From contig FN649149.1 of assembly GCA_000310025.1 (NCBI GenBank), positions 327,348 through 391,347 of the forward strand: 64,000 nt of DNA, in the 5' to 3' direction. Below the pieces are notes generated by a model. It was not told the DNA's origin, did not search any database, and was given only the letters and a program-made list of their open reading frames with translations. Positions 1 through 64,000 of this stretch are shown here, piece by piece (the first letter of the stretch is position 1; every line of letters begins with the position of its first letter). This stretch comes from Ectocarpus siliculosus. Taxonomy: Eukaryota > Sar > Phaeophyceae > Ectocarpales > Ectocarpaceae. The position numbers were made by a program, and so were the translations under genes.

Positions 1-1671
1 AGGATTTACGACAAAACGGAGACCACCAGGGCTATTGACGCACGTCCACACCGACATTTCGCTGGTTGAAGACGGATGATTACGGATGCTGGTACTCGAT
101 AGATAACTACGGTGTACGACACCATATCCAGGGTCTCTGCTTCAAACAAATCGTATCGTACCACGAACTTGGCGGGTAGGCGGAATCCGGGAGTGATGCG
201 GGCTTCGCCAGTCGGGCACCTTCGCAAAGAACAACAGCAGCGGCGAGGAGAAAATCTTGAAAGACCCAAGACGGATGCATTTGAATGTCATACGCCTGTT
301 GGTGATGACGTTGCGACAAGACCGATCGCTTGGCAAAGCCGGGTCAGGACAGTATGTATCCGAAGTACGTGATGGCAAAGGCATAACGTTTACACAGATT
401 GCGCCCTCGTCTACACTGCAACTGCTGATTCGCGTACCCCTTTCCAGCAAAGGTCGTACCGGTGGCTCATTCAGTTGGGGACCTGGCAACCTTTCGACTA
501 AAGGACGTGAGTTCAAAGCTCGCCGCAGTCACACGGCCCGGGATTCTTTCCCATCACGCCCAATACATGCAGGACAACTACATGTATATTTCGTGGGTAA
601 ACATTTTACTTTTCTTTACGGTTGACGAGGGAACGACTCAACTATTCTCGGAATTTAAAAATGAACCAAGCCGGAGGCGAACTGCGGAGGAAAAACAACA
701 CTGAGTGGCCTTCCTCCTGCGTAACCCCGGCTGGTGCATCCAAAATATCAAAAGTTAACCGAGCATTGAAGTCTGACGCCGAGAATAGACGAGATGATTG
801 GACACATACATTTGGAATGAGGTTATGCCAGACAAACATTGGGCATCGACTGTGCCGCATCCATCGGCAAGGTACCACTTGCGGCACCTTGCCTGCATCT
901 CCAAACGTACGGCACAAGATCAGAGAGATAACATGCTCACCGGATGTCCTCTGAGTTGGGCTCAACGTCATAGCATGCCTTCAGGAGCTGCGACAAAACG
1001 AAAACGAACATGTACCAGGGGAATGGCGCGCAATATTGTTGTGTTTTCGTAGACAACGGTGGCGTGCAACCATCTCGTGCCGGCGTGTGTTCATCGAAAA
1101 CTGCAAACACTCAACCCCGCCACCGCTGGACGTAACGCTGTCGTCTTTGACAATAGTGCTACTGTTCCCCCAGCTTCGTATCATCGAGAAGTCTTCCAGA
1201 TTCGTTCCCCACTACATGGGAATGTGACTACTCGCAACACTTACATCTCGTCCTGCTGCTCGATGGATTGCCCCATCTACGCCTCCTCCTCCCAACATCT
1301 GCGTCCCGTGGCACAAAAGAAAAAGAGTGGTAATTAGATCACGACATTAACTTGATCCCAAGTCAAGAACTTGTGGCCAGCTTCTTGGCAAATATATTTG
1401 GTTAGGCCTGGAGACTCTCTGCAATAATGTGCCAATAGCGAATGGTGTGCACATGTCGGAGACAAATGTGTCCCGGAACCGATCTGGCCGCAGTGGGCTT
1501 CAGGTTCTCAGCACAGCAGTTTTTCACTATCTTTCACGGGCAACGGAGCAAGTTTGACCGTCCTAGTACCCAGTCCCTCCGCAAAACAAAATCCTCAAAA
1601 ATGTTTGTCAGCCATTGGTCGAGGGGCTGCAGTCCCTCCAAATCTGAGCTCCTTGCTTGACAAAGGGTAAA
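1..1671. other. no supported gene
   Basis: I see only short open frames without recognisable domains, codon-level conservation signs or plausible splice-linked exons. Nothing here resembles the neighbouring families. Confidence 0.5.
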
Positions 1672-1734
1672 TTGGCTTCAGTATGAAAAGTGTCCCCAAA
1701 AAACACGTGGGGACACTTTTCATGCTGAAGCCAA
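1672..1734. repeat. long hairpin (26-bp arms, 11-nt loop)
   Basis: The left arm at 1672-1697 (starting TTGGCTTCAG) is the reverse complement of the right arm at 1709-1734 with a single T/C difference that would be a G-U pair in RNA. The loop is 1698-1708. It could be a miniature inverted-repeat element or a small-RNA precursor; the sequence alone does not decide. A partial echo of the arm (GAAGTGTCCCCATTTAGGCT) lies near 1966-1985. Confidence 0.75.
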
Positions 1735-4700
1735 GTCAGCAAATTTTCCAATACCAGGCGATGTACAGTTTTACGACCTAGGGAGCACGCGGGTTGGGGG
1801 ATGTGTACAGCACGTCAGAGGTGCAGGAGAGGCATCACACAGCATACCACACAGCGTACCACCTCAGCCAAGCATGATAGACCAAGGGTTCTCACGTGCG
1901 TTGCACACAGCGGAGCCTAGGGTGACTACAGTGCGGGATATAGGCAATTTGAGTGCTGTGCCCCCGAAGTGTCCCCATTTAGGCTTCCAGTACTAGGAGG
2001 GTTGAACTTACCCACTCGTTTGCAGCGTTCACAACAGCATCGCCTTTCCACTTCGTTAGGTCGCCTGTACAAGATGCGTGGAAAAAGGCAACGTTGGTAA
2101 ACATTCACAACAAATCAGAGGTGTTGCATGTACAGTAATGGTACACGATAGGGAGATCCACGGAACCGAGCGAAACGTCAATACTAAAATAGAGCTCTGT
2201 ATCGTCAACGACATTCGGGAAAGCATCCGCGGATGCATACGGCATATCCCATACTGTTTCGCCGACCAGTTCAACAGGTATTTCTCACGGGTTTTTCTCA
2301 AACGAAGGCTTCTACACATGGCAACAGGGAGATATGTCGACCCACAGAACTCCTCTGTGCGCGTTGTTGCCTCTCTAAGACCGCTAGACAGTGTGTTCGT
2401 GAAAAAACACGTACTTCTAGAGGTTTGCGCGAAAGGCAAGGAAAGGTGCGTGGATCGATCCCTCCAACGATGTACATTGTAGACACATCCGGTTGCTGTG
2501 CGATTACCCCGCCGTCGGAAAAAGAGATGGACACTGAGAAGGCCATCTGCGTTTAAAAGGGCCTGACACACATCGGCACCCTGGCGGGAAGCACAAAACA
2601 ATCTGTGCACAGCAGTGCTACTTCTATTTGCAAGCAGTGCCACCAATCAACGCCGGTTTCTATGTGGGAGAGTGGAAGAGGAATACCGCGAGAAAGACAG
2701 CAGTGTCCCAGGGACCGTGCGTGCTGAGTTTAACTGGTTCGGGGTGTGCGATGTTGGGATTTTAATCCATCTACGCTGCTTATCTTTCCAAGATCTCGTT
2801 CTTGCTTTCGCGTTTCGCAACAAACGTTGGTATGCTGTTATGCTCAAGACATGCAGGAAGTACAAAACCTTGAACATGACCAGCCTGAGGGTCTAAAAAA
2901 TTAGGGCCCATTCCGATGGGAACGAGGAAATGCCCAAATCCCTGCCTCCGGCACCGCCCCTCGCAAGCCAGGGGCAGCTGGTGGGGCTCTCATAGCGATG
3001 AGGAAATAGCTCGCTTGAGGCGCTTGCCGACGTTTTCCGAGCCTTCGGCTTAGACTATTATAGCAGGTACGCAAAAACAATGCTCTGTCCCTGGTACCTG
3101 GTATGTTTTTTTAGAAAGTAAACATAATCTCACAGAAAGACGACCCGTTCGAGACATAACCACAATCGAAAGGGATGTGCTGAAGTCTTTTCAGTGAGTT
3201 GAGGGAATGATGATGAGAACGAACGGCGTTATGTGACACCGGTATATGTAGGTGTACCATGAATTGCACGATACACACATTTGGTAAACACGGATACATC
3301 TATGTAGCGTAGCAAAGGTTTTGGGGTGAGTTCTAAATCTTTTTGGCGAGCGCTTTCGCATCATATGTGGGCGATATTCCGTCTAAGCTAGACAGTGGGC
3401 TCCAGAGAATATGTGTGCATGGACGAAGTGCAAGCAGCCCGTGTAGGTGGGTAAATCCGTCACTGAACGACACAGAGAGAAGAGCACCTGCCGAAAATCA
3501 CCCGCAGACCTCCCCGTCAGAAACAACTCTGCCAGCGAAGGAAAAGCATGTGTCGGCAGGGGGCCATTGAGAAACGAGTGTCCACATCACTACTGCTGCA
3601 AAACATGTCTTCACATCTGTTGCACTCATACAGCAGGTTAGACGAACTTGAAGGTTGTATGCACACAGCAGCTAATTTTACATGATGTCGAGACAGCGTG
3701 TACCATATGGAGCATCACATGGTTTTATCAGACAGCTTAGGACGAAGACGGGTATCCATTTGATCGCGTATAACACCCACCTCCCGATATAGCTAGCACG
3801 CTGGAATCTTTCAGCTTGAAGAGCCGGCGAGTTGGGAGCCCAGATCGCCTTCGACTGCTCCCTGGCGGTGAGAACAAAACACGACACCGCAATAGTTCCA
3901 ATGGTTATTGTACTGCTTTATGGGAACTTGATTAGTCTGCGTTTGGGACCGGCTTAACAGCAGGCAAAAATTTAAAAACGCTGCCGCGGTACGACAAACC
4001 GCCCTCTTCCAAGCTATTAATACCTACACCGCACCTGCACCCCTGGCATTCATCGATACCATTCCCTTCGTACTGCCGGCGAACAACGAGTAGAGGCTGT
4101 TCATCAGACCAAGACGGACTCGCATCTGTGTGTGCGGCGCAACTCTGTCTCCTTTGGGGCTGGCGGGTCCCGCGCTTTGTTGCTGCTGTCCACGAGGGGG
4201 GTGGAAAGTGATCTGAGAGTTGCATGTGGCGGGGCCACCGCGGACGCTGCGCCGCTGGCCTGTGCTCTGTGATGCCACTGCACAGTGCAGTGCAGACTCT
4301 TGTGACTGTCCCGAAGGGATTTAATTAGCACACGCACACACCCGGGTTATTACAGCCTGCGTGCGAGAGAAGGAAAAAGCACAGGGATGAAAAGTTCGGT
4401 TCCTACCAGGATGTACATGATGAGAGTACCGCAGGCAAGTTCAGGGTGGGTGGTTTTGGGCTGTGGCGTCGGCATGGGGGTGGGATACTTGCTATCGACC
4501 CGTCGAAGTAGGAGAAAAACAATGGATCGGAGCAACCTCTCCACACATCCGTCATGGACTCCTGGAGACAAACAACCTCCACCGGAAGGAACAGATAAAG
4601 GTTTGCTGGTGTGCATAGACCTCACATGAAATGTGTACTATTATTGCCAGCAGCATTAGACTAAATTATTGATGACTACGTATCGGTTTGTACAAGTAAT

Positions 4701-4739
4701 TTTTGAAAAGAAACGCAACTGCATACATACATTGTACTA
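1735..4739. other. no supported gene
   Basis: The longest open frame is 196 codons on the minus strand at 2056-2646. It has no recognisable domain and low-complexity-free but unremarkable composition. Other frames are shorter. I cannot assign any feature before the transposon that begins at 4740. Confidence 0.4.
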
Positions 4740-4766
4740 CAGTGGGGGGCCCTCTATAGTGCCGGT
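4740..4766 (+). repeat. left terminal inverted repeat of the pogo/Tigger element
   Basis: Perfect inverse of 8383-8409; preceded by the TA target duplication. Confidence 0.95.
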
Positions 4767-4865
4767 ACGTGCGCAGGGCGTTCACCGGCACTATAGCGGG
4801 CACCGGCACAACTGGGAATAGTGCCTCAATAGTGCCAAACGGCACTATTTGGGTGATCGATATCC

Positions 4866-4894
4866 CTCAGTAGTGCCGGTCTGGCACTACTGAG
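4866..4894. repeat. left subterminal hairpin of the transposon
   Basis: Twelve-base arms CTCAGTAGTGCC (4866-4877) and its perfect inverse (4883-4894) around a 5-nt loop. The arm contains the TAGTGCC core also present in the terminal repeat, so it is a candidate transposase-binding site. Confidence 0.8.
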
Positions 4895-5275
4895 GCACTG
4901 CTGTTTGAGTTCATGGTGTATCGCTTACCATTTGCGAGGCCAACAGAGTAGCATGTGGATCGAGTGTGGTGAATATACTTTGTGGGCGGCAGGGGCAGCC
5001 TTTTCTGAGACAAATGTGGGTTCCACTCTGATAGCTGAGTTTGCCGCGAAACCATTCCCGCATGCACGCGCAGAATTCACCTTCGGAGCCAAACCCCGTG
5101 TACAGCTCCCGTCCGTGCAACTTAGTATACTTGAAAAAATGTCACGTTCCTCGCTGCCTCCCTACGATGTTGCGTGATGAGACACGCCAACAAAACCAAT
5201 AAACGCGCCAGCAACGAAGCGGACAAAAATAAAACAAAACAAAAAGAAAAAAACTGCGGTATAGCTGTCCCCCCC

Positions 5276-8153
5276 TCACTCATCAACAAACTCTCTCATG
5301 TCTGTCTGGCGCACGCCCTTAGCGGCATGCGCCGCGATCATCGCCATCTTCGCTTTCGATAGGTGGAACGCAGCGTCCCCGTTTCCACTCTCCCGCGCGG
5401 CCACCTCCAGGACGCCGAAGTGAGAAGACAGTTCACCGTAAGCCGGTGGGGCGCGGCGGCCGCCCCCCGTGTCCTCATGATCACTGTCCGCCTCATCTTC
5501 GGATTCCTCCTCGCGGCAGGTAGATAGGCGCGTTCCCGCTAGCTGTGCCGTCATTTCGTCCGCTGCATCCTGTCGAAAAGCCTCCACCACGTCATCGTCA
5601 TCCTCGATGGTAGCCCACGCCTGAACTAAGTCCACCGCCTCCTCCGGGGCAGGCTCTCCGGGTGAGATGTTGAGTTCTGCGAACATTTCACTCAGGTCCT
5701 CGTCTTCGATGCGAGACCCCTGCTGCTGCGCGTCGTGCACGCTCGTGCTCAACGAGTGGACACTCTTCGTGAGGGACCTCAACGCAGGCTCGTGGATGCG
5801 GGCCTGGGTTTTCCCGTGGAGGTTGGTGAGCTCAGCCGCCATCTCCTGCGGAAGCGTGTCGGCTTTGACAAAGCACCTGGTCGCGGGGTTGCCGAGAATA
5901 CGAAACCGCATCCGTTTTTGAGTGCAACGCAGATATTAGACGGACCCAGCGGCAGAAGTTGACTCATCCGCATGCAAAAAAAGAGGAAATTTTTATTGCA
6001 AACGAGGGATGCCCCTGCAGGAAACTTTCTCAAAAAAAATCCGTACCACCTCTGCCACGAAACGTGCCACCAAAGCTATTGTGCTAGCACCACCGCCCGA
6101 GTTGAAGCATCTACATAGCAACAGAACATGTTCAAACCTGACCTGGCGATGTCCTGGGGAGTGACGCTGCCCCATGCTTTCTGAAGAAGTTCAGCGGCGT
6201 CCCGTAGGTGAGGTTGGTGCCCCTGCGCCAGCCCCATCGTCCCGGCCTTCATCTTACTGGCTTTGGCCTGGGCGCGAAGGGTCTCAGCGACCAACATTGT
6301 GGATGCCTTCACGTCGAGCATCTCCTTCCTGTAGAGGACCTTCGTCTTCGCGATGATCCCCATGTCCATGGGCTGGTGCAGGCTGGTGCAGTTCGGAGGA
6401 TAGAACTTGATGGTAACTTGCCCACGATCATCAACGAGATCGCCGTGAGAGGAGCAGCCGTCCATCAGGAGCAGCACCTTTTCGTGAGTGAAGCGCCGAA
6501 TGAACGGGAGGAAGACTTCAAGCCACCACTTGAGGAACGTCGCGGAGTCAGACCACGCGTTGGCCTGCGAGAAGTACTTCAGAGGTGAAGGCGCGTCCGT
6601 GAAGCAGCGAGGCACCTTCGACCTCCCGATGATGGCCATGTCCACCTTTGCAGTGCCGTCGGCGTTGCTGCACATGATGGCAGACATCCGATCCTTGAAG
6701 TACATGCTCTTGGAGCCCCGCGCCTTCTTGCGGTCCTCCGAGGAGGAAAGATACGTGCGCCTGGGCATAAGCTTCCACTGGATGCCTGTCTCGTCCACGT
6801 TGAAGATGAACCTAGCTGGGTACTTCGCGCAAAGGCTCCTGACTTCCTCCATGCCCTTCTCGATGGCCGCTGGGTCGACACTACCAGCCTCGCCATGAAG
6901 TCTCGCACTCAGCACCTTGTTGCGCTTCACGAAGTTCTTGGCCCACTTTTCACCGGCCTTGAAGTCCTCGACCCTCGCCCTCACTGCTGCAGAAGTAGCG
7001 GGCTCAGCGAGCAGGGTTGCCACGGTGGAACGGCCGAAGCTTCGAAGTACGTCCCGTGTGACGGGCATCTTGGCCTTCCGGGCTTTATCGAGCAGATCAA
7101 TAACTATCTCATCCACCTGCCGGCGAAAAAGAGTATACAATGCAGAGGTTCAAGCGACCAACGATTAGTTTCAAACGTAAGCATCTACACTGCGCGGCGC
7201 AGATACGAGGGACGACGCCGCGGTACACCGTAAACAAAGCTGATGTTTTTTAAGTGCCACTACACCCGGAAAGAAAAAATTGCGGGAGGGGAAAGGGAAA
7301 GTTGCGAGGAGACGCTCGTACAGGCTACATCTGCTTACATCTGCTTGTTTGTTTTGAAAAAAAAGCGGGTGCGAATATGTACACAACAGTGCTCTTTCAA
7401 TTTCAAGGACAAATAATCGGAAGGTCTATGAGTGTGGACATCGAGGACCTCAAAGGCCAAAGACATAACAAAAAAAGGCAAAGAGAAAGAAAAAAAGGAG
7501 GTGACATGAAAAAAAAAAACACCATATGATACATACGAAAAGACGAAAAGGGAAAGGCAAAGAAACAAGGAAGGGCAAAAAAAAAAAAGGTACAGCAGTA
7601 GAAATCGGCGACATGAGGGCATTTTTGAAAAATGGCGGGGAAAAACAACGTTCGAGAGGAAATTGCCAGGCATGTCGTGTACTCTACCTACCTCCGGAAA
7701 GTCTCCTCTGCGTGCGGTTTTCTGGCTTCCGTCGCCTGCAGCTGCCTTAGCCTCCACTTCCTTCCGTTCAGCTTTCACCTTGCGGACCAGCCGTTCCGAG
7801 CACTTAAAGCGATCTGCTATCTGCTCATGAGAAATCTTGGCATCCAGCAGCTTGAGGACCTCAACCTTGTCAGCGTTGCTCAGCCGCGCGCGAGAAGCCT
7901 TCTTCCCCCCCCCTTTCTCTGTCGGACGTTTAGATGGTCCCGCCCCAGCATCAACCCCAGCTGCGGTCGCTTTGCGCTTGCCAGTCTTAGCAGCGACGCA
8001 AGAACTGCAGATGCGGGATGTTTCGAAGTCACCCTCCACGCTGCCGCAAGTGCTATGGAGCCGCCCGCCACATCCTCCCTTGCAGACGTGGCCATGAGGG
8101 GTCTTCGGCGTTCTGTTCTGTTGAAGGCACAGTTCACCTTCCGCACACGGCAT
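5276..8153 (-). CDS. pogo/Tigger-type transposase, three exons
   Basis: Cut-and-paste transposase of the Tc1/mariner superfamily, acting on the surrounding inverted repeats. I join exons 8153-7692, 7116-6143 and 5876-5276; donors are GAG|GTAGGT and CAG|GTCAGG, acceptors CGGCAG and GACCAG. The 2,037 nt stay open: 678 residues plus TGA. Residues 1-55 are rich in Cys/His (C3, C9, C24, C28, H33, C36, C49, C52), PHD-like in spacing. Residues 88-130 form a helix-turn-helix (LSNADKVEVLKLL...ISHEQIADRF). The catalytic core has FNVDETG (D262), LLLMDGCSSHG (D373) and QPMDMGII (D405), with 31 residues between the last two aspartates, as in pogo/Tigger. The second splice restores the family motif DIARCFVKA. 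The C-terminal third is acidic. Start chosen as the only ATG upstream of the Cys cluster. Confidence 0.9.
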
Positions 8154-8297
8154 GGTGCGCCTCTGCGTAGAGCTGTGTTGGACTGCAGCAGCACGGTGTC
8201 TGTATTTTGGGAGTGTGGTGGTGTGTGTGCGTGCGTGTGTGAACCGGCACTATTGCGGGCTGACGTGGTGCCCAACCGGCACTATACCAGGCCCGCC

Positions 8298-8325
8298 CTC
8301 AATAGTGCCGTTTGGCACTATTGAG
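8298..8325. repeat. right subterminal hairpin of the transposon
   Basis: Arms CTCAATAGTGCC (8298-8309) and GGCACTATTGAG (8314-8325) are perfect inverses around GTTT. It mirrors the left subterminal hairpin. Confidence 0.8.
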
Positions 8326-8382
8326 GGCGCTTTCTGTGTGGAGAGATTTTACCGGCACTATACCGGCAGTTGGCACTATTCA

Positions 8383-8409
8383 ACCGGCACTATAGAGGGC
8401 CCCCCACTG
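8383..8409 (-). repeat. right terminal inverted repeat of the pogo/Tigger element
   Basis: Perfect inverse of 4740-4766; followed by the TA target duplication. Confidence 0.95.
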
Positions 8410-8411
8410 TA

Positions 8412-9768
8412 TGCTACAGAATTTTTGAACGGAAGAAGAGCAACAGAAATGCACAAGAGACACACAAGACCAGTCGGAAGGCATCGCGAAAAACAGAAAT
8501 GCCTGATTCTCGCACAGGGCGGCAGTAGAGGCTGCGCTCAAAATATACATTCACGCGTCTACCTCCACACGCCTCCTTTGAAATCAAGATACGAATCACA
8601 CGAGTCTAAATTCAAATTTACAGTTGTGAAAGAGTAAAAAAAGGGCAGGCGCTCAAACAAGGCCGGTTGTGCCCATTAGGTTGTAGCAAATATCACTTTG
8701 TAGAGGACGACACCCTATAGCAGCAGGGTGTGTGTGTTGCGCTCAAATCTACTTCTTGGGTGGTGGTATCGAGGGCAATAGTAGCGGCCTACACCCTCCG
8801 CAAGTCTCTGCAATAAATTTAGGCCCGGCACCCAGTGTCTTGTACTGCTTGTGCTCGCCGCCACTGACCCCAATCTCCTGAACTGCGTGTAACTGGAAAT
8901 CTCCTGAACTGCGTGTAACTGGACTAGCTACTGCCGGCGACCCGCCGCACGGGTTTACGGTCCGTGGCGGTGAGCAGGGCTGTGACAAATGTTGGGTTCG
9001 GGCGCAGGTTTCGGACTGTTTTCAGAGGCTGCTGCGACCTTCGATGTTTCAGCTCCAGTAGCAAACCTGAACGTGCCAGCACACAGGACTTCTCTTCATG
9101 GTGTCCTCTACTGATGACAGTAGAATGCATAGAACCTAAACGGCGGGAAAGTTGCTCTCTTTTTCTATATTGGATTTAAGCATGAACATAGAGCCCTTAG
9201 CACCCGCGCTCTACCATGTATCTGTCTCCGTTCTCCACTCTCCCCCCCCCTGTGGCTACTGCTGTTGTGTTGTTTCTACGGTGGGGTGTATTTTTTTTTG
9301 TGTACGGAAAACTCGATGCTGTAGTTGTACAACCACTGAACTAGATTGGTGTACAGCATTGCAAAAACTGGTGACGTACAGCAATCGAGCACCCGTATTT
9401 CGAAGAGCAAGGTCGACGTAACAAGCGACAAAATACAGAAGATGTTCCCTCGCTCTCCTTCCCATTTCGTTTTTTTACAACTGCAAGACAAAACGCCTCC
9501 ACTCCTCGTTTTCGCGCGCTGGGCAAACCAGTTCACCCTGTAGTTATTTTGTGGTATCTGAGCCCCCGCGGTGAATACGTTATGCACGCCACCTCTGAGT
9601 GTGTGCTTGCGTCCCATCTATTCTGGCACACAAACAGTATACTTCGAAGTACTGTATATTTGTGACGTATCAGTCGGGGTCACACGGGAGGAACGGAATT
9701 GTCTACAGGGATTGATGTTTTTTTCCGCCGCCGCTACGCCAACTTTTTGCTTTGCTTCCTCGATCCAG
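8412..9768. other. intergenic or 5' region of the flavin reductase gene
   Basis: No exon can be assigned with confidence. A plus-strand frame at about 8964-9179 reads like an Arg/Ser-rich mitochondrial presequence but has no ATG and no phase-compatible donor that I could identify. A perfect 26-bp tandem duplication lies at 8872-8923. Confidence 0.4.
8872..8923. repeat. 26-bp perfect tandem duplication
   Basis: Two identical copies (8872-8897 and 8898-8923) beginning AATCTCCTGAACTGCG. Confidence 0.9.
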
Positions 9769-11351
9769 GTCACGTTAGGATAGACCCGCGCGATTTGAAG
9801 AGCTGCTACTCGCTCATGATAAGTTCAGGTAAACCTGTGTCATGACGGGCAAACAAATGCAGCGCGATGGATGCAATTCTTTGTAGGAGAATTTGTGCCA
9901 TGATGATGTGCTTGTTTTTTTTGCGCGAGTAGGCTAGAAACGGCTGTTCTCTGTGTCCGAGCACTGACGAGAGTGATGCATCTAATAAGCACGGCGGATA
10001 GTGAAGGCGCACATGAGAATCCACGACGTCCTCATGTTTGTTCTTTCTACACCCACCCCCTGGGCTGTTTTTCCGTACCGTGTCCTTCACTTCTGGTTCA
10101 CACACCCGTGGCGCATCAAGTGGTCCCAAGGCCCATTGCGTTGACATCAACACTGGCACCCGATGGTACCGTAAACTGTGCGCCATTCTCCTATTTCAAC
10201 ACTGTCGGTCACGATCCGCCAACGCTGGCCGTGTCTGTGTGCCGCAATGGTAATGGGAGCAAGAAGGACACCCTGGTGAACATGCTCGCAAGCGGGTGAG
10301 ACACGTTTTCAGTAGTATTTAGGCGTTTGTGAGTAGGATAGCCAAGAGCGTGGTGACCGCATTCCGTAATAAATCGTGTAGGCCCCAACGAGCATCTTGA
10401 GTGCACATTCCCCAACTGCTGCGACAACATTTTCCCATATATTGTGCTTGACACGCAACTGCGTCCGACTTAGGTACAGGTGCAATCACGGTACTGGTCC
10501 GTGGCATGTCTTGACCTATGCGTGTACCACATTTTATATTTATGTTACAGTGAGTTCGTCGTGAGCATCATGAGCGATTGGTTTGTGGAAGCTGCGAACC
10601 ACACGTGCGGTAGCCTTCCCCCCGAGGTCGACGAGATGGACGTGGCTGGCCTGACACCAATCAAATCGACGATTGTGGCGCCTCCCCGCATCAAGGAGTC
10701 AGCTGTGAACATGGAGTGCAAGGTATTCGCGTGTTTGACAGAGGGGGCTGCTTGTTGGGAAGGTATTTCTTACTGTAGTTCCAAGCGTTTGTGATGGGTG
10801 CTTCCGAGGCACTAACTAGGGCCTCATTCCTGGCATAACAACGAGGCGAAGGCCTGCAGTGCTCATAGTGCCCACTGCTTAGGGGCAAGTACAGCAGCAG
10901 CAGAGCACGCTTAGGGGTCTGTGCTTGTGGTTGTTCTATGCGGTTTGCTGCCAAGGGCATGCGGAGCTTTTGGTGTTCATATTTAGCCATGATGGGGTGA
11001 ATCTTGTCCGGTGTTCTCCACCTCCGTCAGCTTGTTCTTGATTCGCACCCTCGATGGATAAATGCATATGTGGGATGTTGTTGCCAACATGACGTCACGA
11101 TCCCTGCTCTTCCACAGGTGCGACACACGTACGACATCGTCAACAGCAAGGGTGACGTCACAACCACAGTTGTGTTCGGCGAAGTGGTAATGTTCCACGT
11201 GTTTTCGCACCTGCTGAAAGAGAACGGCGCCGGGGAGGGCAAACCGACGGTCAACCACGAGGGCTTGATGCCTATCTCACGCCTCGGGGGAAACACTTAC
11301 GGTCGGCTGGGCTCTGTGTTTGATATTCCCCGTCCACGCGTGGGAAAATGA
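9769..11351 (+). CDS. flavin reductase-like (FMN-binding split barrel) protein, 5'-partial
   Basis: Probable FMN-binding oxidoreductase of the flavin-reductase-like split-barrel family. Four exons read in one frame: 9769-9828 (...RIDPRDLKSCYSLMISS), 10121-10295 (VVPRPIALTST, then APFSYFNTVGHDPP and KKDTLVNM), 10551-10722 (GEFVVSIMSDWFVEAANHT) and 11118-11351, which ends in TGA after VVFGEVVMFHV and a conserved HEGLMPISRLGGNTYGR segment. Exon phases agree at each junction: 1, 2 and 0, with donors GTAAAC, GTGAGA and GTATTC. VPRPIA, the APFSYFN loop and VVFGEV are hallmark positions of the family and contact the flavin in solved members. The 5' exon is not found; the first exon listed enters in phase 1, so a start exon must lie upstream. 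Physiological substrate cannot be inferred. Confidence 0.85.
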
Positions 11352-12715
11352 ATGGATATTTTATCGAACAGTTTGTAGTCCGGCGTACTGTATTGATTAG
11401 TTGTTTTAAATGTTGCGTAATGCCGGTGACCTGCCTTTTCGAGTTCTGCGAGTCCAAGGACGCGCGTTTCGGGTGCTCCTGACAACTGTATATTAGCGTG
11501 TGCGCATTTCTCGGGCATTTTTGAGTGCGCACCCAATTTAGCAAGGGCCAGCTCTCGCTTGAAATACGAGGTTAGGTACCTTTTGATGGAGAAGGTGTGA
11601 GTGCCAACGTGAGTTGCGTAGTTAGAACGACGGTAGATTACCTCATACCTGCGATGGTGTCAAGGGAGGCTGCCTTGTTTCGGGTCGCATCCCGTCAGAT
11701 GAACAACTGCCTGTGGAGAGTTTATTCTACATGCCCTGGTCTGATGAGGCTGCTCTTACTTGGCCCCGATTCCTGGTCACGAACCCTCAAATGCCCTTTG
11801 GAACTACTCGGCTACACCAGCGAACAAGTAGGACTTAATGTGGTAAACGAGACAGGACATGGACGAAATGAAAAAAACGAAAGCACGAGTGTTGTATCTT
11901 CAGCAGCAGCGTCAGTGTAGTCACTTCCCCCTTTGGTCACCCAAGCCTGTTGTCGGTATTGGTGACACGATATGGCGAGTAGCCGTAAACTGTGCTGCAG
12001 TAGTTTTCAGTTGGAAAATTCTCCCTGTGGAGCAAGTTGATCGCTTCATTTTTTACCCCCGAGGCTTGGGTGAGAGGAGAAAAACTCGAGGGTACCGGCG
12101 GACCTCTCACTGTTTCCAATTTTTCGTGAACAGCAAAACAAAAAAATGTTGAGAAAAACAGCTCAGCGGTGATCTTCGACAAAACTCTAACAAAAACCTG
12201 TGCTTGAGTGGCGACGAGAAAAGGAACTGAGCCTCGGCCCGAGTTTGACGTTTCTTTTCTCCAGGCCCGTTCGGTCTGCTCCTACTCTGCCAAGCTGCCA
12301 AGCAACAGGATTCGAACGAAGTTCAACACACAGACAACATGAGCTGAGCGCACCCTTCTGACAGTCCCTTCACGCAAAGGGCGTGGCAGTGTCTTTGAAA
12401 TGTCAACACGTCGAGAAGAAATGTACCCTGGTGACGGCGACTTGTGTTGTGGGAGTACCAGCTGAGTACTGTACGCTAGCGCGCGTCAACTGCTGGTAGC
12501 GTCTACAGTATAGAATCTGAGTGTCTGAGTCTACAGAGTAGCGCACCGGTTCAAGCGGAGCAAGTGGTACCGGTTGGCAGCGAAACTGTTACCAGTCCCC
12601 AGTCCCACGTTCCGTGTTCAGTGGACGTGCGGGGAAATTGCGCGACGCACCTAATGTAGTCTGGCAAGGGCAGAGTGGACAAGAGAGAGCGAGGACAGGC
12701 GGCCCTTCTTCAGCT
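11352..12715. other. intergenic, no supported gene
   Basis: About 1.4 kb between the flavin-reductase stop and the EGF-repeat gene start. No recognisable coding exon; presumably holds the 3' UTR of the first and the promoter of the second. Confidence 0.45.
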
Positions 12716-15700
12716 ATGGCCACGACCTCGCTGCACCGGGTTCCTATGTGGCGAACACATCTGCATGCTCCTCTTTTCCTAGCCGTCCTGTTGCCGTCAC
12801 GTGTACTGTCGATGTGCTCGAATAGCTGCAGCAGACGGGGAGACTGCAACCCTTTTGGAAGGTGAACTTTGTTTCTTTCAAAACATGTGCGCTTATTGAG
12901 TACTTGGCAAACCTTCTTCTTGGAGCTTGCGGGGCATAGTCTAGCTATCTGCGATAGGCCCGAAGTATCGCGGGATCGTGCGGCAATAGCTCAAAACTAC
13001 TGTAGTTGTACAACTGCTGTCGTCGGAACATCGACTGCTTTCCTAAACGGCTGTCCGTGCATGTTTTGTCACGCGCGAAGATGTGATTGCTGGGCCGGAT
13101 GGGGTGGGGCCGATTGTTCGGAACGCATGTGCGCGACCGGAATTGCGTGGAGTGACCGGGCAACGGCCACCGATACTGCTCACGGTGTCGTGGAGTGCTC
13201 CAACCGTGGCGAATGCGATCGTGCGGTGGGGAGGTGCAAATGCATGACTGGGTTCTCCGGGTCCGCGTGCGAAAGGAGCAGCTGCCCGCGGGGTTGCTCA
13301 GGTCATGGCCACTGCAGGAGTTTGTCCGACTATGCGCAAGACTACCGGGGCGACGATTCGATCCAGTACCTGTACGATGACGTGAGGGAATCCCGACTCG
13401 GAAACTTGCACAGCAGTCGGTAGCATGTTTCAACGAGTGAGTGATTTCTACGAGATCATGATCATGTTTGGCATAGTATGCTGGTCTATTGCTCATCTCT
13501 AGGGCACTGCTTCTTCGATCTTGCTGCCAGGTTTGGGATAGTGATAAGCTTCACACTTGCGTTTGCGACACCGGCTATCACGGGTTCGACTGCGCCTTGC
13601 GTAGCTGTCCGACAGGGGACGATCCACTCACTACTGGTCAAGTTAACGAAATTCAACTTGTTGTGTGCGAGGTGAGAGTTCAGCGTCCTTACTCTATCGT
13701 GTGCGCCTGGACAAACATTTTATCTGCAATGGCTAGATCATGTTGACGTACGGACATTTCTAAAGTATAGTCTAGCAAGAGGGGGCAGAACAAGTAGACT
13801 TTAGTCTAGACTGATGTATTGTACGAAGTTAATACCAATTCGAACAAATGTTTGGCGGCGTAGATTTTTGGAACACATACATATGGGGCGCATCCACTTT
13901 AGACTAAACGTATACCACTATTTTCATCTGGCTTGGTGCAGGTCAACGTGCTCTCTTTCGTAAAGGCATCCTCTGTGTTGTAGATATAGTTTCCCCGCAA
14001 TCATGTAAATGACCGTCAGATACATGGGGCTCTTGCAGGTGTTTGATCATAATCAAAACATCACCGCACAATTGTTTTTCGTACGTCTCGTCTGCTTGCT
14101 GCATGCTCGAGGAAGGCTACCGCGGGCTCATTCGTGCTGTACTACGAAGGCTATCCCACGACAGATATATTGTATGACGCCAGCGAGGCGGATATCGAGT
14201 CTGCCTTATCGGCAATTCCAGATATCCAGGGTGTAAACGTTGAGTTTTCAATCCCTCTCAGTGGGGCTTGTAGCTCTACCGCCATCAACGTCATTCAGGT
14301 CAGTCATGTTTGATTTTGCTGCAATCACGGCACAATGTAACCTGGAGGAAAAAGAGAATAAATCTCCAGCCCTGGTTTCTTGGGTAAATGACGTGTTCTC
14401 GGGGTTTGTTTTCTGATGACAATGCTTCGCTGTTGCTGCCTTTTGTGTGACACTGCATCCCGTTGTTGCCTACAGTAGTTCCAGTATGGCTTGTATTGCT
14501 TGATAGCGAGGCTATTGGGCCGCGTCCAAGTTTGCACAATCAAACATACTCCCTAGCCGTCCGTAAATTGCCTGTCGTTCTAATGTCCTCCCAGACGGTC
14601 AGTCAGGCTAGAGCACCTACAACCACATTCCACAGTCAATTCTGACTGGAAAGGTCCGAGGATCAATGTGTTTTAGGCTGTTCTATACAGCTTTTCACGC
14701 ATATTTGTAAGAGATTTATCGTGCAGTACTCCATACTCTCAAGTTCAGCATCTTTGGATCAATCGGATCGCAGGTGGAGTTCTTGGGCAACTTCGGTCCC
14801 CTTCGGCCAATGTGGTCGTTCAATGCTCTCACTGCAGGCTCCGTGACGACCCTCACCATCGTTGCAGACGGCAGTTCAATCTACGATTCAGACGCGATCG
14901 GGTACGTTCGACACACAGGAAGGTTTCGTAGGCCGGTGAATACTTGTAGCGAGTACCATGACAAAGGCATGCTGCACACCTGCAACGTCTGTCTTGTGTT
15001 GCATGATGAAACCTCGGAAACAGGCAGTCACCCCGTATTTTCACCACCTACTCTTCAACAGTAGTAGGCTGACTTGTTTGTCCTGCCCGGTAACGCCCTT
15101 CACGACTTTTTCTCACTGGAATAGGTATACCTCTGTCAAGGGGACGAAGGAGAATGAAGATTGTTCCAATCGAGGGATATGCGATACCCAAGAGGGCATT
15201 TGCGAGTGCTTCACCTCAAACGACGACATTTTTGCGAGCAGTGACGGGTGAGTCAAGAGGAGGGTGACGCAATGTAAGTTGCTAGAGATAAATCCAACCT
15301 GCTGGCTGCATAGGTTGCCAGGCCTGTCGGTTGTAGGGTACTCCAAGGCGTTACTCTTGAGAATATTTGAGTATCTCTCCTTAGGCGATTCTCATTATTT
15401 GCCGGACACCCATGCGGCAGCGTACTTCGCGTGAAGCAGCGACCAGCCAACACGTCTTGTCCCTGAAACCATTGATCTGACAAGAACAATCACTCCGTCG
15501 CTACATTGCCCGCCTCGAATTGAGAACGAAGCGCTTGATAAAGACGAGGTGACGAGCTTTTGCCTTCCACGCTGCCACCGTCCTTTTCCGTTGCCCCTCG
15601 CTGTGCGCAACTGAACGGTGTGACCCGAAGGTACAACGGCCCGGGAACACGCGGAGATTGTGGATACCAGGTTACTACCACGGCTGGATGTCCGGGAGAG

Positions 15701-18700
15701 ATCGCATGCAGCGGTCATGGCACCTGCGACGAGAGCGATTTCACGTGCAATTGCAACGATGGTTGGACCGCCGGAGACTGCTCCTTACGCGCTTGTCCGT
15801 ATGGCTGGAGCTGGTTCAGCTACCCGAGGTTTGTGTGAACCCAGTACTCCATGTAGTCGATCTTGCTGCGACGGGAAACGTAATACTAAGATCGGCCTGG
15901 GTACTTTATTCTCGCAGCCCGCCGCAAGGAACTGTACACACCTACCCGCTTCTACAGCTCAGTACTCCCTTCTTTCTATACCTGGTTGCCGTTTTGGTGA
16001 CAAGAGGGCCTCGAACGGGGAACACCGGTAGTGCTGATAGCTACCATGCCCTTCGCGCGTTTGATCTCAGTGCTGAAGACAAGGCTCACGATAAACGCAC
16101 CGAATGCTCTGATGGTGGATTCTGTAACGGCGAGACGGGAGCTTGCGAATGTGCAGATCTGTTTCACGGCGCTGCTTGCGAGTATATGATATGTCCAGGG
16201 GGCACCACGGACGCGTGTCATGGCCACGGGCGGTGAGAAAACATTGTACAGTAGACAGGGGAAGACAGAAGTGTGCACAGCTGCCTCGTGGTTGGCTTGA
16301 TGCTCAAGTACGAAGATCTCTACACCAGCAACACATGTCTGCCCGGGATTCGACCAATCGTCGTTCTCGGCTTCGCTTGTCACAGTCAGTTTCATAACAA
16401 CCAGAGCGTGCGTGCAGTTCTCAACAAACTGAATATCTGGCTACGTACGACTTTGAACCGGTCAAGCTTGGCAACTACAGCCCTCTTTTTGTGTATGTCG
16501 GATAGGTGTATGACAATGGCCGAACTGGCCACGTTTGCTGAAGACAACGGTGATGCTACGGACTACACATACGGGGAGGATCCTAATGAAGGCTCTACCT
16601 GGGATGCGCACCGAATATTCGGGTGAGCCACCGTCACCAAACCGATACGAACGCTTCGCACCCATCGTTCTCGCTGAGCAAGATGATGCTCAGAAGCAAG
16701 TCTGGGTTTAGGTAGTTCATGGACGATCGCCAAAGTGCCCGTGTTCAGCATAAACCGACGAGCTCTCGCCTGATTTCGTGATGGTTGACGAAGAGCACGT
16801 CACACGAGGGACGTTGAAATGATGTGTGATACGGAGCGTCACTGTGCGAGCGTAGGCCGTGAGTCGACGTGAGTCACAACACCTCAAAGAGTACAGAGTA
16901 CACCAGACCCAGACCATACAGTTTGGGGTGTTCGACCTGCTTCATGAAAAGGAAGGATGCCGTGGAATAGAATTCGAGAAGACAGGAAGAATGCGTGTGA
17001 CCTCGATAGTTTGGCTTTACCATCGAAGCTACCGTTCCAACCGTATTGCTTTAGTATGTTCTAGGTCGAAGGGATGCAGGAAAGGCTCTGGGTGATTTTG
17101 CGAAGAACTCGGTATCAACAAGAGAGACTACCGGAGATACGAGCCGTGTATCTTCCACGGGACCAAGATGTGTAGACGTACAACCTAACGGCAGTGGTGT
17201 ACTTATTTTGGTTACATTGAAGTACGGTATAGTGAAGTCACCGCACGTCAAGTAGAATCCGACCCCATCCGTCCCAAACGACTCCGTTTGGACACACCTT
17301 AATCATTCGCCATACCACCCACCGCCCGACAAAGGTGCTACTGCGACGACGGCTATTCAGGATACGACTGTTCTGAAAGAGTATGCCCTGTAGGAGATGA
17401 TCCTGGAAGCTGGGGGCAGGAGCCTGAAGTTCAAACCATGACGTGAGCACCCCTTGGCTCTGCTTCGTGTCCCCCACGCTGAAATAGTGTGTATCTCGAC
17501 AGGAATTCGAGTTAACCTCCGGGCATCGAGCACGTCAACGTTAACTTGGTGTGAACGGCGGAAAAACAAACCCCAACCCGCGCGCACAGTTTGATATTAC
17601 GATATTCTTGTTTGGTTACAGGTGCCAGGCCACGAACGGAACATTCACGCTCACCTTTCGGCAGGCCGAGACGGAGCCAATCCCAAGAAATGCCTCAAGG
17701 TATTAAAACTCCGGCAGTATCATCCACATTTGTACTTAAACAATTAGACCAACATTGTGGTGGTCCCCCAACCTTTTGGGGGGCCCTCTTGCCACTGGTT
17801 TTAAGAAAACCACTTATGCACCGCGACACGCAAAGAGGATGAAGACAAAGGAACAACGGAGAGCCGATAGTGCCGGTGAAAAAATTGAAACGGTACAAAA
17901 AAAGGCCACATACCGTAAACTACGGAGTTTTCCCCCCCTAGTAGAGCCCCGCCCCCCCCCCGCCCATTACCTTTTCGGCTTTGAAGCATGGTTCGTTGAT
18001 TTAGCCCCGGGGTAGATCGTTTCCGACAAAAAAAAAAATCTGCCCGGGTATTTCAATTTCCCCCCAGGGTACCAGTTTCCCACGAGTTCCCCCCGGGGGG
18101 GAAGGATGTATTTCCCTTATTTTCTGAGTCGATTTTGTTGCATCGCGGAGCACAAAAAGCATGATATGGGACGGAAAAATCATTTTTTGCAGATCTGCGC
18201 TTCGAGCGAGATTGAGGTGTACCGTTTGTCACTTGGCCCTTAGTTTTTCAAATTATGATCAAAAATGGCTTCGCCGTTGTTTTATGGGTGAAATGCTTTC
18301 GTTTTCTTGTCTGTTTCTTGCATTTATCATCCCTGGAGTCAGCTGAAGCGTACCATAGCATGCTGATGAAACCTTGCCCACAAAGGTAAAAAAAAATCGT
18401 ATTCATTTTTGGATCTCACAACTAACTCCAGGTAGAACCGAACCATAAAAATAGCTTTTTCCTGCGGACAAACTGCGAATTCTTGTGCATGAGCTTAGGC
18501 AATGGTACCTCTTGCTGTCTTTTTTCTCTTCGCCTTCGTTGCTCTTACGTTCCTCCTCCCTCTGCTTGTTGAACGCTTGCTCGTAAACCTTATCCATCTC
18601 AGTTTCGCCACTCTCTGTGTGTATTATGTGGACCATCATTATTCTGCACAACCCCCCGGGGGGGTCTTCTCCCCGGGGTAGCGTTGGAAAAAAATAACTA

Positions 18701-20251
18701 ACCCCCCGCGGTACGTCAATTTCCCCCCGGGGCCGTTGGTTTCAGGAAAAAAAAACGATCCCCTCCCCGGGGGGAAAACTCCGTAGTTTACGGTATTGTT
18801 GAGATTCAGCACCCAAAAGGTCAAGAGCCAAGTGAAAATATATTTATCATCAACACGAGGATCTACAGTGGAAAGAAGGGCAGCATATGGACTACGGTCG
18901 AAATGAGATTGATCAACTATGAGATACTATGCTCTAAACTATTGTGGCCGTCCACCACCGTGGCAAGAGACAAAAATGTTTGCGAGCCAACGACGATGTA
19001 CCCCGCCCCCACCCTCCGCCCCTTGGTTCAGTGAGGACCTTAAAGAAACCCTTGAGGCGCTGGCTACAATAGATGTTGTTTCAGTAGCGTTCGAGACGGG
19101 GGACACTGTGTGTCAAGACGATGGGTCCGAGGTTGCCTCCGTCACGTTCGTTACCCAGCATGGAGACGTGCCCCTCCTCATGGTGGACGCGTCGCTTTTG
19201 GTTGACGACAGCAACGGCGGGGTGAGTGCATGCTACGGTGACCCGATTTTGGTCTGAAATCACTCTTTGCACGTGCAGAGAAGAGTCGCAAACACCACTG
19301 CAGGATCGCCCACCCTCCACCTTCATCGAGTTTGTTTCAGCTACCCTAACGTTCGTGCTCACGAATGCCTCCAGTTCTATAAGCAGAGTATCCTCCCGTC
19401 GACCTGCTGTTGGCCAGCGAATATCTGAACCGGGAGGTAAGTTGCCTGATCAATTCACGGACACGTATGTTACCCCTGCCTCAGGCGCCTGGGAGCGGGA
19501 ACGTTACCGTTGTAGAGGGTGTTCAAGGAACGACGGAGGAAGAGACCTGTTCAAACCGTGGGGTGAGACAAGCGTTCGACCGTTCGTATTTTGGAGCGTT
19601 GCAAAATGTATATGCGTAGGAGTTGACGAGGTGATCGAACGTGTCCGCGCATGTATCTCACAGATGTTCTGTCCCGCAAGACAGCGTGCGGTGAACACTG
19701 TTCGCGATGCATCACTATCCTGTCCAAACCTTGAGCGTGGTGAAAGGCACTACGTGACATGACGAACATGATTCTCATCAATCCTTTTGGGCTAAACTTC
19801 CATGACTGCCTTCGCGGTCTTCTTGATGTCTGAAGTTTTCCAACATGGGCACAACAGCATTAATGCAATGAGACTCCATTCTTGAAGTATCGGGATCGGG
19901 CATGAATTGCGGCGGACAGAGCTTAGAAATGTCGTCCCCCAAAGACGATGTTACTTATTTCCACAGTTTGGAATTATGGGCAAGGGGTGGTGCCTACCCC
20001 TTCTCCATAGTTGGTTTCACGGGGGTATCGACATACCATTGCGCAAGATTGGATGGGCCACACCCATTCGTGCCAGAAAAGCACCGCATTCGTCAGTCAG
20101 CTTGATCGTTCCCAACATCCCTCGCGCCCAGCTATGTGACAGGCACACGGGAGAATGTTCCTGCTTTCCAGGATGGTCGAGCAGTAACGGGGCGGGAGAA
20201 ATTGGGGACAGGTCGGACTGCGGCTATCGGGTGCCTATGACCACGCAGTGA
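12716..20251 (+). CDS. secreted EGF-repeat protein (tenascin/teneurin-like), 14 exons
   Basis: Predicted extracellular or cell-wall protein. Exons: 12716-12861, 13081-13381, 13531-13671, 14116-14298, 14774-14901, 15125-15247, 15631-15828, 16032-16232, 16506-16622, 17335-17442, 17622-17699, 19032-19221, 19485-19562, 20132-20251. All junction phases agree and give 703 residues. Residues 1-33 are a signal peptide (LHAPLFLAVLLP core). Cys-rich EGF modules follow (CSNRGECD, CSGHGHC, CDTGYHGFDC). Then comes a beta-rich module (AGSFVLYYEG...ADIESALSAI...GACSS), more EGF modules (CSNRGICD, CSGHGTCD, CSDGGFC, CHGHGRC, CDDGYSGYDC), a second beta-rich module (NGTFTLTFRQ...EDLKETLEALATI) and a last EGF (CSNRGLCD). 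The stop TGA overlaps a GTGAGT donor at 20248, so the gene may continue. No transmembrane segment is seen in these exons. Ligand and function unknown. Confidence 0.87.
17913..18793. mobile_element. non-autonomous TIR element (881 bp) in an intron of the EGF-repeat gene
   Basis: Perfect 25-bp terminal inverted repeats begin CCGTAAACTACGG (17913-17937 and 18769-18793), flanked by TA on both sides (17911-17912, 18794-18795). Inside are several CCCCGGGG-type blocks, also arranged roughly as inverse pairs near the two ends, and no transposase frame. It lies wholly inside the 17700-19031 intron. TA duplication suggests a Tc1/mariner-type or similar mobiliser; its ends differ from the 4.74-kb element, so that transposase is not the obvious partner. 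Confidence 0.82.
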
Positions 20252-22117
20252 GTGTGCGTTTATACTTGTAATGACGAATCTGTCAAGCCGTAGAGAGGAC
20301 CTAGATAGCTTATCTGGCGTATCGGGCGAGGTAATCGTCGACTGTGTTTCTCGACCGTGCTCTCTCTCCGACTGTGCTCTCCTCTCCGACCGTGTGTCCA
20401 GTCTCAGAGGCTCAAAATCACGGGGGGAGTCAACCGTGGCGAAATCGGTATTGCCTCAGGGAGAGTCGACCAACAAGTATAGGTGAGAAAACCGATGCAC
20501 TACGGACCATGTTGGTTTTTCGCGAAAAGGAGATGCAATACTTGATGAAACAATGAAATAATCTATGCGGTTCACACGATGCGTTATATGTCCGTTTGCA
20601 ATCAACTTGGTTTCATGTGTCGAGGAATTGGAATGGCATTCACTGTTGGCACCAACGCACGTCACGGCGACCTTACAGTAACATGGTGTTTTTCCCTCCC
20701 ACTAGCATTCCTTTGCCACCTGAAGTCGTCGTCGATGATCATCGTTGAAAGAAGATGTAACGCTTTCGACATAACCGGAGATGTCAATCACGATTCCGAA
20801 CACGTCCTATACCCCTGTCCTCTGAAACTCTCCACTGCCCATGGACAGTGACTTGTCGGTGATTGCGGCGCAGTCCAAGTTGGAGGCGTTAGCACGGCAG
20901 AAAGAGATGCTGGTCGCAGCTCAGCAACATTAAGCCGAGATTTTGATGCGTTTCGAGCGTTTTACCATTGCTTTTTTCCCCGCCAGACAGAACAATGTTG
21001 CACAGGGTACGTAGTGTGGCGGCACGTGTCTCGTTGCTGCTAAGATCACCATTGCCATTAAAATGTGGTGGTGTACCGCTTTTCAAGTCACGCTTGTTCT
21101 CCCGTTCATTTTTTGGTACTGGACTGTAAACATTGTTGTAGACGGAAGTTTTCAAAACGAGCGGGGGAGCGCAAAACGATCGTGTATTGGGTTTACGTAC
21201 CGAGCAGCTTAGCACGAGCGATCGGCAGGAGACCACGCTTTGAAGTCCTGTCGATATAGGCTCTCGCCGTTGTAGATCGTCATCCAACCTGCGTAACTCT
21301 ATTTAATCGTCGATTCGTTTCTGACACGTGTTGTGAGGGTCAGGACAAATAGCGGCTGCAACATGGGGTCATACGTTGATAAAATCCACCTGTTCAAAGA
21401 CAGCACACTGTGGAGGTATTCGAGAAGCTCCATCATGTATGTGCCTGCGTTGATGATGAGGCTCAACTACCTCCGGGAAGTGAGGAAATGGCGGGAATCT
21501 TTTGTTCGTCCTTAACCGTGGCGAAGAGGACGTACTGTTTCACGGCGCACGTGCTTACCTTGCCTTACTAAAGCAATTCCCCTAGATCAATACCATACAC
21601 GACATGTGCTCCGCAGGCTTCCCCCTTTGTGTACGTATCATTTTCGGTGTGTTTCGTCCTTCGACACGTTTTTCTCTGGCGTCACCGACGAAGCTAGAAT
21701 CATGCTTCCTTTTCAGGGGCTCGCAGTGAGCCCATCGGCACAATGCTGTGCATGCCCGAGGACGACCAGGCATCTCTAGCACGTATTGTCGGCACCTAAA
21801 GTTACCGCGACAGGCTCTACTTCGCGGGGGGGCATTCCGAACCACGAAACCCTTAGCAGGATTTGTTAAGCGTCTACAACACGGCAAACTTTAGTTCCTG
21901 CGTAGCACACTTCCTCGTACACCATGATGAGCAACATTTTGCACATAGGAGACATTGAGGAAGAGAGAGAGCTAAAGCAGCCGGTTGCAGCAGTGGGTTC
22001 TACTACAAAGAAGCCAAGCCTACAAGCACACACTCACTATGCGCACACGAAGATACCCCCAAGGGAAAAAAGATAACACCATGGGAGTTCTGCAGTATGC
22101 ATCTGAGTCTGTATCAA
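20252..22117. other. no supported gene
   Basis: About 1.9 kb downstream of the EGF-repeat gene. If the GTGAGT at 20248 is used as a donor, a further 3' exon should lie here, but I did not find a Cys-rich exon in the right phase. No other feature seen. Confidence 0.4.
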
Positions 22118-22148
22118 CACCGGCGTGCGAACGTTGAGACACAATATA
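22118..22148 (+). repeat. direct repeat flanking the recombinase element (left copy)
   Basis: CACCGGCGTGCGAACGTTGA and the bases after it recur in the same orientation at 23802-23832 with about two mismatches in 31. Confidence 0.75.
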
Positions 22149-22325
22149 CTGTTGTATTCTTATCCCTTACCCAGATCATTCAATGCAAGTATTGGATTTG
22201 GTTGGGTGAGGCCTCCTGCGCCGACCTGTGGTCCCGCCCAGTACTCTCTTGTTGATTATCCGATCTGCCATATCTTAGTTTTTGACCACCCACGCCTCTA
22301 AGTTAGGTCTCGCCCACCCAATTCT

Positions 22326-23703
22326 TTACTTTCCGCGGCGAGCACAAGCAGAGAAATCGCATGTGGAGTGAGCCGACAACGGCAATGCGTGTGAGTCTGC
22401 GTACAGCTCGCTACGGATCCTCTTGGAACCCGTTGCCCCTATACTAGTAGTGTCGCCAACATACCGCTTCGCTACACTCTCAGTACGCCACCCGGCAATT
22501 TTCATGATCACGTCCATCGCCGTTCCGTCAAGCGACTGCGCAACAGAATCTCCGACTCGGAACGAGTGCTATTAGCGGTGCGACAGTCCCGCCAAATACC
22601 CTTGCAGGGCAACCGTAACTCTGAACCGCCGCAAGCGGAGCGCAGCCCCGAGTTTCGTCCGGCAGGGCGACCGGAAACAGATGCCCTTGGGACAAATCCC
22701 AGCCACTACGCTCCGCCGCACTGATGTAGGCCGTAACGTTGCTCACCGCGCAAATAGACGGGCAGGCGACGCCCAGACGCACGGCGACGGCATCGACAGA
22801 GTCGCGGAGGGTCTTAACAAACTGAAAGTTGAAAATCAGACCCTCCCCCGCGGGTAACCGCAGAACTTGCGATCCCATAGTGAAGGAGAGATCATGGCCT
22901 CGCCGCATGGAGGCGAACGCCAGCGAAAACAAAGCGACGTCCCTGGTGAGCTCAATACGTACCGCCAAAGAGGACGCAGTTTGTGCGCGAGAGCGCATTT
23001 TCCTCAACAAATCGATGAGGACGTGCGGCAACATAGCCTCTGCCTGGTTGACAGCGACACCCACACGTTTCTGTTCCTCCCCCGTAAAGACGAGGTAGGA
23101 ATCGACGACAAGACTCGACACTGGTTGCCCGACCGCGTGGCAGGGTCCCAGCTGCTGTCTTTTCCCAACTGTTCTTGCATCGTCATCTTCAACTTGGACA
23201 CGATCCCTTTCTGCATGGACGCGGCGGCATACTGCTTAGCACATGGCGAGTTTGGAAGGCAATCGCGGCCGTGGGTCGTGCCGACACCAGGGCATGCCGT
23301 CGTACACCCATTTGGTACCACTACCTTGTGTGTCCAAGAAGCAGAGATAGTCAAACACGTCTCGGTCCGAAGCCTGCTTCCAACCCCGACGTTGTTCAGT
23401 CGCCGAAAGCATGAAAGCGTCGAACTCGTATGCTACGGCGCACTTCCGCTATTGAGCTCGACGGTTGGACGCGGCCGAGAGGACCTGATCACCACGAGCG
23501 CGCAACGCGTCGAAATCGATCGACACCAGAGCCGCTTGAGGGTCACGCGGGACTGGACGCCCGGGGGCAGGCTGGACACCGCAGGACCAACAATAGTTGT
23601 AATGTCCCACGTTCTTAGTCTGGCACGACGAACACGCTACAAACCGGGCAATACCGCGCGGAGGCAGGGTGGGGACCTGTGATACGAAGCACGAGCCATC
23701 CAC
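22326..23703 (-). pseudogene. degenerate tyrosine recombinase of a Crypton-like or other YR mobile element
   Basis: Site-specific recombinase/integrase remnant. On the minus strand: a zinc-ribbon-like start (CSSCQ...CWSCG) near 23620; a core-binding segment split over two frames (DRDVFDYLCFLDTQGSG, then CAKQYAAASMQKGIVSKLKM) at about 23370-23130; the catalytic domain from 23121 with the box I arginine in FASMRRGHDLSF, FQFVKTLRDSV and GWDLSQGHLFPV; then box II HSFRVGDS, IMKIAGWRTESVAKRY and its nucleophile tyrosine near 22450. All hallmark residues are present, but at least three frame changes and an in-frame TAA-TAG pair just before HSFR (about 22569-22574) break it. Direct repeats about 1.7 kb apart bracket it. 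It resembles the recombinase class with N-terminal zinc finger found in Cryptons and YR retroelements; the subclass is uncertain. Confidence 0.85.
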
Positions 23704-23801
23704 AAGCTATAGAGGGGGGAACTGGGCAAGATGGACGAGAGCCGCATGCTGCAGTAACGGGTTACCGGTGTCAACCAATTTTTGTTTTTGGAGAGCAGTA
23801 G

Positions 23802-23832
23802 CACCGGCTTGCGAACGTTGATACACAATATA
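23802..23832 (+). repeat. direct repeat flanking the recombinase element (right copy)
   Basis: Near-identical to 22118-22148, same orientation; see that entry. Confidence 0.75.
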
Positions 23833-24339
23833 TCGGTGTAAGATTGACCATGTCTTCTGGCGTCGCCCCCGGGAGGCACGTTTTCAAACTCCCGATCGGG
23901 AGCCTTGGAGTATATATAGGATTTCGGTGTACCTATCATCTCGGGGGCTCCTAAGCGTATGTTGGTGAAGGAGATTTGCATATGTATCTTAGTGGCGTTC
24001 CAACAGGCGCTCCTGAGGTCAAGAGAGAAGTCTACAAAAGAAGAGTGATCATGTGAGGGTGGCCACCACAAGGGGAATTGCCTTCCCTACACTCGCGAAG
24101 AACCATTGTTGGGTTAGTTTACAGTTACCGATAGACCCACATGCATACGTGGATCAGTGACTTTTTTATGCTGATGTTCCGTCACAATGACACTGTAGTT
24201 ACTCGTGACTGCAATTGGCTAAGAACAGGATACACCATGGCAGTTGTTGTTGTGCGGTATGATCTTGTTTTCTTGTCCTCTACTGTCCTCTACCTAATAT
24301 CTTTTCTTACCCACCCCGTAAGGCAAAGAGATAGTTTGT
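23833..24339. other. no supported gene
   Basis: Short stretch between the recombinase element and the TRIM-like repeats. Nothing recognisable. Confidence 0.4.
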
Positions 24340-25198
24340 TGTTTTCGTTCGAGTTGCTTCATCGTTATCGGTTCCAACATCGCCAGACATATATATAGAG
24401 AAAGGGATAGGAACCGGTGCTTGAAACACACAAGCCTCGCGCCCGTTCCCCCTAAAAACTTATCTCTCCCTCTCTCTGCTCACCAGTCAGCTATATCCCG
24501 CCGGGCGAATTCCGACTACTGCTGCTGCACGCAGAGGTCTGGAATGACCAAGTTCCCAAATGGTGCTCGACCATTCAACTACATCCCATGCAAGCCTCGT
24601 GGATACTACTAAGGAATCAACCAAAGAAAATACGGACTTCATACCATTTCCGTTCCCACACCTTCGAAATAAAAGGGATGTGTGGGATGGAACCTACACC
24701 ACCTTTGTGGCCACTTACTATTTGGCTACATAGCCCCTCAATCCTTGGCGTGCTCACGTATACTGGTCTTCTCTCGCGCTCAACAGCGTAACGACCTACG
24801 ACTACGGCGCACGTGTGCTTTTATGGGGGCACGCGAAATCAATCTGTTGCTACGTTACCCCGGTTTTCCAACAATGAAGCATTTCGAACACTTTCGGTTT
24901 CAATAAACGTCAGTATATTTCGTCTCCGACACTACTTTTAGCTCCGGTGTTTTTCGTTCGAGTTGCTTCATCATTATCGGCCTTCTACTTCACCAGGGAT
25001 AGTGAGAGAGGGGCGTAGGAACCAGCGCTAGAAACACACAAACTTCGCGCCTGATCCCCCTCAAACTCTCTATCTTTCTCTCTCTCTCTGCTCACAAGTC
25101 AGCTGTATCCAGCGGGGGGAATTCCGACTACTGCTACTGCGCACACGGTTCTGGAATGACCAAGCCCCCCAACGGTACTTGACCACTCAACTACACCC
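24340..25198. mobile_element. TRIM-like element: two direct ~250-bp repeats
   Basis: The sequences 24340-24588 and 24948-25198 are direct repeats diverged by perhaps 20 percent, sharing TTTTCGTTCGAGTTGCTTCA, a CTCTCTCTGCTCAC tract, GAATTCCGACTACTGCT and CTGGAATGACCAAG. Each begins TG and ends CA. About 360 bp lie between them, without a coding frame. This is the layout of a terminal-repeat retrotransposon in miniature. No target-site duplication is obvious and the flanks beyond the repeats do not match, which argues against a simple tandem duplication but does not prove the TRIM reading. Confidence 0.5.
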
Positions 25199-27383
25199 AA
25201 GCCGAGGTCAAGCCCAGACTACTGTTGTCCACGTGCAGCCAACCCTTCGTTCGAATTTCGCGGTCACAAGCTAGCCCCAACCGAGGTATGTACCAACGAC
25301 TGAACACAAAAAGTTCCCCAACATTCGCCAAGAAACCAAGCTTCCTTATAAAAAGGCTAATAAGAAAGAACAGCAGAGAAGGGCAAGTAGAGACCATTTT
25401 CCGATCACCCGGAAGCGGGATTGCGAACAAGGAACACACCAATAAAACGAACGTGAAGAACATATCCTCGAACCCAAGCACAGCCGCGGAGTGAGCACCA
25501 TCGAATGTTTCTTTCGCCCGCTGGGCCATTCCCGCTACACCCCAGGGATATATGAAGGGCTCTTGTCCATCTAGTCTACGTGTGTGTACCACAATAAGAA
25601 CGTACAGGCGACACACTTGATGGCAAAAACAGCAGACTATGTCTTGAGTCTAGTCTTCAATAAATAGCTCCCGCGCTGACTAAGCACACGTAACTTTACA
25701 GGTCGAATACAGTTCGACGTCCACGCTGGACAACCTACTGTAGGGCAACTTGACATGCTGTGGAATGTGTAGGCGGGACGAAAAATTAATAGGCACGAAA
25801 CAATAGTAAGCCGTCAGCGAGTCTTGCCACATACATGCGGTAGATTGTTTAGACTTTTCCATTACCCCGGCTGGTGGCGCGTCCAAATATTGATGTTTAG
25901 CATGGATAATGGATATTATTTATTTACTTGCCTCTGCCCGCATAATTTTTTACCCGTCGTGTGTACAACGGAGAGCGTGAAACGGACATGTGTACCAAAT
26001 CTATCTACTATTATTGTGCCGCATATCCCACGTTCAACCTCCTCCCCTCTTTCGCTCAGAACATACATACCCAGCTCACTCCCTCTCCACCCCCTCGCAC
26101 CTACGGTTAAGCAGAGGTGAATCTTAAGAAGGTAAGCCATTCTAGGTTCGAGTTGGAAGAACTGCGGATAAGTCTCTCGAAGCTATCGTCTCTCCTCACG
26201 CATTGCGATGTACCCTTGTAGAGTTTGCATCTTTGCTCAGGAATATGGTCTCGGTGGGAACAGCAATATCATCGGGTACATCCCCGACGATAAAAGTTAC
26301 CGAGACGACGCCACAGTAATGCCGTCGTACTGGGGTACATGCACACCACGTGCGTGTGTGGTACCCATCGGTGTCGCTTGCTCATACTTAGAGGTGTAGA
26401 CTATGTAGCTATATCTTTCACCGGGTGAATGCATACCATCCGCGATCTCTTGTCACAACGCGCGGTGCGTAGAACAGGGGCAACAATCAACACATACATT
26501 CGTTCATGGTACGCATGTAATGCGTCTTCAGACACTTTAAGCGGTAAGCAGGGCCTCCTACTAGAATAATCATCGTACACGAAGCACAAGATACAGTAGT
26601 AACCGGTGAAGATCTTTCTACTCCCAACTACAACCGGTAGTGCTTTGAGAACCGGTTCGGTTTTTGGTTCCCAGTGTATATTCCGCCGCGTCGCCTTGCG
26701 TCGCCGCGTCGCCGCGTCTTCGTTGAAAAAAGTCCTGGTTACAGTGTACAGCGTGCAGTGTCGGAATGTACTGACACTGTACGTGTCAGTATGTCAGTAT
26801 ACACGGCACACGGCCCGCGATGGTTCTCACTGGGAACCAGTTCTCACAGCCACTCTCCGAAGGTAAGTCAGCACAGCTCTCATGAGTCCAGCCAGTTCCG
26901 TAGGCTTTCTGTTTGGTTTCAACAGAACCGGGGCCTGGCGGAATTCTTGGGGGCTTGGGAGTGAGCCGGTCAGCCGGCCGTAATATGTGACAAGTAAGGC
27001 GCCCTCATCAGATAGCGGGATTTTTGGTGTGCTGTCTTCATGTCTTCATATTGCACCGAGGATCCTCAATTAGTTGAGGCCTCATGCTCCGAACCGTGGT
27101 CCCGCCCACCCTTCATTGCATCGACCACATCTGTAATTAGTTGTACTTGAACCACCATTCGTCTGGAGCGGAATTGTCTACACCAATTTCCTTTGGAATT
27201 CATGGTGCCCGGCCTCTACTGCTGTAGTTTTCCGTTTTCCCTCCGCATTCTACATGTACACCATACACCAAAATCGACTACAAGGTCATAGGTTCCGAAG
27301 CTCCCCAACCTGTGGACGTGCGGACACCACACTGACACGGCCGGGATCACCAATCCCACTATCGGCCAACGTTGTTCTTGAAG
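25199..27383. other. no supported gene; repeat fragment near 27070
   Basis: No coding exon recognised. At 27072-27110 a stretch (TTGAGGCCTC...GTGGTCCCGCCCAC) resembles 22203-22240, inside the recombinase element, so it is probably a fragment of the same or a related repeat. Confidence 0.4.
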
Positions 27384-27479
27384 GTCGCCGCCGTCGCCAG
27401 CCCCGACGAGGCGGCACGCATGGGAGGAGTCGTCACGCAGCACGGGGAGGACAGCCTAGGTGCAGTCGAAGCGGATCAG
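27384..27479 (+). other. possible orphan exon (32 codons)
   Basis: Open frame of exactly 32 codons (VAAVASPDEAARMGG...) between an acceptor-like TTGTTCTTGAAG and a donor-like CAG|GTAACG. No flanking exon or known domain was found, so this is only a candidate. Confidence 0.2.
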
Positions 27480-28084
27480 GTAACGCTCGATGGTTCTGTG
27501 CTCCCTAGTTGTTCCCCCTTGTGCTGAAGGCAACCCTCCTCGCCTCAACGTTGTCTTGCATGCGATACATGGTGCTTGTACGTGAGCAAGCATTCCTACC
27601 GCAGTTGGGCCCCGCATAAAGGAAACTTCTGGCCAGCAAAAAAGCATGGGTCGACTTTGCACGAAGAACACGATAAGGAAAGCAGCTCAATCTAAGTGAC
27701 AAGGCAACAATCGCCTCCAACAAGAAGCAGGGGCAATGGACTTTGCCAAGACAAAAGGACGCAACCGGTAGCTCGGGGGTAAACGTCGACAGCGCTCTGG
27801 TTGATGACCACCTGCGTGTACCTCACCCCTTATTTCTGTCCGAGAAAGGTCTTTGTTGCTTTTCTGCGCACCCTCGTCGCTGAGGATTTGCTCCCACATA
27901 GACTTTTACCCAACCAGCGGCAGCGAGAGATTGAGTACGAGTAACTACAAGAACCCGAGGCAAGAAAAAAATCCTGAAACAAAGAGAATGTGATCGAAGC
28001 ATCGACAACAGAGGAAAAAACGAAAAGTATGAGGAATGATGATCACAGGTCCAGGTGCACAAATGTAGGAGCGTCGTGTTGCGA

Positions 28085-28885
28085 AACTCAACGAGTTGCT
28101 GTAGGCTGATGTACTGGAGCCCAGAGTGTGACGTTCGCCCTTGACCCGAATCCGACGTTGTGTTGTCTCCGGCCCGCAGCCTGTAGTCGAGAGAGAGGCC
28201 CTCATACCACGAGTGGCACGCCCCCCCTTTCCACTGCTGCATGCATTGCTATACCGAGCAGGTTGAGGAAGTGGTTGAGGATAGCAACAGCGCCAGCCGA
28301 TACTCTCGGGATAACATGAAGCTCTGGCCGTAGCAACACCGCCGCCAGAATCATGTACTAGCGGCACTGCTGTGCGGGGCGGTCAACACCAAATGGTGGT
28401 TGATTTGCTAGCGGGCATCTTCGACCAGAACACGCCAACTCGAGACGGCCGGACCCCGCTCCACCTCGTTGCTCTCGCGGGGCAGAAAGCGCTAGTGTTG
28501 AGCTTGCAAGAAGACGGTACCACCATCGACGCACGGGACGCAACGGGTGAGTCACCACTGGTCGAGGCCTCCTACAAAGGCAAGCAAGCTATCGTGGAGA
28601 CCCTTCTCTCCAAGGGGGCCGCCGCCAACCTCCGAGGAACCGTTCCGCTGTACTAATCTGCGCTCGACAGAGTTCCACGAGAAAGTCACGCCGAGGCCAT
28701 CGGTGTCCTTGTCGGGGGCGGGGCCACGGTGAGCGGGCAAGACAGTCGAGATTTCAACCGTGCTCCGTTGCGATGATTTGTCACGCCCGATCCAGGATGT
28801 CCAGCATCACGACTCTTCTTCTTGTTTCATGAAAGCTCATGCCCAAAGAACCTCATGACAGCACGAAGTGCCCCCTCACGTTGTA
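28085..28885 (+). pseudogene. ankyrin-repeat copy A
   Basis: Part of a six-copy cluster. The frame at 28372-28656 encodes ankyrin repeats (TRDGRTPLHLVALAG, ATGESPLVEASYKG, LLSKGAAANLRG). It then meets TAA at the codon that is AAA in copy E, after which the same frame goes on with ESHAEAIGVLVGGGATVSGQD to 28776. A shared upstream module (GCTGTAGGCTGATGTACT...) starts near 28097. The 3' part is almost identical to 32195-32418 and runs into the N gap. Confidence 0.75.
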
Positions 28886-28985
28886 NNNNNNNNNNNNNNN
28901 NNNNNNNNNNNNNNNNNNNNNNNNNNNNNNNNNNNNNNNNNNNNNNNNNNNNNNNNNNNNNNNNNNNNNNNNNNNNNNNNNNNNN
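28886..28985. other. assembly gap, 100 N
   Basis: Exactly 100 undetermined bases, the conventional placeholder for a gap of unknown size. It lies between ankyrin copies A (plus) and B (minus), in duplicated sequence. Confidence 0.99.
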
Positions 28986-29490
28986 ACTCGATGACGTCTC
29001 GACTTCCTAGGGCGCTCACCGTGGCCCTGCCCCGAACGAGAACACCGATTACCTCGGCGTGACTTTCTCGTGGGACTCTAGTACAGCGGAACGGTTCCTC
29101 GGAGGTTGGCGGCAGCCCCCTTGGAGAGCAGGGTCTCCACGATAGCTTGCTTGACTTTGTAGGAGGCCTCGACACGTGGTGACTCACCCGTTGCGTACCG
29201 TGCGTCCATGGTGGCACCGTGCTCTAGCAAGCTCAACACCAGCGCTTTCTTCCCGGTGAGAGCAACGAGGTGGAGCGGGGTCCGGCCGTCTCGAGTCGGC
29301 AAGTTCGGGTCGAAGCTGCCCGCTAGCAAGCCGGTCACCATTTGGCGGTGACGGGTCCGCAAAGCAGTGGCGGCTCCTGGCAGCGTTGCGGCGACCAGGG
29401 CTAAAATCTGGCCTCGAGAGTATCGGCTGTGGTTGTTCCGAACCTCAACCACTTCCTCAATCTGCTCGGCACAGCAATGCAGGGGAAAGG
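28986..29490 (-). pseudogene. ankyrin-repeat copy B (inverted)
   Basis: Minus-strand frame at 29452-29078: a leader (MVEVRNNHSRYSRGQ), then FDPNLPTRDGRTPLHL, LLEHGATMDARYATGES and ETLLSKGAAANLRG. A stop follows GTVPLY as in copy A. The continuation (ESHAEVIGVLVRGRATVSA) is in the other frame toward 28990, so the copy has at least one stop and one frameshift. Confidence 0.72.
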
Positions 29491-29599
29491 GGAGATGCCA
29501 TACTCAGTTTCCCTGTTTTCTCTCCAGAGATTCACTTCTTGTCTCTCGGCAAGTTCTCGGCAACAGCATCTTACATTTCGTTCTTAAACCTCTCTACTT

Positions 29600-30290
29600 T
29601 TTGGGCTTTCCGTTCGCAACATACCATATTCGTTGCTGTAGGCTGATGTACTTGAGCCCAGAATATGACGTTCGCCCTTGACACCAACCCGACATTGTGC
29701 TGTCTCCGACCCGCAGCCTGTAGTCGAGAGAGAGAGACACTGACACCGAGTATGGCACCCCCCTTCCACTGCATTACTATGCCGAACAGGTTGGGGAAGT
29801 TAGCAACAGCCCCAGCCGAAATTCTCTCCCCACAACATAAAGCTCTGGCCGCAGCAGCGACACCACCGCCAGGACCATCTACTAGCTGTTACTGTGCGTG
29901 CGGGGCGGTCCCCACCCAATGGTGGTCAGCTTGCTAGCGGGCAGCTTCGGCAACATCAACACGCAAACCCGAGACGGCCGGACGCCGCTCCACCTCAATG
30001 CTCTCACCGGGCAGAATGCGCTAGTGTTAGGCCTGGTAGATCACTGTGCATCCGTTGACGCACGGGACGCGAGGGGTGAGTCACCACTGGTCGAGGCCTC
30101 CTAGGCAAGTCCACTACCATGGAGACCGTGCTCTCCAAGGGGGCTTCCGCCAACCTCCGAGGAACCGGTCCGCTGCGCTAATCTGCACTCGACAGAGTCG
30201 CACAAGAGGGACCACCGAGGTAATCGGTGTCCTCGTTCGGGGCGGAGCCACGGTGAGCGCCCCAGACAGTCGAGACGTCACCGAGTAGTG
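29600..30290 (+). pseudogene. ankyrin-repeat copy C
   Basis: Shares with copies A and E the upstream module near 29635-29760 and the ankyrin frame from 29898 (RDGRTPLHLNALTGQNALV, ARGESPLVEAS), then a stop at 30102 with homologous sequence continuing in other frames (VIGVLVRGGATVSAPD near 30230). Clearly broken. Confidence 0.68.
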
Positions 30291-30851
30291 CGGTGACGCC
30301 TCGGCGGTCTTGGGCGCTCACCGTGGCCCTGCCCCGAATGAGGACACCGATTACCTCGGTGGTCCTTCTCGTGGGGCTCTGTCGAGCGCAGATTAGCATA
30401 GCGGTACGGTTCCTCGGAGGTTGGCGGTGGCCCCCTTAGAGAGAGCAGAGTCTCCACGATAGCTTGCTTGACTTTGTAGGAGGCCTCGATACGTGGTGAC
30501 TCACCCGTTGCGTCCCGTGCGTCGATGGTGGTACCGTGTTCTAGCAAGCTCAACACCAGCGCTTTCTGCCCCGCGAGAGATTTGAGGTGCAGCGGCGTCC
30601 AGCTGTCTCGGGTCGGCACGTTCGGGTCGAAGCTGTCCGCTAGCAAGCCGGTCACCATTTGGCGGTGACGCTAGCAAGCCGGTCACCATTTGGCGGTGAC
30701 GGCCCCGCCCAGCAGTGGGGACTCCTGGCAGCGTTGCGGCGATCAGAGCTATAGTCTGACCCTGAGAGTATCGGCTGTGGTTGTTCCGAACCTCAACCAT
30801 CTCCTCAACCTGCTCGGCATAGTGATGCAGGGTGCAGGTGAAAGGGGGCAT
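30291..30851 (-). pseudogene. ankyrin-repeat copy D (inverted)
   Basis: Minus-strand leader MPPFTCTLHHYAEQVEE...VEVRNNHSRYSQGQ from 30851. A 26-30 bp local duplication (CTAGCAAGCCGGTCACCATTTGGCGGTGACG repeated at about 30639-30700, written here as one unit start CTAGCAAGCCGGTCACC) shifts the frame. The ankyrin frame 30658-30470 (PTRDSWTPLHLKSLAGQKA, ATGESPRIEASYK) is then lost to a second shift at ETLLS. This copy best preserves the N-terminal leader. Confidence 0.65.
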
Positions 30852-30964
30852 GCCATACTCGGGACCAGCGCCTTTCTCTCGGCACGTCCCTTGTTACCAC
30901 AGCAACGTCAAATGCCGTGACCACGCTATTACGTGCAGAGGCCGCGGTCAAATTGGACCGACAA

Positions 30965-31570
30965 GCAGGGTGGGGGGGGGCTTACTCATGTTTTACACGC
31001 CTTAGCTGGTAGCCCATTGACCACGCGTCCTCGAGAGGACGGAGCGTTGTTCTCGCAGGACCGATTGCCGATGGTTAATCGTTCCTTCCTATATTGCCAA
31101 AGGTGGCTCAAATATGTTATCCGATCCTATGTATCCTACATACGTCACTTCCCGCCTTCTCAGTCCAGCTACCCCAGTATAGCTACCGTATTCCTGGCTA
31201 CAAGTATCCATGCCTCAAACATATCTGTGTAACTTCCTTCTATTTTTCCCACCCCAGTCATGAACTTTTCTCTCTCCTTTTCGTAGAACGGACATTCTGT
31301 AACACACAACAAATCTGGTCTTCGCACGCGGCATCGCATTCACAGTTAGTTGAACTTGTCATCGCCTTTGCCTACCTTCCGAAATCTTTGTCTACGTTCT
31401 CGAAGGCCAATGCCCCCAGTCCAAAATGTGACCTTAGCTTTGTCTCTGCATCCATTGGTCCATGTAGGTACACCTTTGAACCCTGTTCGTTCTTTCAACA
31501 TTCCGCATACTTGTAGACCCTCATGTTCCCTGTTTTCTTTCCTGAAATACTTCTTCTCTATCGGCAAGTT
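30965..31570 (-). mobile_element. LINE 3'-end fragment with poly-C tail
   Basis: Minus-strand protein remnant at 31567-31346 (GFKGVPTWTNGC, GGIGLRERRQRFRKV) matches the C-terminal part of the reverse-transcriptase element at 61.65-63.8 kb (GFKDYLHGPMDAG, GDIGLRERRRRHRTV). The sequence 31130-30985 matches 63660-63785 in inverse. Like that copy it ends, in its own sense, with a C tract (G run at about 30969-30980 on the plus strand). It is a 5'-truncated insertion inside the ankyrin cluster. Confidence 0.8.
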
Positions 31571-31639
31571 CTCGGCAACAGCATCTGACGTCTCTTTCGT
31601 AAACCTCTATATTTTCGGGCTTTCCGTTGGCAACGTATC

Positions 31640-32418
31640 CAATTCGTTGCTGTAGGCTGGTGTCCTTGAGCCCAGAAATCGACGGTTGCCTTTGACCCGA
31701 ATTCGACGTTGTGTTGTCTCCGGCCCACAGCCTGTAGCCGAGAGAGAGGCCCTCATACAAAGAGTAGCACGCCCCCCACTGCTGCATGCACTGCTATTCC
31801 GAGCAGGTTCAGGAAGTGATTGAGGTTAGCAACAGCCCCAGCCAATACTCTCGGGACAACATGACACTCTGGCCGCAGCAACACCGCCGCCAGTGACACG
31901 GTTGTGCGGGGCTGTCACTGCACCATTGGTGGTCGGCTTGCTAGCGGGCAGCTTCGACCCGAACTTGCCGACCCGAGACGGCCGGACCCCGCTCCACCTA
32001 GCTACTTTCACGGGGAAGAAAACGCTAGTGTTGAGCTTGCTAGAACACGGTACCGCCATCGACGCACGGGACGCAACGGGTGAGTCACCACGTGTCGAGG
32101 CCTCCTACGAAGGGCAAGCAAGCTATCGTGGCGACCCTTCTCTCCAAGGGGGCCGCCACCAACCTCCGAGGAACCGTTCCGCTGTACAAATCTGCGCTCG
32201 ACAGAGCCCCACGAGAAAGTCACGCCGAGGCCATCGGTGTCCTTGTCGGGGGCGGGGCCACGGTGAGCGGGCAAGACAGTCGAGATTTCAACCGTGCTCC
32301 GTTGCGATGATTTGTCACGCCCGATCCAGGATGTCCAGCATCACGACTCTTCTTCTTGTTTCATGAAAGCTCATGCCCAAAGAACCTCATGACAGCACGA
32401 AGTGCCCCCTCACGTTGT
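31640..32418 (+). pseudogene. ankyrin-repeat copy E
   Basis: Upstream module from about 31645, ankyrin frame 31893-32108 (SFDPNLPTRDGRTPLHLATF, DARDATGESPRVEASYEG). One extra G in the run at about 32110-32113 shifts into the frame 32080-32310, which reads on uninterrupted: KGKQAIVATLLSKGAATN, LYKSALDRAPRESHAEA, GVLVGGGATVSGQD. It is the least damaged copy and shows that an intact ancestor carried at least three ankyrin repeats. The 3' part is nearly identical to 28659-28885. Confidence 0.75.
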
Positions 32419-32589
32419 AGGCGTGTCAGCCACCCCACCACACCGCTGAGCCCTTTGTGCTTGCCACCCGCCCTGGTGACACCATCCTCGAAGCTGTAGC
32501 GCACACAAACGCGGCGGTCGGCACCTCCGGCATCCACGTCCCACAAAGAGCGTTTGGGGCACCGCCTGTATTTCCCTCGCTATAATCTC

Positions 32590-33130
32590 AACCAAGTGGT
32601 TTTTGCCTGCGAGGCAAGTGCGAGAAGCACAACGAGCCAGCAACGGCGACGCCACAACCTGTCAGCCCGGGCACGAGACAGCAGCAAGCGGACGCGGCCA
32701 ACTTCGTCGAGCTCATGCTGCGAACATTCGCGCCCCCCGCCATTAGATGATTCGACAACTTCCGCGGGGTCTGGGCATTTTTGTCCGCCGGTGGATCTCC
32801 TGCTGGCCGGTAGATCTCCTGCTGCCATGGGGCGCGGACGAATCCATACTGGACAAAAATGCCCAGTCCACCGCGTCCTTCCGCCCCTGGACGCGAATAC
32901 AGGCTCTTTGTAGGCCTCGACAAATGGCGACTCAACCCCGCGTCCCGTACGTCAACGGATGCACCGTGTTCTACAATAGCAAGCTCAACACCAGCCCTTG
33001 TGCCCCGTGAAAGCAACGAGGTGGAGCGGCGTCCGGCCGTCTCGAGTTGGGGTGTTCGGGTCGAAGCTGCCCGCTAGCAAAAAAAGCCGACCACATTGAT
33101 TGGTGGTGACTGCCCCGCACGACAGTGCAG
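32590..33130 (-). pseudogene. ankyrin-repeat copy F (inverted, heavily decayed)
   Basis: Minus-strand remnants at about 33100-32900 (reverse complement of the RTPLHL and GxxxDARD region of the other copies) are interrupted by a palindromic insertion at 32763-32875. Only short stretches can be aligned by eye. Confidence 0.5.
32763..32875. repeat. palindromic insertion (~110 bp)
   Basis: Arms CTGGGCATTTTTGTCC (32771-32786) and GGACAAAAATGCCCAG (32851-32866) are perfect inverses, with weaker pairing extending outward to about 32763 and 32875. Two GATCTCCTGCTG repeats lie in between. Probably a small MITE or foldback element in ankyrin copy F. Confidence 0.7.
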
Positions 33131-34714
33131 CTGGCGGCGGTGTTGCTGCGGCCAGAGTCTCATGTTGTCCCGATATTTCAAAAACGTGTCACACTGCTGT
33201 GTTCATCTGTGTGCGACAAGTTGGACAGGTTGAGTTGCACTATTGAACGTATTCAACAAACAAAAATCACAAAAAGTATGGGAACAGAAAACAGAAGAAC
33301 TTTTCTAAAATTGGGCCCTCTCCGGGGTACCTTTGTAAGCGTGAGGGATTACCTCTGTCGCACACCCTTGACCGTCGGTTTGCTTGCGTTTCTTGTGTAT
33401 ATCATAGCTCGGTTTCATCGCCCTACGAGACCTGCGGTGTTGTATTGTCGATGTTGATTAGCACAAACATAGGATCGTCTTCCACGTTCGTAAGTAAGCA
33501 CCTCGCCTTGTCAGTACATACATGACCTTCGACCTTAATTAACCCACGCGCTGGTGGCCCTGTGCAAACTTGTATTTTTCCGTGCGTTCTCTTTTCGCTA
33601 TCGACCAAGGCGCGCAGCCGCATCCCCAAAACTCTTCCCTTGTGAGCTCCCCTATGTTTCGGTTAGCGTGCGAGCAGAAAGTTCGCACCCACCGTTCGCC
33701 CTTTCCCGGCTGGCCGGGGCCGTACGCGGGGCGATCAGACCGAACCATGGTCGACAAATGGGCTGGATGCAGACATTCAGTATCGTCCAAAAGGGGGTAA
33801 ATCACCAAGGTAGCAGGGTGCAACCGCCGACGTGTGGTGGCTACGGTGAAACTACGTTCCACATCTTCTCTCTGTAGTGGCATCCGGGGTCCAAAGAAAC
33901 AAAAGTGATCAGTTGTCGCACATACGATCGGTTGTCGCAGATACGACAACATACAAACGCGTCTTGCCGATTGTGTGTTGCATGCAGTCGAGGGTTCGCG
34001 ATAGTAGTACTGGTTTTGGTGCGGGTGCCCGGTTTAGTGCGGGTGAACTCGCTCGGAATAGACAGACCCCCGCCACGTGCGGAGACGGCACTACATTGTA
34101 CGCGGCGTCAGGGGCCCTGCTCTATCCTGTGCGCGGCGTCCCGAGACCACTAATGCGGGTCACCAGCCTCGCACAACCTCCAAAATACCCCGCAGCCCAA
34201 CATACGTCCGTGGCGCCGGGCAACGTTGCAAAAACAGTTGACCCTGCTCGACCAGTAGCAATTGTCGTTGTGTGGCGGTAGCGAGCCCGCCTCTCGTGAT
34301 TATCTTTTGTACACATACTCACATATTCTCAAGCCTCGTTCCAATGCGCTGCAAGAACTAAAACCACCAAATATTCTTCGCAGGACACGGGCACAGACAG
34401 AGGCGTCAAGCCCCTGGCTCGCCCAGAGCCCGAGGCCACACGCGGCAACGCTCTGTTCCCCAGACAAAACCCGTGCCAAAACTACGCAACCCGACGCGGA
34501 AGGGAGGGTGGAGCTACTCCATAACCAGCGCTTCCGCAGCCTTCACCCCATAGCACGCGCAGCACTTCACAAACTAGTGTGCCATTCGACGGGGGGAACT
34601 CTGCGACTGAAAACATTGCGCACGACATCGCAACACACACACACCTCCACCATTCGGCAACACACAAGACAAGACCGTGGATACCAAAATACCCTCTGGT
34701 TGGGCGCGATACTT
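33131..34714. other. no supported gene
   Basis: About 1.6 kb downstream of the VPS39-like gene stop. No exon was recognised. A minus-strand frame near 34322-34122 has a vague resemblance to the last part of gamma-COP but is not convincing. Confidence 0.4.
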
Positions 34715-37700
34715 TCACTCTCCAAGGTCAGCCGGCGACAGCTCTAAATCTTCCAACAGGTACTCTTCCATGAACCCCCCTCCCTTGTCGTACGCCGACT
34801 CTGCCATCCCGATCCCTTGCGCTCCTCCCGAACCGATGCGGGCAGACGTAAACCTTGCAAAGCAGGGCGGCACGAAAAACAAGTGTGGGAGAAAAAAACA
34901 AATAAAAACGTCGGCTTGTGCCACACTTGGACGCCTTCGAGTGAGGTTGCTGGCCGTAAACAATTCGGGGATATCACAGAGTCGTCTCCTTCACCAGGGA
35001 CAACTTGAACATTAGAAAATACTTGCCGTCCAACAGACCGCAGAAAAGCTAGCTCTCGATGGCAAAGAACAGAGGCACTGATGGGCCGCGCAGTTGCGTA
35101 GCTTTAGGCAGACAAACAAGGGAGAGAGGAAAATACCATGATCGCGATTGCTTCCCTCTACACTCTCAACATAGCGAATGCCATGGGAAGGGCCGAGGGG
35201 GCCGGAGCGTGAGCGTGCATGCAACGGTCGTCGTGCAAAGTTCGACGCTACAGCACCAATCCTGCTTCGACGACAACTCCCGTACCAATGCACCTACTCG
35301 TTTATTCACTTGAATCGTCACTCGAGGCAGGTATCATAGTCGTACCACCGGCAACACAAGCTGAAGACCAACTACCGCTGTACACCTCCTGCTTGCGCCC
35401 TGGACTCGATTGGGTGCGGTGGTGTGGTCACAACTAACCAAGAGGGAGACTAAAGACCTCACCTTAGTTCGCACATAAACAACACCGACGGCCCTCCGCC
35501 TATCCCTCCCACGCTCCCTCTCCCCACACCGCCCGCAGACGGCGACCTCGCGAGCACGGTGTAGCACGACCCCGAGCCATGAGGGGGCAATGCCGGAAAA
35601 TGCCGCTCGGTCTTGATCGAGTACAGGTCCGGGTCGCTACCAAGAGACGGAGGGTGGGGGGGGAGGGGGGGGTCGGAAGGCCAGGTCAAAGGCACTGGTG
35701 GTAATGCGTAGGACTTGAGGGGAAGGGATGGAAGTAGCGGGGAGACATGTGGAACATGACACAAGCAGCACAAGCCGTCGTTGTCGTAGAGCATTGAAGT
35801 TGTGGCACGACTAAAATTCCTGGGTGCATTTGCGGGTTTGTCGTGTTACGGAATACTTTGCCTTGGTTACACAACATGCACCGTCACCCGCTGGTGCCAT
35901 CTGTTTAGTCCCAATCAAACACAAAAAGGGACGCATCACTGCCAACGCAGGCCGAGCTCAGAAAAGAAAATGTGCATCACACTGAACTGGTCTTCTGTTC
36001 ACAATCGAGCAAGACAAAACTGGAAATTTAATCAGGCTCGGCGAAGAGTGTGACCGAGTCGACTACTAAACCCAATCGAGGAAGGACGACAAATCTTAAC
36101 AACTACATCCATACAATCGACAACACGTCACCTGCACTCCACTTTGACGAGGACGTTGTGAAGCCTCTGGTCTCTCAGCCTGTTGGTCACGTCGAACTGG
36201 AGCACGATGAAGGACTCGAAAACGTGCTTGATGCAGCCCACCCTTCGAAACAAACCAAAGTGGGGAAAAGCGGGAGGATAAAGCGCGACCACCCCTCATC
36301 ACGATCGATCGTCCGAACCACAACAGTAACACACGCACAAGTTGTGAGGGGAGAAGGGCAGGGATGGTGGTGGCACCCGACCCCCCTGGAACCGATTAGC
36401 ACCCGTGCCTCTCCTGGGAGAGGAAGCAACGGGAATGAGTCTGCCAAATCCCGCACCCCCACAACCACCATCACCCCTTGCCCTCCTCCCCTCAAGCGCG
36501 CTGTTCCGCGAACTGGAGACATGGGACAGGTCCCTCGTCTTGGAAGACACATACCAACGCTGGTGAGGAGAGTTGGTGTTGATGAACGCCAGGTCTTACC
36601 TCAGCAAAAACAACCCATGAAGCATCCAAGACCTTGCTGCCGCCACCACCGGCGTGAAAAGGAAAACGAAGAGCACGGTCTACAGCTTCAAAACATCGCT
36701 ACAGGAGTACCCCCTCCCCCCTCCCAAGGCTCCAACAGCGTCGCTTACCCGTAGTCAGCTGTTGGATCCGTGAGCTCGACGGGAGGACAAGTCCTGAGCA
36801 GCGTGCCAAGCTGGGGGAAGGAAGCCAGGGAGAGCTCGGGCACTCTGCTCACTTGCCCCTGCAGCTGAATCAGCTCGAACTTGACGTTGACGTAATCTGC
36901 TCGGCACAACTGGTGCGTCACCTAAGGGCAGGTAGGTGTGCAATCGAAATGAACAAGAGACAGTTGGGGGAAGGGGGGGTGTCAGACGGTATAGATATGA
37001 CGACACACAGGTACGAGGGGTCAGAAGCGACGTTGTGGAGATGGTGAAATCGTAACCCCCACCTCTTGTTTGATTTGAAATTCCATCACGATTGGCGGCT
37101 GATTGGGTGAACATCAACCACCGGTGGGATCCCGCGGCACGCATCACTTGCGACCGCCGCTGGAGAGCAGGGCGATGCTACAGGTAAGCTCCTCGGGGGG
37201 GCGTACAGCGATCTACGGAGAACGTAGAGCATGCGCGGTTATGCACGCTGTGTATTATTCTTGCAATCGAAACATAGTCCTCGCGAACGCGCACCGAGCT
37301 CCCTCATGCTACACCATCGATCGGCTTCCGGGGTCTGAGTGACGACATGTCCTTTCCAGAGGTAAAGCAGCAACAGAAAACCGTCTCGGGTGCTGGTGAA
37401 TAGGAGCGGCCACCCTCGCGGCCACGACGCGATCGCGGCGCCGGACTTCTCCTGAAGCCAAAACGACAACCAGCAACAATGACCATGAAGAAAACGCCAC
37501 AAGCTCCTTCGAGCATTCTTACACACGCACACACACATGTCGTCCAGCTTCCTCCGCGACCCCCCCGGCCGAGAGACCCCTATCATGAGCAAGAACGTTC
37601 TCCGCATTTGCAATACCTCTGACGCATTTTCATTGATGAGCTGGTTAGCGCGGTCGGTACATACTTATCAAAGAAATGCACGAAACACACAACAGCGCGT

Positions 37701-40700
37701 GTTCGCGGTACTCTTTCGCGCTGTTAAAACTCACGCATTCCCCAATGGTCAGCGTGGTCAACGCTAACTAAACACGCACCTGGTTGCTCCGCCTCCTTGC
37801 CTCCGCGTGCCTGACCGCCGAGGAGAGAAAAGGAACAAGCTTCGACACCGGGACACTCGGCGGCAGCAACGCCATGACCTTGACCGGATCAACCCTGGAG
37901 AAATGCCTCTCTAGTAGGGAAACCGCCTCGTCCAGACCTCCGACCTCCTCTCCGACAGCAGCGACGCCGTCGTCGGAAACCTTGAGGCTCGAAGGCGATC
38001 CAGCCTTGCTCTGGGCAGGGTGGTGGCCTCCTGCTTTGTTTTGGCCTTGGAGGTACACCTTCAGGAGAAAAAGGTACACCTCTTCGTCCGGGGATGGTGT
38101 CGCGGTTGCGGCGTCTAACGCGAAAAAAAAGATATGGTACACGAAAGAAGGAGCGCATTCGGTTCTTACAAGGGAGGCTTATGCGAAGACGGTGTTGGAG
38201 GTGGTTTCCATGTTCGCGTTGTTAGCGCTGCACCGGAAGTTGTACAAGGAGAGGGGCTGATTTCCGGGAACAAAACACGGCAAAGCCTTTTTGGTCGTGA
38301 ACCGTCATGCGGACAACCACATCGGGTGGTACAGAGCGTTCGCAGCAGTCACACGAACACCCCAACTCGGAACTCCATCCCGGAGGGTGGCATGGAAAGC
38401 GCACTCGCCTGCTGGCGCGCCCCGTTTGGCTGTACTCTTCGCCTTGGCAGCGCTCTCGCACCTCTCCCATATTCGTCCGCAGTACGCCTCCGCCATCTCT
38501 CGGTTCTTGAGCTGCCAAGTAGAACCAAAACAACAGCGGGTCGGGGACGTCGGGGTAGCATCCCGACAGAATAAGGGACACGCCCAAATTTACCCGAAAG
38601 GGTGGGCCACTCCAAGAAACGACAACTGTGCGTGCTGCTGCACCGCTATTGGTAGGGACATGTTGGAACCGCACGTTCCCTGAGCCCTCTTTGCCAAGGG
38701 CGGCTTCGCACAAACCTGTCTGACGTAGATGTGCAACACTTCCTCGTGTCTCCCCAGCCTCGACAGGAGCAAGGCATGCTCCTCCAAGAAGTGCGAAGGG
38801 ATCACCGACAGCAAGCGCGCGGGGTTGTACTTCTCGCTCGTCTTGGATGGCCGTCGTAATCGTGATCGTTGTCGTCGACGTTGTCGTTGCGGTGTTGTCC
38901 ATGTCGGTGAAACGCGGAGGGCAGAGCGAGGAGCGTTAAGCAGCGAGCGAGAACGGAACGCAAACAACGGGGACGGGGGAACCACGACAGAAAACCAATA
39001 TGGAAGCCCAGAGAAGCACAGGGTCACTTACGGCTCTCCCGAGCAACATGGTTCGCCCTTGCCGAATGCGTACACCAAACTAACCAGCTAGAACATACAT
39101 TTGCCAGTCGGCCTGTTCCAAATCTACGAATGTGGAAGTGGGAAACGCGGGAAGGGCTTCCCCACCCACCGCTCGCGGCTTATAACCTACAGCCAAGCGA
39201 CGTTCAGGTCGCGGTTCAAACAGAGTTTGATCTACTCATCCACTCACCTGCAAGAATAGCTGCAAGCGTTGTCTGTAAGCCGCTGCCAGACCGTTCTTGT
39301 CCTTCGCGATATTCTTGGAGGAACCGAGCCTTCTCGAGCTCTGGCCTCGATCCGCTGCCGCTCCCTGCTCCACCTTTGGCGACGTTTAGCACCGGAGATC
39401 AAACCGTCATCGAAGTAAAAAAAAAAAATGGGTACTTTCCGTGTGTATTCCACACATTTCGCGCCCGCAGCGCACTATCCCACCTCCCGACAAACGCATC
39501 CACACATCCCGACGAAGTGCTGCTGCCAGCAGGACGAGGCAAGCCGATTCCGTCGCCTCTTGGCGAGCGAATCAGGAACACACAACCCCCGGTGCACCCA
39601 AACACACGGAGGGCCCGAACCTACGGGGATACCTAAGGCATGCTACTATACATCCGTAGCCTCTTGGCGATCGAATCAAGAGCACACAATCTCCGTCGCA
39701 TTTGACACGTAGGAGGCCCCGAAACCTATTGATTCCATTGATGCGCAGATCGTTTCCCGCCCATCCTTCCCATCCGCCAACCCTAATTCTCGGTCTCACC
39801 AGTAGGCCCTCCATGAGCAAGTACGCAAGCTCGTCGTGCAGCGCCGAGGTAACTTCCCCCTCCCTCGCACCCCCCCCGCCTTCCCCACCACCACCCGCAG
39901 CGGCGTCTATGAGCACTTGCAGGTACCCGACAGCGAGGGCTCTGCCGCTCGTGAAAGGGATCGTCATTGGCACGGCCTGGCCCTCTTTTGCAGGTTGGGC
40001 GGCGGCAGCAGTGGCGGCGGCGGAGGTTTCTGCGTTCGCTCGACCAGACTGTGGCACCGATCGGGGGGTGGGGGTGGGGTGGGGGGGCGTACGGCACGAA
40101 TCTCATGGCAAGAAAGGGGAACATACATTAACAATAACATAATCATATCTGGCTCTACCCCAACTAGTCAACGTGAGTTGGATGAATGTACGCCCATACT
40201 TCCGCACCACATGTGTCTGGACCGCCTACTAGCAAAACTCCCACCAAAGCATTTCAGACAGCTCTGCAAGAATTCGCGTGTCTTTGGGCTTGGATTTCTG
40301 CAATCCGCACACAGAGGCCAGTCGGTGTTTCGGCTGCAGGCGCCACACCGTGTGGAAAAAAGAGGCACGTAGGCCAAAAAGCACAAGCCCTCTCGCGCAC
40401 AGCCTGTCCCTCTCGTCACGTGCTAAACGTTGCCGGCACCAAATGCACAAACTTTGTCAAAAAGGCGTCCGTCCAGGCCACGCACCTCGCTCGGGGTGAT
40501 GGTCTTCAGGAACGACACCACGTCGTGCGGGGCAAGGCCCGCCTCCGCCCGTCTCCCGTCTGCCGAAGCCCCCCCGGCCCTCCTGGAAACTCCGACCCGT
40601 CGCTGAGCCAGGAAACCGCCGTGGTGGCTCAGGCCGGTTGCTTGTCGGTGCTCGTTCAAGAAGACGGACAGGCCGAGGGCGGGGTCGGCTTCCAGCAGCG

Positions 40701-43700
40701 GCTTCACCGAGCGGAGAACGAGGGCGCGGTGCGCGGGTTCCGAGGAGAGTCGGAGCTCTCGGAGGTAGGCGGCGAGCCACCGGCGGAACTGCGGCGCGGT
40801 CCAACCCCCGCCGCCGCCGCCGCTGCCCCCGGAGTATGATGAGGAGGAAGGAGCGACGCACCTGAGGTTGGTTGGTTGCGGAGGTACGGGAGAAACGGGG
40901 CATGGGTCGGCAAAAAGACGCTGGGCGGTTGTTCTGGAGAGGCGGTCCTTAGAGGGAGGCCTGGCTCGAGATTCCCAGCACGGTGCTGATCGTGCACCCG
41001 TTCGTGACGAAGGTAAGACATGCCAGTGCCCTTCACTGCACCTACCCCGTCTTGACAACAACGACACGCGCGCTCGCCACCCCCGCTCTAATTCCTTCCT
41101 TCCCACGCCAAGACAACGGCGACAGCACAGCAGCAAGACTTCTTGATGACGGCTTGCCTGTCTTCCGTGGCAAGCGCCAGCGCGTCCTCGTGCAGGCCCC
41201 TCCCGCGGTAGAGACACAGCAGGGCCTCGATGAAAGAGGGACCGCTGGCGGCCAAGAGGGGTGCACAGGCTGCCAGGCTGCACCGGTTGGGACCGCTCAG
41301 AAGCTCCACCTTTTATTGCAGCGTTCGCGATGAGGCACGGAAAAGGCGTCAAATGCGTGGTTTGTTTGTGTGCTGAATGGGACTATTCGAGGGTGTCCCG
41401 ACTGGACGTAATTGCCGAAACGAGAGTCGAGAATTGGGGGTGTGCGTGCGACCAAGGCTGGTGGGCTACGTTGCTCCCATTGGTCGGCGGCACCAGAGCT
41501 CATCGCAAGTCTCACGGCTGCTTCGAAACATTGGTTCTTGATGCTGTGTTGTGCTCCTCTGTTCGTCGTCATCGCTCTTGCCCCGCTGCAAGCAAACCTT
41601 CGCAACCAGCTCGGTTTCGTAGTCGGCGCTCTTCCACGTACCAGTGCGCTGTGTCTCGGCGGGCTGCACTGCACGTACGACGACATCAGCATCGTGTCCA
41701 GCAGCACCAGGGTGTCTCCCGCCTTGCCGTCGTTATCGGAATTTCCAGAACCACCACCGTCGCCTTCGCCTCCGGCCGCTGGCGACGCCTGCTTCGAGTG
41801 CCGCCCCGGAGCACACAAACGTGGCGTTGACCAGCGGAGTGCAGCACCAACAACAGGGGGGTGCAGCAAGCAAGAGGCGTGTCTTTCACTGGGGTGTCAT
41901 AGAGAAAAAAAAACTACAAACGCTCGAGAGAACGTACAACCTAGAAAGTTCCCCTAAACACGCCGGACGAAAAGGACCGCCTGACTCTTCCCACCACAAC
42001 ACCGACCAGCAAGGTGCGTACATAAGTCCTACCATAGGTCCTTGCAAGCGGAGTGTGACCTCACTGACTGACATGCTTGGAAAAGCGGCGGCATGAAAAA
42101 ATCAACCAACAACTCACCTCGGCTGGGCCGTCGGCATCTTCGGCATCATCGGCCTTCTGACAGTCTTCCCGTTCAGCCGCGGCCAATATCGCAGGCCTGT
42201 GTCTCTCGAGAAACGTCATGACTGCGCTAGCCGCACGGCTCCGCGAGACCTGTAGGCACGCGCCAGCAATGAGTGGAGACGTCCAGATATCAAGAAAAAA
42301 GTGCGTGCTTGCGTACTATCTGCTACTAAGTACTTTTTTGTCACATGTAATACATGTCCTACACTTTTGATCTCGGCACAAAACAGTTCCGAGGCCTCCC
42401 TCCCGGTGTATTGCTTGCGATCGCCCCGCACGCAGCACGCCAAACCTGATGCACTGCCGCCATGCGTTCTGTAGGAGCATACAATCATTCCCATGGCGGC
42501 CCTCGAGGTCTTTATTGAGGGGCGTTCGTTCAACGGGGGCAGGACTTAAACGGTACAACTTCTCCTACGGTCCACCTTTACCGATCAACATGTTTTGCCG
42601 TTATCCCAGACGTCACACCAGGTTCGACTACATAGACGATCACACACTCAAAAAGCCCGCAGGCAAGCACACCAACGCATGTTTGTACCGCTACGAGAAA
42701 CGCAGACGGCATTGTTGCGGCGGTAATCCACTTACCCCCGTGAGCTGCCTAGGAGGCTCGCCAGACGATGTCGGACCTTTCTTCGGAGTATTGGGCCCTG
42801 TGAATCAAGACCATTGCAGACAAGTCGGGGGTGGACACATACCCCCAAGACAGATACAATAGTGTCATGCCTCAGACGTGCTACGCGGTCCCACCAGTCG
42901 CGGGACAAGATAAATAGGCCGAAAAAGAAAACTTCAGGGGATGTATTGTGATGCTTACAAGGGCGCTTCGCGGCGTACCGCTTCGCGTAGGCTGCATGGC
43001 GATGTCAAGTGTGTGTAGGTCGAATTTTGAGATGAGAGAAAAGAGACAGAAGTGTAGCACATGTATGTGAAAAGATGGTGGGCTTATTTGATTTGTTCGA
43101 TGAGATGAACTAATGAAGGCCAGAGGACAGAGAGGAAAACATGCACATGTGGCAAGCGGCAAGAAACCAACACCGCAGCAAGAACAATGTCCATAGTTAG
43201 TTGTATGCATGCTGAGACCATGCACCGAAATGAACGTGTTTGTGCCGCCTCAACACCACACCGGAAACTAAATGTTGGAAATGCATGCATACATACGGGT
43301 GAGGAGCAAAACAAATAATTCGATGCATCATCATCATCATCATCATCATCATCTCTTCCTCCATCATCCCACCCAGCAACTACACACAACATGTATGTAG
43401 GTACTTTCAAAGTAGATGTATCCGCATCAGCATGGCAAAAACCCACACTACTCGTCCCACAGCATATATATATATATATGCCCCGATGGGCCGGCGGGGG
43501 AGGACATTTTCCCCGATGGATACAACGCTTCTTGAGCAACACACTGATTTCTGGCTCCGAACCCTACACCTGCTGCTTGACGTAAGATCATCAGGACACT
43601 GGTGTGGCAGTTAGCTCTCTGGCTGGAGCGAGTTTTATGTGTAGAGGCGCCGATATGGGTGAGCTCTAGGTGCGAGGTCGGATGCCCTCAAGAGATCTGC

Positions 43701-46700
43701 ATGCGGGCGAAGCAAACAAATTGTTCGCGGGGTGTTCTTGCAACCGACTTCCTACAGAAGCATCTTTATCGAAAAAAAGCTCGCGCCGAGCTTCCAAAAA
43801 TAGCGCAAACCCTCTCGGGAGGGATCTATCAATATGCATACAACGTATGTTTTCCCTCTGTTTTGTTGCATGTTCTTGCATCACCCCAAATGCCGCGGTG
43901 CTCTGTTAACCCCGCTCCGGAGGGAGGCCTTGATGTGAGAGCCTGGTCCGGTGAGAACCCGGCGTGCTCCATCCCGGGTTTGTAGGAATGCGAGGTCAAT
44001 CATCCAACACTTATGGCATGCACGGCTATGAGTACACCCCCCCCCCACCACCCACCTTGTAGGCTTCCACCTGGTGGGACGAACTCAGGTGGGGCCAAGG
44101 ACGGGAAGAGCGACAGCACGTGGTCGACCGGCGTCTCGGCGACTAGGAAGTGCCCGACCGCGCCCTCGTAGTCCCCCCACGAGAACAGGTCGTAAGCGTA
44201 GCGCTCGTGGATGCTCAGGACGTTTACCGACCCCAGCACCGACATGTCCTGGGGGAGTGGAGTCGGGACGAGACGTGGTCCGATTGCATCGAAAAACGGT
44301 GCTCGATGTCGGCTAGCGTGGAGTTATGCTTAGATCGATCCAAGCACGGAAAATGAATTGGGTCGTCAGTGCTATCGACATCGACTGCTGCAACACAGCC
44401 GTCCAAAGGCGCATGTAGGTATATGATCAACCGTCGCGTCTGAGCAGGGTCTATCGGTACCAACACACACGTAGCGCGTGCGCCACTTTGAGCAGCATTG
44501 TAACGGTCACGAGCCGAACGTCGCCGCTACAACTAAAAGAAGGAAGGCAAAATGAAACGAGTACAGGTGAGCAATATTTCTTACAAAAACCACCACCTAT
44601 GCATACCAACGCATCAAATCTCACCTTGCACATCGCGCACAAGCTTAAGGCGTCTTCGTAGCTGCCAGACTCTGCCAGGGTCTCCACCTGAATAAAATAC
44701 GAAAAGAGGCGTTCGCTACGATGTTATGTTATGAGCACGCACACAAGACAAACAAACACAATCAACACGAGAGCGGCGAGCGAATTAAACTTTCAGTCAT
44801 GAGTCATGAGCATGCCAACCAACAGCGGGGCAGCGGAATGAGAGGGGAAATGTGCTCGCTGCAACAAAACACGAGACATCACCGCAAAACAGCCAGCGTC
44901 GGCAGTGGGCTAAACGGTAAACAAAAGAAAGAAAACAAAAAAACAGCAGCAGACAGGAACAACAAACCGCTAAATAAACGCCTCTCAAGGAACCTGATGA
45001 TGGGACAACCGACACTTGGAAGTTCCCGGCATGCAGCAGCTGAAACGACGGGAAAGTGTTGTACGTAGCTCAACACGACTTCACCTGAAACTCGATCGGA
45101 ATGAGCTTGAGAAGGTTCACAGAGTTTGCCGTGGCGACGTACGTCAAGTCGCCTCTCCCTCCCCCCACGGGGCATGTCGTCATGCAGGTCGCTCCCGGCA
45201 GATCAAAGGTCTGCAGCGGGGCTAGGCTTGCAAGGTCGTGGACTTCCACCTGCTCTCATGCAGGGTTTACATGCGTTCAGCCAAGCGTACGAAAAAGCAA
45301 GCACACGCAAAGCAAGCAGAGGCGAAACCGACAGGAGCGGTGGCGCGAAGGAAGAAGATCAAGCCAAGCACACACCGCTATTGCGAAGCGGAGCCGTTCA
45401 TGACACTTTCGACGCGTATGGGTCGCTTTCGATGGCCTACCAAGAGCTCGTAACATCAGTCATACATGGAGGAGAAAGCAGTGCATCCGATCAGCGCTCT
45501 ATTGGTACGGATAACAGTCAGCTTGTTCCCCGTCAAGGTGAAGCAGGCAGCCGGCTGCGTAAAAAGAAAATGGTAACTACATAGACTCATGTGTTACTTC
45601 CCCGTCCATCTCATCCCAACATCTACAAATACATCCCTAACGAAGTTAGGAAACTAAAACGTCTTGACCTCCCCCCCTCTGTCTCAAACAAGGCAAAAAC
45701 AAACACACTCCGTGCCCTAAGAACGAAGCCGTTCACAAGCCACACCTGGCGCGGCAAGGCCGCAACGAAGAAGGCCGTCGACAAGCACACCGACAGCGGG
45801 GGCGCGGTCCACGTCAGCCGCTCTTCGTGACCTCGACCGACCAGATCAACCAGTAGCCCTCGGGAGCCGCTGAAACACGCGCGCAAAGGGCCGATCCGGG
45901 TACCCCATGCACACACAAACAGAGGAATTAGAGGCATCTGCAGACGGTACGAGCTTGGGGGGCAGAAACAATCGGGTGTGCACCTGTCTCTTCGTAGACG
46001 AACGCAGATGTGCTTCTGTAGCTCGTAAAGTGAAACTTATCTCGAAGTGACAACATGGGTTCAATTTTATGACTATACACTCCATTGATTGCTACGCTCA
46101 TCGAACGCTTTTGTTGGGGAGCATTCAAAGGACAAAAGCAGCCCCTACAAAAACCATCTGCAAGTACAATACAACTAATGCCACTGCCATCATCACCACC
46201 ACCACCACCACCACCACCACCAACAACAACAAACAACAAGCGCGACGTTAACAGTATTTTAAAACCTTGAAAGGAGTACTCTTGCACCGCGGGCAGAAGA
46301 AGCCGGCACCGGCAAAATTACGCCGTGGCTGGATGACCCCCCGCCCCCCAGACCTGATATGCTGGACGTCCTGAACGGAAAAGGGCGAAAAGACCGGAGG
46401 TTGTGTTGGAGCAGTGTTAAACGACGCCGTCGCCGAACTCAAACCGCCGCACAGACTCCCAACTACATGAAAAGAAGTAGGCACGTCACGGAGGCATTTG
46501 CAGAGCTCTCATACTGCAGGTTGGTGTATAATCATGGGGAGCATAAGTGTTCACCAGTGGGGGTAAATGAGCAGTGGTATGTCGTACACTGCGTGTGCTC
46601 ACAGAGCACGGCTGCATGGCAATACAACCAGAGCGCTCAGGCAGGCTAGACGTAGCCGTTTGGCATCACAGCCGCATCGCTCTTGAACGCTAGCCCGTAC

Positions 46701-49700
46701 TAGGGCAACAGCGGACACCGAGAAATCTGGACTCACATGGAAGAAGCGCTGGCATCCAACTGGTCACGGTCGGACAGTAGCAGAGCAGGGCTGAGCGCGC
46801 CCGTGGTAGCGTCCATGACGCTATACTCCTTCCGGAGAGCGAGCACCAGCTACAGTAGATTGAGCGGCAAGGGATTGCGACAAGGAAGAGGGGCCGCGCT
46901 GGTCGTGGCAAAAACACAGATACACGCGTTTCGCATTTAGCGGAAACCCTACCCTCCTCTTCCCCTCCAAAAAAAACATCTCCCAGCGCCGTTCTTAGGC
47001 AACATCAACCGACCGGAAAACATCGACCCTACGAACAGCAGTGTACGGCATGTCCCGCAAAGTTGCATCTTCACCGAATAGCAGTAATGTACCCGAATGC
47101 GACCATGGCATAAAAAAGGCGCTCAGACTCTAAGGGTAGAACAATATAACTAGCAGCAGCAATTGGCGCATAGCGCCTGCACGTTAGCCGCTGCACCTTG
47201 GGTCCGGACGACCCGGCGGGACCGTCAGCATCCTCGGGCACGAGCGCCATACTTCTCGGAGTCTCCGGGAGAGGGAAGTCCCTTCTAGGGGCGAGGCTGA
47301 CCGCTTGCCATGCCAACACCTGCGCGCCGTCCACAAGGAATACAAGGAAAAGCAGCGGGTAATACCGACGGAGGCAACCGACGACATATTTAGGGCCCCT
47401 TTTTCCGTAGGTGAACGTGGCAGAAGAATCCTAAGGGCCGTGGTAGCTTTAGCCCGCCACAGAGTGCAGGCGTGAGTTCTCGGTTGACGATTGGGCCAGG
47501 GAGAGAGGACTCCAGAAAGAGAGCGAGCACGGTGGTGCCACAGCAAGTGGTCCGCCCGCCCATGCTGGCCAGTGGCATGTAGAAGATCCCATGTATCGTA
47601 TCCATCAGTGGTTCCACGAGTTCCCATGGTTCTAGGAACGCTGCTGCGGATCGGTTCTTCCTACACTGTGGATGCGTCCGCGTGAACCCTAATCTTCCAA
47701 TATAACCGCCATCCACACTACGCGATGTACCATTATCTGGCAACGTGGTGTCTTCGGACTGGGGAAACGCCTACACCCGCTATGGTAGACCCAACCTGGT
47801 TGTAGGGTGGGGTTAGGGTTAGCGCTAGGTCTGGATCGTTAGAGACTATGTCCCCACCTGAAGGCGCTTCTTGTTGGCCACGAACACCAGTCGTCGCTCC
47901 TCGTCCACGCAGAAGCAGGATGCCCCCCTCGTAGAGGGGACGCTTGCCAACGGGCGGTAGGTGTACATGTCGTACGCCGTCAACTGGGCGGGAGTGATGC
48001 GGCAGGAGACCGAGGACACAGCGAGGGAACAAACACGCAACGACAGTGAGGTGGATGAGGGTTTAGGAATAACGGTCTAGCGCAGGACGCCTTGAAGACT
48101 TAGCAAAAAGGACGGGATATCGGCGGTGAACAGCGTAATCCCTCGAGTGACAGGGGGTAATACGGGCTAGGTCTTGAAGAAAACTCGACAAAAAATCGTC
48201 ACTGAACCGTCACTTCAACGAATTCAATACAAGCTTCTTGAGTCTCATCTATACGGGTAACCCTGTTGTGACGTGTTGCGCACGTAAATGGTGTCATTTC
48301 TCTTGCACAAAACTGCTCTTAAAGTACCCCCGCTTCAAAACGAGGACTCATGTTTCGCCAACCTTCGCGGAAGGCTATTGGTTCGCTGTCATGCTCTTCA
48401 CAAATATGTCGTATCCCACAGCATTGGTCTCGTACCTTTGTTTGTTCCGAAAAACGACTACACAACGTGCACAGGAGTGGCACAAACAAAAACGCATTGT
48501 GAGCCTACCTGGCCATCCAGCAACCCCAGCAGCGCTCGCCACGCTTCGACGGCAAGGAGATCGAGCACCGGCCTTCGGTCCGAGCTGAGGCCTTTGCGGA
48601 GACTGTCCACCTGCCAGAAGTTGCCACGCGAATGAAAGCACAACGCAACCGCCACAGGCGGATGAGCTAGATCGTATTCGCAGAGTCCCCTCGCCCGCCT
48701 CTCTCATTCTCTCTCTCTCTCCCCCCCCTGAGGTCGGATCTAGTTAGCGGTGGCTAAATAGCTAGACCTTGGCGTTCATCACGGTTCACCAGCACTGCCG
48801 CAAGTACCATGTAGTGATGTACCTTCGGCGTAGTACGCGATGGGCTACAGCTGTATCGCAGCAGGCGGCGCTTTAGAGCTGCCACCACAGCACTAGTGAC
48901 GAGAATAGACCCCAAACCCAGCACCGACATACTAAACGCAACTGCAACCAGAGTACGGTTTACAGAGCTCTTGTATCACTAACGAAGCCCTGGAAGTGTT
49001 TATATTTCGTTCGGGTTCCATGTGGGCGACGAATTTAACCGTATTCTCGAGGGCATGCGTGGAACAAATTGGCGAACGTACAAGAAAGCTACATGCCCTC
49101 CATAGGAGACCGACACGTTATCACACAACAACGACTGTGGGTACCGCGGCAACGGCAACGCAACCAGCGGTGTCACAGACCCTCCTCTCACCTCGCGGCA
49201 CTCAAAAGAACTGGCTTTCAAAGCGTTCGGCGTGTCCCCGCGGCACTCGTGAGCTGTCAGGCTGCCGTCCCCGGCCCCCAGAAACATGCGATCGCCAGCG
49301 CTAACCACGGCGATGGTGCTCACCTTCGGCATAAACCATCAATGGGTCAACGGCCAACCAGGTTGCTACTGCTGTAGTGCTGTCTGTAGACGGATCTCTA
49401 AAGTCATACGCATACGCCTGTTTGCCTGCAAAAGCTTGCCCACATCATTCGGCGTTGCCGCAGCTGGAACAAATCCTTCCGTAGTAAAGAGCTGATTCAC
49501 AACAATGCCGGTATCGGCAGCAACTAGGTCTTGCGCCATCCCGTGGCAAATATTCGACAGACGGATGATCCTGGAGGTCTGTATGCCTTGACAACAACGT
49601 TGTGGTGCTCTACGGCAACGCATGCTGCTGCTGCACGCGTTGGAAGCGCGCCTTCTTGAGCCGACAAGAGGTTCCGCCGCATTTCGGGCATCGGGCAATA

Positions 49701-49988
49701 CTGCTGTACTGCTGTACAGCAGTAGGCCTCCGCACCTCTCTCTTTTGTGCACTACGACGGTTCTCACAACCTGCAGAAACGATTGCTTCGTGACAATTCC
49801 ACTAAGGCATGCAAAGTTGCACGGCGCAGGTTGTAGCTCTAGTGTGCCAGAGCTCGCCAAACAGGGTCAACGCGTTGATGCATGTACAACAACAGCAGCG
49901 TTTGTTCGCTCTCTGCATATAATCTGTAACTCACCTGTCTAGTGTTGACACCAAGCAAGGTGGACACCTCAAACGCTGATCGAGGCAT
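34715..49988 (-). CDS. VPS39/Vam6-like HOPS subunit fused to a gamma-COP appendage segment
   Basis: VPS39 tethers late endosomes and vacuoles within HOPS. Exons (high to low): 49988-49935, 49323-49192, 48610-48509, 47983-47858, 47319-47197, 46849-46737, 45869-45746, 45249-45085, 44687-44625, 44248-44056, 42249-42118, 41788-41642, 41309-41158, 40861-40486, 39976-39800, 39373-39248, 38841-38716, 38511-~38390, 38114-37780, 36909-36749, 36242-36132, 35636-35463, 34853-34715. About 1,150 residues. N-terminus SAFEVSTLLG and a CNH beta-propeller to about residue 313; then the helical region (IHERYAYDLF, VMTFLERHRPAIL, LYRGRGLHEDALAL, ARLLSVIPSHFLEEHALLL, EMAEAYC, VYLFLLKVYLQ, RVDPVKVMALLPP). The last four exons match the gamma-COP appendage (PPVELTDP, CIKHVF, VLQFDVTN, GSCYTVLA, LLEDLELSPADL). 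Uncertain: one phase mismatch between 44056 and 42249 (a small exon may be missed) and the donor near 38390. Confidence 0.87.
40862..41157 (-). other. candidate GC-AG intron
   Basis: Between exons 41309-41158 and 40861-40486 of the VPS39-like gene, phase and homology fit only if the donor is GACAG|GCAAGC. The acceptor is CCTCAG. No GT donor nearby keeps the frame as I read it. Confidence 0.6.
43325..43355. repeat. (ATC)n microsatellite
   Basis: About ten ATC units in an intron of the VPS39-like gene; a short (TA)n tract lies at about 43463-43480. Confidence 0.9.
43939..44046 (+). repeat. poly-C-tailed repeat, copy 1
   Basis: About 108 bp beginning GAGCCTGGTCCGGTGAGAAC and ending in a C run. 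It resembles 63821-63934 (GAGCCTAATCCGGGGAGAAC..., also poly-C ended). It lies in a VPS39-like intron, ten bases from the 44056 donor. Confidence 0.55.
46195..46222. repeat. (ACC)n microsatellite
   Basis: Nine or so ACC units in the intron between exons 46849-46737 and 45869-45746 of the VPS39-like gene. On the minus strand it reads as poly-Gly, which is why a spurious frame appears there. Confidence 0.9.
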
Positions 49989-50222
49989 GATGCCCACTTT
50001 AGGTGGCACGGCCTGCTGTCGACACAGAGCACAGACAGCAGTTGAACAGCAGTCGATGTTCCAGAGAGGGGCAACAGCGGCGGGGGGTCTTCGCTCGTTC
50101 CGTTCTCCGCATTGAGGGGGCGGGGGGGTCAGCAACTGATGCACGGAATCCCGCGTCCTGTAACGAAAAGGAGCAGGTGGTCACACTGCTGTGCACCACA
50201 GCGCAGGGGCTGGGGGTGAGTT
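49989..50222. promoter_or_regulatory. divergent (bidirectional) promoter region
   Basis: Only 234 bp separate the start codons of the minus-strand VPS39-like gene (49988) and the plus-strand GNAT gene (50223). There is no TATA box that I can see. A GC-box-like GGGGGCGGGG lies at 50116-50125. Both 5' UTRs and both core promoters must fit here, unless either gene has a further non-coding 5' exon. Confidence 0.65.
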
Positions 50223-53200
50223 ATGATGGAGGCCCCAACCAAGATCGCGGAAGTAGACTTCCGGTTTGCTGGGCCCGAAGACACCGCAGAGATTGTGACC
50301 TTGGTGAGCGAGAAATTGGTGTCGAAAATGGAGGAAAAGCTTCCTTACAACGGACGTTTCGCTGTTGGAGAAGATGCGCGTGTGGATCGCGATCCTACTC
50401 CAGATCACGGTCTTCAGGGCGGCAACATATTGACACATACACATCGTAGCGGGAACTGTCATTGCCCAGGCCAAATGCAGGCGGCGATCATGCAGTGTAT
50501 GAATTGGCCGATGTAGGCCTCCTGTGCACAGCATATTGACTAGCCTATGTAACTGCAAGTATGTACAGCAGTATTGTACGATGTAACGATTGGACAACAT
50601 CCTATTGCAGATAGACTAAAGTTCACGCAAGCAGGATGCATACAATGAACGCGGATTACATTGCTGCGAGCGGGACGCATAGCAATGGACACCATAAACG
50701 GCGGTATGCTATAGACTGAAAGTGTTTTGAGGAGGATTTTTTTTTTCGGAATCGCGTTGGTGATGTAGCTATAGCCACCCCTTTTAGACTACAGCCTGCT
50801 GCAGCAGTAAGGCAGTGATTACGGCGATGTATATTACTGGGGTATGATCTAGAACTCTGTGAGCTTAAGCTTCTTCGCGGCGAGTGCTTGGTTTGGGCTG
50901 GCGCGCACGTCTAGCCTCTAGTGGAGTCACCGTCTGGGAAATACTAACTCTCTCTTTCGAAGGCCTCATCGGCAACGGGACTGCCAGTAGTGAGCGGCGG
51001 GGTTTAAGTTCCCCATGACATGACGTGATCTGCGGATACACCGCTGACCTCTGAGGGTAAGCATCGTACACGTAGCAGCTACAATACTGCAGTGTAGCAA
51101 AACCTGGACAAACGAGGGCCCCACAGTATCATCTGGCACATACCACACATGTGGTCCTGCGTCTCTACAGTGTAGGCTGTTCGCTCAGACAAGAAAGGAT
51201 TGCATCTTAGGCCTCACTCTGCATTCCACTCATTCCTTAGAGCTAAGAATTACAATACCCGTTGAATAATCCATGCTCGGCGGAATCGTCAAGAACGAAA
51301 AGGTTGTTCATTCTGAATGCCTGGCCCCGTTGTTCTTGCAGCCATATGTACAATAGTCTGTTGTTCTTGGAGAAACGGCGATAACGAGAAGCCGAAACAG
51401 CTTCCTGACTGCGTTTGACGACCCATTAGCGGTGGTGGGCAGCGGAACAACACTCGGCTCAGCCACGGTGCTCAACACACGATGGATGATATAATCACTC
51501 CAGCACGCACGGCATCTACCAGCCTGTAGCAAAATACGATACGATGACTATTGCTGTTGCTGTTGCTGTTGCTGTTGCTTGGTGTCAGCAGCTTCGCACC
51601 CTCCCCCCCCGGCCCTTGCGCACATGTTGTTTTCAGGTGAACGATGCCTTCTCTGTGGAAAAGGGAGGCTCTGGCTTGGCCTTCACTACTCGAGATCGCG
51701 TCAGCAAAGAGGAGGTAGGGTAGAGCAAATACCGCTCGTCATCACTGAGTTTGGAGATAGACTAGATGTGTTGGTCGTGTTCTGCCAGGCCACTTGACCA
51801 CTTGACGACCAATGGCACATCTTACTCTCCCGTTTTTTGCAGCAGCACGAGGGCTGGAAGCACCGGCAGGTGCTCTTGTGCGGCATGTAGTACGGCGCAG
51901 ATAGTACCACGCTCTTGTTGCCGTGCCCGCCGTGTTGCTTGGGTTCAGGTGTTGGTATTTAGGAGCGGTAGCATGGTTTGAGTAGGAGTCCTGAAGGCTG
52001 ACCAAGAAGATACAGACACTGATTTGTCGCAGTGGTTCGCGTGTACAGTGTAGAGTCTCAGCCTGCATTCTGATCATTCCCATTGAGGAATCGAGAAAAT
52101 TTATTTACGGATTGCCCTCAGGGTATCTCGCCTACTTTGTCGGCGATTCAAGAACGTACGCCGCATTACACTACGCGAGACATCGGCCAATGAAGGAGGT
52201 GTGGCCTCGTGTGACGAAACCCGCGCAGTTAAATGGCCAATGACGTACACGGCGGCACAGCAGTTGTGGCGCATGCCTTACACGTTGGATGTTCGGAGCG
52301 ATGCACTGGACGAAGCCTAGTGAGCTCGCTGCTGCTGCCTCGGGGGCACTCGAGCTGTTGCTGCAAACCTGTGGAATCTTTAATGACCTTTTAACCACCT
52401 GTCTGGGGGTATCCTGATGCGTTTCTCGCCATGCGGAGCAGGTGGATGCTTGCTTGCACGGCGCCTGCGCCGAGAAGCGATGGTTGGTGCTTGAAACGCC
52501 TCATCCCGAGGAGACGATGGTAGCAGCTTGCTTGATCTGCGCTGGAACCACTCCCGGGAAGGTGGGCCATATCGTGGCACCGACGCGCCAGCGGCCTTCG
52601 TCACCGAGACGGAGAGGGCTGCCTCCTCTGGATGGACTTTTTGTTTTTGCCCTCGTGGACGGTGACGTCGACTATCACCCATCGCGTTGTGGCAATGTTT
52701 TTCACACCAAGCCTTTACGGCGGGACGGAAACTGCGGTACACAGTAGCACACGGAAAGAAAGTGCGTGTCGTTCATCCGCCGTTAGGCAAGATACCTACC
52801 ATCAGGGGTGTCATTGTGGCGCATATCTCTTGGAGCGGGGAGACTATGCGTACGTCCCCAACATGTAACGCGTTTCGACTGAAAGAGCATGCATCTGTTT
52901 GGGTCGTTTTCGCGCTCAATAGCTTTCGTCCTTGTGTTTGCTTACGCCCTGATTGGTTTGAGGTTCGGGGCGTCTTTGGGCCTGGTCGAGAACGCACCAT
53001 GCGAAGTTTTCACACATTCACACATGCTTGATATACAAATGGTTCGCTCGTCAGTACACCAACAACAATATGGGCGGGAGAGAATGCTTGACCTTCTCGA
53101 GAACCGATGAACTCCCAAGCCAACGATTCTCACTATACCCCCCCTCACGGACTTGTTTTTGCTCTGGTCAACCAACTGTAGGGTAGCGTCGAGCTGTTGG

Positions 53201-55447
53201 CGGTGGAGCCTGCACGACAAGGCAGGGGACTGGGGTCACATTTGCTACGGCGGGCCGAGGGCATTCTACTCAACTTCCGCTGCAGGTGAGCAGCTCTCGC
53301 AGGCGGGCGATTCAGCCCTCCCGTGTTTTTTCGATCGTGGTTGTGTGTGGCCAAGACCCACCCGTTTTTTTTAGCACAACACTGCCTCAATTAGCCTTGT
53401 GTTCTGCTCTTGTGCACACGATGCGGGGAAAGTCTTGGGGCGGGCACGTTCTACCATGGACCGTCGTTTAGAGGCCCACATACAGGTGCGGTTACACAAC
53501 GGTGATTTTCCAGACAGTAGGTTCACTCACCCTTGAAAGCGGTAGCACCAAGTGTCTCAGGCGGCCTTTCGCGATGAAAGACATCCCGCCCCGGCTGCTT
53601 TCCGCGCTTAGTATTGTGGGGAAGGTTATCAAGCATTCGAAGGGTCGATATACAAACTGCAGGAGATACCACATCGCTTGATCCCACACTATCAGGGAAT
53701 GAAGAACTAACTCGCTCGCAGATAGACATGTCATCTCGACACAGGGCGAGATGAATCTAATAGGTCGTCTGTCAGCAATCTATAACCATGCTTGGGCTCA
53801 TGCAAGCTCTGCCACGATACATTACAAAACGAGGTGGTGCAAGTATCTGCATGACCTGGAACACATCATCGGCTACATGTGCCAGGACGAGAGAGACCGA
53901 GTCACATCGAGCTTCGCATGGCCGTACCTCTTTCTTTTCCGACGCTCACCCCACCCTGTTTGTATGCATGGCAACATGCCTGCCTCCATGCCGATTTCAT
54001 TCACCCCAGTTACCGTTGTGGGTGTTCGTTCCTTGGTGCTATCGGCCGTGCGCCTTGGTCAGGTTCGTCAGGATGAGGGTGCCCCAATGGAGGGAAGACG
54101 TGCTTGGGTGGGTCGGTAAGCGGGGCTACAAGGAAACCGGAGGGGGTGTGTGGGGCGAGCTGGACGGAGAGAGCGCGGAGGGCCTCACAAGACCGACGCG
54201 GTATTTCATGCTGACGGTAAGTGATGCCACAGGAGCCTCTGCGTCCTTACATTACACGTTTCCTAGGTATATGCAATACCGATCGTATACTGTAAGCCGT
54301 TGCCCTCCATTCAAGCGCAAATATAGGTACGTTCAGTTGCCTAGCATATGCCGTTTCGTTATCCAGACCAGACCACCGCACGCTCTGTTTCCTTGACGTT
54401 GATGAAGATTGTCGTGAGTTCTGCATAATATTATCTTCCCTGCTGTATGACTCCCGCTCGCGCCCCTGTTGACGCATGCAGCATGACCTCCTTACGGACG
54501 AGAAGGTTGCGGGTACCTTCGGCGATGGGACGACTCGCTTCACGGCCGCTGCAGCCGCAGCAGCCGAGAGAGTCGCCTTGGGCAGTACCCGTAAGCCTAC
54601 CTCAAAACCTGCATCAAGTGAGGCTTCGAGAGGACTGGACGGAAACAACACTGTTCAATCGAAGGATGAAGAGGATAGTGGGCGTCTGGCGGGCTTCCTG
54701 TCGAGCGTTTTGAAGGGTCTGGCCGATGCGGAGGTGGAAGATCAGGTAGGGCAGGTGCAAGGGAAAGTCGTGGCTATCGATGCAACAGTTCGTATGTACG
54801 GTAGAAGATGGGTTCGCTTTGGAACCCGCTGGCATTCTTGACGGCATTGCAGCCATACATGGTACCTGGTATGGTCGCTCTTCTTGTCCCTGCAAAGGAC
54901 ATTTGATGTTGGGTACATGGCTGAGCGCGTTTCGTTCGAGGTGTGTTGAAGAGGGGGACAAAGGGGCGCACCCTCTTGTCGTTTAATGCACAAGTCATGC
55001 ACAAAAAAAAACGCACCCTGTCTTTTCTCTTTTTGCCTTGTGTTCTTGCCTCTATTGTTGAGACAGGACGGAATCGATGCCAAGGACGTTGCTGCAGCAC
55101 CCATGGCGGACATGTCCGTCGGCGCGGAAGCAGCAACACCGAGTTGCCCGTTGCAGTACCCAGCACCCAGCGATGGGACTGGAGCTTCGGAGGGGGCTAC
55201 GTGCCAACCCTGTGCTGGTACCACCACCAACATTTCTACCGCTGCCCCGGGCGAGGATGGTTCTGTGCCTGCTTCGAGGAATGACTTTGAGGTAGTTGAA
55301 TTGCCAAGTGTTGGAGGGGGGGGTGATGAGGCCGCAGACGGTGAGGAGAGCGTTGAGGACTTACTCGGCTCTCTCATGCGCACTCTCAACACGGAACAAG
55401 GCAGGGCTGATTTTAGGAGGCTAGCTGCCGCAGGGTCGACTTCTTGA
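50223..55447 (+). CDS. GNAT-family N-acetyltransferase with long C-terminal tail, 7 exons
   Basis: Predicted acetyl-CoA-dependent acetyltransferase; acceptor substrate unknown. Exons 50223-50303, 51637-51714, 52442-52561, 53182-53285, 54063-54216, 54482-54745 and 55067-55447 join in phase (0,0,0,2,0,0) to 393 residues. The fold begins FRFAGPEDTAEIVTLVNDAF and continues RWLVLETP...ETMVAACLI. Motif A, the CoA pyrophosphate loop, is LLAVEPARQGRGLGSHLL (Q106, R108-G109-L110-G111), followed by AEGILLNF. Motif B-like end is WREDVLGWVGKRGYKETGG. Two last exons encode about 215 residues that are Ala/Gly/Ser/acidic-rich, without a recognised domain. They contain a helical EDSGRLAGFLSSVLKGLADA and EESVEDLLGSLMRTL. 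The ATG is doubled (ATGATG); either could start. Head-to-head with the VPS39-like gene. Confidence 0.88.
51550..51579. repeat. (TTGCTG)n microsatellite
   Basis: Five TTGCTG-type units in GNAT intron 1, about 60 bp before exon 2. Confidence 0.85.
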
Positions 55448-56123
55448 CGACGGAGATGGGTTATACGATCTTCAATATCTTACATAGGCGTTTGTATCTG
55501 TTCTGGCCAGCTTCACTGAACCTTTGTGCTGTGAGGACTTGAACGCATTCCTTGAGCCCGTGACGGGGTGGTACATGTAGCCCTAACTTAATCTAGACAC
55601 ATTCGTGGAGAGAAAGAGCCAGCAGCAGAGCACAGTATCTGTTTCAAGTGTACAAGGTACAGGTACATTTTTCGATTTAGCAGGATCTCTTTTGCAGACA
55701 ATCAGGACAAGTATGTTGTGCTGCCTGACATTGTGTGGTGTTCACAGCTTTATCTCGTCTGTGCTCTCAACTCCGATTGCGTTCTAGGCGATCGTGTCCG
55801 TCCTTGCCTGTCGCTTTCATGATATCCGGGACAAGCACCTGAACCTGCATCGGCTCCCGGACTTCCGTAGCCATTTTCGTTTTGTTTTTGTCACCAAATC
55901 AAATCACCGCTTACAGAATTTGGGCCGTTGACTCCAACCTGTGGCCACACAGAAGGGTTCCTCCTCCTGAGGCCCTGTACCCATCCCTCCTGTGGTGCTT
56001 TTCCTCCTACTTTAAATGCCAGACCAGTGCAACACTCTCTTCCCTCTGTGTACACACGAACTAGCGCTTTCCACCAACACAAGGAATGGAAGTGAGAGAA
56101 AATTCACGTTGCAAGAAAAACTC
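55448..56123. other. 3' flank of the GNAT gene / possible SINE body
   Basis: No coding exon recognised. Read on the minus strand, 56123 down to about 55880 directly follows the tRNA-like head and may be the body of that SINE. Confidence 0.4.
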
Positions 56124-56205
56124 GCTTCCACCGGGGTTCAAACCCCTGGCCCTGGCCACTAAAAGGTAGGTGTGCGAGGAAACCACCAATTAGACTATCG
56201 AGGGC
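56124..56205 (-). repeat. tRNA-like sequence, probable head of a tRNA-derived SINE
   Basis: On the minus strand an A-box-like TAGTCTAATTGG and a B-box-like GGGTTTGAACCCC are about 45 bases apart, as in tRNA genes. The first seven bases (GCCCTCG) do not pair with the 3' end, and no clean anticodon stem forms. It is therefore a pseudo-tRNA, most simply the polymerase III promoter head of a SINE. Confidence 0.55.
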
Positions 56206-57708
56206 GATCAGCATTATGGATACACGTAAACTCAACCCTTCCGTCCCTGCCCCTCCCTCAACACCCCTCCCTTCGCTCAAACACCCGTTGCTCTTTTCCC
56301 ACTCCACCCGCTTCGCCGAATACTACTTCATCCGTCGTGGGTCATCAACGGTGGGATCTGGGCCTCCACGCCCAAAAGGCTACAGGACCAATGTGATATT
56401 CGAAGCTTGTCTACCAATCTCTCTGCAGAAAATATCATATCATCGGGTGCGCACCTTGCAATACACTTTACACACCAAGTATGCCACTTCTCTACCGAAG
56501 AATTCTCGTTTATTGCTCAACGCACCCCGGAACAAAAACCTAGGGAAAAATATCTTGTTTCTATTCTTACTTTCATTTTCACGTCAGCCGCATGTGAAGG
56601 TAACGATCTTTGTCTGTCTCTGTGCATTGTCGGATCGAAAACCTACACATTGAGTACTCTCAATGGCGACGAATATACTGTTGGAGGAGATCGATTGAAA
56701 ATAAACCAAAGGCACCCCGCAGCAACAATTAGCATTAGAATGCGATATGGAAACGGCGACATCCCCCACCTGCTAATACTGCTGTTATCCTCTGTCTTGT
56801 CCCCCCGCCCATGCTGTGCCCTCTCTCCCTAAAATCCCCGGGGAGATCGAAAACAAGGTTTCCCCCCTACCTCTTGTTTTTCCTGGGGTTACATTTTCTT
56901 ACGAAATAAGGTTCCAACCCCGGGGGGGAAATGCATGAAGACCTAACCCCCCCCGCCAAAAACAAAAATGTACAAATCCCAAGAAAAAATATGTTTTGGC
57001 CCTGGGCTGATTTGAAAAATATGAAAAACAAACGTGGTCCTGCCTACTGCTTTCGTGTCCCCTCGTGGGCAGGACGAACTACGGCACTTCGCCCCAACCC
57101 CCCAACAATCCGGCGTATAGTTTTACAAAATGATATATTTGGCGCGGATCAAGCCTAGCAAGCACAGCAAACGCAAGTGCGTATAACCTGGTCAGCAGTC
57201 CGACAAAAACCAAAAATAATCCTTTCTTCAGAAAGTCAAACACCTCAAAAGTCAGAACAACAACAATCCCGGAGAAAATCTCCAAGTACAACCAGTGCTG
57301 AAAAGAGACGGCCGGGTGCGGCACGTACCCCATGGAAACTGGGACTATTCGGAAGGCGTCCTGGTTAAAAAAAGAACAATCTGAGGAAACCCTGTACCCA
57401 TGAGTTCACATCTGAGGTTATGTCTATCCTTTTTGAGCCGCGGTTTAGGGTGGATCAAGCAAGCACTCCCCAAGCCCGTGTGGGACCCGAGAAGCATGTA
57501 GCGCTTATCCTAATATTGCGGCTCCGCTTCCGGTGTTACCAGCTTCTTCCGGCTGCTGCAGATTTGATTCCTTTTCGACCACAGCATTCTCCTCCTCCTC
57601 CCTCTCCTCCCTCTCCTCCGTCTCCTCGCAAGCCTGTGCGAAATTTGAGCGATGCAAGCTTTCGTTGGCGACCGGCTTGTCCCTCGCAGCAATGAGGTTC
57701 CTCCTCAC
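56206..57708. other. no confidently supported gene
   Basis: A minus-strand frame at 57333-57079 after a good acceptor (CTCTTTTCAG) has hydrophobic stretches (LEIFSGIVVVLTFEVF, FLVFVGLL) and might be a further exon of the downstream membrane-protein gene, but I cannot link it. At 56833-56950 C/G-block sequence resembles the interior of the 17.9-kb TIR element. Confidence 0.35.
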
Positions 57709-60700
57709 CTACAGCACGGCCTGAACCACGATCACCGCAACCATGCCGGCATGCGCCGCGATAAGCACCTTTGCAAATACCGCTTGGCTTTGATTGTCCT
57801 CGTCCGAAACATCCACTAGAGCCAGGTACATCGAGAAACAAGTTATCCACCCGCCGATACGGTACAGCCACGCATCGAACGGGTCTACAAACGGCGACAA
57901 CACATCAGACACCGCCACGAAGATAGCAGCCAGCACCACCTCGATCGCTGCCTGCGCCGCGCTGTTCGGCAACAGAAAGGCAGCCAGCCCTGTCAACGCA
58001 ATCCGGTGACCGCACTCTACCACTTCGAAGTAGTATCGATGAGGCTTGTACGGAGCCCAGAGATCCCGCATGGGCTGCAGGTGGTCCAACTCCGGGACCC
58101 TTTCCAAGAAATTGTTGGGGGCGCCAACCTTGACGAGGTAGTGTCGGATAAAGAGGAGCCACCAAGCATAGAAGGCCGGAATGCCCACTGGGTACACGAA
58201 GATCATCAGACCGGCGTAAACCATCATCGCCTTATGGACACCTGTATAGCACGTGAGACTGTAGTCAGCCCGAAGGTAGTCCATCCCGGTATCCAGCCGC
58301 TCGCAAACGAAGGTTTGGAATATGTTGAAGGGCACCGAAGAGTAGACCACGAACATAATAAAAAGCGTGATCGAAAGATGCTTGCTTTTGGCAGCCTGCA
58401 TCCCGGCGGGGGAGTGCCGGTTACGGGACTTAGATACGGTGTACGTCACTGCTTGAGCTCCGAACACAACCAGCGGGCAGATCGTCGCGAAAAAACGACA
58501 TCCGTAGAAGTTGCTGTCGACGATGCATGAGACGGAAAGGATGAAGCCGAGATTGAAATTCACAACATTCAGCACGGACAGGAACCTCTCGTAGACGCCC
58601 GGGTACACCACGTTGAGCACAGAAGAAAACTGACGACCGACCAAGGGAACGGGAAAACGACGGAAAGGATTAAAACCTTGGCCAAACCACTTCATTATCG
58701 TGCCCTTCTTTGTCTTCGAAATAATCAGAGCCGCTGATACACACCCACACGCGTTAGGGTATGGAAACATGAGAAATATATCGCTGTAAGCATCATGCCT
58801 GGTGCGGAAGCCCTCGCGATTCACCACCGGCCGAATGCATCGCTGCTGTACCTGGAGGTAGTCCTACACGAAAAGTTAGGGGCGGATAAACTGTCCCACC
58901 CCACCCTTGCTCACCTGCGTGACAATCTGCCAGGCAACCAGGACGATCTTGATCGACGTGAGTGGAACGACGTTTGTGATGCGCTCTCGACAGGACGTGA
59001 GCCTCTTCCCCCATGTGAACGCCGGTGTTGTTCTCATCAACCACTCGGACAAGATCCGCGACCACCAGGGCAATGACAACCAGGACCACAAAGAACAGGG
59101 CTACTGATATGCCTGTTTCATGAACGACGTGACGATGGAGCGGGAGGGCGTACTCGTTGGTTGTTTACGTGAAGCCTTTCTAGGATGTCCGCATAACCCT
59201 TCCTAGACAGAGCATCATTTCTACACGATAGAACTGACAAAACCCTGGCCCTACAAGCTCTCCCCTTTCGGGAAATCCAGCAGTGAAACCCAGGAAACAC
59301 GGACGTGATACGAACCGAGCGGTAGTGACCCAAGAACAACATCGGCGAGGCGAGCACTTGTTCTGATGCTGGATGGAATAAATGGCCTTGTACCACATTA
59401 TCTAGTCTAGATGGCTACAGGTCGCCTGCTTTGTGCGAAATGCGTTGACGTAGCTGGGTGTTGTCTCGGATTTTTCTAACTTTTAACATGTCCTAAATAA
59501 GTGATGCGTACGGAGTTCTCAGAAATTATGCTCCTACATCTCTGCAGGAGCAGCAGTAGAAGAAGCAGGAAGAAAGTGCGTCTGTCTTTGTTTAGCTTTG
59601 AGAATGTTTGGTCGAACAGTAGCTGTCGTGGTCTTGAAGCGAAAAACTCCACCCAGCCACTCTTCCTTCATGTCTCATTGACGGCAAACATCCCTGGAAT
59701 AATTATCTCAAAGTTGACGCCATTTCCCTCCCTGAAGACTCAAAGTCTGCAACATGTGCGCGCCATCGTCGTATGATTTGCACCATGGATGGGCTGCATA
59801 CCCGCTTCTCTCTCCTTACCATACAGCTACACAATTCCCTCCCTTCTGGCCGGTGCGGATCTGTTTCTTGGAACTTCAGTTTCAGCTGTGTCGGGATGCA
59901 TCAGGACCGTTCAGATGGCCCTGCTATCCCTATTTCTTATGTCGGCTTCATTTCCTTTGCAGTTGTTCTTCGTTCTTTACTTGCTTGCTTCTCGCAAATA
60001 TAGCCTTCTTTCACTTGCCTGGACCCGTTCAAGTCCACCTTAGACAGTGCCTGAACCTGGTTGTCCCCGATGAAATCGGTTCTATCCTGTCAATATCGCT
60101 TCCATATACTTCTGCCACCCATACCATTCCCTGACAACCTTTAGTAGCGTTCCGTTGTCCCCTAGCCTGGTCCATAAATGGCGGCCAATCTCCTCTTTGC
60201 ACCCTAACACGCTACGTGATGACCATGATACCTAAGTCCCTACATAGTTCTGCTCACGTCCAACATACAACAACATTCATACCGGGTCTCACCACACGTA
60301 TTTGTTCAAGCTGCTTTTTTAGAGAAATATGTAATAAGGGAGTTGTACGGGAGAGAGAAAGCAGTGAAACATATATGAATGGAAGGGGGATGATGACTCA
60401 GCAAAGTTGTCCTCGCTCAAGAAAATCGATAGAGGCAGGTCATGGCTTACACTACTATTGTTGGAGAAAATCACGCATGTCCGGAATACCTGCGTTCTCC
60501 GAGCGCCTATGAAACCCCACGTTCGAGTAGAAACAGCAGCACCTGTTGACGGCTGCTCACCGATGAAGCTACAAACCACAACCGGTGAATCGAAGTCCTT
60601 CGAATTTGAAGTCGCCTTCACAACGCTAGCGGGAAAGGGTATGCTCTGATGCGCAGTGCAGTTGGCGTTCTAACGGCGAGGCTCTGTTCTGATGCATCTG

Positions 60701-61322
60701 TTCGCCCTTGCTCTTCTCTTTGGTCTCTAAGTACCGTGTAAACGCTTACCGATCGCCGTCCGTCTATTCTCGCCCATACAGCTGGAGCAACTGTGCTGAT
60801 ATCCGGGGGCGTAGTCCTCTTCGCATACAGCACAGTCTGGGTGTGCATGTTGGGGAAAGGGGTGTGCATCGATGACATCATGTCAGATGGGTGATTGAGT
60901 CGATTTCTTCGAGTTCCTCCCTCCTCGCTGCGTGACCTCTCATCTAGGCAATGACACCCGGCGAGATAATCTACATATCCCTTCACGCCCAACTGGCCAG
61001 AGTTCACGAGGCTGGAGGCCTCCATCGCGGAGATTTTTAACACCATGAGTGATACTGTAGCTGCACTTGACTCTTTTAGGTCCCGTGTCGTCAAAAATGA
61101 AAACGGTGGCCGTGAAAGACGCCTGTAGGGTTCGACTTACAAGCCCCTTTGGTAACCCTCTTCGCAGTACTGACTGGTGTCCACACACCCCTTGCAAGCG
61201 TCTTCCTGGTGGCACATCAAGACATTATTACTCTCGACAGACGTGCGCCAGTAACCACGAGTGAGATTAAGTGTTGAAAGAGTCATGCCACCGTTTCCGG
61301 AAGCGTCGACTCCTGTCATGGC
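57709..61322 (-). CDS. partial multipass membrane protein of a stramenopile family, frameshifted
   Basis: Function unknown; the family combines a Cys-rich extracellular region with several membrane helices. Exon 61322-61141 (acceptor CATTTCAG, donor GTAAGT) encodes LNLTRGYWRTS...CHQEDACKGC...YCEEGYQ. Exon 59112-58915 encodes a helix (VALFFVVLVVIALVVADL) and, in another frame, RERITNVVPLTSIKIVLVAW and IVTQ. The final exon 58629-57709 runs on in phase: FSSVLNVVYPGVYERFLSVL, then five or so hydrophobic segments including YLRADYSLTC, GLMIFVYPVGIPAFYAWWL and HRIALTGLAAFLLP, ending VVQAVL-TAG. Cys-rich exons expected between 61141 and 59112, and everything 5' of 61322, were not found; a truncated LINE begins about 300 bp upstream. 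The frameshift near 59020-59050 makes this a pseudogene, unless it is a sequence error. Confidence 0.72.
59113..61140. other. presumed intron(s) of the membrane-protein gene
   Basis: The missing Cys-rich exon(s) between the GYWRTS exon and the first membrane helix should be here. A minus-strand stretch at about 60645-60560 (SVVKATSNSKDFDSPVVVCSF before GTGAGC) is a possible exon, unconfirmed. Confidence 0.35.
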
Positions 61323-61649
61323 CTGAAATGGAGAGGAGAACGCAAGGAGGAATGGGTCGCACCCGCAAAGAGTTGTTGAAATTGTTCCACCGCGTTGCAA
61401 GAAGTTCCGAGCACGTCGTCCGATGGCTGGAAATGGGGGAAACACCGACTGTCGTCTTGTCTCAGCATTGTCTCGGGGGTAAAATGTAAGCGGTATCGGA
61501 AACCTACGTGTAGGGGGAACTCCGAGCACGATCTGCACTTTCCAGCATTGCACAAGTTGGGAAGGCGGCCGCCATGAACGGTGCAGGCTTCAACATGTTT
61601 TAGACATATCCCGTGTCCAATACCAAGTGCTTTAAAGAAGGAGGTGGAC
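61323..61649. other. no supported gene
   Basis: Short interval between the GYWRTS exon and the start of recognisable LINE coding sequence. It may hold an unrecognised 5' exon or intron. Confidence 0.4.
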
Positions 61650-63819
61650 GCATGGGCCCAGGAAGAAGAAGAAACATCGGGAGGCAGACGTTGGGAACGT
61701 AGAACTAGAGGAGGAGTTCACTGAGGACGAGGTTGAGGCGTGTGTGAACAAACTGCAGTGCCACAAAGCAGCAGGGGCGGATGGGATAGTCAACGAGTTC
61801 ATGAAGTTTGGGGGGAAGGGGAAGGGGATGATCCAGCTGATGGTACAGCTGTACAACTGGGTGTGGAAAGACGAGTGGCGCCAAGTAGATGGAGGGAAGG
61901 AGTGGTTGTGAACTTGTTTAAGAAAGGAGACAAGACTGACCCAAGAAACTACAGGGGGATCACACTGTTGAACACAGTAGGAAAAGTGTTCTGTAAGCTG
62001 CTGAACGATAGGATAGTGGGAGTATTGGAGAAGGAACATAGCATTAGTGAGGGCCAGGCAGGTTTCCGATAGAAGAGGGGGTGCGTAGACCACGCATTCA
62101 AGGTAGTAGGGAGAATCATCCAAGGTAGAAAGAGGGCGGGAAAGCCGACGTACTGCTTCTTCCTGGACGTGAAAAAGGCACACGATACAGTATGGAGAAA
62201 TAGGCCGTGGAAACAATTGTCCAAGTACGGGATCAAGGGGAAATTGTGGAGAGTGCAGAGTGCACGAAAAGCGCGGTCATGCCAGACGGAGAACTGTCTA
62301 AATTCTTCGACATTGAACAGGGGGTCCCACAAGGTTGCCCGATGTCCCCAATATTGTCCCAGGTATTCATCAATGATCTGTTGGAAGTCGTAGAGGCAGT
62401 CCGGAAGGGAGTAAAAGTAGGGGACACGGAAACTTCGGTGTCGGGAATGCTGTTTGCGGATGATTTTGTTTGTATATCGGACACCACTGAGGGGCTGAAA
62501 ATGCAAATTGACGTGGCGAAGAAGTTTACCGATAAGTGCACATTGTCTGCCAACTTTAAGAAGAGTGCCGTCACGGTATGCAATGAGGACAGGGAGGAAC
62601 CAGTAGAATATAGATGGAAGTGGGGGATCGAGGAGATTACAGTAGTGGACCAGTACACATACCTCGGAGTAGAGATCGCAAAAGACTGCTCGTGGAATGC
62701 ACACATGTTCAAGGTAGCGGAAAAGGGCAAAGCACGAGCAGGGAAGCTGCACCCAATACTCGCAAACCGGCACCTCGATACAAGTATCATTTTGACGGTT
62801 TTGAAGAGCGTAATCGTACCGCCGCTAGATTCCGCCGGAGAAGTATGGGAAGGAAATAAGAAGGTAGTGAAAGAACTCAAGGCGGCGCAGATGAAAGCAG
62901 CGAAAATCATCCTAGGATGCTCCAAGCGCACAACAAGTAATGCAGCCGTCAGGGCAGAATTGGGGATCCAATCCCTACAGTCGGGAAGAGACGCAAGAAG
63001 TTGGCGTGGCAGTATCGCATGTGCTGGATGGGAGAGGAGAGGTTGCCGAGAATGGTTTCGGAGGCGAAGTGGGCAAACAAAAAGAGGGGTAGACAACCCA
63101 CTGAATGGGTCAAGGTTGTGGAGGACGTATGGAAGGGGTTAGACATCGGCGAAGATGAAACGCTGGAAACGGAGGGTCTACTGGGGTTCAAGGAGAAGAT
63201 ATCTGTTGCTTGTGCCGAGAGAAAAAAACAGAATCTAAGGAAAGAAACCGAGGATAAGGAGGGTCTAGAAGTGTACGGAAAGTTCAAAGAAGGAATAGGG
63301 TTCAAGGATTACCTACATGGACCAATGGATGCAGGGACAAAGCTTAAGGTCAAATTCAGGACCGGGGACATAGGCCTTCGAGAACGTCGACGAAGACATA
63401 GGACGGTAGACGAGGAATACGACAAGTTCACATGTGATTGCGGCTTCAAGTGCGAAGACCGTGTTCATGTACAAGTCGCGGATGTCAGTTGTACGAAAAG
63501 GAGAGGGAAGTGTACATGACCGAGCTGGGAAAAATACAAGGGAGGCACAGGGAGATGTTTGAGACATGGAATAGAGAGGAGAAGACGGTAGTTGTGCTGG
63601 GGGATAGGAAGTGGTTTGAAAAGGCGGGAAGTGATCGTGAGGATAGATAGACTAGGGAAGACATTTTTGAGCCACCTTTGGCAAAGTAGGAAGGAACGAT
63701 TGGCCATCGGTGATCGGTCCCGTGGGAACAATGCTCCGTCCTCTCGAGGACGCGTTGTCGATGGTATAACCGCTAAGGCATGCAAAACATAAGCGTACCT
63801 CCCCCCCCCCCCCCCCCCT
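61650..63819 (+). pseudogene. 5'-truncated non-LTR retrotransposon (LINE) reverse transcriptase
   Basis: Reverse transcriptase remnant. In order: EEEFTEDEVEACVNKL...HKAAGADGI (61,700-61,800); SRWREGVVVNLFKKGDKTDP and YRGITLLNTVGKVF (about 61,880-62,000); GQAGFR then TAG (62,070); CFFLDVKKAHDTV (62,155); QGVPQGCPMSPILSQVFIND (62,320-62,380); the catalytic FADD (about 62,455); YTYLGVEIAKDCSW; and a long basic C-terminal region (GDIGLRERRRRHRTVDEEYD) to TAA at 63,790. At least four frame changes and one stop break it, and the N-terminal endonuclease part is absent. It ends in 19 C residues (63801-63819) where a poly-A would be expected. A second copy of its 3' end lies at 30,965-31,570. Confidence 0.9.
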
Positions 63820-63820
63820 G

Positions 63821-63934
63821 AGCCTAATCCGGGGAGAACCCGGGGGGGCCCCTCCCGGCTTTGTGGGGGTGCGAGGGCCATGGGCTAACGACTACGGGCT
63901 GGGCGACAATGAATACCCCCCCCCCCCCCCCCCC
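63821..63934 (+). repeat. poly-C-tailed repeat, copy 2
   Basis: Begins GAGCCTAATCCGGGGAGAAC, ends in a 20-base-class C run, and resembles 43939-44046. It follows the LINE poly-C tract directly. The remaining bases to 64000 are C/G-homopolymer-rich with no feature visible. Confidence 0.5.
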
Positions 63935-64000
63935 ATGGGTGTTCCGCGGGGAGAAGGCGGGGGGGGCCCCACGGGGCGGATTGTGGTTGCACGACGGGCG

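Follow-up and report, generated by a model that had tools for sequence, protein, structure and literature searches.

Background

Trafficking proteins of the gamma-adaptin and GGA type (GAE domains) have one Ig-like ear at their end and no platform. Platform-less ears bind ligands (PMC2262067). The gamma sandwich uses a conserved base to bind beta'-COP in the COPI coat (PMC5482573), and in yeast HOPS the C terminus of Vps39 touches Vps11 and the Vps18 propeller (PMC9592082). The known contacts between coats and tethers, AP-3 with Vps41 and COPI with Dsl1, COG and TRAPPII, are non-covalent and occur between separate proteins (PMC4868844).

Here we describe a locus in a window of 64,000 nucleotides from Ectocarpus siliculosus (assembly GCA_000310025.1, contig FN649149.1, positions 327,348 to 391,347). 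From its sequence we consider it quite likely that a single gene encodes a VPS39-family (HOPS/CORVET) subunit in which a COPI-type Ig-like, partner-binding ear has taken the place of the zinc finger. No description of a fusion between VPS39 and gamma-COP was found in the papers searched, a set outside which most subscription journals lay.

The predicted gene and its exons

On the minus strand from 49988 to 34715, a chain of 26 phase-compatible exons (Table 1) forms a stop-free frame of 1242 amino acids, closed by the TGA at 34717-34715. Predicted donors are GT in 23 introns and GC in 2, and all acceptors are AG. The 22 phase-compatible exons upstream of exon 23 (49988-37780) encode the VPS39-family part, as the original prediction had held for some 12 kb of this strand. 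Its companion claim, that no gamma-COP HEAT-repeat exons lie upstream, agrees with an N-terminal part composed of CNH and Vps39_1; searches against Pfam gave no match to an adaptin/HEAT trunk in the predicted protein.

Exons 22 through 26, all named beforehand, are present and joined in phase, with some changes of boundary. The chimeric exon 23 exists, but not with its proposed start at 36909, since the acceptor ..CCCTTAG/GTG puts the start at 36921. Exon 24, the CIKHVF exon, has the phase expected of it but now begins at 36242, which adds the residues VG; the protein then reads TADYGVGCIKHVF and aligns without gaps to TEYVVRCVKH of gamma-COP. The GTGAGC donor-like site, once placed at about 36869, actually lies at 36852.

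The ear exons have a coding LLR of +35.5 bits in the predicted frame; the two remaining forward frames give -52 and -40. Codon scores are negative in every frame for intron 22 and for each further intron tested. One reverse frame of the ear exons also scores positive (+26.1).

Table 1. Predicted exons and the donor-like site at the junction, in window coordinates.
Feature	Coordinates	Strand	Content and remarks
Exon 1	49935..49988	-	Start ATG; predicted, least certain exon; weak codon score
Exon 2	49192..49323	-	CNH-side N terminus
Exon 3	48509..48610	-	CNH domain
Exon 4	47858..47983	-	CNH domain
Exon 5	47197..47319	-	CNH domain
Exon 6	46737..46849	-	CNH domain
Exon 7	46266..46370	-	Part low-complexity; donor and codon score both weak
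Exon 8	45746..45869	-	CNH domain
Exon 9	45085..45249	-	CNH domain end
Exon 10	44625..44687	-	Helical solenoid start
Exon 11	44056..44248	-	Solenoid
Exon 12	42959..42991	-	Short, 33 nt
Exon 13	42736..42797	-	
Exon 14	42118..42249	-	
Exon 15	41642..41788	-	Vps39_1 domain start
Exon 16	41158..41309	-	Vps39_1 domain; GC donor
Exon 17	40486..40861	-	Solenoid
Exon 18	39800..40048	-	Solenoid
Exon 19	39248..39373	-	Solenoid
Exon 20	38716..38832	-	VPS39 C-terminal solenoid (KYNPARLL..LEEHALLLSRLGRHEEVLHIYVRQ); genome's best match to human VPS39 query
Exon 21	38409..38511	-	GC donor
Exon 22	37780..38114	-	Phase 0; VPS39 C-terminal solenoid (EVYLFLLKVYL..LLPPSVPVSKLVPFL)
Exon 23	36749..36921	-	Chimeric: last VPS39 helix (VTHQLCRADYVNVKFELIQLQGQVS), then ear start (RVPELSLAS..PPVELTDPTADY)
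Exon 24	36132..36242	-	Gamma-COP sandwich (GVGCIKHVFESFIVLQFDVTNRLRDQRLHNVLVKVE)
Exon 25	35463..35636	-	Gamma-COP sandwich (SDPDLYSIKTERHFPALPPHGSGSCYTVLA..VLFMCELR)
Exon 26	34715..34853	-	Sandwich end (..GGGFMEEYLLEDLELSPADLGE) and stop TGA
GTGAGC donor-like site at junction	36847..36852	-	Score 6.5, against 6.3 for exon 23's own donor

The VPS39-family part

The proposed HMM search of the joined protein, run against Pfam, placed CNH (PF00780, E 4.8e-10, above the curated cut-off), Vps39_1 (PF10366, E 9.6e-7, 29.5 bits with a cut-off of 22) and COP-gamma_platf on one chain. Further comparisons used a reconstructed human VPS39 sequence that agrees exactly with PDB 6ze9 over its zinc finger. 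The C-terminal solenoid matches the C terminus of this reconstructed sequence at 31% identity (E 3e-25); the match runs to residue 1068, the point at which a zinc finger would come next, and the ear begins at residue 1070. Taken alone, the exon 23 helix matches VPS39 better than shuffled sequences do (P about 3e-4). When the reconstructed human VPS39 served as query, this gene was its only match in the genome, with 51% identity over about 40 residues in exon 20; a weak paralogue match on contig C2 was set aside as noise.

Genome searches with the single profiles CNH, Vps39_1 and TPR_Vps41 returned zero matches and missed the window gene itself. Exon-sized pieces are too short for such profiles, so these searches are uninformative on absence; CNH and Vps39_1 match the window gene after its exons are joined. 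When solved structures were searched by phmmer with the VPS39 part, no VPS39 was among the hits, which were low-complexity or chance matches only. The VPS39 part of the predicted protein is divergent. The genome also encodes Vps18.

The tether part might be VPS3/TGFBRAP1-like, which would assign it to CORVET and the early endosome rather than to HOPS and the vacuole. Over the 60 residues that precede the ear, reconstructed human TGFBRAP1 (35 bits) and VPS39 (32 bits) score about equally, and the Vps3/Vps39 pair has strongly diverged (Klinger et al., PMC3785458). Against this, the exon 23 helix scores higher with VPS39 (29) than with TGFBRAP1 (20), and exon 20 shows the identity to reconstructed human VPS39 given above, from a genome search with VPS39 as the query. 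We hold the VPS3 assignment to be possible but doubtful.

Absence of a detectable C-terminal zinc finger

The zf-Vps39_C model of Pfam had no match in the spliced predicted protein at E up to 1, while human VPS39, the positive control, was recognized with E 4.2e-19. No zinc finger motif was found near the gene or downstream of it on the minus strand of the window. Across the genome the zf-Vps39_C profile gave sub-threshold matches only, in a search that could miss a small exon interrupted by an intron; the best of these, on contig C14, lacks VPS39-like exons in its surroundings and was rejected. Judged from the predicted protein, the ear is a replacement for the VPS39 C-terminal zinc finger and not an addition to a complete VPS39.

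The gamma-COP-type ear

Residues 1077-1235 match COP-gamma_platf (PF08752) with E 1.6e-24 over profile positions 11-151 of 152, and the best solved match of the ear is the mammalian gamma-COP appendage 1r4x (E 3e-15). The gamma-COP appendage foreseen in the original prediction is present as its N-terminal Ig-like sandwich and lacks the C-terminal platform. Coatomer_g_Cpla (PF16381), the platform subdomain, had no Pfam match in the spliced predicted protein; its sole match in the genome is the ordinary gamma-COP on contig C9. This is the separate gamma-COP gene that had been sought, and it has both sandwich and platform. No relatives of the ear were found in viral and prokaryote collections.

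The fused ear is 39% identical to the C9 gamma-COP and 49% identical to 1r4x, and C9 and 1r4x are 51% identical, figures that cover 55-56 residues where an assembly gap spans much of the remaining C9 ear. The C9 gene has no intron at the point where exons 23 and 24 meet. Both the low identity and the different intron layout rule against a recent duplicate of the genome's own gamma-COP as the source of the ear. Such divergence from C9 and from mammalian gamma-COP marks the predicted ear as old and retained, rather than as a copy that is recent or in decay, and the keeping of open frames and splice sites across it argues for selection.

The junction and alternative readings

In exon 23 the last VPS39 helix leads straight into the gamma-COP ear; the exon's frame has neither a stop nor an ATG. 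This chimeric exon, the stop-free frame of 26 exons and the Pfam domains on one chain uphold the in-frame fusion of a VPS39-like subunit with a gamma-COP appendage that was first proposed.

The locus might produce two isoforms, a VPS39 form that exits at the donor at 36852 (CAA/GTGAGC) and a fused form that continues into the ear. The donor keeps phase 0 and its score is on a par with that of exon 23's own donor (Table 1). However, searches for a zinc finger exon found none farther downstream on the minus strand of the window and none above cut-off in the rest of the genome, and joining this donor to exon 24 shifts the frame out of the ear. We regard this arrangement as rather unlikely.

Two neighbouring genes, a VPS39 ending near exon 22 or 23 and a lone gamma-COP-type ear, could have been merged by the model. 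The 858-base intron 22 could house an internal promoter, although its codon scores mark it as non-coding in all frames, and cryptic acceptors within exon 23 could take another upstream exon, although the one at 36810 (score 9.7) preserves phase 0 relative to exon 22, and its use would again yield a fusion. The frame of exon 23 has no ATG, and the first in-frame methionine of the ear comes late in exon 25, so a separate ear gene would need an undiscovered upstream exon. AATAAA is absent from this strand between exons 22 and 25. A pair of genes is improbable on this evidence.

That a non-functional gamma-COP fragment was set beside VPS39 by misassembly or recent duplication is very improbable: the sequence comes from one assembly only, but a misjoin would have to land in frame inside one exon, the ear keeps its frame, splice sites and a near-full Pfam profile at 39% identity to the genome's own gamma-COP (56 alignable residues), and its intron positions are unlike those of the ordinary gene.

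Discussion

Under the single-gene reading, the predicted protein would be made as one chain and would enter HOPS or CORVET through its solenoid, to go by its sequence. The sandwich would then be a small ear at the C terminus for docking a partner, much as the single-sandwich ears of gamma-adaptin and GGA do, and by this analogy a general role in partner binding is fairly probable. Its ligand could belong to COPI, to HOPS or to neither, and two candidates are the most plausible. By analogy with the systems described, a beta-propeller within HOPS, such as that of Vps18, is a tentative candidate; the ear would then fill in structurally for the missing zinc finger. Recruitment of COPI, for example through the beta'-COP propeller, is suggested by the same kind of analogy and is somewhat more doubtful.

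One speculative reading, which we think unlikely, is an old retained tether-coat hybrid in which a gamma-COP-type ear of early origin serves as a direct docking point at the vacuole or endosome for COPI, for example through beta'-COP, or for COPI-like components. If true, coat and fusion tether would be linked covalently. A coat ear in the zinc finger position of a tether would show coat-tether contacts becoming fixed in one protein, and that VPS39 can have its terminal zinc finger replaced. With one domain in one protein, it would also offer a simple handle on binding by the gamma-COP sandwich outside the COPI coat.

The predicted protein resembles VPS39/Vam6 of HOPS and VPS3/TGFBRAP1 of CORVET in its CNH domain, Vps39_1 domain, helical solenoid and C-terminal homology, collinear to the last helix. 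It differs in that these proteins carry a C-terminal zf-Vps39_C, whereas here the gamma-COP sandwich occupies that place. With gamma-COP (COPG, Sec21) it shares the appendage sandwich, matched nearly end to end, including the motifs CxKHxF, QFDxTNxLxDQxLxNVxV and GxCYTxLA and the ending EEYxLEDLExxxAD. Gamma-COP also has a HEAT trunk, a platform and an FxxxW site; the predicted protein is without all three, and its ear sits on a tether and not on a coat subunit. Like gamma-adaptin and GGA proteins, it terminates in one platform-less Ig-like ear, but theirs is the adaptin-type GAE; in sequence its own ear is of the gamma-COP type and matched no adaptin ear family, and Pfam gave no GAE, VHS or GAT match in the predicted protein. 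It may by analogy work like such single-ear adaptors without being one of them. AP-3 with Vps41, and COPI with Dsl1, COG and TRAPPII, likewise unite coat and tether, whereas in the predicted protein the coat domain lies inside the tether chain.

Gene model and domain content

The window occupies C455:327348-391347 of a eukaryotic assembly of 189 Mb and 492 contigs, and the analysis draws on that assembly alone among genomes, together with libraries of protein families, published papers and solved structures. Exons joined at splice sites give a VPS39-like gene of 26 exons (3729 coding nt, 1242 aa), with phases agreeing throughout and a single, terminal stop. Its introns are GT-AG except for two with a GC start. 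All five exons named in the original prediction are recovered, and its chimeric exon exists, although with a different start. Exon 1, a prediction, is the weakest piece of the model and has no bearing on the VPS39/ear junction.

Features of the window and of two other loci
Position	Strand	Feature
49988-34715	-	VPS39-like gene with gamma-COP-type ear
38114-37780	-	exon 22
36921-36749	-	chimeric exon 23, twelve bases longer than predicted
36852	-	donor-like GTGAGC, predicted at about 36869
36810	-	alternative acceptor
36242-36132	-	exon 24
6079-7149	-	357-aa open frame, DDE_1 endonuclease (E 3e-29), weak Tc5-type DNA-binding domain; assigned to pogo/Tc5-like DNA transposon
12866-13420	+	EGF-like exon, also matching teneurin EGF models
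15553-16233	+	EGF-like exon
31830-32363	+	ankyrin-type piece
32988-33188	-	ankyrin-type piece
57712-58863	-	384-aa hydrophobic open frame, multi-membrane-spanning in appearance; no Pfam match
62204-63139	+	312-aa open frame, reverse transcriptase (E 3e-14); probably LINE-type element
L013 (contig C14) 1210-1581		zinc-finger-like string
L018 (contig C457)		zinc-finger-like string

The two ankyrin-type pieces lie just downstream of the fusion gene; because they are alike (PTRDGRTPLHL.. in both) and on opposite strands, an inverted duplication is suggested.

By Pfam, the joined protein matches CNH (residues 74-313, E 4.8e-10), Vps39_1 (539-607, E 9.6e-7) and COP-gamma_platf (1077-1235, E 1.6e-24, profile positions 11-151 of 152). 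Against solved structures, phmmer aligns the ear with the mammalian gamma-COP appendage (1r4x, 1pzd, 5a1u; E 3e-15 to 3e-14). The C-terminal solenoid shows 31% identity (E 3e-25) to a human VPS39 sequence verified in its zinc finger part, which is identical to PDB 6ze9; this alignment ends at residue 1068, and the ear begins at 1070.

We read the COP-gamma_platf match as the sandwich, despite the Pfam name, since PF08752 precedes PF16381 in gamma-COP. The predicted appendage is thus present as its sandwich, but its platform is missing from the joined protein by Pfam search, and the protein ends directly after a LEDLExxxAD element. Adaptin-type appendages combine an N-terminal Ig-like sandwich with a C-terminal platform bearing an FxxxW motif (PMC2262067); in the COPI coat the platform stays exposed to partners such as ArfGAP (PMC5482573).

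The junction

Exon 23 reads VTHQLCRADYVNVKFELIQLQGQVS then RVPELSLASFPQLGTLLRTCPPVELTDPTADY without a stop between, bearing out the predicted read-through. QVTHQLCRADYVNVKFELIQLQ, whose Q is the end of exon 22, outscores shuffled sequences when aligned with the final helix of VPS39 (P about 3e-4). The frame has no ATG, so an independent ear start would need an unseen upstream exon. The GTGAGC site scores equal to the exon's own donor, making isoforms possible; the alternative acceptor is strong and preserves phase 0, so its use would still yield the fusion. Codon scoring marks the ear exons as coding-like in the forward frame of the model and gives no coding-like frame for introns; one reverse frame of the ear is also positive, which makes the score supporting, not decisive.

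Origin of the ear

The separate gamma-COP gene expected elsewhere was found on contig C9, with HEAT-type exons, a sandwich, a EEGFEEEYPLEQLN end and a platform. It lies partly within an assembly gap, limiting the ear comparison to 55-56 residues; identity there is 39% between the fused ear and C9, 49% between the fused ear and 1r4x, and 51% between C9 and 1r4x. A recent copy of the C9 gene is therefore ruled out as its source; judged by sequence, the ear would be old, fast-evolved or from elsewhere. No intron crosses the C9 stretch corresponding to the exon 23/24 meeting point. An AG immediately 5' of the VPEL codons in C9 is a candidate splice site, so an exon boundary may have been the module's original start.

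Comparison with known systems

The human VPS39 query matched only the fusion gene in the genome, and the fused protein itself found no convincing paralogue; matching was exon by exon, so a divergent VPS3 or second VPS39 could escape. The tether half scores similarly against VPS39 and VPS3 and may be either. Vps18 is encoded. A profile that readily detected the human control found no VPS39 C-terminal zinc finger in the fused protein, and no such motif turned up near its gene. Zinc-finger-like strings elsewhere (VFVLHPRGSLVHRYC and CLLCSKRADDVFVVHPRRKQPSTC) match that profile below cut-off, with no VPS39-like context found around the C14 string.

After the matched solenoid, human VPS39 has a short linker and then a zinc finger, whereas the fused protein has the ear at that point. 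The zinc finger's function is not established (PMC7384125). In the yeast HOPS complex, the C terminus of Vps39 forms a lock with Vps11 and also touches the Vps18 propeller (PMC9592082), and in the COPI coat the gamma sandwich binds beta'-COP through its base (PMC5482573). Given these contacts, the ear could bind a propeller inside HOPS, thereby standing in for the zinc finger, or, alternatively, reach outward to a coat component. The literature found, partial in coverage, describes no VPS39/gamma-COP combination; both halves belong to known families, and the architecture is, to our knowledge, new.
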